From the IMG/VR virus record IMGVR_UViG_3300012036_000004, positions 1-64,000 of that record: a DNA stretch of 64,000 nucleotides; one strand, given 5' to 3'. Below are positions 1 to 64,000 of the stretch, piece after piece (position 1 is the first letter of the stretch; every line of letters starts with the position of its first letter). The notes under the pieces are model-generated. The model searched no databases, was not told the origin of the DNA, and saw only the letters and a program-made list of their open reading frames with translations. The position numbers and the translations under genes are program-made. Source of the stretch: a virus.

Positions 1-134
1 CCGCCGAAAAGCGAGCGTCCGAGCAGGAATTAGATGTTCGCGAATTCGATCGTCCCATCACCTGCTAAAACGATATGGCAAATGGGTGGGAAGTTCGACA
101 GTACGACGCAGAAAAGCTGGCTGAGCTACTCTGT
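1..134. other. Window edge, no confident gene
   Basis: No gene can be assigned. On the minus strand, the reading frame of the next gene reopens after two close stops (TGA at 135-137, TAG at 126-128) and runs about 31 codons to a TAA near position 30. Its last residues read VLAGDGTIEFANI, which looks protein-like but has no usable start. This could be the remnant of a longer tail protein or chance. Confidence 0.3.
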
Positions 135-569
135 TCAGCCGCCGCGGGCGTCGAACGTCGTCGCTTCCGCTACGACTGCGCCGATGGTCGTCACGACCGT
201 GGCCGCGCTTTCAGTGGGCGTTTCACTCGCCGTGGTGTCGAGGACGACCCAGTTCTGTCCGGTAGGAACCGTGATGTCGGTGTGCACGGCAGAGCGGAAC
301 AAGAATCGATGCTCTTCGATGTCATCGACTTCGACTGCAATCTGCTGGAGTCCTCGCTTCTTGGCAGAGCCGATCGACGTGACGGTGTCGATGTCCTCGA
401 ACCAATCTCCGGCGCTGTCCGCATTGAGGATTCGCTTGAGCTGTGACCTGAGGCCGTTGAGATCTCCTTCGATACTGACGGGAGCTGACTCGAGAGTCGC
501 CCCGGCTCCTACGGTATCGTCGTAGAGATCAGAGTTGAGAAGCTAGGTTTCTTGTCGAATTTGGGTCAC
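135..569 (-). CDS. Virion/tail structural protein with an in-frame amber codon
   Basis: A GTG at 569-567 has an AGGAG ribosome site a few bases upstream. After eight codons (VTQIRQET) comes an in-frame TAG at 545-543. The frame then continues for 135 sense codons with clear protein character (NSDLYDDTVGAGATLES, NGLRSQLKRIL, QNWVVLDTT) to a TGA at 137-135. There is no ATG, GTG or early TTG after the amber, so the long part cannot be started normally. I infer one gene interrupted by a nonsense codon, translational readthrough, or a sequencing error. TAG serves as a normal stop elsewhere in the window. It lies at the distal end of the structural operon, so a baseplate or fibre-associated role is likely. 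Confidence 0.55.
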
Positions 570-634
570 AACATGCTCCTACAACGGGTGGGGTAGAGGT
601 GCGTCTATGATACGGAAAAACGAGCGGACTGCAA

Positions 635-1330
635 TCACGTGTAGTACACCACTTCGAGCCAATCCCCTGCCCGAACGCCCTGGTTGGCGGTGATGGTTAC
701 CGTGTCGCCTGACACAGTGTAGTCGTAACTGCCTCCTTCGCGAAGACCCACTCCGTTTAGGGCGACACGAATGCCGCCGCCTGCAGGAGTGCCGGCTACG
801 GTGTGCGTCTTGTCTCCGGAGCCTGTGATGTCAAAGACCTCGACGTTGGGCGCTGTGCCTGTTCCGCCACCACCGCCGCCGCCCACTCCTTCGGCGAGCC
901 TCAGCCACTGCGTTCCGCTGTAGAGATAGACCTGGTTTCCGTACCCGGCATCGATGGAGTCGTTTGTAGACGCGCCGTCGATGAGCCGACCATTTCGGTT
1001 GACGATGATCTCGTTGCCGACCGCCGCTGCGCCGCCTTCATCTTTGACGACAATGTACTGACCTTCGAAAGGGGAGCTCGGCAGAAAAACATTGTACGGA
1101 CCGGCAAGCGGTATTGTGTCGACCAGGACAAACGCGTCCTTGTCTGGGATTGTGTACGAGGTAGAGCTTGTGTGGAGGACCTCGACGATCTCCCAAAGAT
1201 CCATGTACTCACGGACGTGCTCCGTCCAGTGATGGAAGATGTCGTGCCAGAACGGTCGCGGCTTCTTCCACACTCGCTTGATGAGGGAAGCCGCAATTTG
1301 GTGCCCCAACTTACGCGGATCATTAGCCAT
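635..1330 (-). CDS. Virion structural protein, tail fibre/baseplate-like
   Basis: A 231-residue protein. The basic, aromatic N-terminus (about 1-55, with FWHDIFHHWTEHVREYM) is followed by a beta-rich domain ending in a polyglycine linker (about 147-158). A second small beta domain (VFDITGSGDKTHTVAG, VALNGVGL, YDYTVSGDTVTITA) resembles the repeated modules of phage tail fibres. The start at CCATGG has no recognisable Shine-Dalgarno sequence, unusual for this genome, and lies only 45 bp from the divergent gene at 1376. No enzymatic motif is seen. The structural assignment rests on domain style and on its place at the end of the tail operon. Confidence 0.6.
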   Translation of the reverse strand: MANDPRKLGHQIAASLIKRVWKKPRPFWHDIFHHWTEHVREYMDLWEIVEVLHTSSTSYTIPDKDAFVLVDTIPLAGPYNVFLPSSPFEGQYIVVKDEGGAAAVGNEIIVNRNGRLIDGASTNDSIDAGYGNQVYLYSGTQWLRLAEGVGGGGGGGTGTAPNVEVFDITGSGDKTHTVAGTPAGGGIRVALNGVGLREGGSYDYTVSGDTVTITANQGVRAGDWLEVVYYT

Positions 1331-1375
1331 GGAGGGATCGTGGTAGAAGAGGCTGTGATTCGCAACGGAGGTTAC

Positions 1376-1855
1376 ATGAATCGCCTGAAGTCTTCACCCC
1401 CAAATCTGCTGGAGTCTCTTGTATATGCCCGAGTAGCGGAACGATTACAGACACTGAAGAACCTCGAGTACAGTGAAGCCATTTCCTGGGCCGCGAACAA
1501 CGACGCCGACGACCTCAATGTTGTTGTGTTATGTCACCGCTGTGACATTGGCGAGCTCGAGGATAAGTTCGAGCTCGATCCCGCCGAGTACCACATAGAG
1601 TACCCGGCAACGCTCTCGGACGCACGGGGATGTATTCTGTGCAATGCGCCCGTGAAGTATCACATGCGCTCCCATGCGATACCGACATTTTTCAAATGGA
1701 CGACGCGGCTTCGCGACGCAGGGTCCGGAGTACCAGCGTCGTATTGGATCTCGGTGCTGGCAGTCTTGGAAGGTGCGAACGACGAGGTACTTAACTCGGT
1801 TGGATACGAGCTGTTCCTGCATGCGGTCCTTGACCTCGACCTTCTACAGCCGTAA
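1376..1855 (+). CDS. Hypothetical protein with two CxxC knuckles
   Basis: A 159-residue protein. I chose this ATG because CGGAGGT sits five bases upstream; the same frame is open further left, but that part lies over the opposite-strand gene. Two Cys pairs (CHRC near 59-62 and CILC near 94-97) could bind one zinc ion. The rest is helix-rich (LLESLVYARVAERLQTL) with a hydrophobic C-terminus. It is the first gene of a small plus-strand island (1376-3642) inside the otherwise leftward structural region. A regulatory or nucleic-acid-binding role is possible but unproven. Confidence 0.6.
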   Translation: MNRLKSSPPNLLESLVYARVAERLQTLKNLEYSEAISWAANNDADDLNVVVLCHRCDIGELEDKFELDPAEYHIEYPATLSDARGCILCNAPVKYHMRSHAIPTFFKWTTRLRDAGSGVPASYWISVLAVLEGANDEVLNSVGYELFLHAVLDLDLLQP

Positions 1856-1879
1856 TTTTTTCGCGAGGGTGCGCGGTCG

Positions 1880-2458
1880 ATGGGCCGCACTACAAATGAC
1901 CTGCCTATGCGGTGCTTTTCTTGGGAGACAGGCGAACTTCGACCTGGTCTCCTCATTTCTGGAGCGACAGAGCGAGGCCTGTTCTGTGCGTTGGGCGACC
2001 CCGACACACCGGGGCCCGCTACACGTGTACCTTTCCACCAGAAAAATCCGCCTACAGTGGAAAACGGACGCGTCTACGAGGCATTTCCTTTCTGGGTTCG
2101 CCCCAAGTCAGCGAAGAGATTCCTGGTACTGGCGCAGCCTCACGAAAAACACCTCGACGACGCAAGGTGTTTGCTGAACATCTCGACTTACAACCCCGAA
2201 ACATTCGGTGGCCGAGGGTTCTGGCGAGCGACAGAAGGACGCACCAACACGCTCGTCACCGGTCTCACGTACTACAGCGACGCACATGAACGCGAGGCCA
2301 TCGCCAGCCACGGTCTGGTAATTCTGGACCCTACACAGATTCTTCGCGTTCGACCCGAGGGGTCCGACCAACATTGGGCAGTGCGCCTCGTTGATGGTAC
2401 GCTTCAGTCTGATCCGTGGGAACAATATCAGGCCGCGCTTTACCTGGAGACACGATGA
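1880..2458 (+). CDS. Hypothetical protein
   Basis: A 192-residue, mixed alpha/beta protein with no recognised family. It has a GCGAGGG ribosome site about 11 bases upstream of the ATG. It follows the CxxC gene by 24 bp, and its stop overlaps the next start as ATGA, so the island is probably translated as a coupled unit. Segments such as RFLVLAQPHEKHLDDARCLLN and LVTGLTYYSDAHE look like a folded soluble domain. No signal peptide or membrane segment is evident. Confidence 0.55.
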   Translation: MGRTTNDLPMRCFSWETGELRPGLLISGATERGLFCALGDPDTPGPATRVPFHQKNPPTVENGRVYEAFPFWVRPKSAKRFLVLAQPHEKHLDDARCLLNISTYNPETFGGRGFWRATEGRTNTLVTGLTYYSDAHEREAIASHGLVILDPTQILRVRPEGSDQHWAVRLVDGTLQSDPWEQYQAALYLETR

Positions 2459-3111
2459 ACAAGCTCGCAAATGCAATCATGGGATACGGAGGCGCATCTG
2501 GAGGCGCCGGCAAAGGGACCACGCCGACAAGCCTCGCCGCCAATGCACCCGCGGCCTCCATGCCAACCACAGCACCAGCGGCAAAAGGGCTGGGGCCTGT
2601 CTCAGGTTCTCCGCCTGTTCCGCCTGCGTCGCCACGGCCTCCTTCACCTACCGCACCGGCTGGTGAGATGATTACGCCGGCGGCCAACCTTCCCAAGCCC
2701 GTCACACCGAGCACAGCTTCGGGTCCTCCCTCAGGGACGCCGGGGTCTAAGATGACGTTCGCCTCCCTCAAAGAAGCGCAAGAGGCGGCGCGAGCTGTAC
2801 TCGCTTCGTGCGACGACGAGGACGAGGACGATATGACATCTGGAGAAGGTGAGAGACCAGACAACAGCCCCAGCGAAGCAGAGGAGTCTGGCGAGCCCCC
2901 GTCTCCCACGGTTTCCACGACGCCGCAGATGGCGCAACGAAACGTCACCGCGGCTGAGCAGCTCCGTGAGAGTCTTCTACGCTCAGAGATGCCTGCATCG
3001 ATGCGGCCGATCGAGCCTCCGAAGCCCCCGAAACCCCCAAAGCCCTTCAAGCCGCAGAAACCTGGGACAACAAAGGACTTCCGTCTGGGGTCAACTGCGG
3101 GTACGATCTGA
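2455..3111 (+). CDS. Proline-rich low-complexity protein
   Basis: A 218-residue protein started at the ATG that overlaps the preceding stop (ATGA), with GGAGA upstream; an in-frame ATG at 2416 is less likely. The N-terminal half is Pro/Ala/Thr/Ser-rich. The middle carries an acidic run (CDDEDEDDMTSGEGE), and the C-terminus has PPKPPKPPKPFKPQKP repeats. It looks intrinsically disordered, perhaps a linker or interaction protein. It sits directly upstream of an HU-like gene. Function unknown. Confidence 0.5.
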   Translation: MNKLANAIMGYGGASGGAGKGTTPTSLAANAPAASMPTTAPAAKGLGPVSGSPPVPPASPRPPSPTAPAGEMITPAANLPKPVTPSTASGPPSGTPGSKMTFASLKEAQEAARAVLASCDDEDEDDMTSGEGERPDNSPSEAEESGEPPSPTVSTTPQMAQRNVTAAEQLRESLLRSEMPASMRPIEPPKPPKPPKPFKPQKPGTTKDFRLGSTAGTI

Positions 3112-3137
3112 TCGATTTCACCTACGGCGGTGCCTTT

Positions 3138-3431
3138 ATGAGTTCAGCAAGTCGAAGCGATCTGGTTCAGTACATACAAGAAGCCCTGGGATGCACACGC
3201 GCAGATGCGCGAAGCTCTCTGGAGGCAGTGCTGGATGGCATTCAATTTCATCTGGTCGACGGACAGAAGGTCGCCTTCTCGGGCTTCGGTACGTTCCAAC
3301 CGTACGAGCGAGGGCCGCTTCGTCGGTACGATATGAACACGGGCAAGACGCGCACGCTGGATGCTCGTATGCGCATCAAGTTCACGCCGAGCCCGAAGCT
3401 TCTGGACACGCTTGAGGCTGTCGATGGATGA
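3138..3431 (+). CDS. HU/IHF-family DNA-binding protein
   Basis: A 97-residue protein, close to the usual 90-100 of the family. The N-terminal helices (LVQYIQEALGCTRADARSSL) are followed by the diagnostic core VAFSGFGTFQ. A beta-arm region then runs through RRYDMNTGKTRTLDA to IKFTPSPKLLDTL, matching the HU GFGTF...R.P.TG...I.A....F.P...L pattern. HU/IHF proteins bend or compact DNA. Here it may organise phage DNA or act in replication, packaging or promoter control. The gene overlaps the following short gene by eight bases. Confidence 0.85.
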   Translation: MSSASRSDLVQYIQEALGCTRADARSSLEAVLDGIQFHLVDGQKVAFSGFGTFQPYERGPLRRYDMNTGKTRTLDARMRIKFTPSPKLLDTLEAVDG

Positions 3432-3642
3432 GGTGGCCAACGCAATGGCTCGCTACACGAACGCAGGACGCGCTCTGTACATGGCGCACCTGCATGCGAC
3501 TCGCGCAGGGCAGCCCGTCAGCAAATCTGAGAAAGCAAAGCTGCAGAAGGAAGTGCAGCAGGCTTCGGAGCACCTACTGAAGGTCTGCAGCCTGGAGGCG
3601 GTGTCAGAGTCGGAACTGCTTCAGGCGTTGATCTCCGAATAG
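3424..3642 (+). CDS. Small helical hypothetical protein
   Basis: A 72-residue protein. Its ATG lies inside the end of the HU-like gene, eight bases before the HU-like gene finishes, consistent with translational coupling; a longer frame exists upstream but would lie within HU. The sequence is strongly helical and charged (KSEKAKLQKEVQQASEHLL). It is the last gene of the plus-strand island and is followed by promoter motif 1. Function unknown. Confidence 0.5.
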   Translation: MDEVANAMARYTNAGRALYMAHLHATRAGQPVSKSEKAKLQKEVQQASEHLLKVCSLEAVSESELLQALISE

Positions 3643-3656
3643 TGACCCCCGTTTAC

Positions 3657-3673
3657 GGTATAAGATAATGATA
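3657..3673 (+). promoter_or_regulatory. Putative phage promoter motif, copy 1
   Basis: GGTATAAGATAATGATA matches two other copies at 41836 and 42214 (consensus GGTATAAGATAWTGAYA). The transcript would begin with a stem-loop, GCGAC paired with GTCGC (about 3675-3702), before the short open frame at 3740. No matching -35 box for a host sigma-70 is visible, so a phage-specific polymerase is possible. This is inferred from repetition and position. Confidence 0.55.
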
Positions 3674-3739
3674 GCGACACACAGCATTGGCTGAGTCGCA
3701 ACATTCATCCGTATCACCACCCTAAACAGGGAGCACACC

Positions 3740-3835
3740 ATGTACACGCACACCCACCGAACTCCGACGAACATCATCATCATCGACGTAGCACAGCCGT
3801 GGCTCGAGATTGAGCCACCGGACGATGAAAAATGA
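3740..3835 (+). CDS. Putative 31-residue peptide
   Basis: A short frame (MYTHTHRTPTNIIIIDVAQP to a C-terminal PPDDEK) with AGGGAG seven bases upstream. It lies about 65 bp downstream of promoter motif 1, which gives it the same promoter-leader-gene layout as the cassettes at 41.9 and 42.3 kb. It has no homologue I recognise and may instead be the leader of an untranslated RNA. Confidence 0.35.
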   Translation: MYTHTHRTPTNIIIIDVAQPWLEIEPPDDEK

Positions 3836-3862
3836 AACTGAGGAGGAGGTGTCGGGTACAGG

Positions 3863-3877
3863 GTTTACTGCGTAAAC
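3863..3877. repeat. GTTTAC-N3-GTAAAC palindrome, copy 1
   Basis: GTTTACTGCGTAAAC lies in the intergenic space between convergent genes. It is one of six exact copies of the GTTTAC-N3-GTAAAC frame in the window. A partition (parS-like) or operator role is inferred. Confidence 0.7.
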
Positions 3878-3887
3878 ACCGTGGGCT

Positions 3888-4421
3888 CTACTGAGCTCGT
3901 TCGGCTCGCGCTTTGGCGGCGAGACGCTCCCGCTCCTCCTCCTGCTTTTTCGCAAGAGCCCGCTTCGCAGACGCACTCTGCGGCTTCGGGCCCATGTCCT
4001 TGAACACGGAGGCGGCGTCATGCGTCACCGTCGTGCCACCGACCGGCCGACTGAACTGGTCGAGCTCGGGATTGGGCTCGTCCGCATAGCGGGTGTACGC
4101 CGATGGCTGCCAGTCGCGCGCCATGAAGTCACGCAGCGTGATCAACTGCGTATGGCTGTCCGGATGCGGGTCAGGGAACGCAGCGTCGTACCGATAGTTC
4201 GGCTCGACGACTGCGCCCTTATTTTTTGCATCCGCAACGTCTTCGGCGTTGAGAAGAGTGCGGGTGATGCGTACATCCTTGAGCTGCACGCCGTACTGCC
4301 CGATCATCTCGGCAAACCCGGCTTGCAGAAGGTCCATGGTCCCCAGCTCAATGCCGCTGTTCTCGATGAGAGCGGTGAGGATAGGGGCGAGAGGTGCGAC
4401 GTTCTCAGTATTCGTGCTCAT
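3888..4421 (-). CDS. Virion protein, probable baseplate component
   Basis: 177 residues from the ATG that overlaps the upstream stop (ATGA); an upstream in-frame start lies inside the preceding gene. The middle (LQAGFAEMIGQYGVQLKDVRITRTLL) looks folded, while the C-terminus (KRALAKKQEEERERLAAKARAERAQ) is a charged helix. It is the last gene of the long leftward structural operon before the plus-strand island. Position suggests a baseplate or late structural role; no family is recognised. Confidence 0.55.
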   Translation of the reverse strand: MSTNTENVAPLAPILTALIENSGIELGTMDLLQAGFAEMIGQYGVQLKDVRITRTLLNAEDVADAKNKGAVVEPNYRYDAAFPDPHPDSHTQLITLRDFMARDWQPSAYTRYADEPNPELDQFSRPVGGTTVTHDAASVFKDMGPKPQSASAKRALAKKQEEERERLAAKARAERAQ

Positions 4422-4825
4422 GAGGCAACTCGTGGTGAGGCCCACTTGGGGCTGGTAGGTACCGAAGTATTCTTCATCTTCCAGAGGGAGTCCGGGTCTT
4501 TTTTAGCCCGGAACATATGAGTACTATCAACACGTCGGTGCTCGAAGAACTCATAGTCGAGCCCCCGAGATACGGCCGTTGCGATGACAGCGTCTTCCCA
4601 GCCTCGCTTCCATTTCGTCAGACGAGGCTGCAGGGCGTAGCGTGTGTTTGGGTCCGACTCCTCGAACTTCACAGCGGCGGCATCGAGCTGTCGCATGCGA
4701 AGGAAGTCTCCGATGTCGTCGAGCGATATCCACGTCGTGTCTCCGCCGAGCGCCAGGGCAGCTGCCCAGGCTTTCTCAACGTGTTCTTCGGCGATCAGAT
4801 GAACCTGTCTCTTTCGCTTGGTCAT
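4418..4825 (-). CDS. Hypothetical structural-operon protein
   Basis: A 135-residue basic protein (MTKRKRQVHLIAEEHVEKAWAA at the start, then WISLDDIGDFLRMRQLD). It overlaps both neighbours by four bases as ATGA, so it is translated with the baseplate-end genes. It is rich in Arg, Trp and Lys with no recognised motif. Function unknown. Confidence 0.55.
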   Translation of the reverse strand: MTKRKRQVHLIAEEHVEKAWAAALALGGDTTWISLDDIGDFLRMRQLDAAAVKFEESDPNTRYALQPRLTKWKRGWEDAVIATAVSRGLDYEFFEHRRVDSTHMFRAKKDPDSLWKMKNTSVPTSPKWASPRVAS

Positions 4826-5160
4826 ACCGGACGTCTCCCAACGTTGAGGTCTGCGCTGGTGGGAGAGCCGGACACCGTCATGGTGAACCCGAGCCGAAGC
4901 CCGTTGGGGTTGACCACCGCGAGATTAGCCGTCGCAGGATCGAGTACGAACGTATCCCCCGAGAGAAAGAACTCCGCAGCGGCTTCGTCATAGTAGTACA
5001 CGACGACCGTCATTTGCGGTGTCGTACCGCCGGCAATGTCTGCCGACAGTGCGACGTCCGTATTCAATCGAGTGTCGATGACATTCGGGTCAGTGTCTGC
5101 GACAGGCGCGGAAGCAAGGTCTGCTTCTGCAATGGTGGTCCATGTAAGTGCTTCAGCCAT
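4822..5160 (-). CDS. Small beta-rich virion protein
   Basis: A 112-residue protein with alternating hydrophobic strands (MTVVVYYYDEAAAEFFLSGD, LRLGFTMTVSG) and few charges, resembling small phage decoration or tail proteins. It lies between the 579-residue baseplate-region protein and two small genes in the same coupled operon. No enzymatic motif is visible. Confidence 0.55.
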   Translation of the reverse strand: MAEALTWTTIAEADLASAPVADTDPNVIDTRLNTDVALSADIAGGTTPQMTVVVYYYDEAAAEFFLSGDTFVLDPATANLAVVNPNGLRLGFTMTVSGSPTSADLNVGRRPV

Positions 5161-5212
5161 GTGGCCCTCTTTTTATCGTAGGAACGGTATGTTCTCTACG
5201 TCGTCCGGTCAA

Positions 5213-6952
5213 CTAGCAGTCTTCGTCTCTGAGTCCGAGCTCAGTTAGCGTACGAGTCTGGTCTTCTGTCGCATCTTCATCAGCGTCCGCGTCATCACCA
5301 GGCGGATCTGATCGCTGCAGATCGGCGAGCACATCGAACCCGCCGTCGGGTTCGCCCAGGAACAAGGATAGCAGATCGACGAACGCTTGAACCGCGCCAG
5401 GTGTTTCGGCGCCGGTAACAAAGAACAGCGCAGACAGGGCTTCGTCGCCATCGTCAAACGGGGGCCGGTTGACAGTCTGTGGGTCGAGCAGCAGGTCGCC
5501 CATCGTCTTCACCAGGAACGGTGTGCCGCCCTGTCCGGAGAACGTCGTAGTCCACACTCCGACGTCGATGTTCTCGAGCGTCGAAAGGAACCTCTCCACC
5601 AGGTTAGACAACGCGTCTTGTCGCAGCTGAAGACCTTCCAGGACGTCGCGGAGTTTGGCCGCGGCATCGGAGAGTGTGTTGGATCGGTCTGCAAACGCAG
5701 TTTGGTAGAGCTCGACTGCGGCGCGGACCTCATTCAACGTCTGCTGGACCTGAGGAAACGCAGCGAGCGGACTTGAGATCGCCAGCCAGTCCGGCGGCGT
5801 ACCCTCTGTGAAGCGAGTGAAGCTCAAGCGGTCTTCGCCGCGAAAGCGCACCTGCCCACTCAGGGTTTCCCAGGTAGGTACGATCGGTACCACCTGCTCC
5901 GCGCGACGATCTTCAACGTCAACCGTGTAAGCTGCGCTGATGTAGTAGGTCGTGCCGGGGCGTAGCTTCTGCAAGATGAGTCCGCTCACGTCCCCGACGA
6001 CGACCGCATTCTCAAACTCGCGCTTCTGCTCGTCACTGAAGTTGCTCGGCGTGACCTCGAAGGACGCGACCTCGTACTGGGTGATCTCTTCGCCTGCCTT
6101 TATCTTCTCGTGAGGCTTCACGAAGACATGCCAGGACCGAATCGTGTAGGTCAGTGATCCGAACAGGACGTCGAACAGCACGGTCTTGGGTGGGTCCCAG
6201 AACACCTTTGCGGAGACGAACTCAGGGAGAGAAGGCCGGCTCAGAACCGGCACGAATCCCTGGCTTTCTTCAGGCTCGTCGCCGCTGATAGAGTCGGTGA
6301 CGACCTCGAACCCGTTGACGACACTTCGCTTCATCGTGGCCACCGGGCGAGCCTTGATGTTCTGCGGTACGGGGAGTTGGTAGTTGTCTACCGGAAGAGA
6401 GACGGCATCGCCGAACAGCGCGGACACGGATAGCATCCCGGATATGATCTCGGCGAAGCTCTCGGCTCCGAACAGGATGACGCCTCCACCGACGTACGCA
6501 TCCGGGGAGTACTCAGGACGGGAGAAGTCTCCGCGGTCAAACAGCGACTCTACGAACTTTCGATACATGCCGTAGTTCCCGCCGTCGGCGACGAGCTCAG
6601 ACGAGACGCCACGGACCATACGTACGTACGCGATGTTCTCCAGACCCTGCAACGGAACGCGCGGCGTGGCGGGTTGCCGAGAGAACGGTGCGATAGGAGG
6701 CACAAACATCAGGTGCCCGGCAGACTGCGCGGTGAGGTCTTCGAGCGCAGCCAGCGCGACCTCGAAGGCTGCGTCGATTGCCTGCGCCTGGACGTCGATG
6801 CCCTGCTGCAGTGCGGCCACGATATCCAGCACCGTTGCTGTCGCACTGACGAAGGGCTGGATGATTTGACCACCAGCATCCAACGCGTCGATCGCCGCCA
6901 GGATAGGGTCGAGACCGTTGAAGGACAGATTCTTGGTTTGCCACTCTGACAT
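5213..6952 (-). CDS. Large baseplate/tail protein with Fn3-like segment
   Basis: A 579-residue protein. Residues about 10-75 are helical (VLDIVAALQQGIDVQAQAID). A central region (about 225-345) reads like a fibronectin-III or Ig-like module (FVSAKVFWDPPKT to LRPGTTYYISAAYTV). A long helical part follows (VQQTLNEVRAAVELYQTAFA, LSDAAAKLRDVLEGLQLRQD), and the C-terminus is very acidic. It lies directly downstream of the spike gene, so it is probably a baseplate wedge or hub protein. The domain reading is by eye and not certain. Confidence 0.6.
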   Translation of the reverse strand: MSEWQTKNLSFNGLDPILAAIDALDAGGQIIQPFVSATATVLDIVAALQQGIDVQAQAIDAAFEVALAALEDLTAQSAGHLMFVPPIAPFSRQPATPRVPLQGLENIAYVRMVRGVSSELVADGGNYGMYRKFVESLFDRGDFSRPEYSPDAYVGGGVILFGAESFAEIISGMLSVSALFGDAVSLPVDNYQLPVPQNIKARPVATMKRSVVNGFEVVTDSISGDEPEESQGFVPVLSRPSLPEFVSAKVFWDPPKTVLFDVLFGSLTYTIRSWHVFVKPHEKIKAGEEITQYEVASFEVTPSNFSDEQKREFENAVVVGDVSGLILQKLRPGTTYYISAAYTVDVEDRRAEQVVPIVPTWETLSGQVRFRGEDRLSFTRFTEGTPPDWLAISSPLAAFPQVQQTLNEVRAAVELYQTAFADRSNTLSDAAAKLRDVLEGLQLRQDALSNLVERFLSTLENIDVGVWTTTFSGQGGTPFLVKTMGDLLLDPQTVNRPPFDDGDEALSALFFVTGAETPGAVQAFVDLLSLFLGEPDGGFDVLADLQRSDPPGDDADADEDATEDQTRTLTELGLRDEDC

Positions 6953-6953
6953 C

Positions 6954-8435
6954 TTACCCGCCGAGCTTCACGAAGTTGGAGCGGGAAAGAGGTAGCGCCC
7001 ACTGACTCGCCAGGTAAGGCGGGATAACCGGAGGCCCGGTCTGCGACGCTATCGTAGGGACGAAGTGGGTGTGCGTATCGATGAGCGCCCCGAACAGCGC
7101 CATGAACGCTTCGAGAAGCTCGTACATCACAGCACTGAAAGGGCCGACACGCGGCGCGCCCCCGATCTTGGTCATGCCTGGCCCGGCGTTGAGCTCAACT
7201 TTGCCGAGGAGGGATTGCAACGCAATACGGCCCGTCTGGGTATTTACACGGAACCCGCTCTGGGATACCTGCGCATCGCCGGCGAGCGGAGAGCCTACGT
7301 TGAAGAAGACGTCTCCGTTCGAGATGGTGAAGAGCATGGAGGGGTCGCTGCTGGTGACGTCTCCAGTCGCAGTTACGGCAGCGTTCCGCGCAGCGGAGAG
7401 GAACAGGTCATTGAGCGCTGTCATCGCAGCGTCTCCACCTGCCTGGATTCGAGCCGAGCCTCCGGCGTCGATTCCCTTGGTCCCCTCGACGGTCTCCACA
7501 GACGAGCCTGCCACGGATTCAATCTTGTCGCCGCCGATAGACGTCTGGTCCACCGAACCGATCTCAGTACGCCGGTCCTCCTCAATGATCTCTGTCTTTC
7601 GACGGGACTCGCTTTCCACGCGACCGTCGGGGTCGACATAGTGCCGGTACAACGCGCGGCCTTTTCCGTCGGTGACACGGAAGTCGACCATCTCCCCCTC
7701 ATCGCCGAGCTCACATCGGATACGGAAGTTCTCAGCGTCGGGGCTCGCTTCGGTCTCGCTATCGGCGCCTGCACGAAGCACCATGGATGTCTTGCCTTCG
7801 TCGGTCACGAACTCGAGCGAGCCTGCGCCGGTGTACAGCTGGAAGTTCTGTCCGACCAGGCGCAGAAGGTTACGAGCCTGCGTCGCAATGATTTGCGCCA
7901 GTTCGTTCGCTTTCACCACGACCACTCCGCCGGACAGCGTTCCCATCATCTGACCGAGGTCACCTAATTCAATGTGGTCGCCGGGGACGACGTCTTTGGG
8001 GAAGTTTCCGCGTTCGTTTCCTGAGCCCACGCCGGCGTACACGTTGTCTTCACCGCCTACGCCGTCCACCGGCGAGACCTGCAGGGGCGGAAGGTCGTCT
8101 TCCTCGCCTGGTGATTGCTGTACGTCAGTCGCAATCTCAACGAGAGAGGGCATCCCCATGTTGAAGTGCACGCCGAGTCGCTCGCGTCGCTTGGGGGCTC
8201 GGATGGACTGCCCGCTCTGAGGCCACGGGACGCCTTTTAGAAAGCGCCCGCCCTCTGTATAGACGTCGCACGTGTATCGATCGGGGAACACTTCGTAGAC
8301 GTAGCACCGCTCCCAGTTTTGCATCTGAGAAAACGGAGCAAAGGCATCTCCGGTGCTCCGACCCAGCGCCTGAGACGCTGAGTCGTGGTCGGAAATGCCC
8401 GTGCCGTCGAGTGGATATGGGGTGTAATTCGCCAT
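6954..8435 (-). CDS. Baseplate spike / gpV-gp5-like protein
   Basis: A 493-residue protein. The N-terminal part (about 35-115, WERCYVYEVFPDRYTCDVYT) suits the OB-fold typical of spike proteins. A long stretch of short repeating strands follows (SVDQTSIGGDKIESVAGSSV, SARIQAGGDAAM, IALQSLLGKVELNAGPG), as in triple-stranded beta-helix spikes of the VgrG/gp5/gpV type. Near the C-terminus the IDTHTHFVP segment matches the His-rich THTH motif common in phage baseplate spikes, followed by a Pro-rich tail. In this family the spike pierces the outer membrane. The position between tail and baseplate genes agrees. Confidence 0.7.
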   Translation of the reverse strand: MANYTPYPLDGTGISDHDSASQALGRSTGDAFAPFSQMQNWERCYVYEVFPDRYTCDVYTEGGRFLKGVPWPQSGQSIRAPKRRERLGVHFNMGMPSLVEIATDVQQSPGEEDDLPPLQVSPVDGVGGEDNVYAGVGSGNERGNFPKDVVPGDHIELGDLGQMMGTLSGGVVVVKANELAQIIATQARNLLRLVGQNFQLYTGAGSLEFVTDEGKTSMVLRAGADSETEASPDAENFRIRCELGDEGEMVDFRVTDGKGRALYRHYVDPDGRVESESRRKTEIIEEDRRTEIGSVDQTSIGGDKIESVAGSSVETVEGTKGIDAGGSARIQAGGDAAMTALNDLFLSAARNAAVTATGDVTSSDPSMLFTISNGDVFFNVGSPLAGDAQVSQSGFRVNTQTGRIALQSLLGKVELNAGPGMTKIGGAPRVGPFSAVMYELLEAFMALFGALIDTHTHFVPTIASQTGPPVIPPYLASQWALPLSRSNFVKLGG

Positions 8436-8498
8436 GTTGCGGCCTCCAAAGTGCGTACCTCGAAAGTAGCCGCCAGCGGACGAATAGCCAAGCTTCCT

Positions 8499-9242
8499 TT
8501 AGAAGTCGGCGAGGCCGTCCGGTACCGGTGCTCCGAAGCCCATGTCGTCTGTGATGACCGAGCTGGTCGACGTGACCTCCGGCGAGGAGACACCTGCGAA
8601 CTCGGATGGCGCGATCGGTCGGAGACGGTCGGCCATTCCCGACGTATTCTCCATGATTGCGTTCTGTCCGGCCGCGAAGTTCGTCGACCACGAGTTGAGC
8701 ATGCAGAGCTCGAGGTAGAAGCCCATCACCGTGTCGTGCATCACGCTTCGGAAAAGCACTGCCAGGCCGAAGGGGATGTAGAAAAGCTCGGAGTCCAGGT
8801 TGAGGAACGCCTGCTCTTCGTTCTGAACGGCAACGGGCGGGTCGCCGAAGTTCGTGATGTTGAGCTTGTTTTGAACTGCCTGCGTGTACAGCACGCGGAA
8901 CAGGTTTCGACCGTTGACCATCAGGCGACCGATGCTGAAGGTCACCTGACCTTTCCCTGCGAGGAAAAAGTTTCGACCGGAGCCGATCGCGAGCATCGGC
9001 TGGACCGGGCGCTGGTGCCCAATCTGCATCTGCTGCATCATTCCGACCGGCGTCATTACGTCTGCGAAGTCACCTCCGCCTCCGTCACCAGACTTCGGCT
9101 TTCGAGCCGGGCCTGCGAGGACGAGCGTGTTGTTGGGGTGCGCCGCCGTGAAGGACGCGTTGTCCATCAAACGCTCGACGTAATTCTGCTGAAAAGACCA
9201 CTCGTCGATACGAGTCGTTGCGTTAATTGGACCACCGGGCAT
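8499..9242 (-). CDS. Virion structural protein, tail tube or hub candidate
   Basis: A 247-residue protein with a folded core (FLAGKGQVTFSIGRLMVNGR, LFYIPFGLAVLFRSVMHDTV). It has a Gly-rich loop near 50-60 and a flexible Ser/Thr C-terminus. It lies upstream of the spike gene in a contractile-tail operon that otherwise shows no obvious tube gene, so tube, tube-initiator or hub are the possibilities. No family is recognised with certainty. Confidence 0.5.
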   Translation of the reverse strand: MPGGPINATTRIDEWSFQQNYVERLMDNASFTAAHPNNTLVLAGPARKPKSGDGGGGDFADVMTPVGMMQQMQIGHQRPVQPMLAIGSGRNFFLAGKGQVTFSIGRLMVNGRNLFRVLYTQAVQNKLNITNFGDPPVAVQNEEQAFLNLDSELFYIPFGLAVLFRSVMHDTVMGFYLELCMLNSWSTNFAAGQNAIMENTSGMADRLRPIAPSEFAGVSSPEVTSTSSVITDDMGFGAPVPDGLADF

Positions 9243-9291
9243 GACGCTCTCTCAGTAACTGGTTTGCGCTAAAGTACCACTCTGCGCTTTG

Positions 9292-9693
9292 TTATCGCAA
9301 GGCTTTGAGCACGGCCTCTGCGCGAGACTGCGTGTCCAAATCCGTTCCAAGTGTGCGGTTAATCGTACCTTTGACCTTGTTCCCCATCGTATCAGCATCG
9401 CCTGCCAGGTGCAGGCCGGTAAGACCTGCGCCGAGAAGAGCCACTCCTGGCAATCCCAACCCGCGCTGCTGCTGCTCTTGCGACACGGAGTCCCCCATCA
9501 TGTAAGGGAGCTGTGCCATCGACATCTGCGCCAACTCATTGTAGGCGCGCTTGACGATGTTTCGCGCGGAGTCCGGAATGTCAGACGCCACTTTCGCGAC
9601 GAAGAGATCATTACGGTCGTCGTAGCCTGTCGCACTTGCGACGGCGCTACGCTGCGCGGGGGAAAGCGATGCTGTCTTGAGCCAGGGGTACAT
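9292..9693 (-). CDS. Small virion protein with KTA motif and Gly-rich hydrophobic segment
   Basis: 133 residues starting MYPWLKTASLSPAQR. It has the K-x-A motif shared by many virion proteins here, twice (LKTAS, AKVAS). A Gly/Ala/Leu segment (about 82-98, VALLGAGLTGLHLAG) resembles a glycine-zipper membrane segment. It clusters with the paralogous pair at 9701-10848, suggesting an internal or tail-lumen protein. Function unknown. Confidence 0.5.
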   Translation of the reverse strand: MYPWLKTASLSPAQRSAVASATGYDDRNDLFVAKVASDIPDSARNIVKRAYNELAQMSMAQLPYMMGDSVSQEQQQRGLGLPGVALLGAGLTGLHLAGDADTMGNKVKGTINRTLGTDLDTQSRAEAVLKALR

Positions 9694-9700
9694 GAGTTCC

Positions 9701-10258
9701 TCAGAGTCCGAGTTGGCTTTTCAGACCTTGCAGGGGGCCGCCCATTCCGAGCGTCGCTTTCGCGTCTCGGATGCCGCCGCCCAGAATCGACGTCTGCTTC
9801 AACCCAAGACCTCCGCGAAGTTTATTCGCCGTGCTGTCCTCGGGGGTCATCCCGGCCGCGGCGGTGCCTGCTCCCGCGAGGCCGAGCCCCGCAGCGCCTG
9901 CCATCACCTTGTTCTGGTCGTCGATGACCTGCCAAGCTCGATCCGCGTTTCTCTGGACGCCGGGTAGCTGCGGCCCGTGCGCCAGGTCATCGAGGTACTG
10001 GGTCGCTTTGCCGCGCCCCGCTCTGCCTCGGCCGACGTTCTCCACGAAGCGTCCGATGCGCTTTCCAGCAGCGCCAATCGCGTCGCCGACGGCTTTTGCT
10101 TTGCTCGCGACCTTCTCGTACTCGAGAATGGCCTCAGCAATCTTGAGTGCGCCGGGGTCATTGTTTCGGACAGCAGACCGAACGAAGTCAGCCGGGTCGA
10201 TGTTGTGCTCCGCCATTTTCACGAGAGCACCGTATGCGAATGCGTGTTTCTGATTCAT
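9701..10258 (-). CDS. Virion protein, paralogue B of a tandem pair
   Basis: 185 residues. The first 50 residues nearly duplicate those of the upstream gene (AYGALVKMA..., DPADFVRSAVRNND, GALKIAEAILEYEKVA). After a basic middle (GKRIGRFVENVGRGRAGRGK) comes a glycine-zipper-like hydrophobic segment (GAAGLGLAGAGTAAAGM), again shared in style with its paralogue. It overlaps the paralogue's stop by four bases. The pair lies just downstream of the sheath gene, so tail-chaperone, tail-lumen or ejected-protein roles are possible. Confidence 0.55.
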   Translation of the reverse strand: MNQKHAFAYGALVKMAEHNIDPADFVRSAVRNNDPGALKIAEAILEYEKVASKAKAVGDAIGAAGKRIGRFVENVGRGRAGRGKATQYLDDLAHGPQLPGVQRNADRAWQVIDDQNKVMAGAAGLGLAGAGTAAAGMTPEDSTANKLRGGLGLKQTSILGGGIRDAKATLGMGGPLQGLKSQLGL

Positions 10259-10848
10259 TGGCCTACCAGTTCCTTGAGTTGTTCCAGGGTTGCATCGCCT
10301 TGGGTTCGCTGGTCCATGCCAACGGCACCGCGAAGCGTGTTGGCGAGAGAGTCTTCCGGCGTCGCCATGTAGTCAGCGCCCGCGGCCGCACCACCTGCGG
10401 CAGCCAGACCACCTGCGCCTAGCGCCATATTCTGGTCCCGCATGAGGCGCTTACTGGCAAGCAGCCCTTCGAGCTGGCCCTCGCTGAGGTTCTCGAGCTC
10501 ACCGAACGCGTCGATGGTGTCTTGCGCGATGCCGCGACCTTGTCGTCCGCCGGCAAGATTGCCTGCGAAATCACCGGCACGTCCTGCTGCACCGGCCATG
10601 CCGCTTCCGATGCCTGCGACAGCGTCACCGGGTGCGCGGGTGACCCGCTTCGCTGCAGCCGATGCCAGATCGCCAGCGGCTTCCATACGTCCACCAGCGA
10701 CCTTCTCGTACTCGAGAATAGCTTCGGCGATTTTCAGGGCGCCCGAGTCGTTGTTCCGAACTGCGGACCGAACGAAATCAGCAGGATCGACCTGGTGATC
10801 GGCCATCTTGACGAGGGCGCCATATGCGTATGCGTGAAGCGGATTCAT
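10255..10848 (-). CDS. Virion protein, paralogue A of a tandem pair
   Basis: 197 residues, the upstream member of a tandem duplication. It shares the N-terminal AYGALVKMA, DPADFVRSAVRNND and EAILEYEKVA with its neighbour. Both genes end with a Gly/Ala-rich hydrophobic segment followed by TPEDS and a LRG(A/G) helix. The middle differs, with long Ala/Gly runs and Arg residues. The similarity shows a gene duplication followed by divergence of the central part. Function unknown. Confidence 0.55.
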   Translation of the reverse strand: MNPLHAYAYGALVKMADHQVDPADFVRSAVRNNDSGALKIAEAILEYEKVAGGRMEAAGDLASAAAKRVTRAPGDAVAGIGSGMAGAAGRAGDFAGNLAGGRQGRGIAQDTIDAFGELENLSEGQLEGLLASKRLMRDQNMALGAGGLAAAGGAAAGADYMATPEDSLANTLRGAVGMDQRTQGDATLEQLKELVGQ

Positions 10849-10883
10849 GTGTTCTCCTACGGCGCCGAGGCGCGAAGTGTGTA

Positions 10884-13538
10884 TCAGGCTCGAATGTGAA
10901 GACCAATGCGGTTGAGCGGGTACGGGAACTCAGCGTCGAGGAAAATCTCGACGCGGTCCTTCGATCCGTCGAGCACCTCGATGCGATCGATGGTGGCGGA
11001 CAGGATGGGCGTACCGATGCGCGGGAACTTGCGCGTCAAGAGCTGCTCGGTGCCGCCGTTGATAGCTTCTCGAAGGACGTCGAGCACCTCGTCAATGACG
11101 TTGTACTTGCCCAGGAAGTCGTCGGCGATGTCCTTGTAGAATCGCGACACGAAGTCGAAGTTCTTGACGAAGGAGAACTCACCGGACTCGAGCGACGTGA
11201 CATCGGTCGTGAGCTGGTGCAGGCAATACGGAATCGAGGCCTGCGTGTCTTGCACGAAGAGGTAGTACCCCGAGTTCGACAGCTCCTCGAGCTGGTCTTC
11301 GGAGAAGTACCGCGACGAGTTGTGGACCTCCGAGATTCCGGCGATGCCGATGTTCGTGAAGCCCTGGTGCGGAGGCAGTCCGGCGGACATACCGCCGACT
11401 GCGCAAGAGAGGTAGTACCCGGGCTGCCGACTCTGAACACCTGTCTGGTTGTTCTGCACCCCGGCAATCGTACACCGGTCAGGGAAAACAATCGTCAGAC
11501 GCTTGTTGTCAAAGCTCGATGGAATCGCCACGAGCTCTGCAACCTGGTCGAACTTGCTCAGGTTCCGGATCACTCGGTAACCGAGATCACCAATTTGAGC
11601 GACGGTGGTATCGACAATCGGAATGTCTGTTCCAGGCACGAGCAAAACACGGTTCTCGGAAAGAACAGTGTTCACGACTGCGGTGTACACTGAGTCGAAG
11701 TCTGCGTTGCCGGGCGCTGTGTCTGCGGGCGGCAAGGGCACCTCGAGGATATCCCCTGAGATGACGCCGTCCGACAGGAACGTTGCGCTAACGTCGAGTA
11801 CCTGGCGGAACGCCTGTCGAGACACGACCGTCGCGGGCGCGTTGACGGGCACCGCCGGAATCGTATTGTCAGTCGTCGACACGACGGGGTTGAGGATGGT
11901 CGCGTTACGTATGGTGGTGTCTGACCACGTACCGGCGTTCGCGGCAACAGTCCAGGACGTGCCGACAGAGACTGCCGTGATAAGGAAATCTTTGTTTCCT
12001 GCGCCGACGGGCGAGTCATCTCCGCCGTCGAGGCGAATGACTTTACCGACATCGGTGGCGACGGCCTCTACGCTGAGAATCTCGTCGGAGCCAGATGGCG
12101 TGACAGGCAGATTGATGCCGCGATCGACTTCGCCGGTGCCGCGCAAGATGTAGTACTGCTCAGCGCCTGCGCCTGCAGAGACTGCGAGGTCCGCATCAAC
12201 GCGGATACCGTCTCCGACAGGGAGGACTTCTTCGATTTCGTAGCCGCCTTCCCGACCTGAGCCGTCGTCGACCAGGTAGAACGTGTCGCCACTTCGCACG
12301 CCCGCGTCCGAGAAGGACTCAGGGTGGTCTGAGACCACGATATCGACGTCGTCGCCGGAGACCTCTTCCGTGGTGCCGACTGTCGAGGCTTCGGAGAGCA
12401 CGCGGGTGGTCGGAAGCGTATCAGCGGAGCCGATGACACAGCGGAAGTTTGATTTCTCGGGCGTCGCCAGACCGACTACGTTGGCCAGGTACGCCGAAAG
12501 GACGGCGGTGTCTGACGTCAACGGCACGATCGCAAAGAGATCTTTTCGCGCCTCGAGCTCTGGAAGTACGTCGGTGTATCCGGTGAGACGATCGACAGCG
12601 CCGTTGATGCTGTCGGACTGAATTCCGATGTATCGAATCGGCGTGTTGGTGTTTTGGAGCGCGACGAACAGACCGACGGCGAGCGGGTTTCGCTCGTCGA
12701 TGGCGCCGACGGCGGCTTCGATGTCGTCTGTGCTGTCGATCTCGTTGATCAACGCGAGGTCCTGCCGAAGGGAGCAATACGCGATGAGAATCTCAGCGTA
12801 GTTGACCTGGAGTGCCTGGTCGATACCGTCTTCGGACACGTCGTAAAGGTACGTCAGACCGCCCTTGATGGTGATCTCGTTCTCGTCCACTTCGACGAAA
12901 GCGTCACTCATCTCCGCGGAGTCGAGTACTCGCTCGACTCGGAAGCTTCGCTCGTCGAACTGCCCGCCTGTGTAGTCGTCGCCGTTGATGTCCACACCGG
13001 AAGTGGTGTAGTTCGTCGTCATGCGAAGCTGATCTGTGGACAACGAAGACCCGTCATACCCGCCGACCTCTTGGATGATGAACGCGACGGTCTCGTTGTT
13101 CGTAGTGACGAACCGATCGCCGGGACGCACGCCCAACTCCTCGAAGTTGTCGCCACTTGTGGAAGTGAAAAGGTTCTCGTCGGGAGCAGTGGGAGTGAAA
13201 TCGCCGGTACCCTCCACGATCTGAAGGTGGACGTTTTCCATCCACACCGACAGAGAGTTTTCTACCAGCTCTGCGCCCACGGCGTTGTCCGGCGGGTCTG
13301 ACACAATGATCGCGTCGGAGCCGGGAACAGGAATACCTGCCGCGCCTCCGCCGGCCACGTCGTTCTCCGCAGTCAGCGAACCGTAGTTACCGGCGCCGAT
13401 GTTGTCGGAGTCTTCCGGGTAGTCCCTGCAATGATATGCGGGACCTACAATGATCGTGTTGAGACTGGGAACCGCCGCCGGAATACTGACCGACTCGAAT
13501 TCCTGGAACACAAGGACAAGGGGGCGCAAAGCTGCCAT
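10884..13538 (-). CDS. Tail sheath protein
   Basis: 884 residues from an ATG with GGGAGAG upstream; a longer frame to 13574 is less likely. The N-terminal segment (IPAAVPSLNTIIVGPAYHC) and the C-terminal domain (TTDVTSLESGEFSFVKNFDF then DFLGKYNVIDEVLDVLREAI and a final EIFLDAEFPYPLNRIGLHI strand) match contractile-sheath architecture, where the C-terminal part makes the inter-subunit handshake. The middle (about 150-620) is a set of beta-rich insertion domains that make it longer than the T4 sheath. Contraction drives the tube through the envelope. It is the main evidence that the phage is a myovirus. Confidence 0.8.
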   Translation of the reverse strand: MAALRPLVLVFQEFESVSIPAAVPSLNTIIVGPAYHCRDYPEDSDNIGAGNYGSLTAENDVAGGGAAGIPVPGSDAIIVSDPPDNAVGAELVENSLSVWMENVHLQIVEGTGDFTPTAPDENLFTSTSGDNFEELGVRPGDRFVTTNNETVAFIIQEVGGYDGSSLSTDQLRMTTNYTTSGVDINGDDYTGGQFDERSFRVERVLDSAEMSDAFVEVDENEITIKGGLTYLYDVSEDGIDQALQVNYAEILIAYCSLRQDLALINEIDSTDDIEAAVGAIDERNPLAVGLFVALQNTNTPIRYIGIQSDSINGAVDRLTGYTDVLPELEARKDLFAIVPLTSDTAVLSAYLANVVGLATPEKSNFRCVIGSADTLPTTRVLSEASTVGTTEEVSGDDVDIVVSDHPESFSDAGVRSGDTFYLVDDGSGREGGYEIEEVLPVGDGIRVDADLAVSAGAGAEQYYILRGTGEVDRGINLPVTPSGSDEILSVEAVATDVGKVIRLDGGDDSPVGAGNKDFLITAVSVGTSWTVAANAGTWSDTTIRNATILNPVVSTTDNTIPAVPVNAPATVVSRQAFRQVLDVSATFLSDGVISGDILEVPLPPADTAPGNADFDSVYTAVVNTVLSENRVLLVPGTDIPIVDTTVAQIGDLGYRVIRNLSKFDQVAELVAIPSSFDNKRLTIVFPDRCTIAGVQNNQTGVQSRQPGYYLSCAVGGMSAGLPPHQGFTNIGIAGISEVHNSSRYFSEDQLEELSNSGYYLFVQDTQASIPYCLHQLTTDVTSLESGEFSFVKNFDFVSRFYKDIADDFLGKYNVIDEVLDVLREAINGGTEQLLTRKFPRIGTPILSATIDRIEVLDGSKDRVEIFLDAEFPYPLNRIGLHIRA

Positions 13539-13608
13539 GAGGCTCTCCCAGGTGGGCGTTAAAACGTGCCGCATAACGGCGCATGTCTTTTACGTGCGCA
13601 ATCATGCG

Positions 13609-14295
13609 TTAGTTTTCTTGGTTCTTCAAGGCAAAGGTTTGGACGTAATTAGCGGCATCGACCACTGACTTTGTGAAGAAATCTACTCGATCTAGTATGG
13701 GTGCTGAAGGGATAACTTTCCAGCGCTGTTCGAAGTACACCCTGAATTCTACGACACACATGAACTTGTCACTGTCGCGAATGTACGGCTGTACGGGACT
13801 TAGGACTGTTTGGCTGACGTTTCGAAGAGTCATCGCTTGCATGATGGATTTTCTCGACATCGTGATCGATGCCTGCACGATGTCGCCGATAATCGATGCT
13901 TCAGCTTTCGTCTGTCCGATGCATTGCATCCGAACATCCATTTCTCCGAATCCGATTTTCTGCTCCCAACCCCGCGTGAGTTTGTCCGGACTGACGGGCG
14001 CGTCATCTCCGACGACAGGTCGCGGATGCACCACGGAACCCCGGCCGACAATGATCGCGGGGGACGCGCCTTCGTAGTCCTTCTCCAACGCAAACTCGGC
14101 GTCAATGAAGACCGTCGCCGCTGCATCCGGGTCGTCGCCATCGCCCCAAACTTTGTTCGGGTCTTCTCTCCACTGCCAGGGAAGGGTGCCCTGTGAGAAT
14201 CGGATTTGCAGGAATCGCGTGAACATCGCCAGCTTGTTGAGCGGCGAATGGAGGAAGATGAGCTTCGATTCGGGTACGTCGAGAAGGTCACTCAT
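13609..14295 (-). CDS. Tail terminator/neck-type structural protein
   Basis: A 228-residue protein with a compact alpha/beta sequence (LNKLAMFTRFLQIRFSQG, GEMDVRMQCIGQTKAEASI, FMCVVEFRVYFEQRWKV). It lies directly upstream of the sheath gene, where head-completion and tail-terminator genes usually occur. Its start overlaps the end of the 308-residue gene by eight bases. The family is not certain. Confidence 0.5.
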   Translation of the reverse strand: MSDLLDVPESKLIFLHSPLNKLAMFTRFLQIRFSQGTLPWQWREDPNKVWGDGDDPDAAATVFIDAEFALEKDYEGASPAIIVGRGSVVHPRPVVGDDAPVSPDKLTRGWEQKIGFGEMDVRMQCIGQTKAEASIIGDIVQASITMSRKSIMQAMTLRNVSQTVLSPVQPYIRDSDKFMCVVEFRVYFEQRWKVIPSAPILDRVDFFTKSVVDAANYVQTFALKNQEN

Positions 14296-15214
14296 ACAAA
14301 GGACTCTGCAGGTCAGCGGGTACCTCCACTCTATACTCTACCGAGGTCCGCGCAAGCTCGATGACCTGGCAGTGCTGAGTGACGCGTCGTCGACGCAGCT
14401 TTCGGTCGCTTGTTCCGTCGACAAGCCAACGCCGGTTGTTGTCGAGCTCTACAAGCACATCGTTTTCTTCAAGCCGCGGATAGTCGACGAACTCGGCACG
14501 TGCTCGCGTCATCTTGGTGTTTCCTTCCTGCTCAATCTGGGATTGCGTATCTCCCTCCGTGATGCGCATCAATGTTCCCACTGCCGGGAAGTAGCCGTTC
14601 TCCCAACCAGTGCCGTAACAAGACATACAGTTGGAGACGAGCGATTTTTTTAGAACTGGGTCGTAGCAAGCCAGGCAGCGAACGCCGAAGTGCCGTCGCT
14701 TGAGCACCGCGATGCGAACTCCGGTGAACATCTCGAGCGCTACATGCGCGTAACGCTGCACCGCTCGGTGCGCGAGCTGGAGGCGCCGCTGAATACGTGG
14801 GTTGTCATGGAAGACAGTCTCGGGAGTCGGTCGAGTTTCATCGCTATCTACTGTCAGTCCGTGGGCGGCTTCGTTAAGCACCTGCCCGATGGTCGACCCC
14901 TCGTTGTCGACAGCGTTGCTGATGTAGACATCGTTGGCAGCCGTTGTCGCGACGACGCGGTACCAGATCTCGCGCTCGATGGAGAGCTGATTGATGCCGC
15001 CCTCATTGTTCTCGAAGAGCGTGTCCTCGTACATCACAGAAGATACGCCAGACGCAATCGTCTCCCACGCGCCGCCGCCCTGCTTCGGGGAGCCCGACCT
15101 CTGGACGTCGAACGTCAAGCCGGCGAGCTCTGCGGAGGTGGCGCCTTCGACGCTCCACTGGATGAGAACATGCCGAGGATAGTGCGGCAGCACATGGTCA
15201 ACGATGACTTCCAT
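14288..15214 (-). CDS. Neck/structural protein with zinc-ribbon
   Basis: 308 residues. The N-terminal 110 residues form an Ig/Fn3-like beta domain (HVLIQWSVEGATSAELAG). A central four-Cys cluster (CLACYDPVLKKSLVSNCMSC, about 185-204) follows, a pattern expected to bind zinc, and then an OB- or SH3-like beta domain (NDVLVELDNNRRWLVDG). The cluster of neck genes between the capsid and sheath genes makes a head-tail joining role likely. Confidence 0.55.
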   Translation of the reverse strand: MEVIVDHVLPHYPRHVLIQWSVEGATSAELAGLTFDVQRSGSPKQGGGAWETIASGVSSVMYEDTLFENNEGGINQLSIEREIWYRVVATTAANDVYISNAVDNEGSTIGQVLNEAAHGLTVDSDETRPTPETVFHDNPRIQRRLQLAHRAVQRYAHVALEMFTGVRIAVLKRRHFGVRCLACYDPVLKKSLVSNCMSCYGTGWENGYFPAVGTLMRITEGDTQSQIEQEGNTKMTRARAEFVDYPRLEENDVLVELDNNRRWLVDGTSDRKLRRRRVTQHCQVIELARTSVEYRVEVPADLQSPLYE

Positions 15215-16203
15215 CAGGGTGACGGCCCCGGGTTCCCTTGGGCGTCGGCGCTGGGCATGTCTGTTACTTCGAACGAATCATGCTCAGCCCAGGCTCGAGA
15301 CGTGGGTTCGTCTCCCTGGCCAGAATCCCGAGAGTCGTTGTCGACGTCGGGCCACTGCGGAAGGCCTCGAGCTTCTTCATCTTCGACCCACTCGCGGTTG
15401 GGCGGAAGCACGGAACCGATCTTGTTGTGCTCGGACCACTGAAACACGGTGCCGTTGTGTGCCTCTTCGCCGCTGGGGGCGTAATGCTCTACCGCGTCGA
15501 ATCTTTCACTGACGGCGCGTTCTTGCTGGCTGTCGGTGAGCTCCGCGCGCGAGCCGCCCGCGTCGGGATACTCATCTTCCCCCTCCACGACGTTCTCTGA
15601 TTGCACGGCAGACTTGATGCGGTCTGCGTATAGCTTGGCCAGGCGCGACAAATCAGCGTAGCTCTGCACCGCAGTCGACGCGTATTTCTGCTCCTGAGGC
15701 CGGCGCTGAAGCGTTGGGTTTTCCCCGGATACAGAAGGCGTGTCGCTCCCCGGTGCGAAGGTCTCATGAGACTTCCAGGCGATATCCAGGCCTGTTTGAA
15801 TGTCCCGATCTCGGATGTCGGAATAGTCTCGCCCCTCCGGATTCCCGTCTTTGACTTCGTAACGTTCGAAGTCACCGTCGTCGGCTTCCATGGAAATCAT
15901 GCGCGACACCTTGGAGAGAAATGATATGGCTCGCTTTGCGTTGTACATACCACTCCTTGCTTCACCGATGTTGGGTGCAGGCTCTCGTTCTCCGCGAGCG
16001 ACCTGCTCTCGGTAGGTCTTCCGGTCCGGCAAGATAAAGACGCGCTCCGCGGCGGTTTCTTCGAATCCAGGAATCAACTGCGTACCATACAGCCGGTCAC
16101 CCCGATCTCGGAGCGCCGATTCAGACACACCGCGCCAGGCAGTGGAGGCCACCTGGTCGGGTATTGAGCCGGTAGCCGCAAGTTTACGCAGTAAACTCGA
16201 CAT
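15214..16203 (-). CDS. Hydrophilic virion protein
   Basis: 329 residues from the ATG at 16203, which overlaps the upstream stop as TGATG. It is strongly charged and probably partly disordered in the C-terminal half (VVEGEDEYPDAGGS, VDNDSRDSGQGDEP). The second to sixth codons carry a GTTTAC-N3-GTAAAC palindrome (SLLRKL reading frame). It lies in the neck-gene block. No family is recognised. Confidence 0.5.
   Translation of the reverse strand: MSSLLRKLAATGSIPDQVASTAWRGVSESALRDRGDRLYGTQLIPGFEETAAERVFILPDRKTYREQVARGEREPAPNIGEARSGMYNAKRAISFLSKVSRMISMEADDGDFERYEVKDGNPEGRDYSDIRDRDIQTGLDIAWKSHETFAPGSDTPSVSGENPTLQRRPQEQKYASTAVQSYADLSRLAKLYADRIKSAVQSENVVEGEDEYPDAGGSRAELTDSQQERAVSERFDAVEHYAPSGEEAHNGTVFQWSEHNKIGSVLPPNREWVEDEEARGLPQWPDVDNDSRDSGQGDEPTSRAWAEHDSFEVTDMPSADAQGNPGPSP
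16182..16196. repeat. GTTTAC-N3-GTAAAC palindrome, copy 2
   Basis: GTTTACGCAGTAAAC lies within the first codons of the 329-residue virion gene, read there as TTA.CGT.AAA codons, a different frame from copies 3-5. This argues for selection on DNA rather than on the peptide. Confidence 0.7.
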
Positions 16204-16526
16204 CAATCATCGTCCTCGTCTTCGTCCTCGCCGCCGTAGAAGGTGTCCTGACCGTAGTCGTCGTCCTCTTCGTCTTCGACATCGTCCTCGTCTTTCTCTT
16301 TCTCGGGACCACTGGCGTTGCACATCTCAGTATAGGCCTCGGCCAGGTCCTGGGTGTCCTTCTCGAGCGCCGTCTTGAACAGCTCTTTTCGAGCGTCGAG
16401 CGTCGCGTCGTCGAGCCAGGCTGCGACCTTGTAGCCGTCCTGGGACTGAGGGACGTAGAAGTCGCTGCTGGTCAGCAGACTCCCCTGCATGTCGACAGGC
16501 GGTTGCATGGTGTACAGGCGTTTCAT
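16203..16526 (-). CDS. Small acidic-tailed virion protein
   Basis: 107 residues. The N-terminal 70 residues look folded (DGYKVAAWLDDATLDARKEL). The last 35 are almost entirely Asp/Glu (EKDEDDVEDEEDDDYG and DEDEDDD). Acidic tails of this type occur on capsid-inner or scaffold-associated proteins, but no family is recognised. It overlaps both neighbours. Confidence 0.5.
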   Translation of the reverse strand: MKRLYTMQPPVDMQGSLLTSSDFYVPQSQDGYKVAAWLDDATLDARKELFKTALEKDTQDLAEAYTEMCNASGPEKEKDEDDVEDEEDDDYGQDTFYGGEDEDEDDD

Positions 16527-16987
16527 GGATTCTCCGGGGTCGGGGTCGGTGTGCGAAGGCCCCCTGCCTCAAGGGCTGCGTCGATGCCACGCGACACTGT
16601 GTCTTTGGCGAGGTTTCGTGGCGACAGCTTGCGTGCATGCCCCAGCGCCTCAGAACCGCCTTGCAGAGCTTCACGCAATCGCTGCGCACGCTCGTCTTGC
16701 GCCATCTCCTCAGGTGGTGCAGGCGGCGAAGCTTCCTCGGGCATCTGACTGGACTCCAACGCCGTCAGCATCGCGATGTCCTCAGAAGTCAACTCTGTAG
16801 GCATGTCAACCCGCGGCGAGGCGGGAGGCGGCATCGAGAGCAGCGCCTCTACGGGAAGCGTTGACTCGCCCGGGACTTGGAGTACGTCCTCTTCGGGCGG
16901 CGCTTGCGCAGACGGCTCTTTTTCGGGGCGGTCCTGCTCAGACGGCTCGCTGTTCTTCTTCGAATTGTCTTTGGATTCTTCAGCCAC
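16523..16987 (-). CDS. Disordered acidic/Pro-rich protein
   Basis: 154 residues from a GTG that overlaps the end of the upstream gene, with GGGAGG upstream. The sequence is rich in Glu, Ser, Pro and Lys (KDNSKKNSEPSEQDRPEKEP) and has a short C-terminal helix (RLREALQGGSEALGHARKLS). It looks largely unstructured. It lies in the neck block; function unknown. Confidence 0.45.
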   Translation of the reverse strand: MAEESKDNSKKNSEPSEQDRPEKEPSAQAPPEEDVLQVPGESTLPVEALLSMPPPASPRVDMPTELTSEDIAMLTALESSQMPEEASPPAPPEEMAQDERAQRLREALQGGSEALGHARKLSPRNLAKDTVSRGIDAALEAGGLRTPTPTPENP

Positions 16988-17510
16988 CGACCAACCTCCC
17001 GCCTGCACCGACTGTGTTCGCGAACATCGCAAGCACCCGAAGGTCTTGCCCGGACGCCGCGTTTGTGATGACTCGAATTCGCTGTCCGGGTAGAAGCTCG
17101 CGGTTCACCGCGACGTAGGCGGGTCCGTTACCAAGGTCCGTAGAGCTTGCCACGGGCATGTCCCACTGCGGAGCATGGACGTCCTCTTCCGAAGGTGTTC
17201 CGAGTTCGGGGTCCCCGCTGGTGACGTAGACGTCCCAGGTCAGCGAACCATCTCCTTGAATCTGTACACCAACGCAGTACGGATGGATCTTCGAGTTCAC
17301 GAAGGGGCCTGGGTCAAACAAACCCATCTGTCCGTCCGCCGGCTGCGTGTACACAACGACTTTCCGGACGTCGTCAAACGCGAAAGGCGGGTCGGGATCG
17401 TCTGGCACCACAGGGGCCTGTCCGAGCATGGCCTGGCCATCGGCCACGCTGTGCTGAATGCCGAGTGCGCAGTCCTGAATCTTTACCGATGTACCTGAAA
17501 TGAGTGCCAT
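16980..17510 (-). CDS. Beta-rich virion structural protein
   Basis: 176 residues with regular beta-strand patterning (VRKVVVYTQPADGQMGLF, GSLTWDVYVTSGD, GQRIRVITNAASGQDLRVLA) and low charge. It resembles small head-decoration, fibre or neck proteins of large phages. It lies eight bases from the 159-residue neck gene. No specific family is recognised. Confidence 0.5.
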   Translation of the reverse strand: MALISGTSVKIQDCALGIQHSVADGQAMLGQAPVVPDDPDPPFAFDDVRKVVVYTQPADGQMGLFDPGPFVNSKIHPYCVGVQIQGDGSLTWDVYVTSGDPELGTPSEEDVHAPQWDMPVASSTDLGNGPAYVAVNRELLPGQRIRVITNAASGQDLRVLAMFANTVGAGGRLVGG

Positions 17511-17517
17511 TTATATC

Positions 17518-17997
17518 TCACGAGTGAAAGCGGGAAACGTTTGCGTAGCCGCTGCTCACCGACCCGAACCCGGAGGCGATGTTGTCGGCGTATTTACGTT
17601 CCTGCGTCTCACGTTTGAATTCGCTACGCAGGTCCTGCATCTGGTTGTAGTAGAGCTGGTACTTATCGTCGAGCCCAACCACGCCGAGCCCGTCTGTCTG
17701 AACCGAGATCTGATTCCGAACCTGGAGGAACGACTCGGCTTGCATCAGCCACCTGCACGTCCCCAAGAATAGCAGGTGCTCCGGTATCAAGCGCCATGTA
17801 GTGGAGGTGACGGGCGGCGTCGAATTCCACTGACTCACGGTGAGGTCGATGGCTCGAGATATTTCTTCGTCCTCGAACTGGACCTTCTTCAGCAGGTGGT
17901 TGTTGACGCCGTAGTCGCGCATCATCATCCGAACACACTCGATGAACTCCTGCAGCTCCTCTTCGGTGATGTCGGCTGCTGCCCCTGTGATGGCCAT
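17518..17997 (-). CDS. Head-completion/neck-like protein
   Basis: A 159-residue helix-rich protein (EEELQEFIECVRMMMRDYGV, HLLFLGTCRWLMQAESFLQV). A tail of Gln/Arg/Tyr residues (QMQDLRSEFKRETQERKYAD) may form a coiled segment. Its small helical nature and its place soon after the capsid gene fit the connector or head-completion class. This is inference from position and style. Confidence 0.5.
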   Translation of the reverse strand: MAITGAAADITEEELQEFIECVRMMMRDYGVNNHLLKKVQFEDEEISRAIDLTVSQWNSTPPVTSTTWRLIPEHLLFLGTCRWLMQAESFLQVRNQISVQTDGLGVVGLDDKYQLYYNQMQDLRSEFKRETQERKYADNIASGFGSVSSGYANVSRFHS

Positions 17998-18005
17998 GAC
18001 GTCTC

Positions 18006-18605
18006 CTACGGCACGATGACTTCAATGCTGGTGGGCCCGATGGCGCCCTCTTTATGGAAGACAATGACGTACGTGTCTCCGGGGTTGACCGGTATGGGGT
18101 CCAGCCAGAGTCCGGATGCATCGGTAGTTGTCAGACCGATCGGGTTCCCTACTACATTAGCGTCGTAGTCGGCCTTTGTGAAGATGCGGACCGTCGCGCC
18201 TTCGACCGGGTCACCGTTCTCAGCGATGAGTTTGTAGTTGTCGACGCCGGTGTACTGGTCGTGAAGGTGGATCTGGTCTTCGAGAAGCGACACCAGAGGC
18301 ATGTCGTTTACGAGGTAAACCTGCGCCACCTGTTCTGTGAAAAGCTCATCGGTCTGCCCGTCACGAGGCAAGATGGTGTACGCGCCGTCGTCTTCACCGA
18401 CCAACACCAGACTCAGTGCCCATACACCCGGTTGGTTGCTATCTTCGACGAGCTCGATTTGTCCGTCCACCAGAGCACCGAACGTTTTGAACGTAGCGTC
18501 GTCGGTGTCGTAGTACAGCCCGTCTACGTCGCGTCGAAAATAGACGTAGTAGTTGTTCGTGACGTCGACGTCGGACCCGGGGGCGTATAGCTCGTACTCG
18601 ACCAC
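18006..18605 (-). CDS. Virion protein with Ig/carboxypeptidase-regulatory-like domain
   Basis: 199 residues from a GTG with GGAG five bases upstream. The C-terminal part (ENGDPVEGATVRIFTKADYD, then GLTTTDASGLWLDPIPVNPG) matches the CarboxypepD-regulatory/Ig-like beta fold common in surface proteins and phage decorations. The N-terminal half is also beta-rich. A terminator sits immediately upstream of its ribosome site, so its transcription may depend on readthrough. Confidence 0.55.
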   Translation of the reverse strand: MVEYELYAPGSDVDVTNNYYVYFRRDVDGLYYDTDDATFKTFGALVDGQIELVEDSNQPGVWALSLVLVGEDDGAYTILPRDGQTDELFTEQVAQVYLVNDMPLVSLLEDQIHLHDQYTGVDNYKLIAENGDPVEGATVRIFTKADYDANVVGNPIGLTTTDASGLWLDPIPVNPGDTYVIVFHKEGAIGPTSIEVIVP

Positions 18606-18613
18606 TGTGACTC

Positions 18614-18650
18614 CAAAAAGAAACGCGACCCCAGAGTATAGGATCGCGTT
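18614..18650 (-). terminator. Rho-independent terminator upstream of the neck genes
   Basis: On the minus strand AACGCGATC pairs with GGTCGCGTT (nine pairs, one G-U) and is followed by TCTTTTT. It lies only a few bases before the ribosome site of the next gene, so it would lower expression of the neck and tail genes relative to the capsid genes. Confidence 0.7.
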
Positions 18651-18673
18651 AGGGAGGACCAGAGAAAGCGGGC

Positions 18674-19258
18674 TTAGCTGCTGAGGTGCTCTTCGTACAG
18701 CGAGGTCCGCTTTTCCTGGTTGCTGAAGTCGCCTTCGATGCCCAGGTCGGTGAGATAATCTCGCTGTTCATCAGCACGAAGCTCCTGGAAGTCATCGGAC
18801 GAGAGGAGGGCCGATTCTTCTGATTCTTCCTCGGACTCTTCTTCCTCGGACTCTTCTTCCTCGGACTCTTCTTCCTCGGCCTCTTCTTCCTCGGACTCTT
18901 CTTCCTCGGACTCTTCTTCCGGCTCGGACTCTTCCGGCTCGGACTCTTCTTCCTCGGACTCTTCTTCCGGCTCGGACTCTTCCGGCTCGGCCTCCTCTAC
19001 GGCCTCGACCGGCGTCTCTTCAACGCGGGTCTCGCGCAGCGGCTTTTTGATGGCGCCCTTCGAGAGGAACAGGCGGTATTGCTCCGCAGTCAGCACACGA
19101 ACTTTGCCTGTGCGCTTGAGGGCCTCGACTTCGCGATGCGTCTGCGCGTCGCGAGGCAGGGGCTTGACGTAGCCACGACGGCCAGCCGGGTTCAACTGAA
19201 GCGAGCCATCAAATAGGCTGATGCGGGCTCCAGTGAGGTTGACGATGTAGTGCTTCAT
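18674..19258 (-). CDS. Capsid-adjacent protein with long Glu/Ser repeat
   Basis: 194 residues. The N-terminal 65 residues form a small folded domain (MKHYIVNLTGARISLFDG, TAEQYRLFLSKG). A run of about 75 Glu/Ser/Pro residues (repeats of EEEESE and EEESEP type) follows, then a C-terminal helix domain (FQELRADEQRDYLTDLGIEG). GAGGAG precedes the ATG. It lies between two terminators just after the major capsid gene. A role as capsid cement, spacer or internal acidic protein is possible. The DNA is a tandem repeat of about 15 bp units. Confidence 0.55.
   Translation of the reverse strand: MKHYIVNLTGARISLFDGSLQLNPAGRRGYVKPLPRDAQTHREVEALKRTGKVRVLTAEQYRLFLSKGAIKKPLRETRVEETPVEAVEEAEPEESEPEEESEEEESEPEESEPEEESEEEESEEEEAEEEESEEEESEEEESEEESEESALLSSDDFQELRADEQRDYLTDLGIEGDFSNQEKRTSLYEEHLSS
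18806..19000. repeat. Tandem Glu/Ser-coding repeat
   Basis: Repeats of CTTCTTCCTCGGACT-type units encode alternating Glu and Ser on the minus strand. Such tracts can expand or contract by slippage. Confidence 0.8.
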
Positions 19259-19275
19259 AGCGCTCCTCGAAGGTC

Positions 19276-19302
19276 AAAAATAAGCGGGGCCGAAGCCCCG
19301 CT
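19276..19302 (-). terminator. Strong terminator after the major capsid gene
   Basis: On the minus strand AGCGGGGC-TTCG-GCCCCGCT forms an eight-pair stem with a stable TTCG tetraloop, followed by TATTTTT. It lies 22 bp after the capsid gene stop and would set high capsid expression apart from downstream genes. Confidence 0.85.
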
Positions 19303-19323
19303 GTGCGTGCCTTCCGGCCTCGA

Positions 19324-20226
19324 TCAGAGCTCGAGACGGGTGACGGAGCGCGTGTTACCGATGCCGATTCCCGGAGCAGCGTAGCTCCAGAACTCGATCA
19401 TGTCGGCGCGCTGCTCGATGAAGAGCGTCGCGTCCTGGAGAAGATAGAAGTTCCCCAGGTAGTTTTGCGGTCCGAAGATGTACGCGTGATTGCTCGGGAT
19501 GATGTCGTTCTTGATGGTCGTGATGACCGGGAATCCCCAGAGGTGATTCTCCGACTCCACGCCTTCGTCGTAGTGACGCGAGGCGACCACGTCACCGATC
19601 GACGTCGCTGGCAACTTCAGCGCATCGTAGTAGAGCTCTTTGGTCATCAGAATCTTGCCGATCGGAATCTTACGCGACACCAGGTTCTTGAACGCGTCGG
19701 CGAAGTTGGCAGCTGTGAGGCCGCCTGCCGGCGAGAGCACCTGACCGGGGTTGGCGGTCAGAATGGCATCGAGCGTGTCGACGAATCGAAGGTCTTCCTG
19801 ATCGGCCATGTCCTTGACGGAGTTGTCCGAGAGGATCTTGCGGATGTCGTTCTCGTACGTCATCAGCTCGAACTTCGACTTCTTGAATCGCTGCGATTCC
19901 GTCTTGCCGAAGTACACGGAGTACTTGCGACCGCGGAACCAGGTGCGGCGACCGGTGCCTTTGAACGGCACGAACGTCGCGACCGAGTCAGGCTCGAGCT
20001 CGACGATCTTGCGAGGCATGTCCGTGTTCACCGAACGGTCGAGCTGGTCGTCGCCGATCAGCTGAGGCTCGATGATTTCACGGGTGAACGAAGCCTGTCG
20101 CAACTTGCTGCGGATGAAGGCAGTACCTTCGGTCTCTGCAGCGGTCTTGTCGCGCTCGACTTTCTTGACGAATCGGGTGTTGATGAGTGACGCGCTCGTG
20201 CGCGAAGTCTCTGTATTGTAAGACAT
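19324..20226 (-). CDS. Major capsid protein (HK97-like)
   Basis: 300 residues. The region about 80-125 (VATFVPFKGTGRRTWFRGRK) suits the E-loop and its neighbourhood. The middle holds the helix-rich peripheral domain (AGGLTAANFADAFKNLVSRK, GKILMTKELYYDALKL). The C-terminal part (HLWGFPVITTIKNDIIPSNH, YIFGPQNYLGNFYLLQD, ADMIEFWSYAAPGIGIGNTR) is typical of the A-domain of HK97-fold capsid proteins. The N-terminal arm contains DKTAAE near 26-31, a possible maturation-cleavage site of the K-x-A type. Position after protease and scaffold candidates, and a strong terminator behind it, support the call. Confidence 0.8.
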   Translation of the reverse strand: MSYNTETSRTSASLINTRFVKKVERDKTAAETEGTAFIRSKLRQASFTREIIEPQLIGDDQLDRSVNTDMPRKIVELEPDSVATFVPFKGTGRRTWFRGRKYSVYFGKTESQRFKKSKFELMTYENDIRKILSDNSVKDMADQEDLRFVDTLDAILTANPGQVLSPAGGLTAANFADAFKNLVSRKIPIGKILMTKELYYDALKLPATSIGDVVASRHYDEGVESENHLWGFPVITTIKNDIIPSNHAYIFGPQNYLGNFYLLQDATLFIEQRADMIEFWSYAAPGIGIGNTRSVTRLEL

Positions 20227-20279
20227 GTCCTGTCCTTGGTCGTTTTGGTTTCAGCAGTTCCTACCGCGTCGCGGTGGGC

Positions 20280-20798
20280 TCAGCTCGTGGTGACGGTGAG
20301 CAGCTCGCGAGCCGAATCGTACGACAAGACTTCGGCGTACTGCCGACGACCTGCCCCGAAGTCCGCGGTACGGTCCAGAAGACCCGCGTCCACGGAGATG
20401 GCGTCGCCTGGGGCGTATGCTCGGCCTGCGACGAATCGCTGGGTCTCGAACATGATGTGACCGCGAATCGCGGTGACTTTCCAGGGGACGTACGTGAAGT
20501 CAGCGCCGACGTAGCCCTGCTTCAGGCCGTCGTACTGGTCGTCTTCGACGCCGGAGCAGACAACCCAGAAGAGCTCTTTGGCGGCCAGAAGGCCGGCGAG
20601 AGCTGCGACCGAGCCTGCGGCAGCGTAGTCTTCGCTGGTGGCGCGGTTCCAGGTTCCGTCGGACTCCATCTTGACGATGTCGCCTTCGATCAGCGGCGAA
20701 CCTGCGCCGATGGCCGAATTCTGTTCCGCTGTCTCATCGATGGCGTTCTCGTTGGGCCATCCGCGGACCACGTCGAACAGTGAGTTCAGGATACTCAT
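20280..20798 (-). CDS. Capsid decoration or head-vertex protein candidate
   Basis: 172 residues, beta-rich (PLIEGDIVKMESDGTWNRA, DFTYVPWKVTAIRGHIMFET, GDAISVDAGLL). It lies directly upstream of the major capsid gene with GGAGGAG before its ATG. Small beta proteins next to capsid genes are often decoration or stabilising proteins. No family is recognised with certainty. Confidence 0.55.
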   Translation of the reverse strand: MSILNSLFDVVRGWPNENAIDETAEQNSAIGAGSPLIEGDIVKMESDGTWNRATSEDYAAAGSVAALAGLLAAKELFWVVCSGVEDDQYDGLKQGYVGADFTYVPWKVTAIRGHIMFETQRFVAGRAYAPGDAISVDAGLLDRTADFGAGRRQYAEVLSYDSARELLTVTTS

Positions 20799-20848
20799 AT
20801 CTATCTCCTCCGCCCGAATCCGAGCTTAGTGTTGGGGTGTGTCAGCCT

Positions 20849-21208
20849 TTACTCGAGCAGGAAGGACCCAAATCGATCCCACGCGTCATCACCTGAGCCG
20901 GCTTCTTTCGTTCGCGACTTTCGCGACTGACCCAAATTGTCAGCCGTTTCCGGCGCAGCCAATTTCTGCAGAACCTGACGAACTTCGTCGTCGCCGTGCG
21001 CTGCAATCTTTCGGAAGACACCCATGTCGGGCTCTTCCCCTGTCATTTCTGTGAACTGCGCTGCGAGTTTCTGCGCCTCGACAGACACGCGCTCTTCATG
21101 AATCGCGTTCTGACCTTCAGCGAGCTTGCGGTTCTCGGCTTCGAGAGCGTCGAGGTAGTCCGCAGTCTTCTCGAGGAATTCAGCAATTGCTTCGTTCGAT
21201 ACGCTCAT
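20849..21208 (-). CDS. Coiled-coil capsid-assembly protein (scaffold candidate)
   Basis: 119 residues, helical and charged. FLEKTADYLDALEAENRKLA near the N-terminus is a coiled-coil with the E-K-x-A motif, and MGVFRKIAAHGDDEVRQVLQ follows. It is placed two genes before the capsid gene. Helical, charged proteins in this place often act as scaffolds, but the protein is short, so it may be one part of a core. Confidence 0.5.
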   Translation of the reverse strand: MSVSNEAIAEFLEKTADYLDALEAENRKLAEGQNAIHEERVSVEAQKLAAQFTEMTGEEPDMGVFRKIAAHGDDEVRQVLQKLAAPETADNLGQSRKSRTKEAGSGDDAWDRFGSFLLE

Positions 21209-21211
21209 AGC

Positions 21212-21352
21212 TCACCCGTGGATCTTACGCTTGAGTCGCTCGAGCCCGCTGAGGGCCTCGAGAACCTGCGCCGTTTTCAGAGTCTTTTTCATCGACACTT
21301 GCGGCTGCTTCCGGATGCTCGCCGCCTTCTTTCGTAGTTCGTCCGAGATCAC
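21212..21352 (-). CDS. 46-residue basic helical protein
   Basis: A short gene with a GTG start that overlaps the preceding stop as GTGA. The product (VISDELRKKAASIRKQPQVS, then KKTLKTAQVLEALSGLERLK and a basic end) is basic, helical and again contains a K-T-A motif. Overlap on one side and a three-base spacing to the next gene on the other support it as real. It may be a scaffold or internal-core peptide. Confidence 0.6.
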   Translation of the reverse strand: MISDELRKKAASIRKQPQVSMKKTLKTAQVLEALSGLERLKRKIHG

Positions 21353-21576
21353 TGGTTCACCGTCGTCATCAGGTTCCGAAGATCTCTTACAGTAACGTCT
21401 TCTTCGTCAGCTGCAAGGATGACTTCGGCGGCCTCTTTGAGGCGCAGACCCATTGGCGCAGGGGTAGAGGCGGCGACAGACTCATCACTGCCATTGATCT
21501 CTGCCTGCTTCGTCTGCTCGCGTTCGAGTCGAGACTGTTCCAGGGCGTGCTTAATTCCTTCTGCGATGTTCGACAT
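21349..21576 (-). CDS. Small helical protein in capsid operon
   Basis: 75 residues with two helical segments (IAEGIKHALEQSRLEREQTK, LRLKEAAEVILAADEEDVTV). It overlaps its neighbours at both ends, consistent with coupled translation of a capsid-assembly cluster. No motif beyond charged helices; function unknown. Confidence 0.55.
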   Translation of the reverse strand: MSNIAEGIKHALEQSRLEREQTKQAEINGSDESVAASTPAPMGLRLKEAAEVILAADEEDVTVRDLRNLMTTVNQ

Positions 21577-22475
21577 CAGTATCCTCGCTGACGCATCATC
21601 ATGCGCTGCTGTCCCGACAGCCCACCCTGTTGAGGGGCATGAGGTCGCGGCGCACTCGGAGGTCGTCCTGCACCGGGGCTTTGACCGCCGCCGGACAGAT
21701 TACCTACGCCTTGAAGAGTGCTCCCGATGTTTTTCATCAGGCCCGGCGCCGCTATACCTGCAGCAGCGCCCGCACCAAAGGCGAGGTTTCTATTTCGAAT
21801 TCCTTTTTCGCGCTCTTGACCGGCGCCATAAGCGTGACCGGCGAGACCGGCTGCGCCTATACCGCCACCGGCGAGCAGCGTGTTTCGAAGCGCGTTTCCG
21901 CCGCCCTTAGCAGCGGCTTGACCGCCCTCCGCGGCTGCCTGACCTGCAGCTTGTGCCGCAGGAGCAGCAGCTTGGCCGCCCTGGGCAGCCGCACCAGCGG
22001 CGCCAGCAGCTTCATCTGCAGCGCCCGCAGCTTCATCTGCAGCGCCCGCAGCGTTTCGAGTCTTGAGCCATTGGCTGTACTCGTCGACGTTTTCGTAGCC
22101 CAGGTCTTTCATGAGCTGCTGACGAGCAGGGTGGTTGCGGAGGTATTGTTCTTTTTCTGCGATGCTCCCCGCGAGCTCATCCTGTCGTTTGGCCCAGGCT
22201 GCGGCGCCTTCGTCGAGATCCCCACGCAACCCCTTGGTCCGTACGATGGCATCCATCAAGTCATCGGGTTTTCGATAACTGTTCCGGACCACGCCCTCCA
22301 TCGCCTCGTCGCCCAGGCCTGCTACCTGAGGCGCAACGAAGTCCTGAACCTTGTTCATGACTTTTGCGAAACGATTCGCCTGCTTCTCCTGACCGAACTG
22401 GCGGTCATGAGCTGCCGACACATCATGGTAAGCGAGCTTGTATAGCTCAGCGTATTCGGTCAGGAGGGTGGTCAT
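21576..22475 (-). CDS. Ala/Gly-rich internal virion protein candidate
   Basis: 299 residues. The N-terminal 140 are helical and charged (LTEYAELYKLAYHDVSAAHD). Ala/Gly/Gln repeats (AADEAAG twice, then AAAQGGQAAAPAAQ) follow. Two glycine-zipper-like hydrophobic stretches (AGGGIGAAGLAGHAYGAG, LAFGAGAAAGIAAPGL) and a Pro/Gln/Met-rich tail end the protein. The design resembles phage ejection or membrane-interacting virion proteins. Position between protease and capsid genes would also suit a scaffold. Confidence 0.5.
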   Translation of the reverse strand: MTTLLTEYAELYKLAYHDVSAAHDRQFGQEKQANRFAKVMNKVQDFVAPQVAGLGDEAMEGVVRNSYRKPDDLMDAIVRTKGLRGDLDEGAAAWAKRQDELAGSIAEKEQYLRNHPARQQLMKDLGYENVDEYSQWLKTRNAAGAADEAAGAADEAAGAAGAAAQGGQAAAPAAQAAGQAAAEGGQAAAKGGGNALRNTLLAGGGIGAAGLAGHAYGAGQEREKGIRNRNLAFGAGAAAGIAAPGLMKNIGSTLQGVGNLSGGGQSPGAGRPPSAPRPHAPQQGGLSGQQRMMMRQRGY

Positions 22476-22485
22476 AGATCGTCTC

Positions 22486-23172
22486 TTAGGTCAGGGCTTC
22501 GGCAATCTTGTGCATGTCTTCGTAGCCACGCACGAAGCAGTCTTCAGCTGCGGCAGCCGTCTTCTCAGCCGCGGCCAGGATTCCCTGGATGCGCTGATCT
22601 TCGGCGACCTTCTGCTGATTCTGCTGATACTGTCGCTGCGCCTGCTGATTCTGCTGATTCTGCTGATACTGCCCGTTCTGGCGCTGGGCCGCGGCGGTTT
22701 TCTCAGCACTCACGAGACGCTGGATGGCGTTCTCAGCCTCGGAGTACCCGAGGTCAGCGGCGAGCTTGGTCGTCTGCTCTTCGAGCTGCTGTTCCGCGGC
22801 GGTCTTGGCGCCCCCGGGAATGGCCTGAATCGATGCCTGCTTCTGCGTCGGAGCATTCTCGGCGTACTGATTCGCACGCTGCAAGAATCCGTCGAACGCG
22901 GCGGCGCCCATGAGTTGCGCGGTTTTCACCTGCGCAGTCTCGTCGGCATCCGCCAGGTCGCTGGCGATCTTGGTCAGCTCCTGAACAGCGCTGACGTCAG
23001 CTCCGTTATTCGAAGCAGTTTTGGTCTGTGGCGCCGTGACGGCCTGCAGACTCTGCTGCAAGGCGTGCTTGGCCTGACCGAGATCCGGTGCGGAGTTAGC
23101 ATCCGCAGCGGTTTTGGTGGCAGGCTCTGCGGAGCGTCGCAGGTCGGAGAGAATGTCTTGAACACTGTTCAT
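22486..23172 (-). CDS. Scaffold/core protein candidate with repeated K-T-A motifs
   Basis: 228 residues, rich in Ala and Gln. K-T-A occurs at least six times (TKTAAD, TKTASN, VKTAQL, AKTAAE, EKTAAA twice), spaced by 20-60 residues. A QNQQ repeat lies near 175-195. It is directly downstream of the probable prohead protease and upstream of the capsid gene, the usual place of the scaffold. The repeated motif could mark protease cleavage sites that release peptides during maturation; this is inference. Confidence 0.55.
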   Translation of the reverse strand: MNSVQDILSDLRRSAEPATKTAADANSAPDLGQAKHALQQSLQAVTAPQTKTASNNGADVSAVQELTKIASDLADADETAQVKTAQLMGAAAFDGFLQRANQYAENAPTQKQASIQAIPGGAKTAAEQQLEEQTTKLAADLGYSEAENAIQRLVSAEKTAAAQRQNGQYQQNQQNQQAQRQYQQNQQKVAEDQRIQGILAAAEKTAAAAEDCFVRGYEDMHKIAEALT

Positions 23173-23243
23173 GTGTCTTCCGTAGGTTTACGCGCGTCGT
23201 AGCGCCATACTAAATGACCGGGTTTTCAAAACCAAGGTGTATT

Positions 23244-25190
23244 TTATCGCACGAGTGCCAGGCCGATCTCTCGGAACAGCGTGCTCATGTCGACGGGGTC
23301 CAACTCCGTTGGATTATTCTCTGCGGCATGTTTCAACACAGGGGCCGCCTTGTCAAATGTGTGTTGCAGTGCACTGAGAAGTGTTGTCGACCCCAGCATC
23401 GCGCCGTAAGGGTTTTCTCGACTCCACTGTATCGCACGGTGCGCTTCCGGCGGCGCTACTTGCGCAGCTCGGTCGCTAAGAAGTGCGGCAGTTAGGAGTG
23501 CGCCACCCGCCAGAGGAGTACCGACACGCCGAAGCGTGCTCGAGCGTTTCTCAACAAACTCGACGTTGGACGGTACGTCTACTCCTTCTCTTGTTTTGAC
23601 GGTGGGCATCTTCTGGGTGTCGTGCATCCACTTCATCGCACCGAGTCCGCCGAGCGCCATAGGTGCTGCAGCCGCCGGGATACGCGACGTCACTACTTTG
23701 TACGCGCCGCCTAATCCTGCGCCGAGTCCCGCCAGCTCAAGCATCTCTTTCCAGGTGTTGCTGACGTCGGCACGCTCTGCAGCGCGTCGTGTCGTCTGGT
23801 AGGTCTTTCCCGAGTTCGGATCGTCCCAGGTCAATGGCTGCCAGGTCGGGGTGTAGTAAGCAGCGTCTGCATCTACAGCACCCGTAGCGCCCGCCAGGTT
23901 TCCAAGGCTCTCTGGGACGTACTTTCGCGCGACGTATTCTTTCCACAGCGCGCGCTTTTCTTGGAGAGGTTCAACACTGTCCATCACGTCGTCACGGGCG
24001 TACTCAGCCCCTATTTTCAGTAGCCCCATGTCCTCAAACTGCGTGAGGATTTGCGGCGACCGGCTCATCAATGCGGCCACTTTGCCCTGCGACTTCGCAA
24101 TCTGCTCTTCGAGGAAAGGGTCGCTCTCTTTGCCTGCTTGCGCGCAGATGAACCGGAATAGCTCAACGGCAGTGGGCAGCATACCCATCTGCATGAACGA
24201 GTTCGCAAACTCCGGTAGCGATCGATGCTTGATTGTCTTGGTCATCGACATCGAAAGCGTCGGCGTATCCTGCATCGCAGGCCGCAACGCGTCCGCAAGC
24301 CGCCGTGTAGCGTGGTGCTCTTCAGGAGACATCGAAGGCGTGTCTCGCGGGTCCACGACGTCGCCGCATATGATCTTGTCGATGTCCGAGATCTTCAGTA
24401 GCGCTGAGCGCTTCTCAGATAGGTCTCGGACTTTAGTACCGAGCGCAGCGCTCGACTGCAGCACGTAAGGCTGCTCATGCGCGACCTTCTTCATCGTGAA
24501 GCCGATCGGGTCTGCCGGGCGGAACACGAATGAAATGTCGAACAGCAACGGGCTGGGGTTCCAGACAAAACATCGCTGTCCGTCAGGAAGCAGCGCATTC
24601 ATCCCGTAGCACGGGTCCATCCCATTGACGTGATGACAGTAGTCCGCTGTCGTCGGAGCCTGGTGGCCGCAAATCGAGCACACGTCGTACTTGATGCGGC
24701 AGCCCATCGAAACGCCAGGGTATTCTTCAGCGTCGATTCGTCCGACGATGTCTGCTGCTCGGGCGTTGTCGACCGACAAGAAGAGCTCCACTCGGTGCAT
24801 CTTCCAGTTGTAGAACGAGCGCAGCACGTCACCGTAGTTGTTCTCAGGGTCTTTGTTGATGTGGTGCTTGTAGACCGTCGCGTGCTCTTCGAAGGTCTTG
24901 TGGTGGTCAGGAAGCGTCTCTCCCGGAGCGATTGCCCAACCTCCGTTGACCTGAATAGGCTGCTCGGACCATGCGTCCCCGTTTCGGTTGGGGCCGTAGT
25001 ACTCGCCAGCTGACATCGCCAGAACCATGATGATGGTACGTCCGTCCACAGGGGCTAGCGTTCCAGCATAGTCCAGTGCAGTCTCCGAAGCGTACTTGTA
25101 CTGATGCCGATCTCCGGGATGGTAGATCTGGCACCGAGCTTCCCCTGTACGCTCGAAGTGACTGTCGAACTGGTAGATCTTGTCGAGCAT
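23244..25190 (-). CDS. Probable prohead protease (S78-like) fused to a membrane-type tail
   Basis: 648 residues. Residues 45-170 read GRTIIMVLAMSAGEYYGPNR, HATVYKHHINKDPENNYGDV, HRVELFLSVDNARAADIVGR and GVSMGC. In HK97-type (S78) prohead proteases a His in an H-x-n-P-x-n-G context and a Ser in a (L/V)S(I/M)G context are catalytic. His109 or His110 and Ser161 fit. A four-Cys zinc-like cluster follows (CSIC near 171-174). The C-terminal half is helical with a Gly/Ala-rich segment (GLGAGLGGAYKVV) and E-K-(R)-x motifs. Gene order (protease, scaffold, capsid) agrees. It could alternatively be a structural portal-vertex protein. Confidence 0.5.
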   Translation of the reverse strand: MLDKIYQFDSHFERTGEARCQIYHPGDRHQYKYASETALDYAGTLAPVDGRTIIMVLAMSAGEYYGPNRNGDAWSEQPIQVNGGWAIAPGETLPDHHKTFEEHATVYKHHINKDPENNYGDVLRSFYNWKMHRVELFLSVDNARAADIVGRIDAEEYPGVSMGCRIKYDVCSICGHQAPTTADYCHHVNGMDPCYGMNALLPDGQRCFVWNPSPLLFDISFVFRPADPIGFTMKKVAHEQPYVLQSSAALGTKVRDLSEKRSALLKISDIDKIICGDVVDPRDTPSMSPEEHHATRRLADALRPAMQDTPTLSMSMTKTIKHRSLPEFANSFMQMGMLPTAVELFRFICAQAGKESDPFLEEQIAKSQGKVAALMSRSPQILTQFEDMGLLKIGAEYARDDVMDSVEPLQEKRALWKEYVARKYVPESLGNLAGATGAVDADAAYYTPTWQPLTWDDPNSGKTYQTTRRAAERADVSNTWKEMLELAGLGAGLGGAYKVVTSRIPAAAAPMALGGLGAMKWMHDTQKMPTVKTREGVDVPSNVEFVEKRSSTLRRVGTPLAGGALLTAALLSDRAAQVAPPEAHRAIQWSRENPYGAMLGSTTLLSALQHTFDKAAPVLKHAAENNPTELDPVDMSTLFREIGLALVR

Positions 25191-26260
25191 TACTTCGTCT
25201 TCCCGGCCACTTCCTGCGGCGTGTAGGTCCGCTTGGGCTGCGAAACCGGCTTCCCGGCGTCCATCTTCTTACGCTTCGCAGGAGAAGCTTTCGCACGGTC
25301 TGCGGCGTCCAGGTTCTTCTTGATTGCCATGATAGGCGAGTCTTCCGACATCTTCACCGTGGTCGCCAGCAGCTCCGTGAGAAACTCACCGTTGAGCTCC
25401 CGAAGCGACGCCGTCTTGGCTGTCTGCTCCACCGACGCGAGACACCCGTCGAGGTACACACATGTCGCCATGTGAGCGACCTTTTCTTCGGGGAGATGCA
25501 GCATAGCATACACATCGACTGCGATCTTCTCGTGGCTGGCCTTGCTGCGGTGGAACTCGATCATGTCTTTGTGACGCTGCGCATCCTGGTCTTTCATCTG
25601 ACCCATCGCATCGTAGTTTTGCGTGCGAGTTCGGTCCTGGGCAGCCTGGTCCATCAGCTTCTTGGCGCCGTAGCCCGCGAGTCCGAGACCTGTCACGCCC
25701 GCAGCAGTCTGTAGTGCTCGGTTGCGTGAGTCCTCGGTGAACTTGTCCGAGAGCGCGCTTCCCACGGCGTACACAGGCAACGCGGCTCCGCCGGCGAGCG
25801 CGGCTCCTCCCATCATTTTCTTGGCGCCTTCACGGAGCGCAGGGTTGCTGATGATGCCAGAAAGGGCAGTACCGACACCGGCCTGCTTGACCGTGTCCAT
25901 GATCTCGACGTTCAGCGTGCGTCGTGTCCGTGCTGCGGCCTGCTTCTCTCCGCCGGAGAGATACGGCTCGAGCGTACGAATCTTGTACGACCGGGACACC
26001 TTCTCGGTGAACGTCTCTCGCGGCGAGATCGAAGCTTCCTTGGCCACCATAGCCAGAGCCTCGAGCCCACTCTGGATAGACTTCGCCTCGGCTTGTTTGT
26101 GCATCTTCGAAGAGATGGACGCTCCGATAGCGTGCGGCAACGCGAAACTCGAGTCCGCTCCGAGCACCTCAGGCAGCGGCGAGTTCTGCAGAAAGGCTCG
26201 CTTCTCAGTGCCCAGGGCACCTCCGATCGCGCGCCAAAGTAGTTGGTCGATGTTCGACAT
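25190..26260 (-). CDS. Internal virion protein with E-K-x-A motifs and hydrophobic segment
   Basis: 356 residues. Motifs of the type EKRAF, HKQAE, EKQAA, HEKIAV, EEKVAH and AKTAS recur along the chain. A Gly/Ala hydrophobic region (about 140-200, MMGGAALAGGAALPVYAVG and AAGVTGLGLAGYGAKKL) could insert in a membrane. The C-terminus is basic. It shares these traits with its neighbours and with the polymerase gene, so I infer a virion-internal, perhaps ejected, protein. No enzyme motif. Confidence 0.5.
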   Translation of the reverse strand: MSNIDQLLWRAIGGALGTEKRAFLQNSPLPEVLGADSSFALPHAIGASISSKMHKQAEAKSIQSGLEALAMVAKEASISPRETFTEKVSRSYKIRTLEPYLSGGEKQAAARTRRTLNVEIMDTVKQAGVGTALSGIISNPALREGAKKMMGGAALAGGAALPVYAVGSALSDKFTEDSRNRALQTAAGVTGLGLAGYGAKKLMDQAAQDRTRTQNYDAMGQMKDQDAQRHKDMIEFHRSKASHEKIAVDVYAMLHLPEEKVAHMATCVYLDGCLASVEQTAKTASLRELNGEFLTELLATTVKMSEDSPIMAIKKNLDAADRAKASPAKRKKMDAGKPVSQPKRTYTPQEVAGKTK

Positions 26261-26268
26261 CAGGTCTC

Positions 26269-27483
26269 CTAGATCGGTGCTTTGGTCTTCTGCGGGAGCA
26301 GGGCTTGCGGCGCGATGCTTTCGTTGACGCGAGCCATTTGCCCCAGCGTAGCGTAGTCGGGTCCGTTGGCAGCCAGCATAGACTCTCGCAGGAAGTTCTT
26401 CACGGCGAATTCGTCCGTCGCGAGATCTGGCGAGAATCGGGTCATCGAATTGAACGATCGGCGCAGCATATCTTTGTCTTCCGGCGTCGCCTGACTGAGC
26501 AACGGATCGGACTGCATCGCATTCTGGAACTGGACGTCCTGGTCGAACGAGCGGTTGTGATGCACCGCTGCGGTTGCGCCCACGTTGACGCCTTCTCGAA
26601 TCGCTTCGTCGAGCAGGTTCGCCATGTTCTTGCCCGACTGCGACAAGAACGAGGCCGCCGCGGTGTCCGTCGCCTGGATTCGGTCTTCGATGGGGATATA
26701 CTTCTTGGCGAGTTGGTACTCGAGCCCGGACCCCACAGCAGCGTCGCCCTGTAGGATGTCAGCGCCAGCACCCAGTGCCGCCGCTCCGCCTGCCAGCGCC
26801 ATTGCTTTTCCAGGGGAGAACTGCCGCGGCCCGGCTTCCATGGCGATGCTGCCTGCTGCGTCTGTGACGTTCCTCAGCACACCTTTGTCGACGAAGGTCC
26901 GAGGCACTTTGGCTCCCGGAGAGGAGACAAGGTCACCGACCAGGTCGCCGAGCACGTCAATGCCGTGGCCGAAAGCGCGGGGGAGCGACTTAACGGCTGT
27001 CTTCTCAGCTGCACGTTTCTGTACGAAGGATGTGAATGGGTCAGTCATCAGGTTTTCTCCGGTTGCCTGCGCCTGGGCAAGCGGCGCGACAGTGCTTGAA
27101 TTGAGATAAGCTTCGTCAGCGGCGAATGGGATAGAAAGCACCGCACCGCCGACGAGCGCTCGAGGAAGTGTCATCCGGCTACTTACCGCGTCGGCGACTC
27201 CCCCGTACACAGGGGAAAGCGCGCTCTGCGAACCGGGCTGCAGTGCTACGTCTAGCGCCTTCCCTGTACCACGCGCTCCAGCCGCAGCGACTTGCGGAAC
27301 CGTCTCCGCTGCAGCGCCGCCCATCCCTGTGGCAAGCTGGGCGAACCACGACGGAATGGCAGAGCTCGAGCTGAGCAATCCCGGGCGTCGCGCAGGGCCT
27401 TCAGCGAGCTCCTTGGAGACGTCCATCAGACGTCGCGCAACGCGGCTCTCGCTGGAAGCCAGTTTTTCGTAGAGATCATTCAC
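26269..27483 (-). CDS. Internal virion protein, membrane-type segments
   Basis: 404 residues from a GTG overlapping the upstream stop (GTGA). VNDLYEKLASSESRVARRLM begins the chain and AAEKTAVKSLPR recurs later, both with the shared K-x-A motif. Hydrophobic small-residue segments (ALVGGAVLSIPFAADEAYL, MALAGGAAALGAGADILQG) alternate with polar helices. It belongs to the block of similar genes between the polymerase and the protease. Function unknown; an ejected protein is plausible. Confidence 0.5.
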   Translation of the reverse strand: MNDLYEKLASSESRVARRLMDVSKELAEGPARRPGLLSSSSAIPSWFAQLATGMGGAAAETVPQVAAAGARGTGKALDVALQPGSQSALSPVYGGVADAVSSRMTLPRALVGGAVLSIPFAADEAYLNSSTVAPLAQAQATGENLMTDPFTSFVQKRAAEKTAVKSLPRAFGHGIDVLGDLVGDLVSSPGAKVPRTFVDKGVLRNVTDAAGSIAMEAGPRQFSPGKAMALAGGAAALGAGADILQGDAAVGSGLEYQLAKKYIPIEDRIQATDTAAASFLSQSGKNMANLLDEAIREGVNVGATAAVHHNRSFDQDVQFQNAMQSDPLLSQATPEDKDMLRRSFNSMTRFSPDLATDEFAVKNFLRESMLAANGPDYATLGQMARVNESIAPQALLPQKTKAPI

Positions 27484-28301
27484 CGAAGAAGTGGCTCCGC
27501 TTGACGTTCCATCCAGGCACATCCCTGCGCCAACTCGAGTGCGTCGTTATATGCAGCGACTACTTCGCGGAACATCCCGTGCTCTTTTCGTTCGACGACG
27601 TAGCGCGTTGCGCTGGCAGTCTTCTCGGAAGACTCGGGGAGACGCGGATTGTGCTCACGGACTTTCGCCAGGATCGTGGCAGCAACCTGCGAATCAGCGA
27701 GAGCGTGGGCGTCCTTCTCGAACTCTTCGAAAGGCATCGAAGAGACATAGTTGAATGTCTGAGCGAGAGCAGCAACCTTGTCGGTGTACTCCATGTGCGC
27801 AGCGAGCGCGGCCATCTTCAATTCTTCCGCCACCTTGTTGGTGAGCTGGATGGCGTGGTGCATCTTGTCACCGGCATACGGGTCTTCCGGCTCGGGCTCC
27901 GCTGCAGCGGGGAAAGCTTCGGCGGCGAGCTTCTCTGCGACCTGATGACTCAGCGTATCCCAACGCTCGTCCGGTAGCTCGAGACGCAGTGAGGCGACCT
28001 TCCCGAAGAAGTCAGGCTCGTCGTCATGATCGTCAGGGTCAGGAGACGCGAAGAGACGGCTCGCAACTTTCTCAGGCTCCACCACATCGAACTCGACGTA
28101 CTTGTGGTCGGCCATCTTCTCGAAGAGAACCAGGTGTGCGTTGAGGTTCGTTGCCTCCAAGAGACGTCGCGCTTCGTAGGCGTTCATGCAGCGGTCGTCC
28201 GCGACTTTGACTACGCCGTCTTCCAACGGAACGGCTTGCTGGACGAAAGTGTCCACGATGGATTTGGCAAACCGCTGGTAGTCTTTGTCGTTGTAGCTCA
28301 T
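27480..28301 (-). CDS. Helical virion protein rich in E-K-x-A motifs
   Basis: 273 residues, mostly charged helices. It holds the densest set of the shared motif: PEKVAS, GKVAS, AEKLAAE, NKVAEE, DKVAA and EKTAS. No hydrophobic membrane segment is obvious. It sits between the 404- and 239-residue virion proteins in one coupled operon. A structural or core role is inferred from the motif and position. Confidence 0.5.
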   Translation of the reverse strand: MSYNDKDYQRFAKSIVDTFVQQAVPLEDGVVKVADDRCMNAYEARRLLEATNLNAHLVLFEKMADHKYVEFDVVEPEKVASRLFASPDPDDHDDEPDFFGKVASLRLELPDERWDTLSHQVAEKLAAEAFPAAAEPEPEDPYAGDKMHHAIQLTNKVAEELKMAALAAHMEYTDKVAALAQTFNYVSSMPFEEFEKDAHALADSQVAATILAKVREHNPRLPESSEKTASATRYVVERKEHGMFREVVAAYNDALELAQGCAWMERQAEPLLR

Positions 28302-28305
28302 GTAC

Positions 28306-29025
28306 CTACTCGCCGTCTTCTGTGATCGTCATAATGTCGTCAGGGTTAATCTCTTCCTGCGTCTGCTTTCGCCGGATCATGATGAGCTCGAATTTCAGGG
28401 ACTCTCTTGCCCCTGCTTCAGCGTCTTCAATCTCTGGCAGCGTTCGAATTCCACTCATCATAGTACCAGACCATTGACGCGCTTCCTTCGCCTCCACAGA
28501 ATCCAAGGGTACACTACCTGCTTCTTTCGACAGAATATACGCCTGGTTGATGGTTTCTTTCAAGGCATCAGCGGAAGGTACTTGATAGTGCTCGCGACCG
28601 AACTTCGCGGATATCCAGTGTCGGCCTCGTTCTAAGGCGTCTGTCTTGAGTGACGCTCCGAACCCGTCATCATGTGCTGTGGGGTATTCTCTGACGTACG
28701 CTTCCAGGTCGAGTCGGTCTCGGAAGGCCGTCAAATCGAAGAACATCCCCGTGTACACGTCGGTCACTTCGACCGGAATCGAGAGCACAGCGTTGATATG
28801 TTCGGCGTCGGCCCCGGTGACTAGAAACGCTTCGAGCACCTCTCGTTTGTAGGGATGTAGATAAATGGAGTAGGCATACTGAACCTCTTCCGGGGCAGAT
28901 GTCTGCCCCAGCAAGAGTGTACCGACCGCATTCCGAAGTGAGTCATCGGTTGGAGCTGCGCCGGTTTCATCGACCTCCTCCGCCAACCTGACGAAGAGGT
29001 GGTCCGGTTTCACAGATCCAAACAT
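28306..29025 (-). CDS. Soluble helical virion-operon protein
   Basis: 239 residues, acidic and helical (DDSLRNAVGTLLLGQTSAPE, HINAVLSIPVEVTDVYTGMF, LEAYVREYPTAHDD). It lacks the E-K-x-A motif and membrane-like segments of its neighbours, so it may be an assembly factor rather than a core protein. It is separated from the upstream large gene by 12 bp. No family is recognised. Confidence 0.5.
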   Translation of the reverse strand: MFGSVKPDHLFVRLAEEVDETGAAPTDDSLRNAVGTLLLGQTSAPEEVQYAYSIYLHPYKREVLEAFLVTGADAEHINAVLSIPVEVTDVYTGMFFDLTAFRDRLDLEAYVREYPTAHDDGFGASLKTDALERGRHWISAKFGREHYQVPSADALKETINQAYILSKEAGSVPLDSVEAKEARQWSGTMMSGIRTLPEIEDAEAGARESLKFELIMIRRKQTQEEINPDDIMTITEDGE

Positions 29026-29037
29026 GTGAGGCCCGGG

Positions 29038-31611
29038 CTAGCTGGGTGCGTCTACGTTTTCGTCGCTTGCGACGATGGCGTTGATGCGAAGAATGGTATC
29101 TCCCATTCCCTCGAATAGCGACTGCAGCTTATCACGGATCTCGTTGTAGGTCCCGTCTCCGATTCTCTCACGAAGGATAGGCGCCTTCATTCGAACCTCG
29201 GTCAGCATGCGACCCAGGGCGTCAAGCGACTCTCGGACAGCAGGCAAAAAGCCCGACACCGTCGAGTCGAAATTGTTTGACTCAGCCAGCGACGCAATCG
29301 CCGCGGCATCAAACATGTCGGGGTCTTCGAGCTCCATGGCGGCTTCCATCATGCCAGGCTCTTCCACGGGCATACCGTCGGGTCCCACCGGCGGTGCGCC
29401 GCCTGGTCCCATTCCGGGCCCCATTCCGGGCCCCATTCCGGGTTCCATACCCTCAGGAGGCATCTCGCCTGGGTACATGCCGCCGCGTTCGGCCATCATC
29501 TGTGACCCGGCCGGGTCCATCGACGCCATGTCAGGTGCAGCGCCGCCCATCATCGCCGGGTTCATGGGCTCGATCGGGGGTGCCATGACTTCCGGCGCAG
29601 GAAGGCCCGTCTGCATCGAGAGTTCGTTGGCGCGGCCCACTACTGCCTGGATCGCTGCCATCTGAGTTTGAATGCTCTGCGCTTGTTGCGCCATCTGCGA
29701 CATGATGAGCTGGTTCTGCTCGGCGAGCTGGTCAGCCACTTCCTGTGCCGCCATCTCGACGACATTCGGGGGCGGAGGCATGGGAGGCATTCCGCCCATC
29801 ATCGCCGGGTCCATCATCGCCGGGTCCATCATCGCCGGGTCCATCATCGCCGGGTCCATCGGAGCTCCACCGGGAGGTGCTCCGCCAGGAGGCGGGCCTG
29901 CAGGCTGCGCAGTCTTGGTACGCTGAAGCACGTAGAACTGAGCAAGACCTTTGTCTCGCGCAGTTTTCACCGCTTCTTCAGCGTCGGGGACTGCGACGTT
30001 GTATTCGAAGACCAGGTGCTTGACCGTGGCCAGCTTGTCTCGTTCTGCTCCGTCTGTGTACAGGAAGCCTGCGCCTGCATCTTGGAGACGGATGATATCG
30101 GCGCCGGCTTCAGCCAGCTTATGGAAGTGGCTGTTCACTACGTCGCCAGCATCGCGAATGATCTCGTCTCCCGAGATCGTTTCTTTCACAGGGAGAAACG
30201 CCCACTGGTCGGGCACCAGAATCAGTGTAGCACTGTCGATACGGTCGCCCCGATCTTTCTTGTCGGCGAACGCGTAGGGGACGTAGTTCGTGTGCGGACT
30301 CCCGCTGGACGTCCTCTCTCCAATGAGGAGACGAGGTACCACGCCTGGTGCACCTTCAATCTGCTGCACCGTGACCTGGTTGCCGCTGTAGACCTGTCCG
30401 GCGGCGTAGTGCGAGCCGTCGGTTGACCAGGTCCGCTCCACTGCCATCGGCTCGAGCGCAATCAAGTTGCCCGGGTCGGGGTTGTAGAAGATACCCTTCT
30501 GATTGTTCTTGGGCTTCTCAGAGGTCGGCTTCGTCACGAGCTTCCACAGCTTCTCCGGAACCTCTTGAGGCCCAACGGGTTCCGCCACGAAGTCGTCCTT
30601 GAGCACGAAGAGCTCTCCGTCTTCCGTAAGCCCAGCGCGACACACATAGGAGCGCTTGCTCCGGTCGTCGTACTCGGTCTTGCCGGTCAGTCCTTTCCCG
30701 TAGCGAAGCGTGTTCTCGGTGAGCACTTTCCCGAAGATGAGCGCAATCTGTGTACGCCCATCGGTTCGGTAGATGCGGTAGTAACCGGTATCCGACGGGA
30801 TGGTGAGCTGCAGAGGCGTCTCCGTCTCGTACATCACCGCCATGTCGAGCTCGGGACGCTCGTCCCAGGCGGCGTAGCCCTGCTCAGCAATGGTTCGGAA
30901 CACATTGGACGAGTCTTCCTTTGCCTTCTCTTTGATCTCTTCGGCCGGAGTCTCCATCGTCATGAAGCTGACCGTCGGGGCCGCTTCTTTGACCTGGGGC
31001 AGGGCGCGAAGTGTTACGGCGTCGCGCAAAGCGTTTACCCCGTAAACATCGAAAGCGAACTTTGCGATGTGAGGGTTGTTCTCCAGGGTTCGAACGAAAG
31101 CCACCTTGACCGGGTTCGAGGCCTCCCACAGATAGGCGGGGAGGTTGGTGTGCTGATTGACGCTGGCGTAGCTGTACCGGCCTGTGGTCGGCGGGACGAC
31201 GATGTTTCGGATGTCGACGTCCGAAGACAGGGTCTCCGGGGCCTTCATGCTTTCGCCCATCTGCTGCTCGCCGACGTGCTCCACTTCAGTGAGCCACTGC
31301 TCGTTGAGTGGGAGCATCTGGTCGAGGCTCTTCACGTACATCGTGTCGAACGGCAGCATCTCGTTGTCGGCGAAGATGGCCGGGACGTGCACCTCTTCTC
31401 CGCCGCGCTCCACGATGAATGCGCCAACCGCGTGATTCGTCGAAGGGTCCGCCTCCTGAACTTTGAAAGACACGACCGAATCTACAATCTCGGGCGCCTT
31501 GGACACGAGCTGGGCGAAAGCGAGCTCTTGAAATGACTGCTCGAAGATCTCCTGCGGGTCGCCCCCGCCGGATTCTTGCATCATCATTTGTGTTCGGGGA
31601 GATACGGACAT
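29038..31611 (-). CDS. Large virion protein with Met/Pro/Gly repeat region
   Basis: 857 residues from the internal ATG that begins eight bases after the upstream stop; a longer frame to 31701 overlaps the previous gene. The N-terminal 540 residues are folded alpha/beta (AFIVERGGEEVHVPAIFADN, LVPDQWAFLPVKETISGDE). RTKTAQ is followed by Pro/Gly and four DPAMM repeats, a Gln-rich helix, GMGPGMGPGMGPGG repeats and a helical C-terminus. A GTTTAC-N3-GTAAAC palindrome encodes VYGVN. It is one of the largest virion-operon proteins; role unknown. Confidence 0.5.
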   Translation of the reverse strand: MSVSPRTQMMMQESGGGDPQEIFEQSFQELAFAQLVSKAPEIVDSVVSFKVQEADPSTNHAVGAFIVERGGEEVHVPAIFADNEMLPFDTMYVKSLDQMLPLNEQWLTEVEHVGEQQMGESMKAPETLSSDVDIRNIVVPPTTGRYSYASVNQHTNLPAYLWEASNPVKVAFVRTLENNPHIAKFAFDVYGVNALRDAVTLRALPQVKEAAPTVSFMTMETPAEEIKEKAKEDSSNVFRTIAEQGYAAWDERPELDMAVMYETETPLQLTIPSDTGYYRIYRTDGRTQIALIFGKVLTENTLRYGKGLTGKTEYDDRSKRSYVCRAGLTEDGELFVLKDDFVAEPVGPQEVPEKLWKLVTKPTSEKPKNNQKGIFYNPDPGNLIALEPMAVERTWSTDGSHYAAGQVYSGNQVTVQQIEGAPGVVPRLLIGERTSSGSPHTNYVPYAFADKKDRGDRIDSATLILVPDQWAFLPVKETISGDEIIRDAGDVVNSHFHKLAEAGADIIRLQDAGAGFLYTDGAERDKLATVKHLVFEYNVAVPDAEEAVKTARDKGLAQFYVLQRTKTAQPAGPPPGGAPPGGAPMDPAMMDPAMMDPAMMDPAMMGGMPPMPPPPNVVEMAAQEVADQLAEQNQLIMSQMAQQAQSIQTQMAAIQAVVGRANELSMQTGLPAPEVMAPPIEPMNPAMMGGAAPDMASMDPAGSQMMAERGGMYPGEMPPEGMEPGMGPGMGPGMGPGGAPPVGPDGMPVEEPGMMEAAMELEDPDMFDAAAIASLAESNNFDSTVSGFLPAVRESLDALGRMLTEVRMKAPILRERIGDGTYNEIRDKLQSLFEGMGDTILRINAIVASDENVDAPS
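29404..29444. repeat. Gly-Met-Gly-Pro coding repeat
   Basis: Three units of CCCATTCCGGGC-type 12-mers encode GMGP repeats on the minus strand of the 857-residue virion gene. Confidence 0.7.
29799..29861. repeat. Four-unit 15-bp repeat coding DPAMM
   Basis: CATCATCGCCGGGTC occurs four times in tandem and encodes the DPAMM repeats on the minus strand. Confidence 0.8.
31033..31047. repeat. GTTTAC-N3-GTAAAC palindrome, copy 3
   Basis: GTTTACCCCGTAAAC lies inside the 857-residue virion gene and encodes VYGVN there. Confidence 0.7.
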
Positions 31612-31618
31612 GGTTATC

Positions 31619-32134
31619 TCACTGCAGGATGCTGGAAAGTACGGCGTTGAGTACCGGAATTGATTGCAGCGCTGCTTCAGTCCCGACGTCACGGCCGACA
31701 TGCTTCAAAGCTTGTCGCGTGTCCGGAGAGTGCTTCAGGGTGTAGGCGCCTGCTCTCGCCTTGTCTCCCATGAGGGGCGCTCCCGAGGCCAACTGCACGA
31801 CGTCGAGTACGTTGATGATATCCTGCCGCTCTTCAGGGTCTTCGATATATGCGGAAGCGCCCAAAAGCATCGGCACCCTCGCAAGAAGCGTGATGTCGTT
31901 GATGCCCTTAGCGATCCGCAAAAGTTCTGCGTGTCGACCTTTCGCGTCGGGTGCGGGGGTAACGGGCGCGGCAACCTGTGCGCGCTGAGCTACAGGAGCT
32001 GGGCTCGCATGCAAAACCTCGGCTCGTTCGCGAGGCATCGCTGCCTGTAACAAGCCGAGATCAGGAGACGCCGAGACCGGAATCCCGCGTGCGGCAGCAA
32101 TCTGCGCCGCGCGGTTGGCATGTTGCCCGATCAT
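31619..32134 (-). CDS. Small virion-operon protein
   Basis: 171 residues. A helical N-terminus with Ala/Pro-rich linkers (PVAQRAQVAAPVTPAPDAKG) leads into a helical domain (HAELLRIAKGINDITLLARV, DIINVLDVVQLASGAPLMGD) with a hydrophobic C-terminus. It lies between two large virion genes. No recognised family. Confidence 0.5.
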   Translation of the reverse strand: MIGQHANRAAQIAAARGIPVSASPDLGLLQAAMPRERAEVLHASPAPVAQRAQVAAPVTPAPDAKGRHAELLRIAKGINDITLLARVPMLLGASAYIEDPEERQDIINVLDVVQLASGAPLMGDKARAGAYTLKHSPDTRQALKHVGRDVGTEAALQSIPVLNAVLSSILQ

Positions 32135-32144
32135 GGCGCCCTCG

Positions 32145-33260
32145 TTATCGCGTCAGTTGATTGAGGCTACCGAGAAGCGAACCCACGGTGCTCTGCGGCG
32201 AGTACTGCTGCGCGACCTTCTGCAGGTACTGCTGCTGTGCGATCGGCTCGAGGCCCATGCACTGCTTGACGGCGGCGACCTTCTCTTCCATCGGCATCGC
32301 GTCCGGAAGCTGCGGGCCGACCAGTGTGGCGACCGCGTTGAAGTGTTGATTCCACTGCGCGTTCTTGGTGGCATCCACCACCGAGTTCGACGCGTCGCCG
32401 CTGTGCGCGGGCTGGTCAGGGTGAGGCGTTTCCATGCCGGTCACCGCGTTCGACGGGGTGCCGTCGAAGTTGGCTCCACCTTGTCCGACCGCTGCGTAGT
32501 CTTCGGGGCGCTGGGCGATGTCGAGCTTGCCTTCGCCGCTGGGCGAAGCGTGCTGCGTGTTCGGAGCGCTCGAAGCGCCGGTGATGGTCGACGACTCCGA
32601 ATCAGCCGGAGCCGAATCCTTCGGTTGGTCGCCCATGGCGAGCTTACGAAGCGCGGCCTGAACCGAGGCCTCTTTGGAGTTCGCCGAACTGTTCTGCGAC
32701 GCTCGGGTAACCGAGTTCGAATCGACGCCACCCGGTGCCTTCGGTGCCAGGGGGTGCTTCATCTCAGCGCCCTGAACTGCGTTGGCCGGAACCAATCCGT
32801 CGATGTTCGTGCCGCCCAGACCTTTGAGGTACGGGTCATTGGTGCCTTCACCACGGTGCTCGTCGAGGACTTTGTTCGCGTCCATCGAGTTCGCCGTGGT
32901 GTTGGGAGGCGAGGACTTTCCGTCAATCACGGACGAGCCCTGGTGCATCGCCTGTTTGACCAGGTGCGTGATCACGTCCCCGTACGCAACCTGCGGGTCG
33001 TGGTCGATGGTCGCGCCTTGTCCGGCCGAAGCGACCTTGCCCTGCTGGGAAAGTGCTTCGTTGAACGCAACGAGATGTTTCGCCACTTTGAACGTCTCCT
33101 CGTAGGGGACTGCATTCGCTGCAGGCTCGATATCGAGTGAGTTCGCCGCGATTGCGCATGCCTGCTTGAGCAGACCTTCGGTCGGGATTTGAGTGGTGCC
33201 CGTTCGCTGGAGGTAATTTCCAACTCCGCGGGCAAATGCAAGTTTCGTTACGCTGGACAT
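32145..33260 (-). CDS. Virion protein with K-x-A motifs and Ser/Asn-rich middle
   Basis: 371 residues. The N-terminal 95 residues are helical with FKVAKH and GKVASA. A long Ser/Asn/Gly/Asp-rich region with repeating GGxNxDG-type and NAVxGxExxHP units follows (about 145-285). The last 75 residues form a helix with EEKVAAVKQ and QKVAQQ. It follows the beta' C-terminal polymerase gene. An internal virion protein is inferred. Confidence 0.5.
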   Translation of the reverse strand: MSSVTKLAFARGVGNYLQRTGTTQIPTEGLLKQACAIAANSLDIEPAANAVPYEETFKVAKHLVAFNEALSQQGKVASAGQGATIDHDPQVAYGDVITHLVKQAMHQGSSVIDGKSSPPNTTANSMDANKVLDEHRGEGTNDPYLKGLGGTNIDGLVPANAVQGAEMKHPLAPKAPGGVDSNSVTRASQNSSANSKEASVQAALRKLAMGDQPKDSAPADSESSTITGASSAPNTQHASPSGEGKLDIAQRPEDYAAVGQGGANFDGTPSNAVTGMETPHPDQPAHSGDASNSVVDATKNAQWNQHFNAVATLVGPQLPDAMPMEEKVAAVKQCMGLEPIAQQQYLQKVAQQYSPQSTVGSLLGSLNQLTR

Positions 33261-33328
33261 GAAAGCTCTCCTGGGAACGCGATGATGCGTGAAGTATATG
33301 GACTCGTCTTGAGATAAACAACCACGTT

Positions 33329-36300
33329 TTACCGCTTCCAGAACGGTGACGCAACAGCGCTACCGTTCTGGGAAGATTGCTGCGTCTTCATTCGATGCAG
33401 CTCTCGTGCGGGGTAGTGGCCGGACCGCACAGAGAAGTCTTGTTTCATTTGCGTTGGCAGACCGGGTCGCTGCTGTTGCTGTGCGCGAGCCTGCTCTGCG
33501 GCGAACTGCTGCTGCTGCCACATCTGACGCAATTGAGGAGAGTGCTGCTCCCACTCCGCTCTTGCCGTACCCAATGCGTCTTCTGCAAGGTTAAGTCGGG
33601 CGAGGTACGGATGGCTCTGCATCGAACCCCATACGGCGTCGGCACTCCGATCTCCGTACTGCGCAGCCTGACCCCACGCGTTGGGGTTCGTGCGCATCTG
33701 CTGCGGCGAGGGTCGGGCCGCCATTCGCTGTCCACCGGGAGGCTGACCTTGTGTTGGAGGCTGACCTTGTGTTGGAGGCTGACCTTGTGTTGGAGGCTGA
33801 TAGTTCGGGTCGATTTTCCGTCCGATGGCTTTTCCGGCTGCGGTGAACGGTGCCGCAAATGCGCCGCCGGAAAGCATCCCGAAGGGCGACCCGATGGCCC
33901 ACCCCAGCGAGTCGCCCAACGTGCCGCCGATATTCTCCAGCTTGGACTGCCCTTCGACGTCAGGGGCGTTGGCGGCTTCATGCACCATGGCCGCCGGCAT
34001 CCCGTACGCCATGCCCTTGTTCAATACGTCCATCGAGACGGGCAGGACCATACCACCGTATCCCGCATCCACGTTGGGGTTTCGCGCATTTCGCCAGGCA
34101 CGCATCACGTCCGGGTCGATCGCCATCTCTCCGTGAAGCAACCCGCCCCGCCCGAAGATGCCGCCCATCTGGGCACGCTGCTTCATTATCTTGAGGGGGT
34201 TCTGCCCGATCGACACGTCGCTGGCGCCGCGGGCAATGCGTCGCCCCAACCCTGGTCGCGCCGCCGCGTACTGCTGCGCCACGTCGGGGGTGAACATCTT
34301 TGCAGCCGCCGGATTGACGTTCTCCAAATCCACCTTGGCTCGAGCGAAGTCGGAGAGCGCTTTTCCGTGTGTCTCTTCGAACGCTTTCAAGCGTTCTCCG
34401 AATGCTTGGGCCGATTCATCCGCGCCTCGTCGCGGTACATTCTCCACTGCCTCGCGAGTGAATTGAGACAAGTTCAGGTGTGGATTGCGGCTCGCCTGCT
34501 GCGCCTCCTGGAGCGCGCCGCCGATGTTCTTGAAGGCCTTCTCATTGGAGTCGAGCGTTCGAACGAATCGCGCACCCTCGTCAGTGAGTTGGTTATTCTG
34601 AATCAGGTTCGCCCGAGACATGAAATCGTCGGGGAGTCGTTTCATACGGCGCGCAGCGTCGAGTGCCGCTGTGTCAATTCCGCCAGCCGTCCAGGGCGCA
34701 TCCGAGATCATGCGTAGGGCCTCGTCACCTTTGGAGGCGACCTGCTCCGCGAACTCATCACCCGACCCGACCAAAATGCGTTTCAAAAGACCAGCTTTGC
34801 TCGCGATCTTTTCCACGGCACCGCCGTCCGCAGCGTATTTCCCTTGTAGCCCCGTGCCGAACGGAGCGCCGATCGCGTAGGCAGGAACAGGACTGGTCGA
34901 CGCAATGTCGGTGGTCGAACCAAACCCTGCGCCTTCTACCAAGGTGCGCTTGAGGTAGCGGTGCGACAGACGAGACATCCAGTCGTCGTTGAGCAGCGGC
35001 GCCTGGATCATGGACTTCATGATAGGCGTCGTCACAGTAGGGAGGTTGGATACACTCACCGAGGCAATGCCGTTGTTCTTGAGCTCAGCTTGTACAGACG
35101 GCGTGATGCGTGTGCCTGTCGAGAAGTGCAGCGTCTGCTCTGCCAGGTAGTGACCCTTCGCTTTGCTCACCGGCACGCTCTTGCCGGCCTTTGACATGCG
35201 CTTCTGGACTTCGGTGTACGGAACGATGTCGCCACGCAGGAACTTGTCGGTCGGGTCTTCCTCGACCCGCACGTGCTTCATGGCGTTTCGAGCCAGTAAC
35301 TCCGTATGGCGACGGTCAATGTCCACGCCTTGGCGGCGGTACAGGTCTGTCAGTTGGTTCGACAGGTACACGCGGCCCGCGCCGATTCCCTTGTGTTTTA
35401 CGACGGCGTTCGGAAGTGCGACGCCGTCAGACAGTGCGTCACCCGCTTCGACGATGTCACCCTGTTTGACGATCGGCTGCAATCGCGGCGGAGTGTAGTA
35501 ATTCTTGCCGGCAACACGGATGTGCCACCCGCCCTGCGGCGCTTTCTTCACCGACTCGACGCGGCCGTCGTGTTCTGTGATAGCCGCCTTGTCTTGGAAC
35601 GATTTCGGGACTTCGGTGAGCGTACGAAACCCCGTGAGACCCGTGAGCTCGGTTGCGCCCTGGCCCTTTCCTTTGGCGAGTCGAACGCCGTGCTTGGCGT
35701 TTAGCGCGAACTGCGTCAACGGTTCGGTCATCGCCTGTGCGCTTCGTGCGCCGACATTCGTTCCGACCTGATGCGGTTTGCCCCACTCGTTGAGTCCCAC
35801 ACACTTCTGGCACACTCCATCATGGGCTTCGCATGCCGTGGGGCTTCGAACCAAAACCTTCGGTTTGTTGGCCTTTTTCAGCTTGTTGACGACGTCAGAT
35901 GTAACGAGGGTGTTCCGGGATACGGGACCCTCATCTCGCGCGAGGTAGCGGTCTTGCACCTGGTCTGTCACGGGAAGAAGAATCCCGCCTCTCGTGCCGC
36001 AGTCAGCTTGCGTCACCACCAGGTCGTCCATGTTGTTCATGACGACTTTGGCGACCATACCCGGCTCGACAACAGCGCCCGAGGAAGCGATCGCGTTTCG
36101 ACGTGATTCTACGCCGGTCACCCACGCGTCTGCCGGGTTGACTCCCTGCGAGTACGACTTGGTCACGAGCCACGGTGTCGCCTGGCCCTTGTTCATCGCG
36201 AGGACGGGTGACGCAACAATCTTCATGAGCTGCGCAATGGAGCCTCTGCCGCCTGACTTGGCCATGATGGTCATGTCGGAAGGATGATTCTCCGTGGCGG

Positions 36301-36640
36301 TGACCATCTTGTCCTGCGTCTCGAGCAGGATCTTTCGCTTCTCTTCGTCTGACTTGGCGGCTTTGATGCGACGAAGCGCGTCTTTCATGACAGGGTCGCG
36401 CTGTTTGTAGTCAGGCGCAATGTCATCCAGTCCCACCGAGATCCCTTCCAGGGTCGCAACTTCGTCGCCCAGTGACTTGAGTTTCATCACCGTCTTGACG
36501 TAAGTGTCCGGGTCCGACTTCGCGAGCTCCGTCATCTGCTTCTTGAGGATGCCTTTGGTCACCGGACCGTCCATCCTCATGTCGCCGGGAAGCGTCTCAT
36601 TGAGAAGGAAGTGCCCCAGAGTTTGATTGTCATCAGGCAC
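33329..36640 (-). CDS. RNA polymerase beta' C-terminal subunit with phage-specific extension
   Basis: 1103 residues from a GTG with GGAGG upstream. The first 590 match the second half of bacterial beta'. LGHFLLNETLPGDMR is the start seen after the catalytic domain. GGRGSIAQLMKIVASP and SYSQGVNPADAWVTGVESRR (about 135-185) are the bridge-helix and trigger-loop region. DDLVVTQADCGTRGG follows, then CEAHDGVCQKC (about 268-280) as the second zinc site, VGARSAQAMTEPLTQFALN, and a Q-like VYLSNQLTDLYRRQGVDID clamp end. The C-terminal 500 residues are not polymerase: VEKIASKAGLLKRI, helices, Gly-rich segments and four PPTQGQ repeats (about 950). This part resembles the neighbouring virion proteins. 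Confidence 0.85.
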   Translation of the reverse strand: MPDDNQTLGHFLLNETLPGDMRMDGPVTKGILKKQMTELAKSDPDTYVKTVMKLKSLGDEVATLEGISVGLDDIAPDYKQRDPVMKDALRRIKAAKSDEEKRKILLETQDKMVTATENHPSDMTIMAKSGGRGSIAQLMKIVASPVLAMNKGQATPWLVTKSYSQGVNPADAWVTGVESRRNAIASSGAVVEPGMVAKVVMNNMDDLVVTQADCGTRGGILLPVTDQVQDRYLARDEGPVSRNTLVTSDVVNKLKKANKPKVLVRSPTACEAHDGVCQKCVGLNEWGKPHQVGTNVGARSAQAMTEPLTQFALNAKHGVRLAKGKGQGATELTGLTGFRTLTEVPKSFQDKAAITEHDGRVESVKKAPQGGWHIRVAGKNYYTPPRLQPIVKQGDIVEAGDALSDGVALPNAVVKHKGIGAGRVYLSNQLTDLYRRQGVDIDRRHTELLARNAMKHVRVEEDPTDKFLRGDIVPYTEVQKRMSKAGKSVPVSKAKGHYLAEQTLHFSTGTRITPSVQAELKNNGIASVSVSNLPTVTTPIMKSMIQAPLLNDDWMSRLSHRYLKRTLVEGAGFGSTTDIASTSPVPAYAIGAPFGTGLQGKYAADGGAVEKIASKAGLLKRILVGSGDEFAEQVASKGDEALRMISDAPWTAGGIDTAALDAARRMKRLPDDFMSRANLIQNNQLTDEGARFVRTLDSNEKAFKNIGGALQEAQQASRNPHLNLSQFTREAVENVPRRGADESAQAFGERLKAFEETHGKALSDFARAKVDLENVNPAAAKMFTPDVAQQYAAARPGLGRRIARGASDVSIGQNPLKIMKQRAQMGGIFGRGGLLHGEMAIDPDVMRAWRNARNPNVDAGYGGMVLPVSMDVLNKGMAYGMPAAMVHEAANAPDVEGQSKLENIGGTLGDSLGWAIGSPFGMLSGGAFAAPFTAAGKAIGRKIDPNYQPPTQGQPPTQGQPPTQGQPPGGQRMAARPSPQQMRTNPNAWGQAAQYGDRSADAVWGSMQSHPYLARLNLAEDALGTARAEWEQHSPQLRQMWQQQQFAAEQARAQQQQRPGLPTQMKQDFSVRSGHYPARELHRMKTQQSSQNGSAVASPFWKR
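33738..33800. repeat. 18-bp tandem repeat coding PPTQGQ
   Basis: CTGACCTTGTGTTGGAGG-type units occur in tandem and encode the PPTQGQ repeats near the C-terminus of the polymerase beta' gene. Confidence 0.8.
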
Positions 36641-37292
36641 CGTACCCTCCAACGCCAGGGTTTCTCAGTTTCTTCGTTACGTTCACTCCGTCCGACAAAG
36701 ACCACGCGGTTCCGCCGGCCGCCAGTGCTTTGCCGGGCGTGCCCCGCGCCACTTCGGATGCCCGGTGACCAACGTTCGACATCATGCGTCGACCCGGAGA
36801 CATGCCTTCAGTCTTCGCCGCGTGTGTTGCAGCTCGCTCTGCTTTGGCTGTTTGAGACTTCACCGCGCTTGCCTGACGTCGGTTGGAGAAGAAGTTTCGA
36901 CTCTTCTTTCCGAAGTTGCTACTCCCTTTTCCGCCAGCTTTCCCAACCCCTTTGATGGCTTTCCCAACCCCTTTGATGACTTTCCCAACCCCTTTGGCGA
37001 AAAATTTCCCGCCCTGAATCAGCGGACTCAGTAACGCGATTTTCTCCATGTCCTCCGGAGTTGGGTGAAGCAGTGCTTGACGGAGCATTGCGGTCTTGAT
37101 GGAGGGGGCACCCATATCGATGCCCAGACGAGACGCGGCGTCCTGTCCGAACAGGGACGTGGGTTCACCCCACGTGAGCGGTTCGAGCCCATACAGGTTA
37201 TCGCCTTTGAGCTCCCGAATACCTTTGGGCTCGGAAGGCTCTTCCGTGATTCCCTCGAGCAGTTCTTTGACTCCGGTGATCTTCTTTTCCAT
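36633..37292 (-). CDS. Basic virion protein between the polymerase genes
   Basis: 219 residues. The N-terminal 85 residues carry IKTAMLRQA and MEKIALLSPL motifs. The centre is a lysine/glycine repeat (KGVGKVIKGVGKAIKGVGKA), and the C-terminus is basic and Gly-rich. It overlaps the beta::beta' gene by one base and the beta' C-terminal gene by eight bases, so all three are translationally coupled. Its placement between two halves of one enzyme suggests a partner that binds RNA polymerase, DNA or membrane; this is unproven. Confidence 0.55.
   Translation of the reverse strand: MEKKITGVKELLEGITEEPSEPKGIRELKGDNLYGLEPLTWGEPTSLFGQDAASRLGIDMGAPSIKTAMLRQALLHPTPEDMEKIALLSPLIQGGKFFAKGVGKVIKGVGKAIKGVGKAGGKGSSNFGKKSRNFFSNRRQASAVKSQTAKAERAATHAAKTEGMSPGRRMMSNVGHRASEVARGTPGKALAAGGTAWSLSDGVNVTKKLRNPGVGGYGA
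36943..37003. repeat. 21-bp repeat coding KGVGK
   Basis: Three near-identical units (TTTCCCAACCCCTTTGATGG type) encode the KGVGKxI repeats of the basic protein. Confidence 0.75.
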
Positions 37293-40200
37293 TAGGTCCT
37301 CTGAATCTTAACGGGGGTGCTCATCTTGATTTCGCCGCGTTTGTACGCTGCCATCGCATCGGCTTTCGAGTCAAAGACGCGCGTCTCGCCTTGCGGACCC
37401 TCTCGAGTTGCCATGTACGTCCCGATCAGCGCTTCGTGTGCCGGGAAGACCATGAGGTCATCCTTGGATACATCGCCGAGAAGAAGGTTGGACAGCGTCA
37501 TGCTCTTCGACTCAGATACGGCGGCGTCTGCCACAGGGACATGCAGCTGCACGGTGTCGCCATCATAGTCGGCGTTCATGCCTTGTTCTGCAAATGGATT
37601 CAGTCGAACGGTCTTGCCCGGGATGAGTTTCGGATACGCAGAAATGAGCCCAAATCGGTGCAGCGTGGGGGCTCGGTTCATGACGACAGGCCGTTTCTTG
37701 ACTTCGGTACCCAGGATGCGTCGAGCCGCCGGGTCTCGGTTCTTCACTTTCTTGCGGGCGTCTGCTGCGCGGTGCCCTGACTGGACCAGTCCTTTGACGA
37801 GGAAAGGTTCGTACATCTTCCAGGCCATCTCCTCAGGCATACCGACCTCGTCCATGTTCAGGTTGAGATCCGGAGCAATGGTTGCGCGGCCCGACAGGTC
37901 CTGACGTCGCTTCATCATGCGCGACTGGAAGTACCCATGCTTCGGCGAGCCGGTGCCTGTGATTTGCTGAAGATGCCCCTTCGTTCCTCGCCCCTGGTTC
38001 TGCGGAGACACGGGGTCATTGAAGCCGAACAAAGCACCGACCGAGTCGTGCAGGTGTTTGCGTCGCTTCTTCCGATCGTCATCGGTGTCGAGCTCCTCGG
38101 GCGTCTCGGTAATGGACTCGTTTGCCAGCATCACGTCTCGGTACAGGTAGTTTGCATCCGAGATGAGCATGGTCCCGTCGCTCGTGGGCATGATGGGGCG
38201 AATCGTCGGAGGCACGACCGGTACCTTCGACAGCACATAGGCGTCGCCCGCGGTCAGGTCTTCTTTGAGCAGAGCGTCGATGTACTTGATGCGCTTGACG
38301 GCATCGTCGAGCGTCGCGCCTCGAGCCGTTTTAATCTCCTGCTTCAGCTTCCGGCGTTCGCTCTTCAGGTCGATCTCGTTGAGCTTCTTTTTGACCTCAG
38401 ACGCCCCCTTGTCATCTCGGAATGCGCGGAATTCATTCTTCGTCATCCCCAGCATCCGACGGGCCGGGTCTTCGAACACCGGATTCACCACCGGCTCCGC
38501 CAGGTTAATCTTGGAGTACTTCGTGCCGGTCAGTCCGCCTGTCAGCGCGGGGTCAAACAGCCCTCCCTCCTCAGGCTGGAGCTGTGTAACGCCCTGGCGT
38601 TTCCGCGGCGTCACGAGCAGTGCGTTCTTCACTTCGGTCTTTGCCATCGAGTCGATGTCGCGGTCGGTGAGCGGGGCCAGGCTGTGTCGTGAACCCTTCT
38701 TGTTCACTTTGATGCCTGCTCCGTGCAGCATGTGATTGAACTTCTCGTAAGCGAAGTTCTCGCTCGGCATCGGAGCTGGAAGACCCAGTTGAATGCGGCG
38801 CCAGTACTCGTCGTTACGCTGTCCTTTAACGACCGCAGCCTCCTGCAGCACGTTTCGAGCGTTGTGCGCAAGGAGTGCGTTGAACTCCATCTTGCCCAGG
38901 GACTTCGCCCCCTCGTCACCGCCTTTGGTGGGCTGCATGTTGGAGTCGTACCCGGGGCCAATACCGCGAGCAGCGAAGTTGGTGTCGGTCGACTTGAACA
39001 GTTTGTAGGTGTACTGCCTCCCCACGTGGATGCCTGGGATTTTCTTTCCCGACATCGGGTCGTACACGGTTTCCTTGTCCTTGAGTCCGTTGTCCTTGAG
39101 TAGCTTCTTCGCCCACTTCACGTTGTCGTGGTCGGCGAACTGATCGATGATGACTGGCTTGCCTGTCTTTTCAGCGACCTTGCCGACCGCCGTCTCGAGA
39201 ATCTGACTGGGGTTGATTCGAGTGATCACGCCTGCAGACGTCATCAACACGTCGATCGGCTTGCCGGCCTCGTCTTTCACCATCTGGTCGTCCGGGACGA
39301 TCTTAGACACCACGCCTTTGTTCCCGTAACGCCCGGCCATTTTGTCCCCTACACCCATTGGCGCGTCCATCTTCACCGTGACGGTGATTTGTTTGTTGGT
39401 GACTGCGACGTCAATCACGGTGCCGGGATGGTCGTGATCCCACGTAATGGCCGCGTCCCGGTAAGGCTTCACCAGTGACTTGTGCAAGTTCCCCAGCATC
39501 TGCTGCTGGGCAGATGCCTGATCTTTTCGGATCGCAGAGATGAGGAGCTCACCGTGGTCCACCTGCTGGCCCTTCTTGATGATTCCCTTGGAGTCGAGCC
39601 GTTCGTACTCCGGACGCGAGTAGCGCGAGCCGAAGTAGGCCCGGTGCTTGTCCTTGTCTGTGGAGACCCCCTGGTCCAGCGACAGCGTCTCTTTGTACAT
39701 GTGCCTCGAAGTCAGCTTCTTGGACGCAGACTCCGAGATCACGACAGCGTCGTTGGAGTTGTAACCGTAGTAGGGCATGTATCCCACCGACAGATTCTTC
39801 CCCAGAGCAAGCGTTCCGTTGCGAGTGAAGTTGGTCTCCGCCAGGGCCTGCCCCTGTTGGACTCGCTGGCCTTTCTTCACGTTGACGTCGTCGTGCATGT
39901 ACGTCTTGGACATCAAGGGGAAGTCCGTAGCGTAAGGCACCTTGACGAGATCGTCTGTCTTGGCCGCGGCGGTCTTCATCCATGCAGAAAGGGATTTTTC
40001 CTGAGGCCCTTCAGCGCTTCGCTTGGAGCGATCAGGTCGGATGTAGATGTAGTCTTTGTCGATCTTCTCCACAGTGCCAGCGGTCGGCGACATGGGAACG
40101 ATGAGCTCACCCATCTGTTTCTCGACAGTCTTCTCCGGGTCCCACGACCGAATTTGTACATAAGGCTCGTCTCGATCAATGAGCGGCAACGCCTGGGTGT

Positions 40201-41746
40201 GCATCTTGGACCCCATGATGTTTCGGTTGCCCTGCGCGCTGTTCAAAAACGGCACGAGATTCGTCGTCGGGCTGTACATCCGGGAGGGGTCGGGGACTTC
40301 ATAGTCCACCTCCGAAGAGTTTACTGAGTAAACCTGTCCGTTCTTCAGTGCGTCGATCTTCTTGCGCCCGCCCAGCTTCTGGTTCGGGAACGCGACGGTT
40401 TTCTCCATCAGCTTCGACGCCTTCACGTACTCGAGTTTCCCGTTCTTGGTGTTGCGCATCTGGGCGTACATGTTTCCTTCGTCGTCACGCCGAGCGAACA
40501 TCGAAGTTCGCACATCGATGCCTGCTTTCCCTGATTCGGGCGTTCGCACCGGGTCAAGGATACCCAGATGGGAGTGATGCACGTCTCGAGCTTCGTCTGG
40601 TACGGCCAAAGTCGACGAAATACCCCCCTCACCTAGCGAGGTGACTTTAACGGCATGATCAACGATCTCCATCGGATTTATCTGCATCGGCGTCGCAGTG
40701 AGTGCGGACGTCGTCACAAAAGAGTGGAGGGATTTCGTGAAAGGAGACGACGGCATGATGTCCGAGACCTTCGGATTGTCCCCGGCCTTCCGAAGACGCA
40801 TCTTGACCTTTCGAGAGATGTCTGGCGCTGCGTCTTTCTCAACTCGTTCCTTCAAAAACGACTCAACCGTGTGGATGGTCTTGAACGCAGTCGAGTCTCG
40901 ATCGTCCTGCTCCTCTTTGTCGTTGTAGACGTTCAGAATCTTCTGACTGGCTCGCAGAAGCGTCTTGGGTTCGACCTTAGAGAACTTCTGACCCAGCGTG
41001 ATGTTGGTGACCTCCGGATCGAGCTGCGTACGGTCGTACGAGTCCCGGATCGCCTCCAACATCTCCTGGTGATTCGGGTTGTCCTCCTGCAGAAAGCTTG
41101 GAATGAGCTTTTTGTAGAGCTTTCGGACGTACCGAGCTTCCTTGCCGGCGGCGTACTTCTTGTTGAGTTGAAGTACGTCCTTGCCCCAATACTTGGTGAT
41201 CTCTGTATCCCGCACCCCCAGGGCTGACAGGGCCCCGTAGAGCGGAATCTTGCTTGAGCCGTACTCCATGAAGATGAGACCGCGGTCTGGGTCGAGCGAC
41301 AACCGGAAGTTACGTCCCTTGGCGAGGTTGAATGCGGACTCGAGCTCTCCGTTGCCGCGCTGCCGTGTGTAGACCCCGGGCTTGATTCGAACCTGGTTGG
41401 AGACGGTGTAGTCATTGCCCTTCATGATGAAGGTGTGCCGCTCTGTGAAGTACGGGATCTGCGCCAGAGTTCGCTTGCTCGTATCCAGTATCTTACCCGT
41501 CTTCTTGTCACGAACAACGACCGTACCCTTCATCGGCTCGACCAAGGTCTTGCCCTCCAGGATGGCTTTCTTCTGCTCGGAGGGAGAGAACACTTTGTTC
41601 GTCGGTTCGACGTCCTGAATCTCCACAATGTGCTTATCTGTCTCGACCCGAAAGTCCTGAATCCCCTTCCTGACGTGGTCTCGAATCATCTCACGCCGTT
41701 CTTCAGCGCGCCCCATCAGGGGATAGAGTGTTGGGTTTTTCGCCAC
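37292..41746 (-). CDS. RNA polymerase beta::beta' N-terminal fusion
   Basis: 1484 residues from a GTG with AGGAGG six bases upstream. Beta motifs in order: RDVHHSHLGILDP with RTPES (near 390), GYNSNDAVVISES (near 665), GDKMAGRYGNKGVVSKI (near 800) and KMEFNALLAHNARNVLQE (near 960). The beta' part begins near 1060 (GGLFDPALTGG) without the usual N-terminal four-Cys zinc domain. It continues with LSGRATIAPDLNLN, RAPTLHRFGLISA and the catalytic NADYDGD (about 1391-1397; Asp1393, 1395 and 1397 bind Mg). It ends just after MVFPAHEALIGTYMAT and the AYKRGEIKMSTPVKI segment, a natural break; the rest of beta' is at 33329. Both active-site halves are thus present. No alpha, omega or sigma gene is seen here. 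Confidence 0.9.
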   Translation of the reverse strand: MAKNPTLYPLMGRAEERREMIRDHVRKGIQDFRVETDKHIVEIQDVEPTNKVFSPSEQKKAILEGKTLVEPMKGTVVVRDKKTGKILDTSKRTLAQIPYFTERHTFIMKGNDYTVSNQVRIKPGVYTRQRGNGELESAFNLAKGRNFRLSLDPDRGLIFMEYGSSKIPLYGALSALGVRDTEITKYWGKDVLQLNKKYAAGKEARYVRKLYKKLIPSFLQEDNPNHQEMLEAIRDSYDRTQLDPEVTNITLGQKFSKVEPKTLLRASQKILNVYNDKEEQDDRDSTAFKTIHTVESFLKERVEKDAAPDISRKVKMRLRKAGDNPKVSDIMPSSPFTKSLHSFVTTSALTATPMQINPMEIVDHAVKVTSLGEGGISSTLAVPDEARDVHHSHLGILDPVRTPESGKAGIDVRTSMFARRDDEGNMYAQMRNTKNGKLEYVKASKLMEKTVAFPNQKLGGRKKIDALKNGQVYSVNSSEVDYEVPDPSRMYSPTTNLVPFLNSAQGNRNIMGSKMHTQALPLIDRDEPYVQIRSWDPEKTVEKQMGELIVPMSPTAGTVEKIDKDYIYIRPDRSKRSAEGPQEKSLSAWMKTAAAKTDDLVKVPYATDFPLMSKTYMHDDVNVKKGQRVQQGQALAETNFTRNGTLALGKNLSVGYMPYYGYNSNDAVVISESASKKLTSRHMYKETLSLDQGVSTDKDKHRAYFGSRYSRPEYERLDSKGIIKKGQQVDHGELLISAIRKDQASAQQQMLGNLHKSLVKPYRDAAITWDHDHPGTVIDVAVTNKQITVTVKMDAPMGVGDKMAGRYGNKGVVSKIVPDDQMVKDEAGKPIDVLMTSAGVITRINPSQILETAVGKVAEKTGKPVIIDQFADHDNVKWAKKLLKDNGLKDKETVYDPMSGKKIPGIHVGRQYTYKLFKSTDTNFAARGIGPGYDSNMQPTKGGDEGAKSLGKMEFNALLAHNARNVLQEAAVVKGQRNDEYWRRIQLGLPAPMPSENFAYEKFNHMLHGAGIKVNKKGSRHSLAPLTDRDIDSMAKTEVKNALLVTPRKRQGVTQLQPEEGGLFDPALTGGLTGTKYSKINLAEPVVNPVFEDPARRMLGMTKNEFRAFRDDKGASEVKKKLNEIDLKSERRKLKQEIKTARGATLDDAVKRIKYIDALLKEDLTAGDAYVLSKVPVVPPTIRPIMPTSDGTMLISDANYLYRDVMLANESITETPEELDTDDDRKKRRKHLHDSVGALFGFNDPVSPQNQGRGTKGHLQQITGTGSPKHGYFQSRMMKRRQDLSGRATIAPDLNLNMDEVGMPEEMAWKMYEPFLVKGLVQSGHRAADARKKVKNRDPAARRILGTEVKKRPVVMNRAPTLHRFGLISAYPKLIPGKTVRLNPFAEQGMNADYDGDTVQLHVPVADAAVSESKSMTLSNLLLGDVSKDDLMVFPAHEALIGTYMATREGPQGETRVFDSKADAMAAYKRGEIKMSTPVKIQRT
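40319..40333. repeat. GTTTAC-N3-GTAAAC palindrome, copy 4
   Basis: GTTTACTGAGTAAAC lies inside the beta part of the RNA polymerase gene and encodes VYSVN there. Confidence 0.7.
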
Positions 41747-41769
41747 GTGGCCTCCTGGGAAGTTCCGCC

Positions 41770-41775
41770 ATTATA
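41770..41775 (-). promoter_or_regulatory. Candidate -10 box for the polymerase operon
   Basis: TATAAT on the minus strand, preceded by TGCG (a weak extended -10), lies about 15 bases upstream of the AGGAGG of the beta::beta' gene. The spacing position for a -35 box reads CTGGAA, a poor match. If real, the polymerase genes could be read by the host enzyme. Confidence 0.3.
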
Positions 41776-41835
41776 CGCAGTACTACCGCGCATTCCAGCG
41801 CCGGAAAACGATCAAAAATCCACCCCCTCGATGCG

Positions 41836-41852
41836 GTATAAGATATTGATAC
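41836..41852 (+). promoter_or_regulatory. Putative phage promoter motif, copy 2
   Basis: GGTATAAGATATTGATA is followed by a leader in which ACGCTCT (about 41861) pairs with AGAGCGT (about 41903), enclosing an inner GCA/TGC hairpin. The downstream gene starts at 41928 after ACAGGG. The leader resembles that of copy 3, including a compensating pair change. Confidence 0.65.
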
Positions 41853-41927
41853 AGAAAACACGCTCTCGACGACACTGCAATCCTGCAGCGAACTCTCCCA
41901 TAAGAGCGTACGGAACAGGGAAAACAC

Positions 41928-42104
41928 ATGGAACATCTCGACCAGCCGCAGACGAAGCCGAAATCGACCTTCAACAAGGTCGTGGATGGTGTTCTCAAAG
42001 GCGCGAAGATTGGCGCCGGAGTCTGGCTGGCGACCAGCATTGTGAAGCGAGACTGGATGGGGGCATTCAATGCCGTCACCGCGCTCGTCGTGCTCAGGGA
42101 CTAG
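41928..42104 (+). CDS. 58-residue membrane-associated peptide
   Basis: Sequence begins MEHLDQPQTKPKSTFNKVVD. The centre is KGAKIGAGVWLATSIVKRD, with a second hydrophobic stretch AFNAVTALVVLRD at the end. AGGG lies eight bases upstream. It is the sole gene of a promoter-leader-gene-terminator cassette, divergent from the polymerase operon. The amphipathic, small-residue pattern suggests membrane binding. Such small, separately expressed genes are often early or host-takeover genes; this is inference. Confidence 0.65.
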   Translation: MEHLDQPQTKPKSTFNKVVDGVLKGAKIGAGVWLATSIVKRDWMGAFNAVTALVVLRD

Positions 42105-42132
42105 GGTCTCTAAGCACGTCATTTCACCCAAA

Positions 42133-42159
42133 AACCCCCTATATCGGGGGTTATTTTTT
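42133..42159 (+). terminator. Terminator of the 58-residue gene
   Basis: AACCCCC pairs with GGGGGTT across a six-base loop, followed by A and six Ts. It closes the first cassette. Confidence 0.85.
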
Positions 42160-42181
42160 GCCCTAAAAAGGGCCCAAAAAC

Positions 42182-42213
42182 CCCCTAAAATCACAAATAT
42201 AGGGGTCTTTTTT
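42182..42213 (+). terminator. Second terminator abutting promoter copy 3
   Basis: CCCCTA pairs with TAGGGG and is followed by TCTTTTTT, which ends exactly where promoter motif copy 3 begins. It would insulate the second cassette from readthrough. Confidence 0.65.
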
Positions 42214-42230
42214 GGTATAAGATATTGACA
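42214..42230 (+). promoter_or_regulatory. Putative phage promoter motif, copy 3
   Basis: GGTATAAGATATTGACA. In the leader ACACGCTC (about 42237) pairs with GAGTGTGT (about 42282), eight pairs with one G-U, enclosing about 37 bases. This parallels the leader of copy 2. The TTGACA within it is not in the position of a -35 box relative to any -10. Confidence 0.65.
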
Positions 42231-42307
42231 CGAAAAACACGCTCTGACAACTACATCAATTCTGATGGAACGTCTCCCATGAGTGTGTATCAGACAAAGG
42301 TAAAACT

Positions 42308-43348
42308 ATGTCAGTCGCAATCAACGTACTCTCATCGCTCTTCAGCAGTTCCACGCTCGCCTCGGCGGCGTGGAGTGGATTAAGTACACCGGTTCAGGCG
42401 GCCATCGCCTTGGCCGGAATCGGCAGCGCTGGGTGCACCGCCCACTCCGTGGGCAAAAGAACCATCCTTTCGGTAGCGAACTACCGAAAGAACGGTGCAA
42501 AGGTGTTCCTCCCGTGTGGAAACACCGGGAGGGTCAGCAAAGTCGGCTTCGATTTCATCGAGGCCATCCGAGACCATGACGACACCATCGTCACGGTCCG
42601 CGGAGACGACCTCGAGAATCTCCGAGACGCCGAATTCAAGCGTGATCCCGAGGCCGGAGCAAAGGCCCGGGAGCGCGTACAGGCACTCAGGTCGAAGACG
42701 ATCGGAGAACGCCGAAACGAGCGTCTGGGTCAAGACGATCGTCAGCTGTCGGACGTCAAGTACGACAACATCCAGCTCACCGGCGAGCTGGGGGCTGCGA
42801 AGCAGGTGATGAAAGACCAGCGCGCCAAGTTCGAGGCGCGTTTCGAGAATTTCCGCGAGGAAATCTTCGGGCAGATGGACGCTGTGACTCCTGAGGACGA
42901 CGAAGAGGTCGTTCTCGACCTCGGAGACGAGGAATCGGACGCTAAGCCCTCAAACGAGGGCGACGCCTCCTCACCCGAGGAAGGTGCTGACGAGTCCCCC
43001 ACCCAGGAGGACGAAGTCAACGAGAGCACTCCGGCTCTCAAGTCCGACGCCATCAAGGCGAAGGTCAAAGCGGCTGCCGCCGTCGCTGAATCTGCTGACG
43101 AGGCCGTAGAGGCCGCGGAAGCGGAGTTGGATGAAGCACTCGAGGAAGCGGTCGCGACTGCGGCCGCGTCGGATGAGTCGGACGAGTCGGAAGACTCGGA
43201 CGAGTCCAGCGAGTCCACGGAGGACTCGGAGAACAAGGCCAATGCGGCCGCGTCGGATGAGTCGAAAGGCTCAGAAGACAGCGACCCCGCTTCGGCGGAG
43301 GTCGCACCGTCGGGAAAGCAACAGGCGAAGGGGGAGGCGACGGCGTAG
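42308..43348 (+). CDS. Acidic membrane-anchored protein, zero-frame product
   Basis: 346 residues. A hydrophobic N-terminal segment (about 8-45, VLSSLFSSSTLASAAWSG and VQAAIALAGIGSAGC) is followed by a small beta domain (GAKVFLPCGNTGRVSKVGFD). A charged helix comes next, then a long acidic Glu/Asp/Ser/Ala region to the end. Close to the stop, TCG GGA AAG contains the heptamer GGGAAAG in the correct phase for a -1 slip, and the -1 frame runs on for 164 residues. It has its own promoter, hairpin leader and terminator. Function unknown. Confidence 0.65.
   Translation: MSVAINVLSSLFSSSTLASAAWSGLSTPVQAAIALAGIGSAGCTAHSVGKRTILSVANYRKNGAKVFLPCGNTGRVSKVGFDFIEAIRDHDDTIVTVRGDDLENLRDAEFKRDPEAGAKARERVQALRSKTIGERRNERLGQDDRQLSDVKYDNIQLTGELGAAKQVMKDQRAKFEARFENFREEIFGQMDAVTPEDDEEVVLDLGDEESDAKPSNEGDASSPEEGADESPTQEDEVNESTPALKSDAIKAKVKAAAAVAESADEAVEAAEAELDEALEEAVATAAASDESDESEDSDESSESTEDSENKANAAASDESKGSEDSDPASAEVAPSGKQQAKGEATA
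43312..43318 (+). other. GGGAAAG slippery heptamer (-1 frameshift site)
   Basis: Read as G GGA AAG in the zero frame, identical to the lambda gpG-T slippery sequence. Twelve bases downstream a stem can form: GGGGAG (43331-43336) with CTCTCC, with CGACG/CGTCG nested inside it. The zero-frame stop follows ten codons later. Slippage would give a 501-residue fusion. Confidence 0.65.
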
Positions 43349-43812
43349 CGTCGAAACCCTCTCCAAAGCCGACCCCGGCCAAGGCGAGACCCTCGCGAAA
43401 GCGGGGGAATCGCTGGGAGATCCCCAGAGATGTCCGAAAGGGCATCGCACTCGCAAACGCGTATGCGGATGCGAAAGGGGACGCCGCCGCAGCGGTGGCT
43501 GGGCGTGAGTACATGATGTACTACGCCCAGCGCCTGGTCAAAACGAAGCGTAACCTCGCGGTTGCGCAGCGTTTCGACGCCCACAACCCAGGTTGGACGT
43601 GGCCTGCCAATTATGGCAAGGCTACGGGGCGTACCAAGCTCCTGGAATTCCTCTACGGGGAACTGGCGGACGTCATGCAAGACGTTCAGAAGTTTCTCGA
43701 CGAGTATGCGAATCGAGTCGCGCCACTTCCTGCACGGCGCTACCGACGCTACTCGGATAACGAGTCGCGCGTCACCCTCGGTGAAGGCGCAAAGAAGTCG
43801 TCCTTAAAATAA
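43318..43812 (+). CDS. Basic C-terminal domain made by -1 frameshift
   Basis: The -1 frame is open from a TGA at 43258-43260 and has no ATG, GTG or TTG until a poorly preceded GTG at 43495. Yet the protein is well formed much earlier (GNRWEIPRDVRKGIALANAY, then YMMYYAQRLVKTKRNLAVAQ). It is basic and helical, in contrast to the acidic zero-frame part, and ends before a strong terminator. I therefore annotate it as the extension of the 42308 gene. The alternative is a separate 105-residue protein from 43495. Confidence 0.6.
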   Translation, partial: ATGEGGGDGVASKPSPKPTPAKARPSRKRGNRWEIPRDVRKGIALANAYADAKGDAAAAVAGREYMMYYAQRLVKTKRNLAVAQRFDAHNPGWTWPANYGKATGRTKLLEFLYGELADVMQDVQKFLDEYANRVAPLPARRYRRYSDNESRVTLGEGAKKSSLK

Positions 43813-43844
43813 GCCCTGTCCCTGCGTGGGACAGGGGCAGGCAC

Positions 43845-43875
43845 GACGCCCCCGACTCTGGGGGCGTCTTTTTTT
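43845..43875 (+). terminator. Strong terminator of the frameshift gene
   Basis: GACGCCCCC pairs with GGGGGCGTC, followed by seven Ts. A second hairpin, CCCTGTCCC/GGGACAGGG, precedes it at about 43814-43836. Confidence 0.9.
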
Positions 43876-43877
43876 GA

Positions 43878-44294
43878 TCACTCAGGTTTGGTGACGTGCG
43901 CCACCTCGTCGGTGCCGTCCATGTCCTCGTCGGGCATCTCGCCGTCGCGGTAGAACTCAGGTCCGGCCTTCTTCTTTTTAGGTGTCACATCCAGCCAGGA
44001 CACGGTGACCACCGTGAGCCCGTCCTTGTCATGCGACCACCGTTCTTCTCGGATCATCTTCGTGCCTCGACACGCCTCTGTCATGAGCGTCTCGAGCTCT
44101 TTGACTTGACTGTCTTTGGTGAGGTCGAACATTTTGTAACGCGCCGAGACGTGGTTGTTCTGGGTGAACGACGAGGCTGATCCCGCAGGGCCTCCCTGTC
44201 CGGGGTAGGTCGTACCTCCACCCTGGCGTCGTCGCGAGGGTCCGCGCCCTTGCATAACATCGTGCGATACTTTGCTGACGAAATCGTCTCCCAT
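43878..44294 (-). CDS. Portal-adjacent virion protein
   Basis: 138 residues. A Gly/Arg/Gln-rich N-terminus (PSRRRQGGGTTYPGQGGPAG) is followed by a compact domain (KELETLMTEACRGTKMIREE, DGLTVVTVSWLDVTPKKKK) and an acidic end. It follows the portal gene directly and is convergent with the frameshift cassette. A portal-associated or head-assembly role is possible. Confidence 0.55.
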   Translation of the reverse strand: MGDDFVSKVSHDVMQGRGPSRRRQGGGTTYPGQGGPAGSASSFTQNNHVSARYKMFDLTKDSQVKELETLMTEACRGTKMIREERWSHDKDGLTVVTVSWLDVTPKKKKAGPEFYRDGEMPDEDMDGTDEVAHVTKPE

Positions 44295-46016
44295 TTAGCT
44301 CACCATCTCCTGCGCTGCGTTTCGTTCCTGCAGCTGAATCTCTTCGAGTCGTTGAATGACGACGGAGTACATGACGTAGTCTTCGGCCTGTAGCGAAGAG
44401 AGCACCGAACGGCGCTGTCCTTCGTCGATCTGGCTGAGCTCCATCGCCATCTGATCGGCCTCGGCGATGACGGCCTGCTGATCGTACTCGAGACCTGTCG
44501 ATCCTGCAGAAGCCTCGGCCTGCGCCTGGTCTGCGAGCGTCGACTGCAGCTCTTCCATCTTTCGGCTGAGCTTCGCCTGTCGTCGCGTCTGCTCGAGCAT
44601 CTCCTGTTCTTTTTGCTCGATCTCGTCGTCGTAATCGAGGTCGAGAATCTCCGATACGGTGCGTCGCGACACCAGGTCGTACTGCGCGTCCGCCTGCATG
44701 ATGAGAGACTTCTGCTGAATATCGTCGATGAACTTGAAGTTCGTGATATCCGCCGAAACTTTCGCCCATCCGAGGTAGTCTGCAATCGAGTCGCAGATCC
44801 ACTGTAGCAGGTCTCTGAGGTCAGCTGAGTGCGACAACAGCTGATTCTCCAGCATCCGTAATGTGACCGAACTTCCGGTAAAAGAGAGTCCCCCATATAG
44901 GAACTCCCGAGGCACGCCCAGACCGGCGATGATGTTGTTCTCGACTTCCTGCACCTCTCCGAGCGTCAAGAGCGTGCGGCCCTGTCCGCCCATCTGCGTG
45001 ACGCCCAGCGCAACCGGGGCGAACATGATATGGAGCGGGTCTTTTCGCCACTGCTTGATGTTCTGCTTGGTCTCGTCAATCCACTGCGCAAAGGCCAGTG
45101 TTTTGACGGGGTCGTTACTGCTCCCCGTCTGGGCGGGGTGAAGTACACGGAACGGCGTGAGGTGATCGAGTGCAATCGCTTCGTTCGACCTCCGCATGAC
45201 CTCCGCGTAGTAGAACTGCTTCATCACCGAGATCACTGATGGATAGCCCAGTGCTCCTCCAAGCCCCGCCGGTACGTCGCCTTTGAGGTGAAAGATTTTC
45301 GTGGGGTCGAAATGGAAAACCTGGTCGTCGTCCGCGGCTTCCAGGAACGCTTTCGGCGTCCCGTCGATCATGTGCCGATCTCCGTCCTTGATGGCGCTTC
45401 TCAGTTCCGCCGGGAGATCATAGTAATACTCAGTGTTGCCTGTGATGGGGTTGTGTTCGACGTCGATGTGTTTGGGGTCCCAGCAGATGACGTTCATGCG
45501 CTTGGGGTCATACACCTTGACGTCGCGCACCTCGCTCAGACGCGTCGTCGACGACGCCTTGCACTGCATGCAGTTGTACTTGAACGTTCGCTTCTTGTAG
45601 TCGAACTTGTAGTCTTTGATGCGCCGAATGTCCCACATCATCCCGCAGCCTTTGCACGGGACGATGCGTTTGAACGGGAAGTACAGAGAGTAAAAAGCGT
45701 TCCCGTACAGGGTGCGGTTCTTGGACGCACCCTTCAGCACCACCTTCGCCCGAAGAGTCTCGAGCACAATCTCGGAGTACTTCGTTCGGAGCGACTCGGA
45801 CTCCGTCTTGAACGTGATGTCCGTGATGACGTAGTCAGCGAGTTTTTGAAGAGCGATGAAAATGTGGGGGGAGTTGTAGTAAATATACTCCGTCCACCGG
45901 TACATATCCTTCAACTTCCGAGGGACGAAGCCCGTCAGAAAATTGAACATCGGGTTCGGATGCGCATTCGACTGCCCGAGAATGTCGAAAGGCTCTCTGC
46001 TGATATCACCACTCAT
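44295..46016 (-). CDS. Portal protein with zinc-ribbon insertion
   Basis: 573 residues. Segments typical of portals are present: MYRWTEYIYYNSPHIFIALQ near the start, HFDPTKIFHLKGDVPAGLGG, QFYYAEVMRRSNEAIALDHL, and the LGVPREFLYGGLSFTGSSVT loop with a long helix ENQLLSHSADLRDLLQWICD. The C-terminal 120 residues form a helical crown with many Gln/Glu. Two Cys pairs (CKGC near 121-124, CMQC near 148-151) insert a zinc ribbon in the N-terminal region. The portal is the DNA channel at the head vertex and packs with the large terminase, encoded at 61330. Confidence 0.8.
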   Translation of the reverse strand: MSGDISREPFDILGQSNAHPNPMFNFLTGFVPRKLKDMYRWTEYIYYNSPHIFIALQKLADYVITDITFKTESESLRTKYSEIVLETLRAKVVLKGASKNRTLYGNAFYSLYFPFKRIVPCKGCGMMWDIRRIKDYKFDYKKRTFKYNCMQCKASSTTRLSEVRDVKVYDPKRMNVICWDPKHIDVEHNPITGNTEYYYDLPAELRSAIKDGDRHMIDGTPKAFLEAADDDQVFHFDPTKIFHLKGDVPAGLGGALGYPSVISVMKQFYYAEVMRRSNEAIALDHLTPFRVLHPAQTGSSNDPVKTLAFAQWIDETKQNIKQWRKDPLHIMFAPVALGVTQMGGQGRTLLTLGEVQEVENNIIAGLGVPREFLYGGLSFTGSSVTLRMLENQLLSHSADLRDLLQWICDSIADYLGWAKVSADITNFKFIDDIQQKSLIMQADAQYDLVSRRTVSEILDLDYDDEIEQKEQEMLEQTRRQAKLSRKMEELQSTLADQAQAEASAGSTGLEYDQQAVIAEADQMAMELSQIDEGQRRSVLSSLQAEDYVMYSVVIQRLEEIQLQERNAAQEMVS

Positions 46017-46044
46017 CCGAACTCCACATCCTCAAAAGGCACCT

Positions 46045-48210
46045 ATGCAACCTATACGACTGCAACTGATTCGTCACCATAATACACCGGTGTTCGCCAC
46101 AAAAGACGATCACTCAGATTTGAATCGAGTGTATGGCTACACTCGAGTTCGCAAGATGGGCCTCGCCCTCTTCCCCGCATTTCTCCCATTCTCCGAGCAC
46201 GTGGTCAACGACCTCAACATCGTGTACGGCGAGGAGAACCTGGACTGGGCACTGGCTGCAAAGAACCACCTTGCCGAGTTAGAGAACGAAAAGCGTCGAC
46301 AGAACTCTGAGAGCTTACCGGCTGGCTTCGAGTTCGTCACGGAGCCGTTCGGCCACCAGCGAGAAGGTGTGATACGCGCCATATACGAGCCGCGCACCGC
46401 GTTGTATTTCGACTGCGGTCTCGGCAAGACCAAAACGGCTATCGATCTCATCCGTGCGTTGAAGTGCAAGATCTCCGACATGCGTGCCCTGGTTATCTGT
46501 CCGCCGCACCTTGCGCCGAACTGGGAAGAAGAGTTCGCTACGCATGATGATGGCGAACTTCGCGTCCGAACGCTACTCGACCACAACTCCAAAACGCTTG
46601 GGTCAAAGAAGCGGCGCCATGCCTATCATGGGACGCGTAAGCACGAGCCGAGTTGGCACCCAGACGAGCCGTGGGGTGAGCTCTTTCCCGATGTCGTATA
46701 CGAACCCAGCCCTGACCGCGCCTTCCGTGTCGCTGGTGGCGATAACGAACTCGACTACCTGAAAGCGACGCAACGCGACGACTCCGACGAGCGCGGACGA
46801 GCTCGAGCTCGAATGCGTCGTCACGCCAAGAAGAGGGGCATCGACTTGCCTGCTCCTGCAAAACGAGTCAATCCGGCTCCCGAGCCTGTCAAGAACTTCG
46901 ATGTGTTGGTGTTGCCATACTCAGTGCTCAAGAAGGATCTCAATCACATCCTGGACGCCTATCCCTACAACGTCCTGATCTGTGATGAATCGCACATGCT
47001 CCGCTCCCACAAATCGAACCGGTCGAAGGCTGTCCTGAAGTTGGGCGCCAAAGCGAGTCATCGCTACTTGTTGTCCGGGACCCCGGCACTCGGAACGCCG
47101 ATGCATCTCTACGTGCAGCTTCGTTTGCTCGGCGGATTCCTGACCGGCACCTGGTGGGAGTTCTACAAGCGCTACAATGTAGCCATCCGACGCCAGCACC
47201 GAGGCGTTGAGCATGACGAGGTCGTGGCCTACAAGAACCTCAACGTGCTCAATGAGATTGTCACCGAAGTGGCGCTTCGTAAGAAAGCCGATGACTGCCT
47301 CGACCTTCCGCCGGTCCGCACGTTGACCTATCCAATCTATCCCAGCGACGAGACCAAGGAGATGTACAACGAACTCGTCCGAACACACTCTGCAGCGATT
47401 GGTGGTCGACAGATCCGTGTGGCGCACGCTGCAGATCGATTGACGAAGCTACTCCAGGTGTTGTCCGGGTTCATCATCGACTCGCAGAAGGACTACGAGC
47501 TCTGCGATGGCGGCGACGACCGTCCGCCCTGCCCTCATCTGATGGACTGCGTTCGCAACAAAATCAACCCCTACACGCCCAAGTGTGCAATCGTGCAGGA
47601 GGACCCGCCCAAGCTTACCGAGTTGTTGGACGCGCAGGACAGGTGCGACCAGAGCATGGAGCTCTTTGAGTCCATCCTGTCCTCGGACGACAACAAGGTC
47701 ATCGTGTGGGCCACCTTCCAGGCGGAGCTCAACATGTTGGACGCAGCTTTCACGAAGGAGGGTTGGGACTTTGTCCGCGTCGACGGGAACACCAAAGACA
47801 AGCAGGCGGCCAAGAAGCGCTTCAACACGGACCCGAACTGTCGCATCTACCTGAGCCAGATCCGCACAGGTGTCGGCATCACGCTGAACGCGGCCAACTA
47901 CACCGTGTTCTATAACGCCACTTTCGACCTGGGTGATTACATTCAGGCGCAGAAGCGAAACGACCGGATCGGACAGGAGCGTCCAGTGACGGTTTACCAG
48001 CTGGTTGTTCCTGGTAGTGTGAACGAGTATATTTTCCGTTCCTTGGAGCGAAAAGAAGATATTTCTGCTGCCCTCACCGACCACGTTCAGTGTATACTGT
48101 GCGACCGCAATAAGGAGTGCGACGCTGCCGGAATCCAGCCGTTCGACAAAGACTGCATCTACTCGTCGAAGGAAGGCCGACTGCGAATGCGCCCTGCGCT
48201 GCTTAAATAG
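46045..48210 (+). CDS. SNF2-family DNA helicase/translocase
   Basis: 721 residues from an ATG with AAAAGG upstream; the frame is open further left over the portal start. Motif I CGLGKTKTA (Lys128), motif II DESH (314-317), motif III LSGTPAL, motif V SQIRTGVGITLNAANY and motif VI QAQKRNDRIGQERPV mark an SF2/SNF2 two-lobe ATPase. An insertion holds Cys residues (CDGGDDRPPCPHLMDC and later CILCDRNKECD), probably a metal site. It opens the plus-strand replication operon. Roles in fork remodelling or recombination are likely. Confidence 0.8.
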   Translation: MQPIRLQLIRHHNTPVFATKDDHSDLNRVYGYTRVRKMGLALFPAFLPFSEHVVNDLNIVYGEENLDWALAAKNHLAELENEKRRQNSESLPAGFEFVTEPFGHQREGVIRAIYEPRTALYFDCGLGKTKTAIDLIRALKCKISDMRALVICPPHLAPNWEEEFATHDDGELRVRTLLDHNSKTLGSKKRRHAYHGTRKHEPSWHPDEPWGELFPDVVYEPSPDRAFRVAGGDNELDYLKATQRDDSDERGRARARMRRHAKKRGIDLPAPAKRVNPAPEPVKNFDVLVLPYSVLKKDLNHILDAYPYNVLICDESHMLRSHKSNRSKAVLKLGAKASHRYLLSGTPALGTPMHLYVQLRLLGGFLTGTWWEFYKRYNVAIRRQHRGVEHDEVVAYKNLNVLNEIVTEVALRKKADDCLDLPPVRTLTYPIYPSDETKEMYNELVRTHSAAIGGRQIRVAHAADRLTKLLQVLSGFIIDSQKDYELCDGGDDRPPCPHLMDCVRNKINPYTPKCAIVQEDPPKLTELLDAQDRCDQSMELFESILSSDDNKVIVWATFQAELNMLDAAFTKEGWDFVRVDGNTKDKQAAKKRFNTDPNCRIYLSQIRTGVGITLNAANYTVFYNATFDLGDYIQAQKRNDRIGQERPVTVYQLVVPGSVNEYIFRSLERKEDISAALTDHVQCILCDRNKECDAAGIQPFDKDCIYSSKEGRLRMRPALLK

Positions 48211-48218
48211 GAGATCCG

Positions 48219-48965
48219 ATGCCCCCTACGCTACACGCAACCCTATCGTTCGATGACACTGCTGTTGAGGAGCTCGTGCAAGCGCACGTCGAGTCTCAGG
48301 GGTACTTCGTCGAGGACATTCACCCCGATGAGAGCTCTCTGGGGTATCAGGTGTCCGTACGGCCTATGACGCAGGAAGAGCTTCTGCTGCACGATCTGCC
48401 GACTGAGTCCGTCGAAGACCGTCTCCAGATTAAGATCGATTCTCTGGTAGAAGAGACCCAGCGCGCATTCGGTAGCTTCGCTTCTCACATCGAGAAGCAG
48501 GCCCGCGACACAGAGATTGCGCTGGAGTCACGACTCGACGACCTGCGTGCGTTGAGTAGCAGCGCTCAGCAGACCATGCTCGAGATTCAGAGCCTGGCTG
48601 AGAAGCAACGAGCCACCCCGGTCTTCGTAGAAACACCTACCGAGACTGTCGTGACACGTTCCGAAGCCGTTACGGAGACACGCCTCCCTGCCCCGAAACC
48701 TGAACCTACGATTGACGCCGAGCCTCTCGGTGGCCCTGTCAGTGTCATGAGCACTGGCGCGCCATCTGGTTCTTACGAGACGCTCAGCTTTGCCGACGCC
48801 GTTGCGGCGCTCCAAGAAGATGCGTCTGCATCGAACCCGAACGACCACACACGGCAACGCCGATTCACCCAGCTCCACGAGGAGCTGGCCCAAGAAGCCG
48901 CGGTGGCTCGAGACCCGATTCCGGGCGAGTCCAGCGCATTTCCCTCTGACCTTGTGACCCAATAA
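48219..48965 (+). CDS. Hypothetical replication-operon protein with coiled-coil
   Basis: 248 residues. The N-terminal 60 residues look folded (MPPTLHATLSFDDTAVEELV). The region about 70-130 is a coiled-coil (EETQRAFGSFASHIEKQARD), and the C-terminal half is disordered with a final helix (FTQLHEELAQEAAVA). It lies 8 bp after the helicase and 5 bp before a nuclease gene. Function unknown. Confidence 0.5.
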   Translation: MPPTLHATLSFDDTAVEELVQAHVESQGYFVEDIHPDESSLGYQVSVRPMTQEELLLHDLPTESVEDRLQIKIDSLVEETQRAFGSFASHIEKQARDTEIALESRLDDLRALSSSAQQTMLEIQSLAEKQRATPVFVETPTETVVTRSEAVTETRLPAPKPEPTIDAEPLGGPVSVMSTGAPSGSYETLSFADAVAALQEDASASNPNDHTRQRRFTQLHEELAQEAAVARDPIPGESSAFPSDLVTQ

Positions 48966-48970
48966 GGCCT

Positions 48971-49906
48971 ATGACAGACGACATCACAGACGAAGAAGAC
49001 GAAGACACATCCCGATCACGTGGACGCAGCCGCAACCACGATTTCGGGGAGTACGACAAAGTGTACGACCTGCCCAGTGGATACCTCTCGGTGTCCCAGG
49101 TGGGGCTGTACCAGAAGTGCGGAGAGCGGTACCGGCGTCGATACGTCGAAAACCAACGAACGCCGCCTTCCTCGAACCTGGGCCACGGTCGGTTGATCCA
49201 CAAGGCCGTCGAGACCCTGTTGCAGTACAAGATCGACAACGAGCAACGCGTGCCTCCCGCAGACCTGGGGAACGACGCAATCAGTGATCACTTCCAAGAG
49301 ATGTCACAGGACATCGAGATCTGGGACCCGAAGGTCCCCGACATCGAGACCTTCGAAGAGACGGCTCGTGAGTTGGTGGGGCTCTACGAAGAGTCGCGCC
49401 TGCCCGAAGTACTGCCGCGCGCCGTTGAGCTCAAGCTCAAGCGCGTTCTCCGTGGGCGCATCCCGTTTGTCGGGTACACTGACCTCATCGAGATGTCCCT
49501 GATGGATGTCGACTTCCAGCCTATGAAGTCACTCGATGATTTGAAGTCGACAGACAGCGTTCGCGACCTCAAAGCGACCGGTCGAAAGTACGGCGCGCAG
49601 CGCGTCAAGAATTCCCTGCAGCTTTCGATGTACGCCGAGATCACCGGGCTCGAGAACGTTGGGTACGACCTGCTCGTTCAGAAGAAAAAGTCCGAGTTCG
49701 CCAAGCAGGACGCCTTCCGCTCCAAGCGGGAGAAAGAACACGCCGTAGATGTGGTAGAAGATGTCGCCAAGTCCATCTCCGCTGGCGTGTTCATGCGTGC
49801 CGATCCGGAGAGCTGGATGTGCACCGAGAAATGGTGCCCGTACTTTAGCGAGTGCCGAGGCGCCCAGAAGAGCATTCACACTGTCCCTGATGGAGAGAGC
49901 GTTTGA
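48971..49906 (+). CDS. RecB/Cas4-like PD-(D/E)XK nuclease
   Basis: 311 residues. LSVSQVGLYQKCGERYRRRY (about 39-58) is the N-terminal Cys-containing motif of AddB/Cas4-type nucleases. GRLIHKAVE supplies the His, GYTDLIE an Asp, and DDLKST the D..K core, followed by QLSMYAEITG (the Q/Y motif). The C-terminal CTEKWCPYFSEC gives three more Cys. Four Cys in this layout hold a 4Fe-4S cluster in family members. It probably acts as a recombination or end-processing exonuclease. Its stop overlaps the next start. Confidence 0.7.
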   Translation: MTDDITDEEDEDTSRSRGRSRNHDFGEYDKVYDLPSGYLSVSQVGLYQKCGERYRRRYVENQRTPPSSNLGHGRLIHKAVETLLQYKIDNEQRVPPADLGNDAISDHFQEMSQDIEIWDPKVPDIETFEETARELVGLYEESRLPEVLPRAVELKLKRVLRGRIPFVGYTDLIEMSLMDVDFQPMKSLDDLKSTDSVRDLKATGRKYGAQRVKNSLQLSMYAEITGLENVGYDLLVQKKKSEFAKQDAFRSKREKEHAVDVVEDVAKSISAGVFMRADPESWMCTEKWCPYFSECRGAQKSIHTVPDGESV

Positions 49907-50118
49907 TGGAGAAATTCGGAGTAGAAACCCATCGCCCAGGAGAAAAGAATGCCGGAGATAGTCGAACCTGCCCCTGGTGCGGACGTTCTGTCAGCGTTGA
50001 CGGAGCTGTTCGACGATGCCCTGTACATGGAAGTGAGCCTTTCGAAGTACAGGGAGAAGCTGCGCCCGCTGACCGTTCCGACGTCAAGCTGGCTGGGGAT
50101 GATAGCCCCGACGAATAA
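49906..50118 (+). CDS. Zinc-ribbon protein overlapping the next gene
   Basis: 70 residues from an ATG overlapping the nuclease stop. CPWCGRSVSVDGAVRRCPVHG (about 23-43) is a compact zinc ribbon with C-x2-C and C-x2-H, a type common in phage small proteins. The last 170 bases also encode, in another frame, the start of the 219-residue gene, which has its own AGGAG site. Both readings look genuine. Confidence 0.6.
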   Translation: MEKFGVETHRPGEKNAGDSRTCPWCGRSVSVDGAVRRCPVHGSEPFEVQGEAAPADRSDVKLAGDDSPDE

Positions 50119-50608
50119 CTCGGATTACCCGAGCCCCGCGCGCGGCTTTGTGCCGCTCGCCCGGGTTCGGAGCTGGGAGCCTGCGGAAGGGGAGAAAACA
50201 GGACGACTGCATAACCTGCTCTTTCTGCAGAACAGCAAGATACTGTACCGAGCAGCACACACCAGCCATGCCGCTGGAAACGGCGACGAACCCTACCTCA
50301 TATTCGTCACCCCAAGAGCCCTCCCTGAGGGTTGCCCGATTCAAACCGACACGAGCGACGCTTGTGACAACTGCGCCTTGTGGGCTCATTGCGCCACAGG
50401 GCGTCTTCCCTTCGCGGACCTACGCTACGTCAAGATCAGCGGCTTTCACTGCATGAAAGTATGCAAGGTCGACGACGAGTGGTTCGATGCAGGGCAATCT
50501 GCGAAGCGCCTGAGTTACCGAACCCTAGACGCCACTCCTCAGCAGGGGGTGCCTCTCACGGGAGTCGACCTCCGCGCACTACCTCAATTTGAACCATATT
50601 GTTATTGA
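49949..50608 (+). CDS. Hypothetical protein with Cys-cluster
   Basis: 219 residues from an ATG with AGGAGA six bases upstream. Its first 57 codons overlap the zinc-ribbon gene. The N-terminus is helical (LSALTELFDDALYMEVSLSK). A Cys/His group, CPIQTDTSDACDNCALWAHC (about 131-150), could hold zinc or an iron-sulfur cluster, and two more Cys (CMKVC) lie nearby. An alternative start at 50098 would avoid the overlap. No family is recognised. Confidence 0.55.
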   Translation: MPEIVEPAPGADVLSALTELFDDALYMEVSLSKYREKLRPLTVPTSSWLGMIAPTNNSDYPSPARGFVPLARVRSWEPAEGEKTGRLHNLLFLQNSKILYRAAHTSHAAGNGDEPYLIFVTPRALPEGCPIQTDTSDACDNCALWAHCATGRLPFADLRYVKISGFHCMKVCKVDDEWFDAGQSAKRLSYRTLDATPQQGVPLTGVDLRALPQFEPYCY

Positions 50609-50623
50609 ACGGAGAGATCACGA

Positions 50624-50779
50624 ATGACACCGCGGCTTCGCTTCGCCTTACTCGTCTACTGGTATACTCTTCAGTACGTGAAAGAGGTTGAGCAAGCCCC
50701 CACCCAGGACCGGGGCTCAAACATCGTGAGCCTGGATGAATACAGACGGAAAAAACATGCCACATTTACCCATATCTAA
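50624..50779 (+). CDS. 51-residue protein upstream of parB-like gene
   Basis: ATG with GGAGAGA six bases upstream. The N-terminus is hydrophobic (LRFALLVYWYTLQYVKEVEQ) and the C-terminus basic (VSLDEYRRKKHATF). The last 44 bases overlap the start of the ParB-like gene. It may be a short membrane-associated protein or a leader peptide for the next gene. Confidence 0.5.
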   Translation: MTPRLRFALLVYWYTLQYVKEVEQAPTQDRGSNIVSLDEYRRKKHATFTHI

Positions 50780-51959
50780 GATCTTGGCGGAGGACAATAT
50801 CCGCCTCAACATCGACCCGGACTCTATCGAGGAGCTGGCCGAGTCGGTTCTCGCCGTGCACACGTTGAGCAACGGTGAGAAGACTTTGCTGCAGCCAATC
50901 ACGTTGCAGAAGCTCGACAAACCAACGGAGGAGGGTCACACCCACCAGCTGCGTTACGGCTTCCGTCGTTACGCCGCCATGAAGTTTCTTCTGGAGAAGC
51001 ACCCGGAGAAATGTTTCTGGGCCGCCAACGTGCCCTACCACCTCGACGACGCTGTCTACAACGAGGAGGACAATGCGACGACGCATTTCCGTCTCGTCGA
51101 GAACATTCAGCGCGAAGACATGTCGCTGCTCGAGGAGGCGATGGCGATGAAGCGAATCCAGAAAGAGCAAGGGATGAAGCAGTCCGAGCTCGCCAAGATG
51201 CTCGGTAAGAGCAAGGGCTGGGTGTCGCAACGTCTCGCGCTGCTCCGCATGGACGAGTCCGTACAGCTCGGCGTCCAGGAAGGAAAGCTGGGGCAGGCTC
51301 ACGTCCGTGAGCTCGCACGCATCAAGAAGAAAAAGGACCAGGCCGACGTCGCGACCAAGCTTCTCCAAGACGAGTCGCCGTCCGTCGCAAAGGTCAAACG
51401 CGCCGTGAAGAAAGCACTCGGCGAGACCGAACCGAAAGAGAAGACGAAAGAGAAGACGAAAGAGAAGCCTGCCGAGAAGAATGACGACTCCGAAGAGGAC
51501 TGGGAAATGTCCGAAGAGGAGCGCTCTAAGCAGGATATCGATCAGCTCAAGACAGGTAAGAAAAGCAAGCCCGTCGAAGAAGAAAACGACGAGACGCCTG
51601 TCGAAGAGGCAGAGGAGTCCGAGGAGTCGGAAGAATCGGAGGGAGAAGAGGAGGTGTCCTCAACCACCGCTCCTGCGCCTTCCGAGCCGTCTCGAGGAGA
51701 CGTGCTGCAGACGATGTCTCACGAGGAGAAACTGAAGTTTCTCGAGGAAGACACAGAGCGTCGACTCGCAATGGAGTTCGACGGACGTAAGGGCGATCTC
51801 GAAGCTGAAATCTTGCGGTGCTCGCAAGCAGCAGTCGACGCCGTGAAGAAGGGCGACGCAGAGAAGGCCGCATACTACGCCGGAGCAGAGCAAGCGCTCA
51901 AATTCGCCCTGGGCTCGATCAAATCGATCCGCTACGTAAAGCGAAAAGTAGCAAGTTAG
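50736..51959 (+). CDS. ParB/Spo0J-like DNA-binding protein
   Basis: 407 residues (or 400 if it starts at 50757). The N-terminal domain (LPISKILAEDNIRLNIDPDS, IEELAESV) matches the ParB/Srx fold. LRYGFRRYAAMKFLLEKHPE and a motif like NIQREDMSLLEEAMAMKRIQ, the ParB hinge-helix, follow. MKQSELAKMLGKSKGWVSQR (about 147-166) is the helix-turn-helix. The canonical GERR CTP box appears as YGFRR, so CTP binding may be altered. The middle is acidic and low-complexity, with a helical C-terminus. ParB binds parS palindromes; the GTTTAC-N3-GTAAAC sites are candidates. No ParA gene is seen here. Confidence 0.75.
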   Translation: MNTDGKNMPHLPISKILAEDNIRLNIDPDSIEELAESVLAVHTLSNGEKTLLQPITLQKLDKPTEEGHTHQLRYGFRRYAAMKFLLEKHPEKCFWAANVPYHLDDAVYNEEDNATTHFRLVENIQREDMSLLEEAMAMKRIQKEQGMKQSELAKMLGKSKGWVSQRLALLRMDESVQLGVQEGKLGQAHVRELARIKKKKDQADVATKLLQDESPSVAKVKRAVKKALGETEPKEKTKEKTKEKPAEKNDDSEEDWEMSEEERSKQDIDQLKTGKKSKPVEEENDETPVEEAEESEESEESEGEEEVSSTTAPAPSEPSRGDVLQTMSHEEKLKFLEEDTERRLAMEFDGRKGDLEAEILRCSQAAVDAVKKGDAEKAAYYAGAEQALKFALGSIKSIRYVKRKVAS

Positions 51960-51972
51960 TGTTGACGAGTGG

Positions 51973-52002
51973 GGAGGTCTATCGCTACAACGATAGACCT
52001 CC
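51973..52002 (+). other. 12-bp perfect hairpin between parB-like and SSB-like genes
   Basis: GGAGGTCTATCG pairs with CGATAGACCTCC across a six-base loop. No T-tract follows, so it is not an obvious terminator. It may be an operator, an RNA-processing site or a stabiliser of the upstream mRNA. Confidence 0.6.
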
Positions 52003-52102
52003 TGCCTGGCAGCAGAGGAAAACAAACTAGACAGTCCACCCGGAGCGTATTCCTCACTCCGAATGTATACGTGTGTCTGTCGAACACCCTTGGAGAAAGA
52101 TA

Positions 52103-52972
52103 ATGACAACTGAACTCGTTCTCACCGAAACCGTCCCCGCACTCGCGAATTACGAACTGACTGCGGAGATGGAGCAGCAACTCGAGGACCTCGTTTTCCT
52201 GATGACGACGCCTCCCATGGGTCTGGAGAACACGGACTGGGAATGGCGTCCCGACATCGTAAAAATCAAGGCCCCTACAACTACAGACGACGCCTGTCCC
52301 GGTAACGCCGAGATCGGCGACATCTGGGCTGCAGGCGAGATCCTGTGGTCACGCAAAGAAGATGGGAAAGACGAGCCGTTTCGGTTCATCCCGATCTATC
52401 ACTGGAAGCAGCACTCGAAGTTCGTCTACGGAAAGCGCCAGCCGGACTGCTCGAGCCCCGATGGTGTGACCGCTTATGACGGTACGCCGTGCGTGGAGTG
52501 TCCACACCTGCCGTGGAAGGGTAGCGCGAAAGTGCGTCCTGGAAGCGACAAGACCGCATGCGATGAGACGTTCTCGTTTCTCGTGATGGCCGAAGACATG
52601 AGCAACTTCTACGTGCTCAACTTCCGCGGCACCTCCGCCAAAGCAGGCAAGAACATCTTGCGCAACACACGCCGCGCGCTGTGGGGCAAGGTGTACGGCC
52701 TGACGTCCGTCGAGCAATCAACCGACACGAACACCTGGCAGAAGTATGACGTGGCCCCGATCTCGGGCTCTCGTCCTGCTCCCGAGGTTCAAGCGTTCGC
52801 ACGCTTCGTCCACGAGCAGAAAGACCAGGCCGCAAAAGCTCAGAGCGCCGAGCTCAAGGCCGCGCGTGAGGCCATCGAGAAGACGCTCAATGCCGACCTC
52901 GAAGAAGGCGGCGCCATCGATGACCTCGAAGCCGAGCTCAACGCAGACGATGGGTTCAGCGAGTCGATGTAG
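52103..52972 (+). CDS. Putative single-stranded DNA-binding protein
   Basis: 289 residues from an ATG with GGAGAAAG five bases upstream; an in-frame start at 52073 is less likely. The core has a run of strands (AGEILWSRKEDGKDEPFRFI, FSFLVMAEDMSNFYVLNFRG) and four or more Cys (CSSPDG, CVECPHLPW, ACDETF). The C-terminus is helical and acidic (LEEGGAIDDLEAELNADDG), as in many SSBs. The position in the replication operon agrees. This is a family-style guess. Confidence 0.4.
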   Translation: MTTELVLTETVPALANYELTAEMEQQLEDLVFLMTTPPMGLENTDWEWRPDIVKIKAPTTTDDACPGNAEIGDIWAAGEILWSRKEDGKDEPFRFIPIYHWKQHSKFVYGKRQPDCSSPDGVTAYDGTPCVECPHLPWKGSAKVRPGSDKTACDETFSFLVMAEDMSNFYVLNFRGTSAKAGKNILRNTRRALWGKVYGLTSVEQSTDTNTWQKYDVAPISGSRPAPEVQAFARFVHEQKDQAAKAQSAELKAAREAIEKTLNADLEEGGAIDDLEAELNADDGFSESM

Positions 52973-52993
52973 TCTCGATTCGCCCTCTCAATC

Positions 52994-53027
52994 GGGAGGG
53001 GTCGCTATGCGGCCTCTCCCTTTTTTT
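52994..53027 (+). terminator. Terminator after the SSB-like gene
   Basis: GGGAGGGG pairs with CCTCTCCC (one G-U) across an 11-base loop, followed by seven Ts. It would lower readthrough from the early part of the operon into the second nuclease and polymerase genes. Confidence 0.8.
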
Positions 53028-53050
53028 GCCTCTTTCCCATCGGACGTATC

Positions 53051-53818
53051 ATGAGCAACGCACCGTGGAGTATCTCCAAAGCCAACATGGCACATGAGTG
53101 CACGTATCGATTCCACATGCGCTACACCAAGCGCGCAAAAGGCCGGCGTATCGAGAACTCCGCGGGCCGGATCGGAACTGCCGTGCACGACATCCTGGAC
53201 CGCATGCTCCAGGGCACCGAATTCAAACGCGCCTTCGTCAATGCCTCCATCCAGAAACTGACTCGGAAAGAGATCCTGGAACTGAAGACGCACGAAGAGG
53301 GCATCAAACGATTCATCGAGCGGTTCGCAGACTGGCGCGACAAAATGGGGAAGCCAGAAGTCTACCCCGAAGTTCAGATGGCCATCACCGAAGAACTCGG
53401 CGAGACCGGCTACTGGGACAAAGACGCCTACTTCCGAGGTGTGCTCGACATCAGTACCGTGGTCACCCGCGGCGACCAGAAGTACGCCGTCATCATCGAC
53501 CACAAGACCGGCATGCCGTCTGATATCGAGAAGTACAAGCCGCAGCTCGACTCCTACGTCGCGATGGCGTCGGTAGTCTACCCCGACATCGTCGGCGCGC
53601 AGGCGGCCATTCACTGGGTCCGCGCGCAAGAGGCGGCGGATGAAGAAGTCATCGCCTGGGGCCCTATGTACAAACGCCCTGTCATTGAAAAACTCATACT
53701 TCCTCAGTTTTTGGAGCACCTTCAGTCCGCTGAAGCGCGCGCTCAAGAACGTCCCACACCCACGGAGGGGTGGTATTGCGAGTTCTGTGAATATCAGGAT
53801 TCGTGCCCAATAAAATAA
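53051..53818 (+). CDS. RecB/Cas4-like PD-(D/E)XK nuclease, second copy
   Basis: 255 residues. WSISKANMAHECTYRFHMRY (about 6-25) is the N-terminal Cys motif. GRIGTAVHDILDRML provides the His, FRGVLDIS and AVIIDHKTG the Asp and D..K catalytic core, and YKPQLDSYVAMA the Q/Y motif. WYCEFCEYQDSCP at the C-terminus gives three Cys for an Fe-S cluster. It differs clearly from the nuclease at 48971. It lies just before the primase-helicase, suggesting DNA end processing in recombination-linked replication. Confidence 0.75.
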   Translation: MSNAPWSISKANMAHECTYRFHMRYTKRAKGRRIENSAGRIGTAVHDILDRMLQGTEFKRAFVNASIQKLTRKEILELKTHEEGIKRFIERFADWRDKMGKPEVYPEVQMAITEELGETGYWDKDAYFRGVLDISTVVTRGDQKYAVIIDHKTGMPSDIEKYKPQLDSYVAMASVVYPDIVGAQAAIHWVRAQEAADEEVIAWGPMYKRPVIEKLILPQFLEHLQSAEARAQERPTPTEGWYCEFCEYQDSCPIK

Positions 53819-53843
53819 CCCAAGCCAAGACGGTGAGGTACCC

Positions 53844-56800
53844 GTGTCAAAATCATATAAAGTCCTGTCCCGGCAGGAGAAGTCGAAAATGCTTGCTGAC
53901 GTCGGCATCGAAGACGTCCTAGCTCTCTGCCAAGAAGCTCGCCCCTCGCATCAATGCGAACGGCACGGCAACCGAATCCGTTCGCGCTGCATGTTTCCAG
54001 GGCACTCGGACGCCAACCCTTCGATGGACATTGTGTTCACTGAGGGCCGTGTTTTCGCCAAGTGTTTCAGTTGCGGTCAGTATGAGTCTGACGGCTTTCG
54101 CATCGTTGAGCACATCACCGGCATCCACGCCGTTTCGCGACTGTACGCCGAGATATTCGGACAGCGCTTCGGTCTCAAAGTCGACGCCGAGTTGGACGAC
54201 GCGCTCGTCCAGGAAGACCTGTTTAGTCACTTCAAGAACTCGGTGCTGCGTGCCGGCGAACACCTTCTCGTCAACGCCTCATCCACCAAAAGTAAAGAGT
54301 ACACCTACGCCCAAAGCGCGATCACCTATCTGGCCCAGCGAGGCTTCCCAGCAACCACGTTCCTGACATTGGGTATTGGCATCTTCCCGACGCTCGAGCA
54401 CTTCGCTCAGCACGCAGACCAAGACGCACAGATCACCATTGGTGAGTATTTCGGCCCTCGTGTCTTCGAGCAGAAGCCCAAGGCCGTCGGGCGCTACGGT
54501 GGTTGGTTGATGTTTCCCTACTACACCTCACCCACGACGATCGGTCGCCTCAAACTGCGTGACCCCAAGAACAAGGACAATGAAGTCTGGCTGGGTATCC
54601 ACAAGGAAGAGACGCGCGGCTTCTTCGGACTCAACCAGTTCACCACTCTCGTAGGTAAAGACCTCAAGGAAGCCAAAACGGCGTATGTCGTCGAAGGGGA
54701 GTTCGACCAACTGGCGATGTTGCAGGCGCAGTTAAACCTGAACCCCAACCAGCAGCACATTGTGCTCGGCGGCTCAGGCTCGGCTCCGACCAGCTTGGAC
54801 ATCCTGGCTGATTCCCGTATCAGCCGAGTCACGCTCGTGGGAGACAACGATGCGGGCGGCGACCAATTCGTTCGACGCATCCTGGAAGTGTCCGAGCAGG
54901 AACGTATCCACGACTTCGGGGTCTACGACTGGTCGACCCTGCAGACGTATGGCGATCCTGACGACGTCGTTCAAGGTGGGGATTACCCGGACCTCATCCA
55001 CGGCCTCACCACACGCAGTGACGTCAAAGAGCTCCATATGTGGGCGATGGATACCGCCCTCAAAGAGATCGCGACGCTGAGCTCTCCGAGCTCTGTCGAG
55101 AAGATTGACGTGCTCGACAAGGGCTGCGCGTTCATCAAGAACGACGTCGAGCGCGGGTTGTACGTTTCCGAAGTGTCGGCCACGACAGGTCTCGACGGCG
55201 GCGTGCTCTCAAAGCACATGATCTCTATCGACACCGAGCGAGGTTTCCTGGTCGCGCTCGAGCGTAAGCTGGGTGAGCACGCCTCGCCTGTTGCGATGAA
55301 GAACTCAGAAACGGCGCTGATGTTCTGTCGAAACTCGAACGAGATATTCGAGGTCAACCTCAAGAAGCCGCGCGACATCGAGCTTGCTCTGCAAATGCAG
55401 GTCTTCGGATGCACGACCTACGACTTCGTCGAAGAGAACATCGGCATCCCTGACCGCGTTCGCTACACCCAGGGAAAGGTCCCGACTGAGCGTCCCATCA
55501 ATCACCAGGCCAAAGACCTGTCCGGTCACGTCGACCTCGCCGTGCAGAACTTCGTGGCAGGCTCCAAGCCCTTGTCCAAGTACCGAGTGCGGCGACAGGG
55601 CGTTCACTGGAGCGATGTGACCGAAGACCCGGTACGAGCCGAGGGTCTCCCCTCCAGCGCTCCTGCCCGCTGCGTTTACGTCGTAAACGGCCACCTTCGT
55701 CTCATGGGTACGCCCGGCTCAAACGGCCTGATGTACTACGAGGAGCTGTCTGAGCCTGTTCATGGCCTCAATCTGTTGTGGGGAGACGACGAACCTTGGA
55801 GCGCAATGCTCACAAGCGCTGACTCCGCCAATAAAAAGCCCAAGCACACGCGCAAGGAAGTCTACGAACTTCTCCTGGACGTAGTAGACGGGTGGGCTTT
55901 TGAGCGGCACGACCTGGTCCGTCATTTCTGGGCGGCCTACATCATGATGCTGACGCATTGCGACATCTTCGAGAACCTGCCGTACGTGCTGCTGAACGCG
56001 CCTTCGCAGTCAGGTAAATCAACGATGCTCAAAGGTGTTCTTCGCGGAGAGGACCCGGGAGAGATTGGCCTCATCGAACACAGCCGAGGCTACGATGACT
56101 ACACCGCCGCTGCCGTCATGCAGCACGCTGAGGGCTCGCCCATTCTGATGGGTCTCGAAGAGTTCGAGGCGGCAGACGACGCCAGCCGCAATGATTCCAA
56201 GGCCCGAGCAGTCCGCGCCATCCTAGCCTCTGTGCGAAACGCCAGCGGCCGAAAAGGGATGCAACGCTCTCGCGGCGGTCGCTACGGGACCCCATCCGAT
56301 ACGCACCTCCGTTTCCCGATCTCCGGGGCCGCCATTCAGCCTCTGCAAGAAGAGGCCGACCGAAACCGGTGGTTCACCTTCGAGCTGACGCAGCAGCCAG
56401 GCAAGCTTCCGCCCGAAGCCTACATCCGTCAGAAGCTGGGCTGGGACGGCGTCTCCGACCTTCGCGAATCGATCCTGTTGAACTCACTACAACACGCGCA
56501 CCGAGACTACCTTTCGGAGCAAGATATTCTGCAGAACGTGTGGGACAAGGACGTCCTGACGACCCGCTCGACTCGAGGCGCAAAGTCTGTGGCGCCCATC
56601 TTGACCATCATGAAAGACGTGGAGGTCGACTACCTGAGCTGGGGGCAAACCTTTCTGGACTGGCGTAGCGATTTGCTGCGTGCATCGAACACGTCCGCCG
56701 AGCGGACAATGTTCCTGGCCGTCTTCGAAACCAACGCCATCACGATTCCGAACGAGTTCCAGCGTCGAAGCCTCATCAACATTCTCGCCAACCCCGATCT

Positions 56801-57131
56801 GCGAAACCATCTAAGCTACGCAGACTGCGGAGCGTACTACCTGCCGGGGGCGACTTTCGTCGTGCTGTACCCCAAGAAGATTGCCGAGATTCTCAAGTAC
56901 AACGCCAACTACCGCCACTCCACGAACGCCAACCAGATCTTCAATCACCTCAAAAGAAACCCCGAGGTGAAATACGATCCGCCGTTCTTCAACGGGAGCA
57001 AAAAGACGATGCAGCACCTGCGTCAGTTTATGCCGAGTGTCCGCGCTGAGGATCTTCTCGCGGTGTCATTCCAGGCATTGGACTTCGACAAAGCGCCGCT
57101 CCTGCCCCCTGACCCGGACACCGTACTATGA
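53844..57131 (+). CDS. Primase-helicase
   Basis: 1095 residues from a GTG with GTGAGG upstream. The N-terminal zinc finger is of DnaG type (CMFPGH ... CFSC, about 49-77). TOPRIM follows, with VVEGEFDQLAM (Glu284) and VGDNDAGGD (Asp334, Asp336). The C-terminal half has a P-loop NAPSQSGKSTM (Lys725) and Walker B-like ILMGLEEFEAADD. A large linker separates the two. It would synthesise primers and unwind DNA at the phage fork. A GTTTAC-N3-GTAAAC palindrome encodes VYVVN at 55674. Confidence 0.8.
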   Translation: MSKSYKVLSRQEKSKMLADVGIEDVLALCQEARPSHQCERHGNRIRSRCMFPGHSDANPSMDIVFTEGRVFAKCFSCGQYESDGFRIVEHITGIHAVSRLYAEIFGQRFGLKVDAELDDALVQEDLFSHFKNSVLRAGEHLLVNASSTKSKEYTYAQSAITYLAQRGFPATTFLTLGIGIFPTLEHFAQHADQDAQITIGEYFGPRVFEQKPKAVGRYGGWLMFPYYTSPTTIGRLKLRDPKNKDNEVWLGIHKEETRGFFGLNQFTTLVGKDLKEAKTAYVVEGEFDQLAMLQAQLNLNPNQQHIVLGGSGSAPTSLDILADSRISRVTLVGDNDAGGDQFVRRILEVSEQERIHDFGVYDWSTLQTYGDPDDVVQGGDYPDLIHGLTTRSDVKELHMWAMDTALKEIATLSSPSSVEKIDVLDKGCAFIKNDVERGLYVSEVSATTGLDGGVLSKHMISIDTERGFLVALERKLGEHASPVAMKNSETALMFCRNSNEIFEVNLKKPRDIELALQMQVFGCTTYDFVEENIGIPDRVRYTQGKVPTERPINHQAKDLSGHVDLAVQNFVAGSKPLSKYRVRRQGVHWSDVTEDPVRAEGLPSSAPARCVYVVNGHLRLMGTPGSNGLMYYEELSEPVHGLNLLWGDDEPWSAMLTSADSANKKPKHTRKEVYELLLDVVDGWAFERHDLVRHFWAAYIMMLTHCDIFENLPYVLLNAPSQSGKSTMLKGVLRGEDPGEIGLIEHSRGYDDYTAAAVMQHAEGSPILMGLEEFEAADDASRNDSKARAVRAILASVRNASGRKGMQRSRGGRYGTPSDTHLRFPISGAAIQPLQEEADRNRWFTFELTQQPGKLPPEAYIRQKLGWDGVSDLRESILLNSLQHAHRDYLSEQDILQNVWDKDVLTTRSTRGAKSVAPILTIMKDVEVDYLSWGQTFLDWRSDLLRASNTSAERTMFLAVFETNAITIPNEFQRRSLINILANPDLRNHLSYADCGAYYLPGATFVVLYPKKIAEILKYNANYRHSTNANQIFNHLKRNPEVKYDPPFFNGSKKTMQHLRQFMPSVRAEDLLAVSFQALDFDKAPLLPPDPDTVL
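55674..55688. repeat. GTTTAC-N3-GTAAAC palindrome, copy 5
   Basis: GTTTACGTCGTAAAC lies within the primase-helicase gene. Confidence 0.7.
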
Positions 57132-57484
57132 CCACCCTCAAAGAGAGCATGGACACCGAGAAGCTGAACAATCAGCTCCTCAACCTGACCAACGACCTCA
57201 ACGGAGTCCTTGGTCTTCGAGCCCTATCTTCCACCGCCGCCGAGATATGGGTCACTGGTGGCAGCACCAAAAACGAGGTGCTCGCCCGCGCCGAAGAGCA
57301 TGAAGAGCTGGCTGACGTAGACTTCACCTTCCGAGAAGAAGTCGACGAAGCCTACTCGCCCGGCGGCGCCACTGACCGACCTCGAACCTGGGAACCTAAA
57401 AATGACGACCGAGACAACGACACCGACCCCTTCGAAGAACTACTCGAGCGCGATCCAAGCAGCCCCCGCACGGTGGACGAGTAA
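57128..57484 (+). CDS. Small hypothetical protein between primase and polymerase
   Basis: 118 residues. Its start overlaps the primase stop as ATGA. The first 60 residues are helical (EKLNNQLLNLTNDLNGVLGL); the rest is acidic and polar. Its last 83 bases overlap the start of the DNA polymerase gene in another frame. Function unknown; a small replication accessory factor is possible. Confidence 0.55.
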   Translation: MTTLKESMDTEKLNNQLLNLTNDLNGVLGLRALSSTAAEIWVTGGSTKNEVLARAEEHEELADVDFTFREEVDEAYSPGGATDRPRTWEPKNDDRDNDTDPFEELLERDPSSPRTVDE

Positions 57485-60400
57485 CCAAAAGGGGACCTTC
57501 TGTAGTACCTGCCCCAACAAAGACGCTTCGTGCCTGCTGATGGGCCGCTGGTTGAGTCAGGCGAGCATGACCATCATCCTGGCATCGCCGGGGCAAGAAT
57601 CCATCGACCGTGTGCAGCCGCTGGGGAGCCGAGACGAAGCAATCATCGCGCAGCTCATGCAGAACCTGACCGAGAAGCACGGTACAGCCATCGCCTACAA
57701 CATCGTGTATTTGACAGGAGCAGAATCCCGAAAAGCCCCCGGCAAAGAGGTGATCGCTGCTTGCTCGCAGTACATGAACCAGAAGCTGCTCGACGCGCGT
57801 CGACAATTCGAACACGGCCCGCATGCAGGTCGAAACCACGTCCTGGTTCCGCTGGGAAAAGCCTGCACGCAGGCACTTCTTCCTGACGTACGAACCCTCA
57901 AAGAGGTTCGCGGAAAAACTGTCGCCACCGAATTCGGTGGGTACGAGTGGTTGGTCTGTCCGACGTTCAGCAGAGCGCAGCTCTACGTCAAGCCGGGCTA
58001 CGCTCGAGTGATGAGTCACGACATCTCCAAAGCCTACACGCTGTCCCTCAAAGAGGGGCGCGAGGATAAGGTCGACGTCCACTCACTGACGACCGACTAC
58101 ATCATTCCGCAGAACATCGAAGAGGTGCGCGACGTTTGCACTGACCTGCTCGAGCGTATCGAATCTGGCGACATCACTGCGATGAGCGTCGACATCGAGA
58201 CGAACACCAAGAACCCGTATCGCACTGACGGTCACACCTCGGTCGTCTCGCTGGCCTGGGACAAGGGGCAGGCTACCGCCATCCTCCTTGACCACCCTCG
58301 CTCCTACTACGACGCCGAAGAAGCGTGGGAAGCTGTGATTCCCATCCTGGAAAGCGACGTCAAGAAAATCTTCCACAACGGAAAGTTCGATCTCCAGTTC
58401 CTGCGAAACCGCAAAGGACTCAAGGTCCCCAACCTGTGGTGGGATACCATTCTTGCCGAGCACTTCCTCGACGAGGACAAGAGCGGTGTCTACGGCCTCA
58501 AAGAGGTCATCGGGCTCTACGCTCCCCGTTACATGGGCTACGAGAAAGAACTTCGAGCGAACTTCGTCAAGAAGGCGCTGGCCGAAGCTAAGGGTCTCGG
58601 AGAAGACGAAGACCGCGAACCCGACCACGAAGAATCATGGGAGATCATGCCCTTCTTCGCTGACCTCGAATACAAGCCAGTTGCCGAAGACGACAGCATC
58701 GACTGGGAAAGTCTTGGAGAGGACGTCCGTATTGAACTCTTCGAGAACGAAGTGATTTACCTCAACGCGCACCGCGACGGCGAGAAGAAGTCGAAGACTC
58801 GCGCACGAGGTCGCATCCGACGGCGCTGCAAGAAGTACGACCTCGACCCGCCTGACACCGTCAACGACCGCTCCTTCGACGTCGGCGACAATGGCTACGA
58901 CGACATCCCGGTCGACATGCTCCTGTGGTACGCCGCAGTCGACGCTGACGTAACGAGACAGGTATGCGCCGGGCAACGCATGATTGCCGCCCGACGCCAG
59001 CGAGACCTGGGCATGACCACGCCGAATGTCACGCTCCAACGAGACCTGGAGAACGTGATGGCCGACCTGTACGTGCCTGGAACGGATTCACTGTCCACCA
59101 TGTCGTATCGAGGCACCAAGCTCGACTACGATCTGCTCGACCAATACGAAGAAGAGATCGGCCAACTTCGAGACGACACACTTCGCATCATCCGAGAGAT
59201 GGTGTGCCAGCCCGAGTTCAATCCGAACTCCAGCGCCGAGATGGCAGACCTGGTGGTCAACGTCTTGAGCATCGACCCCGATGCGTTCACCTACACTGCC
59301 ACGGGAGCCATCAGCGTCACGGACGCCTGGTTGGCTACACAGCAGGAAGAGTGCGCCGACGAGTTCACGCAGGAAGTCATCTACTACATACGCCTTTACA
59401 AGAAGGCAGCGAAGACGATCTCGTCATTCCTCGCGAAGTTCCGTCGGTTGACTCAGTACGACGGACGTATCCACACCTCGTTCAATCTGAACGGAACCGC
59501 GACTGGTCGGCTGTCTTCTTCGTCGCCCAACCTGCAGAACGTTCCACTGTGGATGTGTCGATTCCCGCCGCACCCCAAGTTCACGAAGGTCTCGAGCCCG
59601 GGGTGGAACATCAAGGCATTGTTCATCCCGAGCGAGCCCGGAAAAGTGTACTTCCAGCTCGATATCTCGGCAGCCGAGATTCGCGTGCTCTGCGCCTACG
59701 CAGGCGACGAGCGTCTGATTTCGGCGCTCAAAGCTGGTCAGGATATTCACTCCTTCGTGGCCTCGCACGTGTTCGACCATACCTACGAAGAGTTCGTGGC
59801 TGGAAAGGACACCGACCCCGACCTCAAGCTGAAGCGAACCGCTACCAAACGCGTGGTGTTCGGCCTGATTTACGGCGCCGGTCCCTACAAGATTGCCGAG
59901 CAGATCTACGGCGGTCTGGCTACCGACGAAGCCGAGCGTGAAACGCAGATTGCCTTCGCGCAGTCTGTCATGGACATGGTCTTCGAGCGCTTCCCGAAGA
60001 TTCAGGAGTACATCTCCAAGACCATCGCGGAGGTCCAACTGTTCGACCAGGTCCGAACGTACTTCGGGCGACGTCGTCGCTTCGACCTTCGAAACGCCTC
60101 CTGGAAGGAAGCTCGGAAGAGCGAGCGCCAGGCGGTCAACTTCAAAATCCAATCGTCGGCTTCTGACATCGTCCTCTCGCAGCTCTGTGCGGTCGAGCAA
60201 GCCATCAAAGAGATTAGCGGAGAAGTGCTCCTCACGGTGCATGACTCCATCGCCGGGGAAATCGATGTCGACAAGGTGCCACTGATGCGTGCCTTCTTCG
60301 ACCACTATGTCGTGGACGAAGTGAAGCGAAAGTTCCCCTGGCTGCCCGTTCCGTTCGCCTACGACCTCGAAGTTGGACCTTCGTATGGTGAGCTCGTCGA

Positions 60401-60509
60401 CTTCGGCCTGCTCGAATCCGATCCGGACGACATCCCGGACTACGTCCTCAAGAAAGCCCGTCCTCGCATGGAGCGGGCAGGGCTCACCTTCTTCTCGGAG
60501 ACCGCCTGA
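57402..60509 (+). CDS. UDG-like / 3'-5' exonuclease / family A DNA polymerase
   Basis: 1035 residues. The N-terminal 220 resemble Fe-S uracil-DNA glycosylases: CSTCPNKDASC, ASPGQES in place of the GEAPG motif, VLVPLGKACTQALL, and a C-terminal motif whose usual catalytic His (HPS type) reads PTFSRAQ. It is therefore probably not active as a glycosylase. The exonuclease motifs are complete: DIETN (Asp264, Glu266), FHNGKFDLQFL (Asp330) and YAAVDADVT (Tyr510, Asp514). Family A polymerase motifs are DISAAEIRVL (Asp754), KRVVFGLIYGAG (Lys816, Tyr824) and VHDSI (His947, Asp948). A UDG-like domain on phage family A polymerases has been described, for example in SPO1-type phages, as I recall. It is the replicative polymerase. 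Confidence 0.85.
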   Translation: MTTETTTPTPSKNYSSAIQAAPARWTSNQKGTFCSTCPNKDASCLLMGRWLSQASMTIILASPGQESIDRVQPLGSRDEAIIAQLMQNLTEKHGTAIAYNIVYLTGAESRKAPGKEVIAACSQYMNQKLLDARRQFEHGPHAGRNHVLVPLGKACTQALLPDVRTLKEVRGKTVATEFGGYEWLVCPTFSRAQLYVKPGYARVMSHDISKAYTLSLKEGREDKVDVHSLTTDYIIPQNIEEVRDVCTDLLERIESGDITAMSVDIETNTKNPYRTDGHTSVVSLAWDKGQATAILLDHPRSYYDAEEAWEAVIPILESDVKKIFHNGKFDLQFLRNRKGLKVPNLWWDTILAEHFLDEDKSGVYGLKEVIGLYAPRYMGYEKELRANFVKKALAEAKGLGEDEDREPDHEESWEIMPFFADLEYKPVAEDDSIDWESLGEDVRIELFENEVIYLNAHRDGEKKSKTRARGRIRRRCKKYDLDPPDTVNDRSFDVGDNGYDDIPVDMLLWYAAVDADVTRQVCAGQRMIAARRQRDLGMTTPNVTLQRDLENVMADLYVPGTDSLSTMSYRGTKLDYDLLDQYEEEIGQLRDDTLRIIREMVCQPEFNPNSSAEMADLVVNVLSIDPDAFTYTATGAISVTDAWLATQQEECADEFTQEVIYYIRLYKKAAKTISSFLAKFRRLTQYDGRIHTSFNLNGTATGRLSSSSPNLQNVPLWMCRFPPHPKFTKVSSPGWNIKALFIPSEPGKVYFQLDISAAEIRVLCAYAGDERLISALKAGQDIHSFVASHVFDHTYEEFVAGKDTDPDLKLKRTATKRVVFGLIYGAGPYKIAEQIYGGLATDEAERETQIAFAQSVMDMVFERFPKIQEYISKTIAEVQLFDQVRTYFGRRRRFDLRNASWKEARKSERQAVNFKIQSSASDIVLSQLCAVEQAIKEISGEVLLTVHDSIAGEIDVDKVPLMRAFFDHYVVDEVKRKFPWLPVPFAYDLEVGPSYGELVDFGLLESDPDDIPDYVLKKARPRMERAGLTFFSETA

Positions 60510-60805
60510 TGCCTATTTACGCCCTCGCCATGGAGACACCCGGTCGCTACATAGTCGGCCAGAGCAGTGCCGCCCCTGACGCTATCCTGTCGACGAACAC
60601 CGTCGCTCTTCAGGACGCCGCTCACCTCACGGTGCTCAAAGAACAGAGCATCCTGACGCCGATCGACGTGCTCGATAACTTCCACGCGAAGGTGTCGAGC
60701 TACATTGGCTTCGGGGTGCTCAACGAAGACTTCAGTTCCATCTACGAGTCGTGGCTCGAGATGCACAAAAATCCGCCGGATTTTGAGGTACAAGAGGGTG
60801 AATGA
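60509..60805 (+). CDS. Small hypothetical protein after DNA polymerase
   Basis: 98 residues. Its start overlaps the polymerase stop as TGATG. It has a compact alpha/beta sequence (MPIYALAMETPGRYIVGQSS, TPIDVLDNFHAKVSSYIGFG). It is the last gene of the replication operon, and its stop lies within the first stem of the folded-RNA array. Function unknown. Confidence 0.55.
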   Translation: MPIYALAMETPGRYIVGQSSAAPDAILSTNTVALQDAAHLTVLKEQSILTPIDVLDNFHAKVSSYIGFGVLNEDFSSIYESWLEMHKNPPDFEVQEGE

Positions 60806-60828
60806 ACTAGTACAGACACTTAGCTGTG

Positions 60829-60849
60829 GGCGATGTTTCGTCGCCATAT
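60829..60849 (+). repeat. Conserved hairpin repeat, copy 1
   Basis: GGCGATGTTTCGTCGCC plus ATAT. A five-pair stem GGCGA/TCGCC with a seven-base loop. Confidence 0.75.
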
Positions 60850-60984
60850 CATAGCAGTACTTTAGTACTGGCCGCCGGCTTGAAGCCGAGCACCAGGCCG
60901 CCTCGAGCTCACTACTTCGGCGGAAATGGTAGTTCATTCATACGCACGCGCTAGACACTGAGGTGATCAAGGACGATCCCTCGA

Positions 60985-61005
60985 GGCGATGTTTCGTCGC
61001 CACAT
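60985..61005 (+). repeat. Conserved hairpin repeat, copy 2
   Basis: GGCGATGTTTCGTCGCC plus ACAT, followed by the 9-bp hairpin at 61024-61045. Confidence 0.75.
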
Positions 61006-61085
61006 TTTGTTTCACTATCTCTTCACCTGGTTTAGCAACCAGGTGTAGAATTAGTAGCGCACTTGAGTTGGCACCGATCTCGGTG

Positions 61086-61106
61086 GGCGATGTTTCGTCG
61101 CCATAT
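61086..61106 (+). repeat. Conserved hairpin repeat, copy 3
   Basis: GGCGATGTTTCGTCGCC plus ATAT, directly preceded by the hairpin CACCGATCTCGGTG. A degenerate copy (GCGGTTTTCGTCGCATA) lies at about 61151. Confidence 0.75.
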
Positions 61107-61244
61107 GAAGTAGGACCGGGAGCAAACGCGAGCGAGGTCTTCCTGGCCACGCGGTTTTCGTCGCATACGCTCCTCAACCCAGCTAGGCCTGGAAGACCAG
61201 GCTCAGCACAGCAACTCACCTCTGATTGGCTCCCGTTTGTGGAG

Positions 61245-61265
61245 GGCGATGTTTCGTCGCCATAT
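61245..61265 (+). repeat. Conserved hairpin repeat, copy 4
   Basis: GGCGATGTTTCGTCGCC plus ATAT, followed by the 7-bp hairpin CAGACAC/GTGTCTG. Confidence 0.75.
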
Positions 61266-61329
61266 CTCCCAGACACTTTCGTGTCTGAGCTTTTCTCGAG
61301 CTCCTCCGGGAGCTGCGTGATCATGGCAA

Positions 61330-62925
61330 TCAGAGAGACATTGGGTAGAACGCTACCTGACCGGTGGCAATCTGCATCGCAAGGCGCCCGAATACCTGGG
61401 CGTGAAGAGCATCGTCAGGGGTGGCCGGGAAGCAGTTCCAAACCCGGCGCCCCTGACCCTGTTTCGTAACTTCCTCATACTCAGCGAGGATATCCTGAAT
61501 CGCGAGCTTCATCTGCTTCTGCTTCGCAAAGACGACGCGGCCTCGCTTGTAGTCCATCATCATCGAATCGATGGCTGCCGTCCGGTCCGCCATATACCGA
61601 TCTGTGTTGTTCCATCGGAGCATCTTCGAGATCGAGCCGTACTGAATCTGAACGACCTTGTTTGCCCCAAGCGCGTCGACCAGCATTGCGTTGGAGACTG
61701 CGCCAACTCCGGCGTCACCAGCGACCAGAGAGACCTTGTAGTCTCGACAGATCTCGATGATTTCCTTCACATCATTAACCGGGTTCGAGGTCGGGAAGAT
61801 GTGGTAGTACAGCGTCTTCATCTGGCCGTTCGGCAGCAAACCCCAGACGTGAATCGCTGTTCGAGACGTGAACGTCGAGGAGCCGCCTCCCGACCAGTCG
61901 ACCCCTGCGACAATCTTCGAGACATGCTTGAAGATTTTGGGGTCTGGCTTGCGCTCAATCGTGTAGTTCCGGCAGAGCGCTTCGAGCTCTTCGAGCGACA
62001 CCATGCGCGTGCCGATCGCGTCGCTCATCCCCAGTACCTCGTTCCTGAACTGCGAGTCTGGGTAGGTGTTGTACTTGTGAAGGATACGGTCCCACCGGGC
62101 CTGCACCTCATTGTTCTGTGGCATGATGAGCTGCGGGATGTGGAACCCGCGGACGTAGGCGCCCGGATTCATGCTGTACCACTGCCCGTCTCGAGGCCGC
62201 AGCTTCTTGCCGCAGTTGACGCAGATAACGCCCGACTTACCGATCGAGCGGACCGTGGTCACGTAGTTCCATTTGTTGCACCCCGTGCACTTCATCATCC
62301 ACACGTCTTGCGTGGATTGCTGCCAAAGGAACTCCATGGTGTTTTCCATCGACTTCGGTGTCCCGAAGTACCAGGTCCACCCGTGCTCCGACTCTGCCAT
62401 GCACTCGTTGACGACCGGCACCACCGACTTGTAAATGATGTCCTGGACCTCGTCCCATACGACCTGGTCCGCCGAGACGCCACGTGCGCGGTCCGGGTCG
62501 TCCTGGGCGTACGAAAGCACGACCTCCGACCCGTTCGAGAAGTGTTTCATCAGCACGTTCATCGGCATCGATGTGCTGGTGTAATTCTTGGAGATCAACG
62601 GAGAATAGGTGATCGCCTTCTGGAGACGGGAGTGCGAAAACCGAGTCGTCTGCTGCTGTGTAGGCGACACAAACAGCGTTCGAAAGTAGTCCTGCGAAAC
62701 CGAGTTCGTCAGGATCATGTTGCAGCCAGTAGTCGACTTAGCGACCTGGCGGCCGCATTTCATCACCAGCTCTTGGTGGTACCCATCGTAGATGTCTCGG
62801 TAAAACGGGTAGTTCTCAAACGAGAACTTCTTCCCGTCCAGTACCACCATAGCTTCCGTGAGTTGAGACCGGGTAAACTGCCCGACACTCTCTTCCTCGC
62901 GTCTAATCGACTGGAACACACTCAT
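61330..62925 (-). CDS. Large terminase subunit
   Basis: 531 residues from ATG at 62925 (an upstream in-frame start is less likely). Walker A is CGRQVAKST (Lys63), Walker B VVWDEVQD. The C-terminal RNase H-like nuclease shows VAGVDWSGGG, LVAGDAGVG and PDDALHA with the three acidic positions. Between them is a four-Cys ribbon (CTGCNKWNYV ... CVNCGKKL). It drives DNA into the prohead through the portal at 44295 and cuts concatemers. No small-terminase gene is recognised nearby. Its stop lies within the last stem of the hairpin array. Confidence 0.85.
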   Translation of the reverse strand: MSVFQSIRREEESVGQFTRSQLTEAMVVLDGKKFSFENYPFYRDIYDGYHQELVMKCGRQVAKSTTGCNMILTNSVSQDYFRTLFVSPTQQQTTRFSHSRLQKAITYSPLISKNYTSTSMPMNVLMKHFSNGSEVVLSYAQDDPDRARGVSADQVVWDEVQDIIYKSVVPVVNECMAESEHGWTWYFGTPKSMENTMEFLWQQSTQDVWMMKCTGCNKWNYVTTVRSIGKSGVICVNCGKKLRPRDGQWYSMNPGAYVRGFHIPQLIMPQNNEVQARWDRILHKYNTYPDSQFRNEVLGMSDAIGTRMVSLEELEALCRNYTIERKPDPKIFKHVSKIVAGVDWSGGGSSTFTSRTAIHVWGLLPNGQMKTLYYHIFPTSNPVNDVKEIIEICRDYKVSLVAGDAGVGAVSNAMLVDALGANKVVQIQYGSISKMLRWNNTDRYMADRTAAIDSMMMDYKRGRVVFAKQKQMKLAIQDILAEYEEVTKQGQGRRVWNCFPATPDDALHAQVFGRLAMQIATGQVAFYPMSL

Positions 62926-63121
62926 GAAACTACTCAAGTTTGCAATTCTAGCGTGGGCAGCGATCGCGCTTCTCGGCGCGTGCATTGCCCACCCGGGTCT
63001 CGTGTTCCTGCTTATCATCGCAGGCACGCTTTACGGCCTGTTCACTCTCACGTTTGGGTCTCTCGATTACTGGCGTCGTTACCACGACCACGTATACGGA
63101 GACTCGAGCGATCACCAATAA
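62924..63121 (+). CDS. 65-residue membrane protein
   Basis: Two hydrophobic helices: LLKFAILAWAAIALLGACIA and GLVFLLIIAGTLYGLFTLTF, then a polar tail (YWRRYHDHVYGDSSDHQ). The start ATG shares the CATG tetranucleotide with the oppositely directed terminase start. It may be a small inner-membrane protein such as a holin-type or superinfection factor; this is a guess from topology. Confidence 0.5.
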   Translation: MKLLKFAILAWAAIALLGACIAHPGLVFLLIIAGTLYGLFTLTFGSLDYWRRYHDHVYGDSSDHQ

Positions 63122-63148
63122 CCACACATTCGTGCAGTAGGGAAAACC

Positions 63149-64000
63149 ATGACACAAGCATCACCATCCAGCAACAAGACGCTCGACTACGCAGAGGAGA
63201 TCGGCCTGGTTCCGGTGAGCCTCAAGACGGCCGCCTGGGTCATCCAGCTCTGTGCATACGACAGGCACGTGCCGCTTCTCATCGGCGAAACATCGACCGG
63301 CAAGACGGCCATTCTACGTCAGCTCGCTGAGTACAACGAGCTCGACTTCCTCTTCTACGGTCTGGCGCACAAGGAGGCGTCTGATCTCACCGGTCCGATG
63401 ATGCCTTCTTCGGACGGCGTCACCTTCCAGCACCTGCCGCCGGCGAACATCCCCATCAAGGGACACGCCGGCGAGGACCGGTTCGTCATGATGGACCTGG
63501 CAGAGGTGAACCGTGCCGACAGCACCGTGCACAATGCTGCCTTCCAGGTATGGACCGACCGACAGCTCGGCACGCACGAGCTCGGAGAGAATGTCATCGT
63601 CGTCTCCGATATGAACCCCCCGGACGGTGACTACGCCGTCACGTCGAGCTTCAGCAGTGACCCGGCCATGCGTCGGCGTACCTGCCAGATCGTCGTCAAC
63701 TTCTCGGTCAACGATCTGTTGGCATGGGCGAAGGACCCTGCGTCTGCGACGCAATTCAACATGCCGAAGCTCAGCGAAGACGGCGTTCTCGAGCCGGTAG
63801 GTTTACACCGTAAACGCCCGTGGCATCCGAGCGTTGTTGAGTTCCTGCAAGCCAACGTCGACATCGCGCTGGACAGACAGGCGCGCGACGCGGGCAAGAT
63901 ATTCGCCTGCCCGTCGACTTGGCACGCCTGCTCCGATACGCTCTACACGTTGGAGCGTCTCGAGATCGACACATCCAGCGCCAGTATGCAGCTTGCTCTT
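63149..64000 (+). CDS. MoxR-like AAA+ ATPase (incomplete at window end)
   Basis: ATG with AGGGA upstream. Walker A GETSTGKTAIL (about 46-56) and Walker B VMMDLAEVNRA (about 112-122). DMNPPDGDYAVTSSFSSDPA follows, with sensor and arginine-type motifs of the MoxR family, which usually acts as a chaperone with VWA-domain partners. The frame runs off the window after 284 codons. A GTTTAC-N3-GTAAAC palindrome lies within it at 63801. Confidence 0.75.
   Translation, partial: MTQASPSSNKTLDYAEEIGLVPVSLKTAAWVIQLCAYDRHVPLLIGETSTGKTAILRQLAEYNELDFLFYGLAHKEASDLTGPMMPSSDGVTFQHLPPANIPIKGHAGEDRFVMMDLAEVNRADSTVHNAAFQVWTDRQLGTHELGENVIVVSDMNPPDGDYAVTSSFSSDPAMRRRTCQIVVNFSVNDLLAWAKDPASATQFNMPKLSEDGVLEPVGLHRKRPWHPSVVEFLQANVDIALDRQARDAGKIFACPSTWHACSDTLYTLERLEIDTSSASMQLAL
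63801..63815. repeat. GTTTAC-N3-GTAAAC palindrome, copy 6
   Basis: GTTTACACCGTAAAC lies in the MoxR-like gene in the TTA-CAC-CGT-AAA frame, as at copy 2. Confidence 0.7.

Follow-up and report, generated by a model that had tools for sequence, protein, structure and literature searches.

Sponge RNAs of the CsrB type carry one hairpin in many copies per RNA, an arrangement suited to protein titration, and for phage Sm/LSm-like proteins such as 3BY7 we know of no RNA partner. Among phage and prophage RNAs that are large and highly structured, GOLLD and ROOL are of unknown function and were first found through covariation (PMC12286853). Phage escape from the toxin-antitoxin system ToxIN can proceed by RNA mimicry of the antitoxin, termed pseudo-ToxI (PMC3475682), and RNA anti-CRISPRs (Racrs), which viruses encode as solitary repeat units, in many cases directly behind a promoter, mimic CRISPR repeats (PMC10651486).

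The locus described here lies in a 64,000-nucleotide stretch of viral DNA (the window), where an array of four modules occupies positions 60799-61335 between the convergent genes polA and terL. GOLLD and ROOL are its nearest counterparts in kind, being large structured RNAs encoded by phages, as the array probably is, but the array differs from them in consisting of tandem modules around one repeated triloop hairpin and in its seat between polA and terL. It resembles CsrB-type sponges in placing a repeated hairpin on one putative RNA, although it is without their GGA loop motif, its loops being mostly YUA or UAA and G-C closed. Tandem phage units and a potential decoy role are shared with pseudo-ToxI and the type III antitoxin RNAs, from which the array departs in having longer, dissimilar units with 17 nt and a short tail in common; small phage RNA hairpins downstream of a promoter, both putative here, are shared with Racrs, from which it departs in stems that vary within a genome and in several modules rather than a solitary repeat. 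Phage Sm/LSm-like proteins (3BY7) have a fold in common with the one predicted for a 98-aa neighbour of the array, a link that is positional only. Searches with Rfam 15 at gathering score gave no match in the window or in 11 relatives, and with the threshold relaxed to E=5 the arrays of the window and of the related phage locus L063 still matched nothing; the families covered include GOLLD, ROOL and OLE. Our literature search, mostly confined to open-access papers, found no description of such an array. The first-pass annotation, made from the letters of this DNA, had known of no described family with this hairpin, and that judgement stands, with what is new lying in the RNA family itself.

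The array fills the interval between the following genes.

57402-60509, plus strand: polA, family A DNA polymerase with a 3'-5' exonuclease domain (PF00476, 7e-70; PF01612; PHROG 17)
60509-60805, plus strand: 98-aa ORF, predicted Sm/LSm-like protein, directly upstream of the array (AlphaFold2, Foldseek)
61330-63027, minus strand: terL, large terminase subunit with a GpA-type ATPase, convergent with polA (PHROG 675, 1e-65; PF05876, 7e-14)

The polA gene is the last large gene of an operon directed towards the array. Other genes of the phage specify large RNA-polymerase subunits (37292-41746 and 33329-36652), a helicase (45943-48210) and a Toprim-domain primase; no tRNA genes were found in the window. 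Assignment of the 98-aa product to an Sm/LSm-like fold is a prediction from its AlphaFold2 model (mean pLDDT 90). Against the PDB, Foldseek matched this model to 3by7, itself Sm/LSm-like (TM 0.56-0.62 by query, 0.62-0.73 by target), to the designed particle TIP60, which we take to be built on the 3BY7 protein, and to many eukaryotic Lsm/Sm chains, 3by7 and the Lsm chains being the best natural structural matches; BFVD matches include cyanophage proteins annotated as Sm-like. The ORF has no sequence-level family match, and sequence searches of the PDB and of named phages were empty.

Folding of the plus strand across 60799-61335 yields four top-level modules, each with one repeated triloop hairpin (P3), as the first-pass annotation had described. 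Each module has a closing stem, then usually a short hairpin (P2) directly 5' of P3, and after P3 at least one unit-specific hairpin; closing-stem lengths are those of the minimum-energy fold.

60799-60940, plus strand: module 1, closing stem TGAATGAACT/AGTTCATTCA, 10 bp (RNA fold)
60811-60828, plus strand: P2 of module 1, TACAG/CTGTG, abutting P3
60829-60845, plus strand: P3 copy 1, 7 bp, G-C closed, loop TTT
60855-60870, plus strand: unit-specific hairpin of module 1, CAGTAC/GTACTG
60948-61060, plus strand: module 2, closing stem GCGCT/AGCGC, 5 bp (RNA fold, z -6.4)
60959-60983, plus strand: P2 of module 2, ending one base 5' of P3
60985-61001, plus strand: P3 copy 2, triloop hairpin
61024-61045, plus strand: unit-specific hairpin of module 2, CACCTGGTT/AACCAGGTG
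61064-61218, plus strand: module 3, closing stem TGAGTTG/CAACTCA, 7 bp (RNA fold)
61072-61085, plus strand: P2 of module 3, CACCG/CGGTG, abutting P3
61086-61102, plus strand: P3 copy 3, triloop hairpin
61186-61203, plus strand: unit-specific hairpin of module 3, GGCCTGG/CCAGGCT
61220-61335, plus strand: module 4, closing stem CTCTGATT/AATCAGAG, 8 bp, overlapping the terL stop codon (RNA fold)
61230-61244, plus strand: alternative P2 of module 4, CTCC/GGAG, abutting P3
61245-61261, plus strand: P3 copy 4, triloop hairpin
61270-61287, plus strand: unit-specific hairpin of module 4, CAGACAC/GTGTCTG

Compared with dinucleotide shuffles, the folding energy of the whole array has z -6.8 on the plus strand and -5.6 on the minus strand, with 0 of 100 shuffles as low; individual modules on the plus strand have z -3.4 to -6.4. 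Closing stems of 6-11 bp had been proposed, to which the 5-10 bp of the minimum-energy fold come close. The unit-specific hairpins were likewise seen, with the qualification that the helix preceding P3 in module 4 has the CTCC/GGAG pairing as an alternative: in the minimum-energy fold its GGAG pairs with 61266-61269 and not with CTCC. Both ends of the array overlap flanking stop codons, as had been noted, module 1 starting within the final codons of the 98-aa ORF and module 4 covering the terL stop codon (61330-61332).

The repeated hairpin itself, GGCGATGTTTCGTCGCC, forms GGCGATG-TTT-CGTCGCC, with 7 bp that include one U-G pair, G-C closure and a TTT loop. Its four exact plus-strand copies, at 60829, 60985, 61086 and 61245, fall one to a module, in keeping with the original claim, and no further exact copy occurs in the whole 101,735-bp virus record; up to three mismatches being allowed, five are found against 0.34 expected. 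Pair probabilities for all four hairpins are 0.89-1.0. Successive copies are spaced 156, 101 and 159 nt apart, and the units have in common only these 17 nt and an ATAT/ACAT tail. Open reading frames of 128 and 168 aa cross the array and read the P3 copies in different frames, and a coding origin of the repeat was therefore rejected.

A scan with TerL recovered 49 viral loci, among them several duplicate assemblies; the virus of the window also occurs in another assembly (L003, L008, L011). TerL in the relatives is 43-71% identical, and in most of them polA and terL converge on a gap of 300-1600 nt, many such gaps holding an array of triloop hairpins written in other letters. Gaps were delimited automatically by the closest ORF with 200 aa or more, which is why the gaps of L042, L043 and L062 contain a small ORF. 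In about 14 other phages the same hairpin geometry occurs at the same locus with different sequences, mostly as 3-6 triloop hairpins per array, of which the following, all on the polA strand, are examples.

L042, polA strand: AGCAGCG-CTA-CGCTGCT
L043, polA strand: GTAGGCG-TTA-CGCCTAC
L063, polA strand: GCAGTAG-CTA-CTACTGC and GTAAGAG-TTA-CTCTTAC
L066, polA strand: AGAGAGG-TAA-CCTCTCT
L071, polA strand: GGTAGTG-TTA-CACTACC
L078, polA strand: GACGGTG-CTA-CGCCGTC

Within single genomes (L063, L066, L068, L071) the stem sequence also varies from one hairpin copy to another. Retention of the hairpin in place and shape among relatives whose letters are quite different indicates that the shape is under selection. 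Alignment of the modules did not extend to all of the phages, P2 being clear in some and absent or different in others, and a universal P2-P3 module was accordingly dropped.

Homologues of the LSm ORF occupy the same position in L042, L043 and L062, so that an LSm gene adjoins the array in only four array-bearing phages; a profile search of 14 other records, run with no positive control, returned no relative. In an array-less sister group (L046, L053, L055, L089 and others) a protein of about 185 aa is encoded where the array would be, and its C-terminal half is LSm-like and matches 3BY7 (TM by target 0.72-0.83).

A hairpin rule derived from the window, L012 and L014 (7 bp, G-C closing pair, loop of 3, no more than one odd pair) retrieved 67 matches from 17 arrays, compared with 1.8 in dinucleotide shuffles; the arrays amount to 14.7 kb, whereas terL coding sequence, over 25.7 kb, gave only 5 matches. 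Loops of 3 are enriched about 20-fold (79 vs 3.5) and those of other sizes 1.4- to 5.5-fold; stem lengths show a sharp maximum at 7 bp (43/60), and 52 of the 67 triloop hairpins have A as the third base of the loop. Nineteen hairpins from six phages were used to train a covariance model, which was then run on 266 kb made up of the window, seven array-less loci and ten array loci held out from training: all matches with E<1 lay inside polA-terL gaps, and the remainder of the window genome gave none below E=0.4. Because the training hairpins had been picked for pairing, their pair counts are not independent evidence, and covariation was assessed separately by taking a structure from L063 alone and aligning it to L082 by sequence alone. 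Among changed pairs, 27 were double compensatory changes, nine were one-sided changes that still pair and 32 were broken; controls with slid pairing partners gave 1-6 double changes. The covariation check suggested for related phages thus came out positive, and the proposal of a conserved structure is borne out by the shared geometry in those phages and by the held-out covariance-model search. We regard the array, with high confidence, as a real and selected structure.

Single odd pairs within the G-C-closed triloop hairpins of the 17 arrays, read on the polA strand, are 27 G-U against 2 A-C (two-sided binomial about 1.6e-6, kinship ignored); counting distinct hairpins only (n=62, 12 phages) gives 24 against 2. 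This bias indicates that the polA-strand sequence forms the hairpin when single-stranded, most simply as RNA. In the other helices the corresponding counts are 24 and 24, with two further analyses in agreement, so most of the array by itself indicates neither RNA nor a strand, and its folding energy does not discriminate between strands. The strand claim therefore rests on the triloop hairpins and on a promoter-like motif, and the original "RNA or DNA" can be restricted to the polA strand in the case of the triloop hairpin, while the other helices leave it as it was.

That motif, TGNTATAAG, has an extended -10 promoter form and stands at the array start in nine relatives, pointing into the array from within about 25 nt of the polA end or, in L062, from just after the LSm ORF. 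Nineteen sites occur in 586 kb strand-bases of 24 loci, nine of them at an array start, and the terL strand of these loci has none; in L092, L094 and L096 the motif also precedes what seems to be the opening gene of the replication operon. A scan for k-mer conservation recovered only the promoter-like TATAAG and a weak GAGCTC. The motif is missing at the array start of the window, L042 and L043, which have in common GAGGTANAAG close to where the small ORF ends; this may or may not be the counterpart of the TGNTATAAG promoter. A weak possible counterpart, as yet unproven, lies inside the LSm ORF of the window.

60785-60794, plus strand: GAGGTACAAG, with two exact matches in the whole genome

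A similar sequence, GAGGTAGAAG, has the same position in L012 and L014. From the hairpin bias and the promoter-like motif together, we consider it probable that the array gives rise to a polA-strand transcript.

We favour, tentatively and as the leading one among several readings, an undescribed phage noncoding RNA that runs in the polA direction and serves as a modular, multivalent scaffold or decoy. In the relatives, transcription of the array would start at a dedicated promoter directly downstream of polA or of the LSm gene. Each module would then be a multi-helix junction presenting the triloop hairpin as a handle, which is probably read by a protein through its shape and loop, since the stems vary while the geometry, the closing pair and mostly the loop A are fixed. 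Several handles on one RNA suggest that many copies of one protein could be bound, the RNA acting as a multivalent scaffold or as a decoy (sponge) during infection; that the array RNA is a multivalent protein ligand is a narrower claim, which we hold still more cautiously. For the window phage, the leading candidate as partner is the predicted LSm-like protein encoded immediately upstream, because its gene is adjacent; this positional link is absent in many relatives, and we think the identification doubtful, a host RNA-binding or defence protein being the alternative. More speculative again, and in our estimate unlikely, is a new phage ribonucleoprotein in which a dedicated RNA of tandem junction modules sharing the triloop hairpin, expressed with the replication genes, joins a phage-encoded LSm-like ring to control RNA fate or disable a host factor while the phage infects. 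Such an array would add a family to the few RNAs known in phages, one with clear covariation, a likely promoter of its own, a fixed seat and no Rfam relative, and the repeated hairpin eases the search for a partner protein; were the LSm-like neighbour that partner, phage Sm-like proteins would gain an RNA to act on.

The strongest competitor is a tandem terminator or insulator, whose hairpins would stop or slow RNA polymerase, protect 3' ends and separate the convergent polA and terL operons, exactly between which the array lies. U-runs do follow some triloop hairpins (in L042, one with U12; three copies in L043; L078), and the gaps of L051 and L043 contain strong hairpins followed by U-tracts. 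Most triloop hairpins have no U-tract, however, including three of the four in the window, where weak U-tails follow one P3 copy and one unit-specific hairpin, close to the shuffled expectation (2 against 1.0). The sister group has an apparent single terminator (L046), and termination needs neither a promoter-like motif directed into the array, as found in nine relatives, nor a fixed 7-bp stem with A as third loop base. We give this explanation a minor though appreciable share of the probability.

Extruded or single-stranded hairpins could alternatively act in the DNA, as a replication terminus or as a packaging or recombination site. Proximity to terL fits such a role, as do the long helices other than the triloop, which often show perfect Watson-Crick pairing (41 perfect vs 6.8 expected) without strand bias; the one-strand odd-pair bias of the triloop hairpins, the promoter-like motif at the start of arrays and the variable array length, about 300 to 1600 nt, do not, and we rate a DNA-level element as improbable.

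Less probable again is a non-functional by-product in which template switching during replication perfects and multiplies imperfect inverted repeats. This would account for the excess, between L063 and L082, of perfect double changes (22-28) over G-U intermediates (10-14), and for a hairpin insertion of about 30 nt in L070 relative to L043. It leaves unexplained the fixed stem of 7, the loop of 3 and the loop-base bias, the tolerance of G-U on one strand, the promoter-like motif, and persistence at one locus across TerL divergence down to about 45% identity. None of the three, terminator, DNA element or by-product, explains at once the promoter-like motif and the invariant geometry of the hairpin.

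As a leader (5' UTR), the array would regulate a small downstream protein gene overlapping or adjoining the end of terL. Similar ORFs of 78 and 86 aa do lie on the polA strand at the far array end in L068 and L071, whereas the same scan found no such ORF in L063, L066, L078 and L082, and none is obvious in the window, which makes this role very unlikely. Hardly credible is mimicry of a type III RNA antitoxin of the ToxI kind, by which the phage would neutralise the toxin of a host abortive-infection system: RNA-based antitoxin mimicry by a phage has the precedent cited above, but the repeats of type III antitoxins are shorter than these units, which lie 101-159 nt apart, and nearly identical to one another, and no Rfam match was found. 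An anti-CRISPR RNA mimicking host CRISPR repeats, an idea raised in the first-pass annotation and compatible with identical, hairpin-shaped copies in the window, was rejected because stems that differ inside one genome mimic no single CRISPR repeat, the common unit is merely 17 nt plus the tail, and each array holds several copies, four in the window, with no solitary unit.

Bacterial genomes yielded no exact copy of the repeat and no TerL relatives, and hence no host assignment. A distant DNA search of named phages gave no match, TerL there being at most 33.5% identical; in two of these, Salmonella phage Arash and Vibrio phage D181, the genes that follow terL lie on terL's own strand.

In the sister group of related phages, which lack the array at the polA-terL locus, polA is followed by the gene for a ~185-aa protein. 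The C-terminal half of this protein has a predicted LSm-like structure, which matches 3BY7 with a TM-score, by target, of up to 0.83. The members concerned, each with this gene on the minus strand of its locus, are:

L046 7717-8274, ~185-aa protein after polA, C-terminal half predicted LSm-like
L053 7862-8425, the same
L089 7852-8415, the same

Within arrays, further features were observed. The polA-terL gap of L017/L044 holds, in addition to triloop hairpins, at least five copies of CCAAGTGAACTGC on the polA strand, each adjoining a different hairpin. The arrays of L043 and L070 are 99% identical and differ by a hairpin insertion of ~30 nt, which illustrates a possible route of module growth. 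An additional, decayed-looking copy of the repeated hairpin is suggested by resemblance in the window array:

window 61152-61165, in module 3, GCGGTTTTCGTCGC

At the far array end, L068 and L071 carry similar small ORFs, both on the minus strand of their loci, which overlap or adjoin the end of terL:

L068 7436-7672, 78-aa ORF
L071 3690-3950, 86-aa ORF

Two large proteins encoded on the minus strand of the window match phage RNA polymerase beta-subunit families:

window 37292-41746, large protein, family match
window 33329-36652, second large protein, family match

On the strength of these matches, the ~102-kb window phage appears to encode a multi-subunit RNA polymerase of its own. The motif GTGKTATAAG, in the same extended -10 form as at array starts, also occurs upstream of the apparent first replication-operon gene in relatives (L092:1850, L094:4060, L096:1983).
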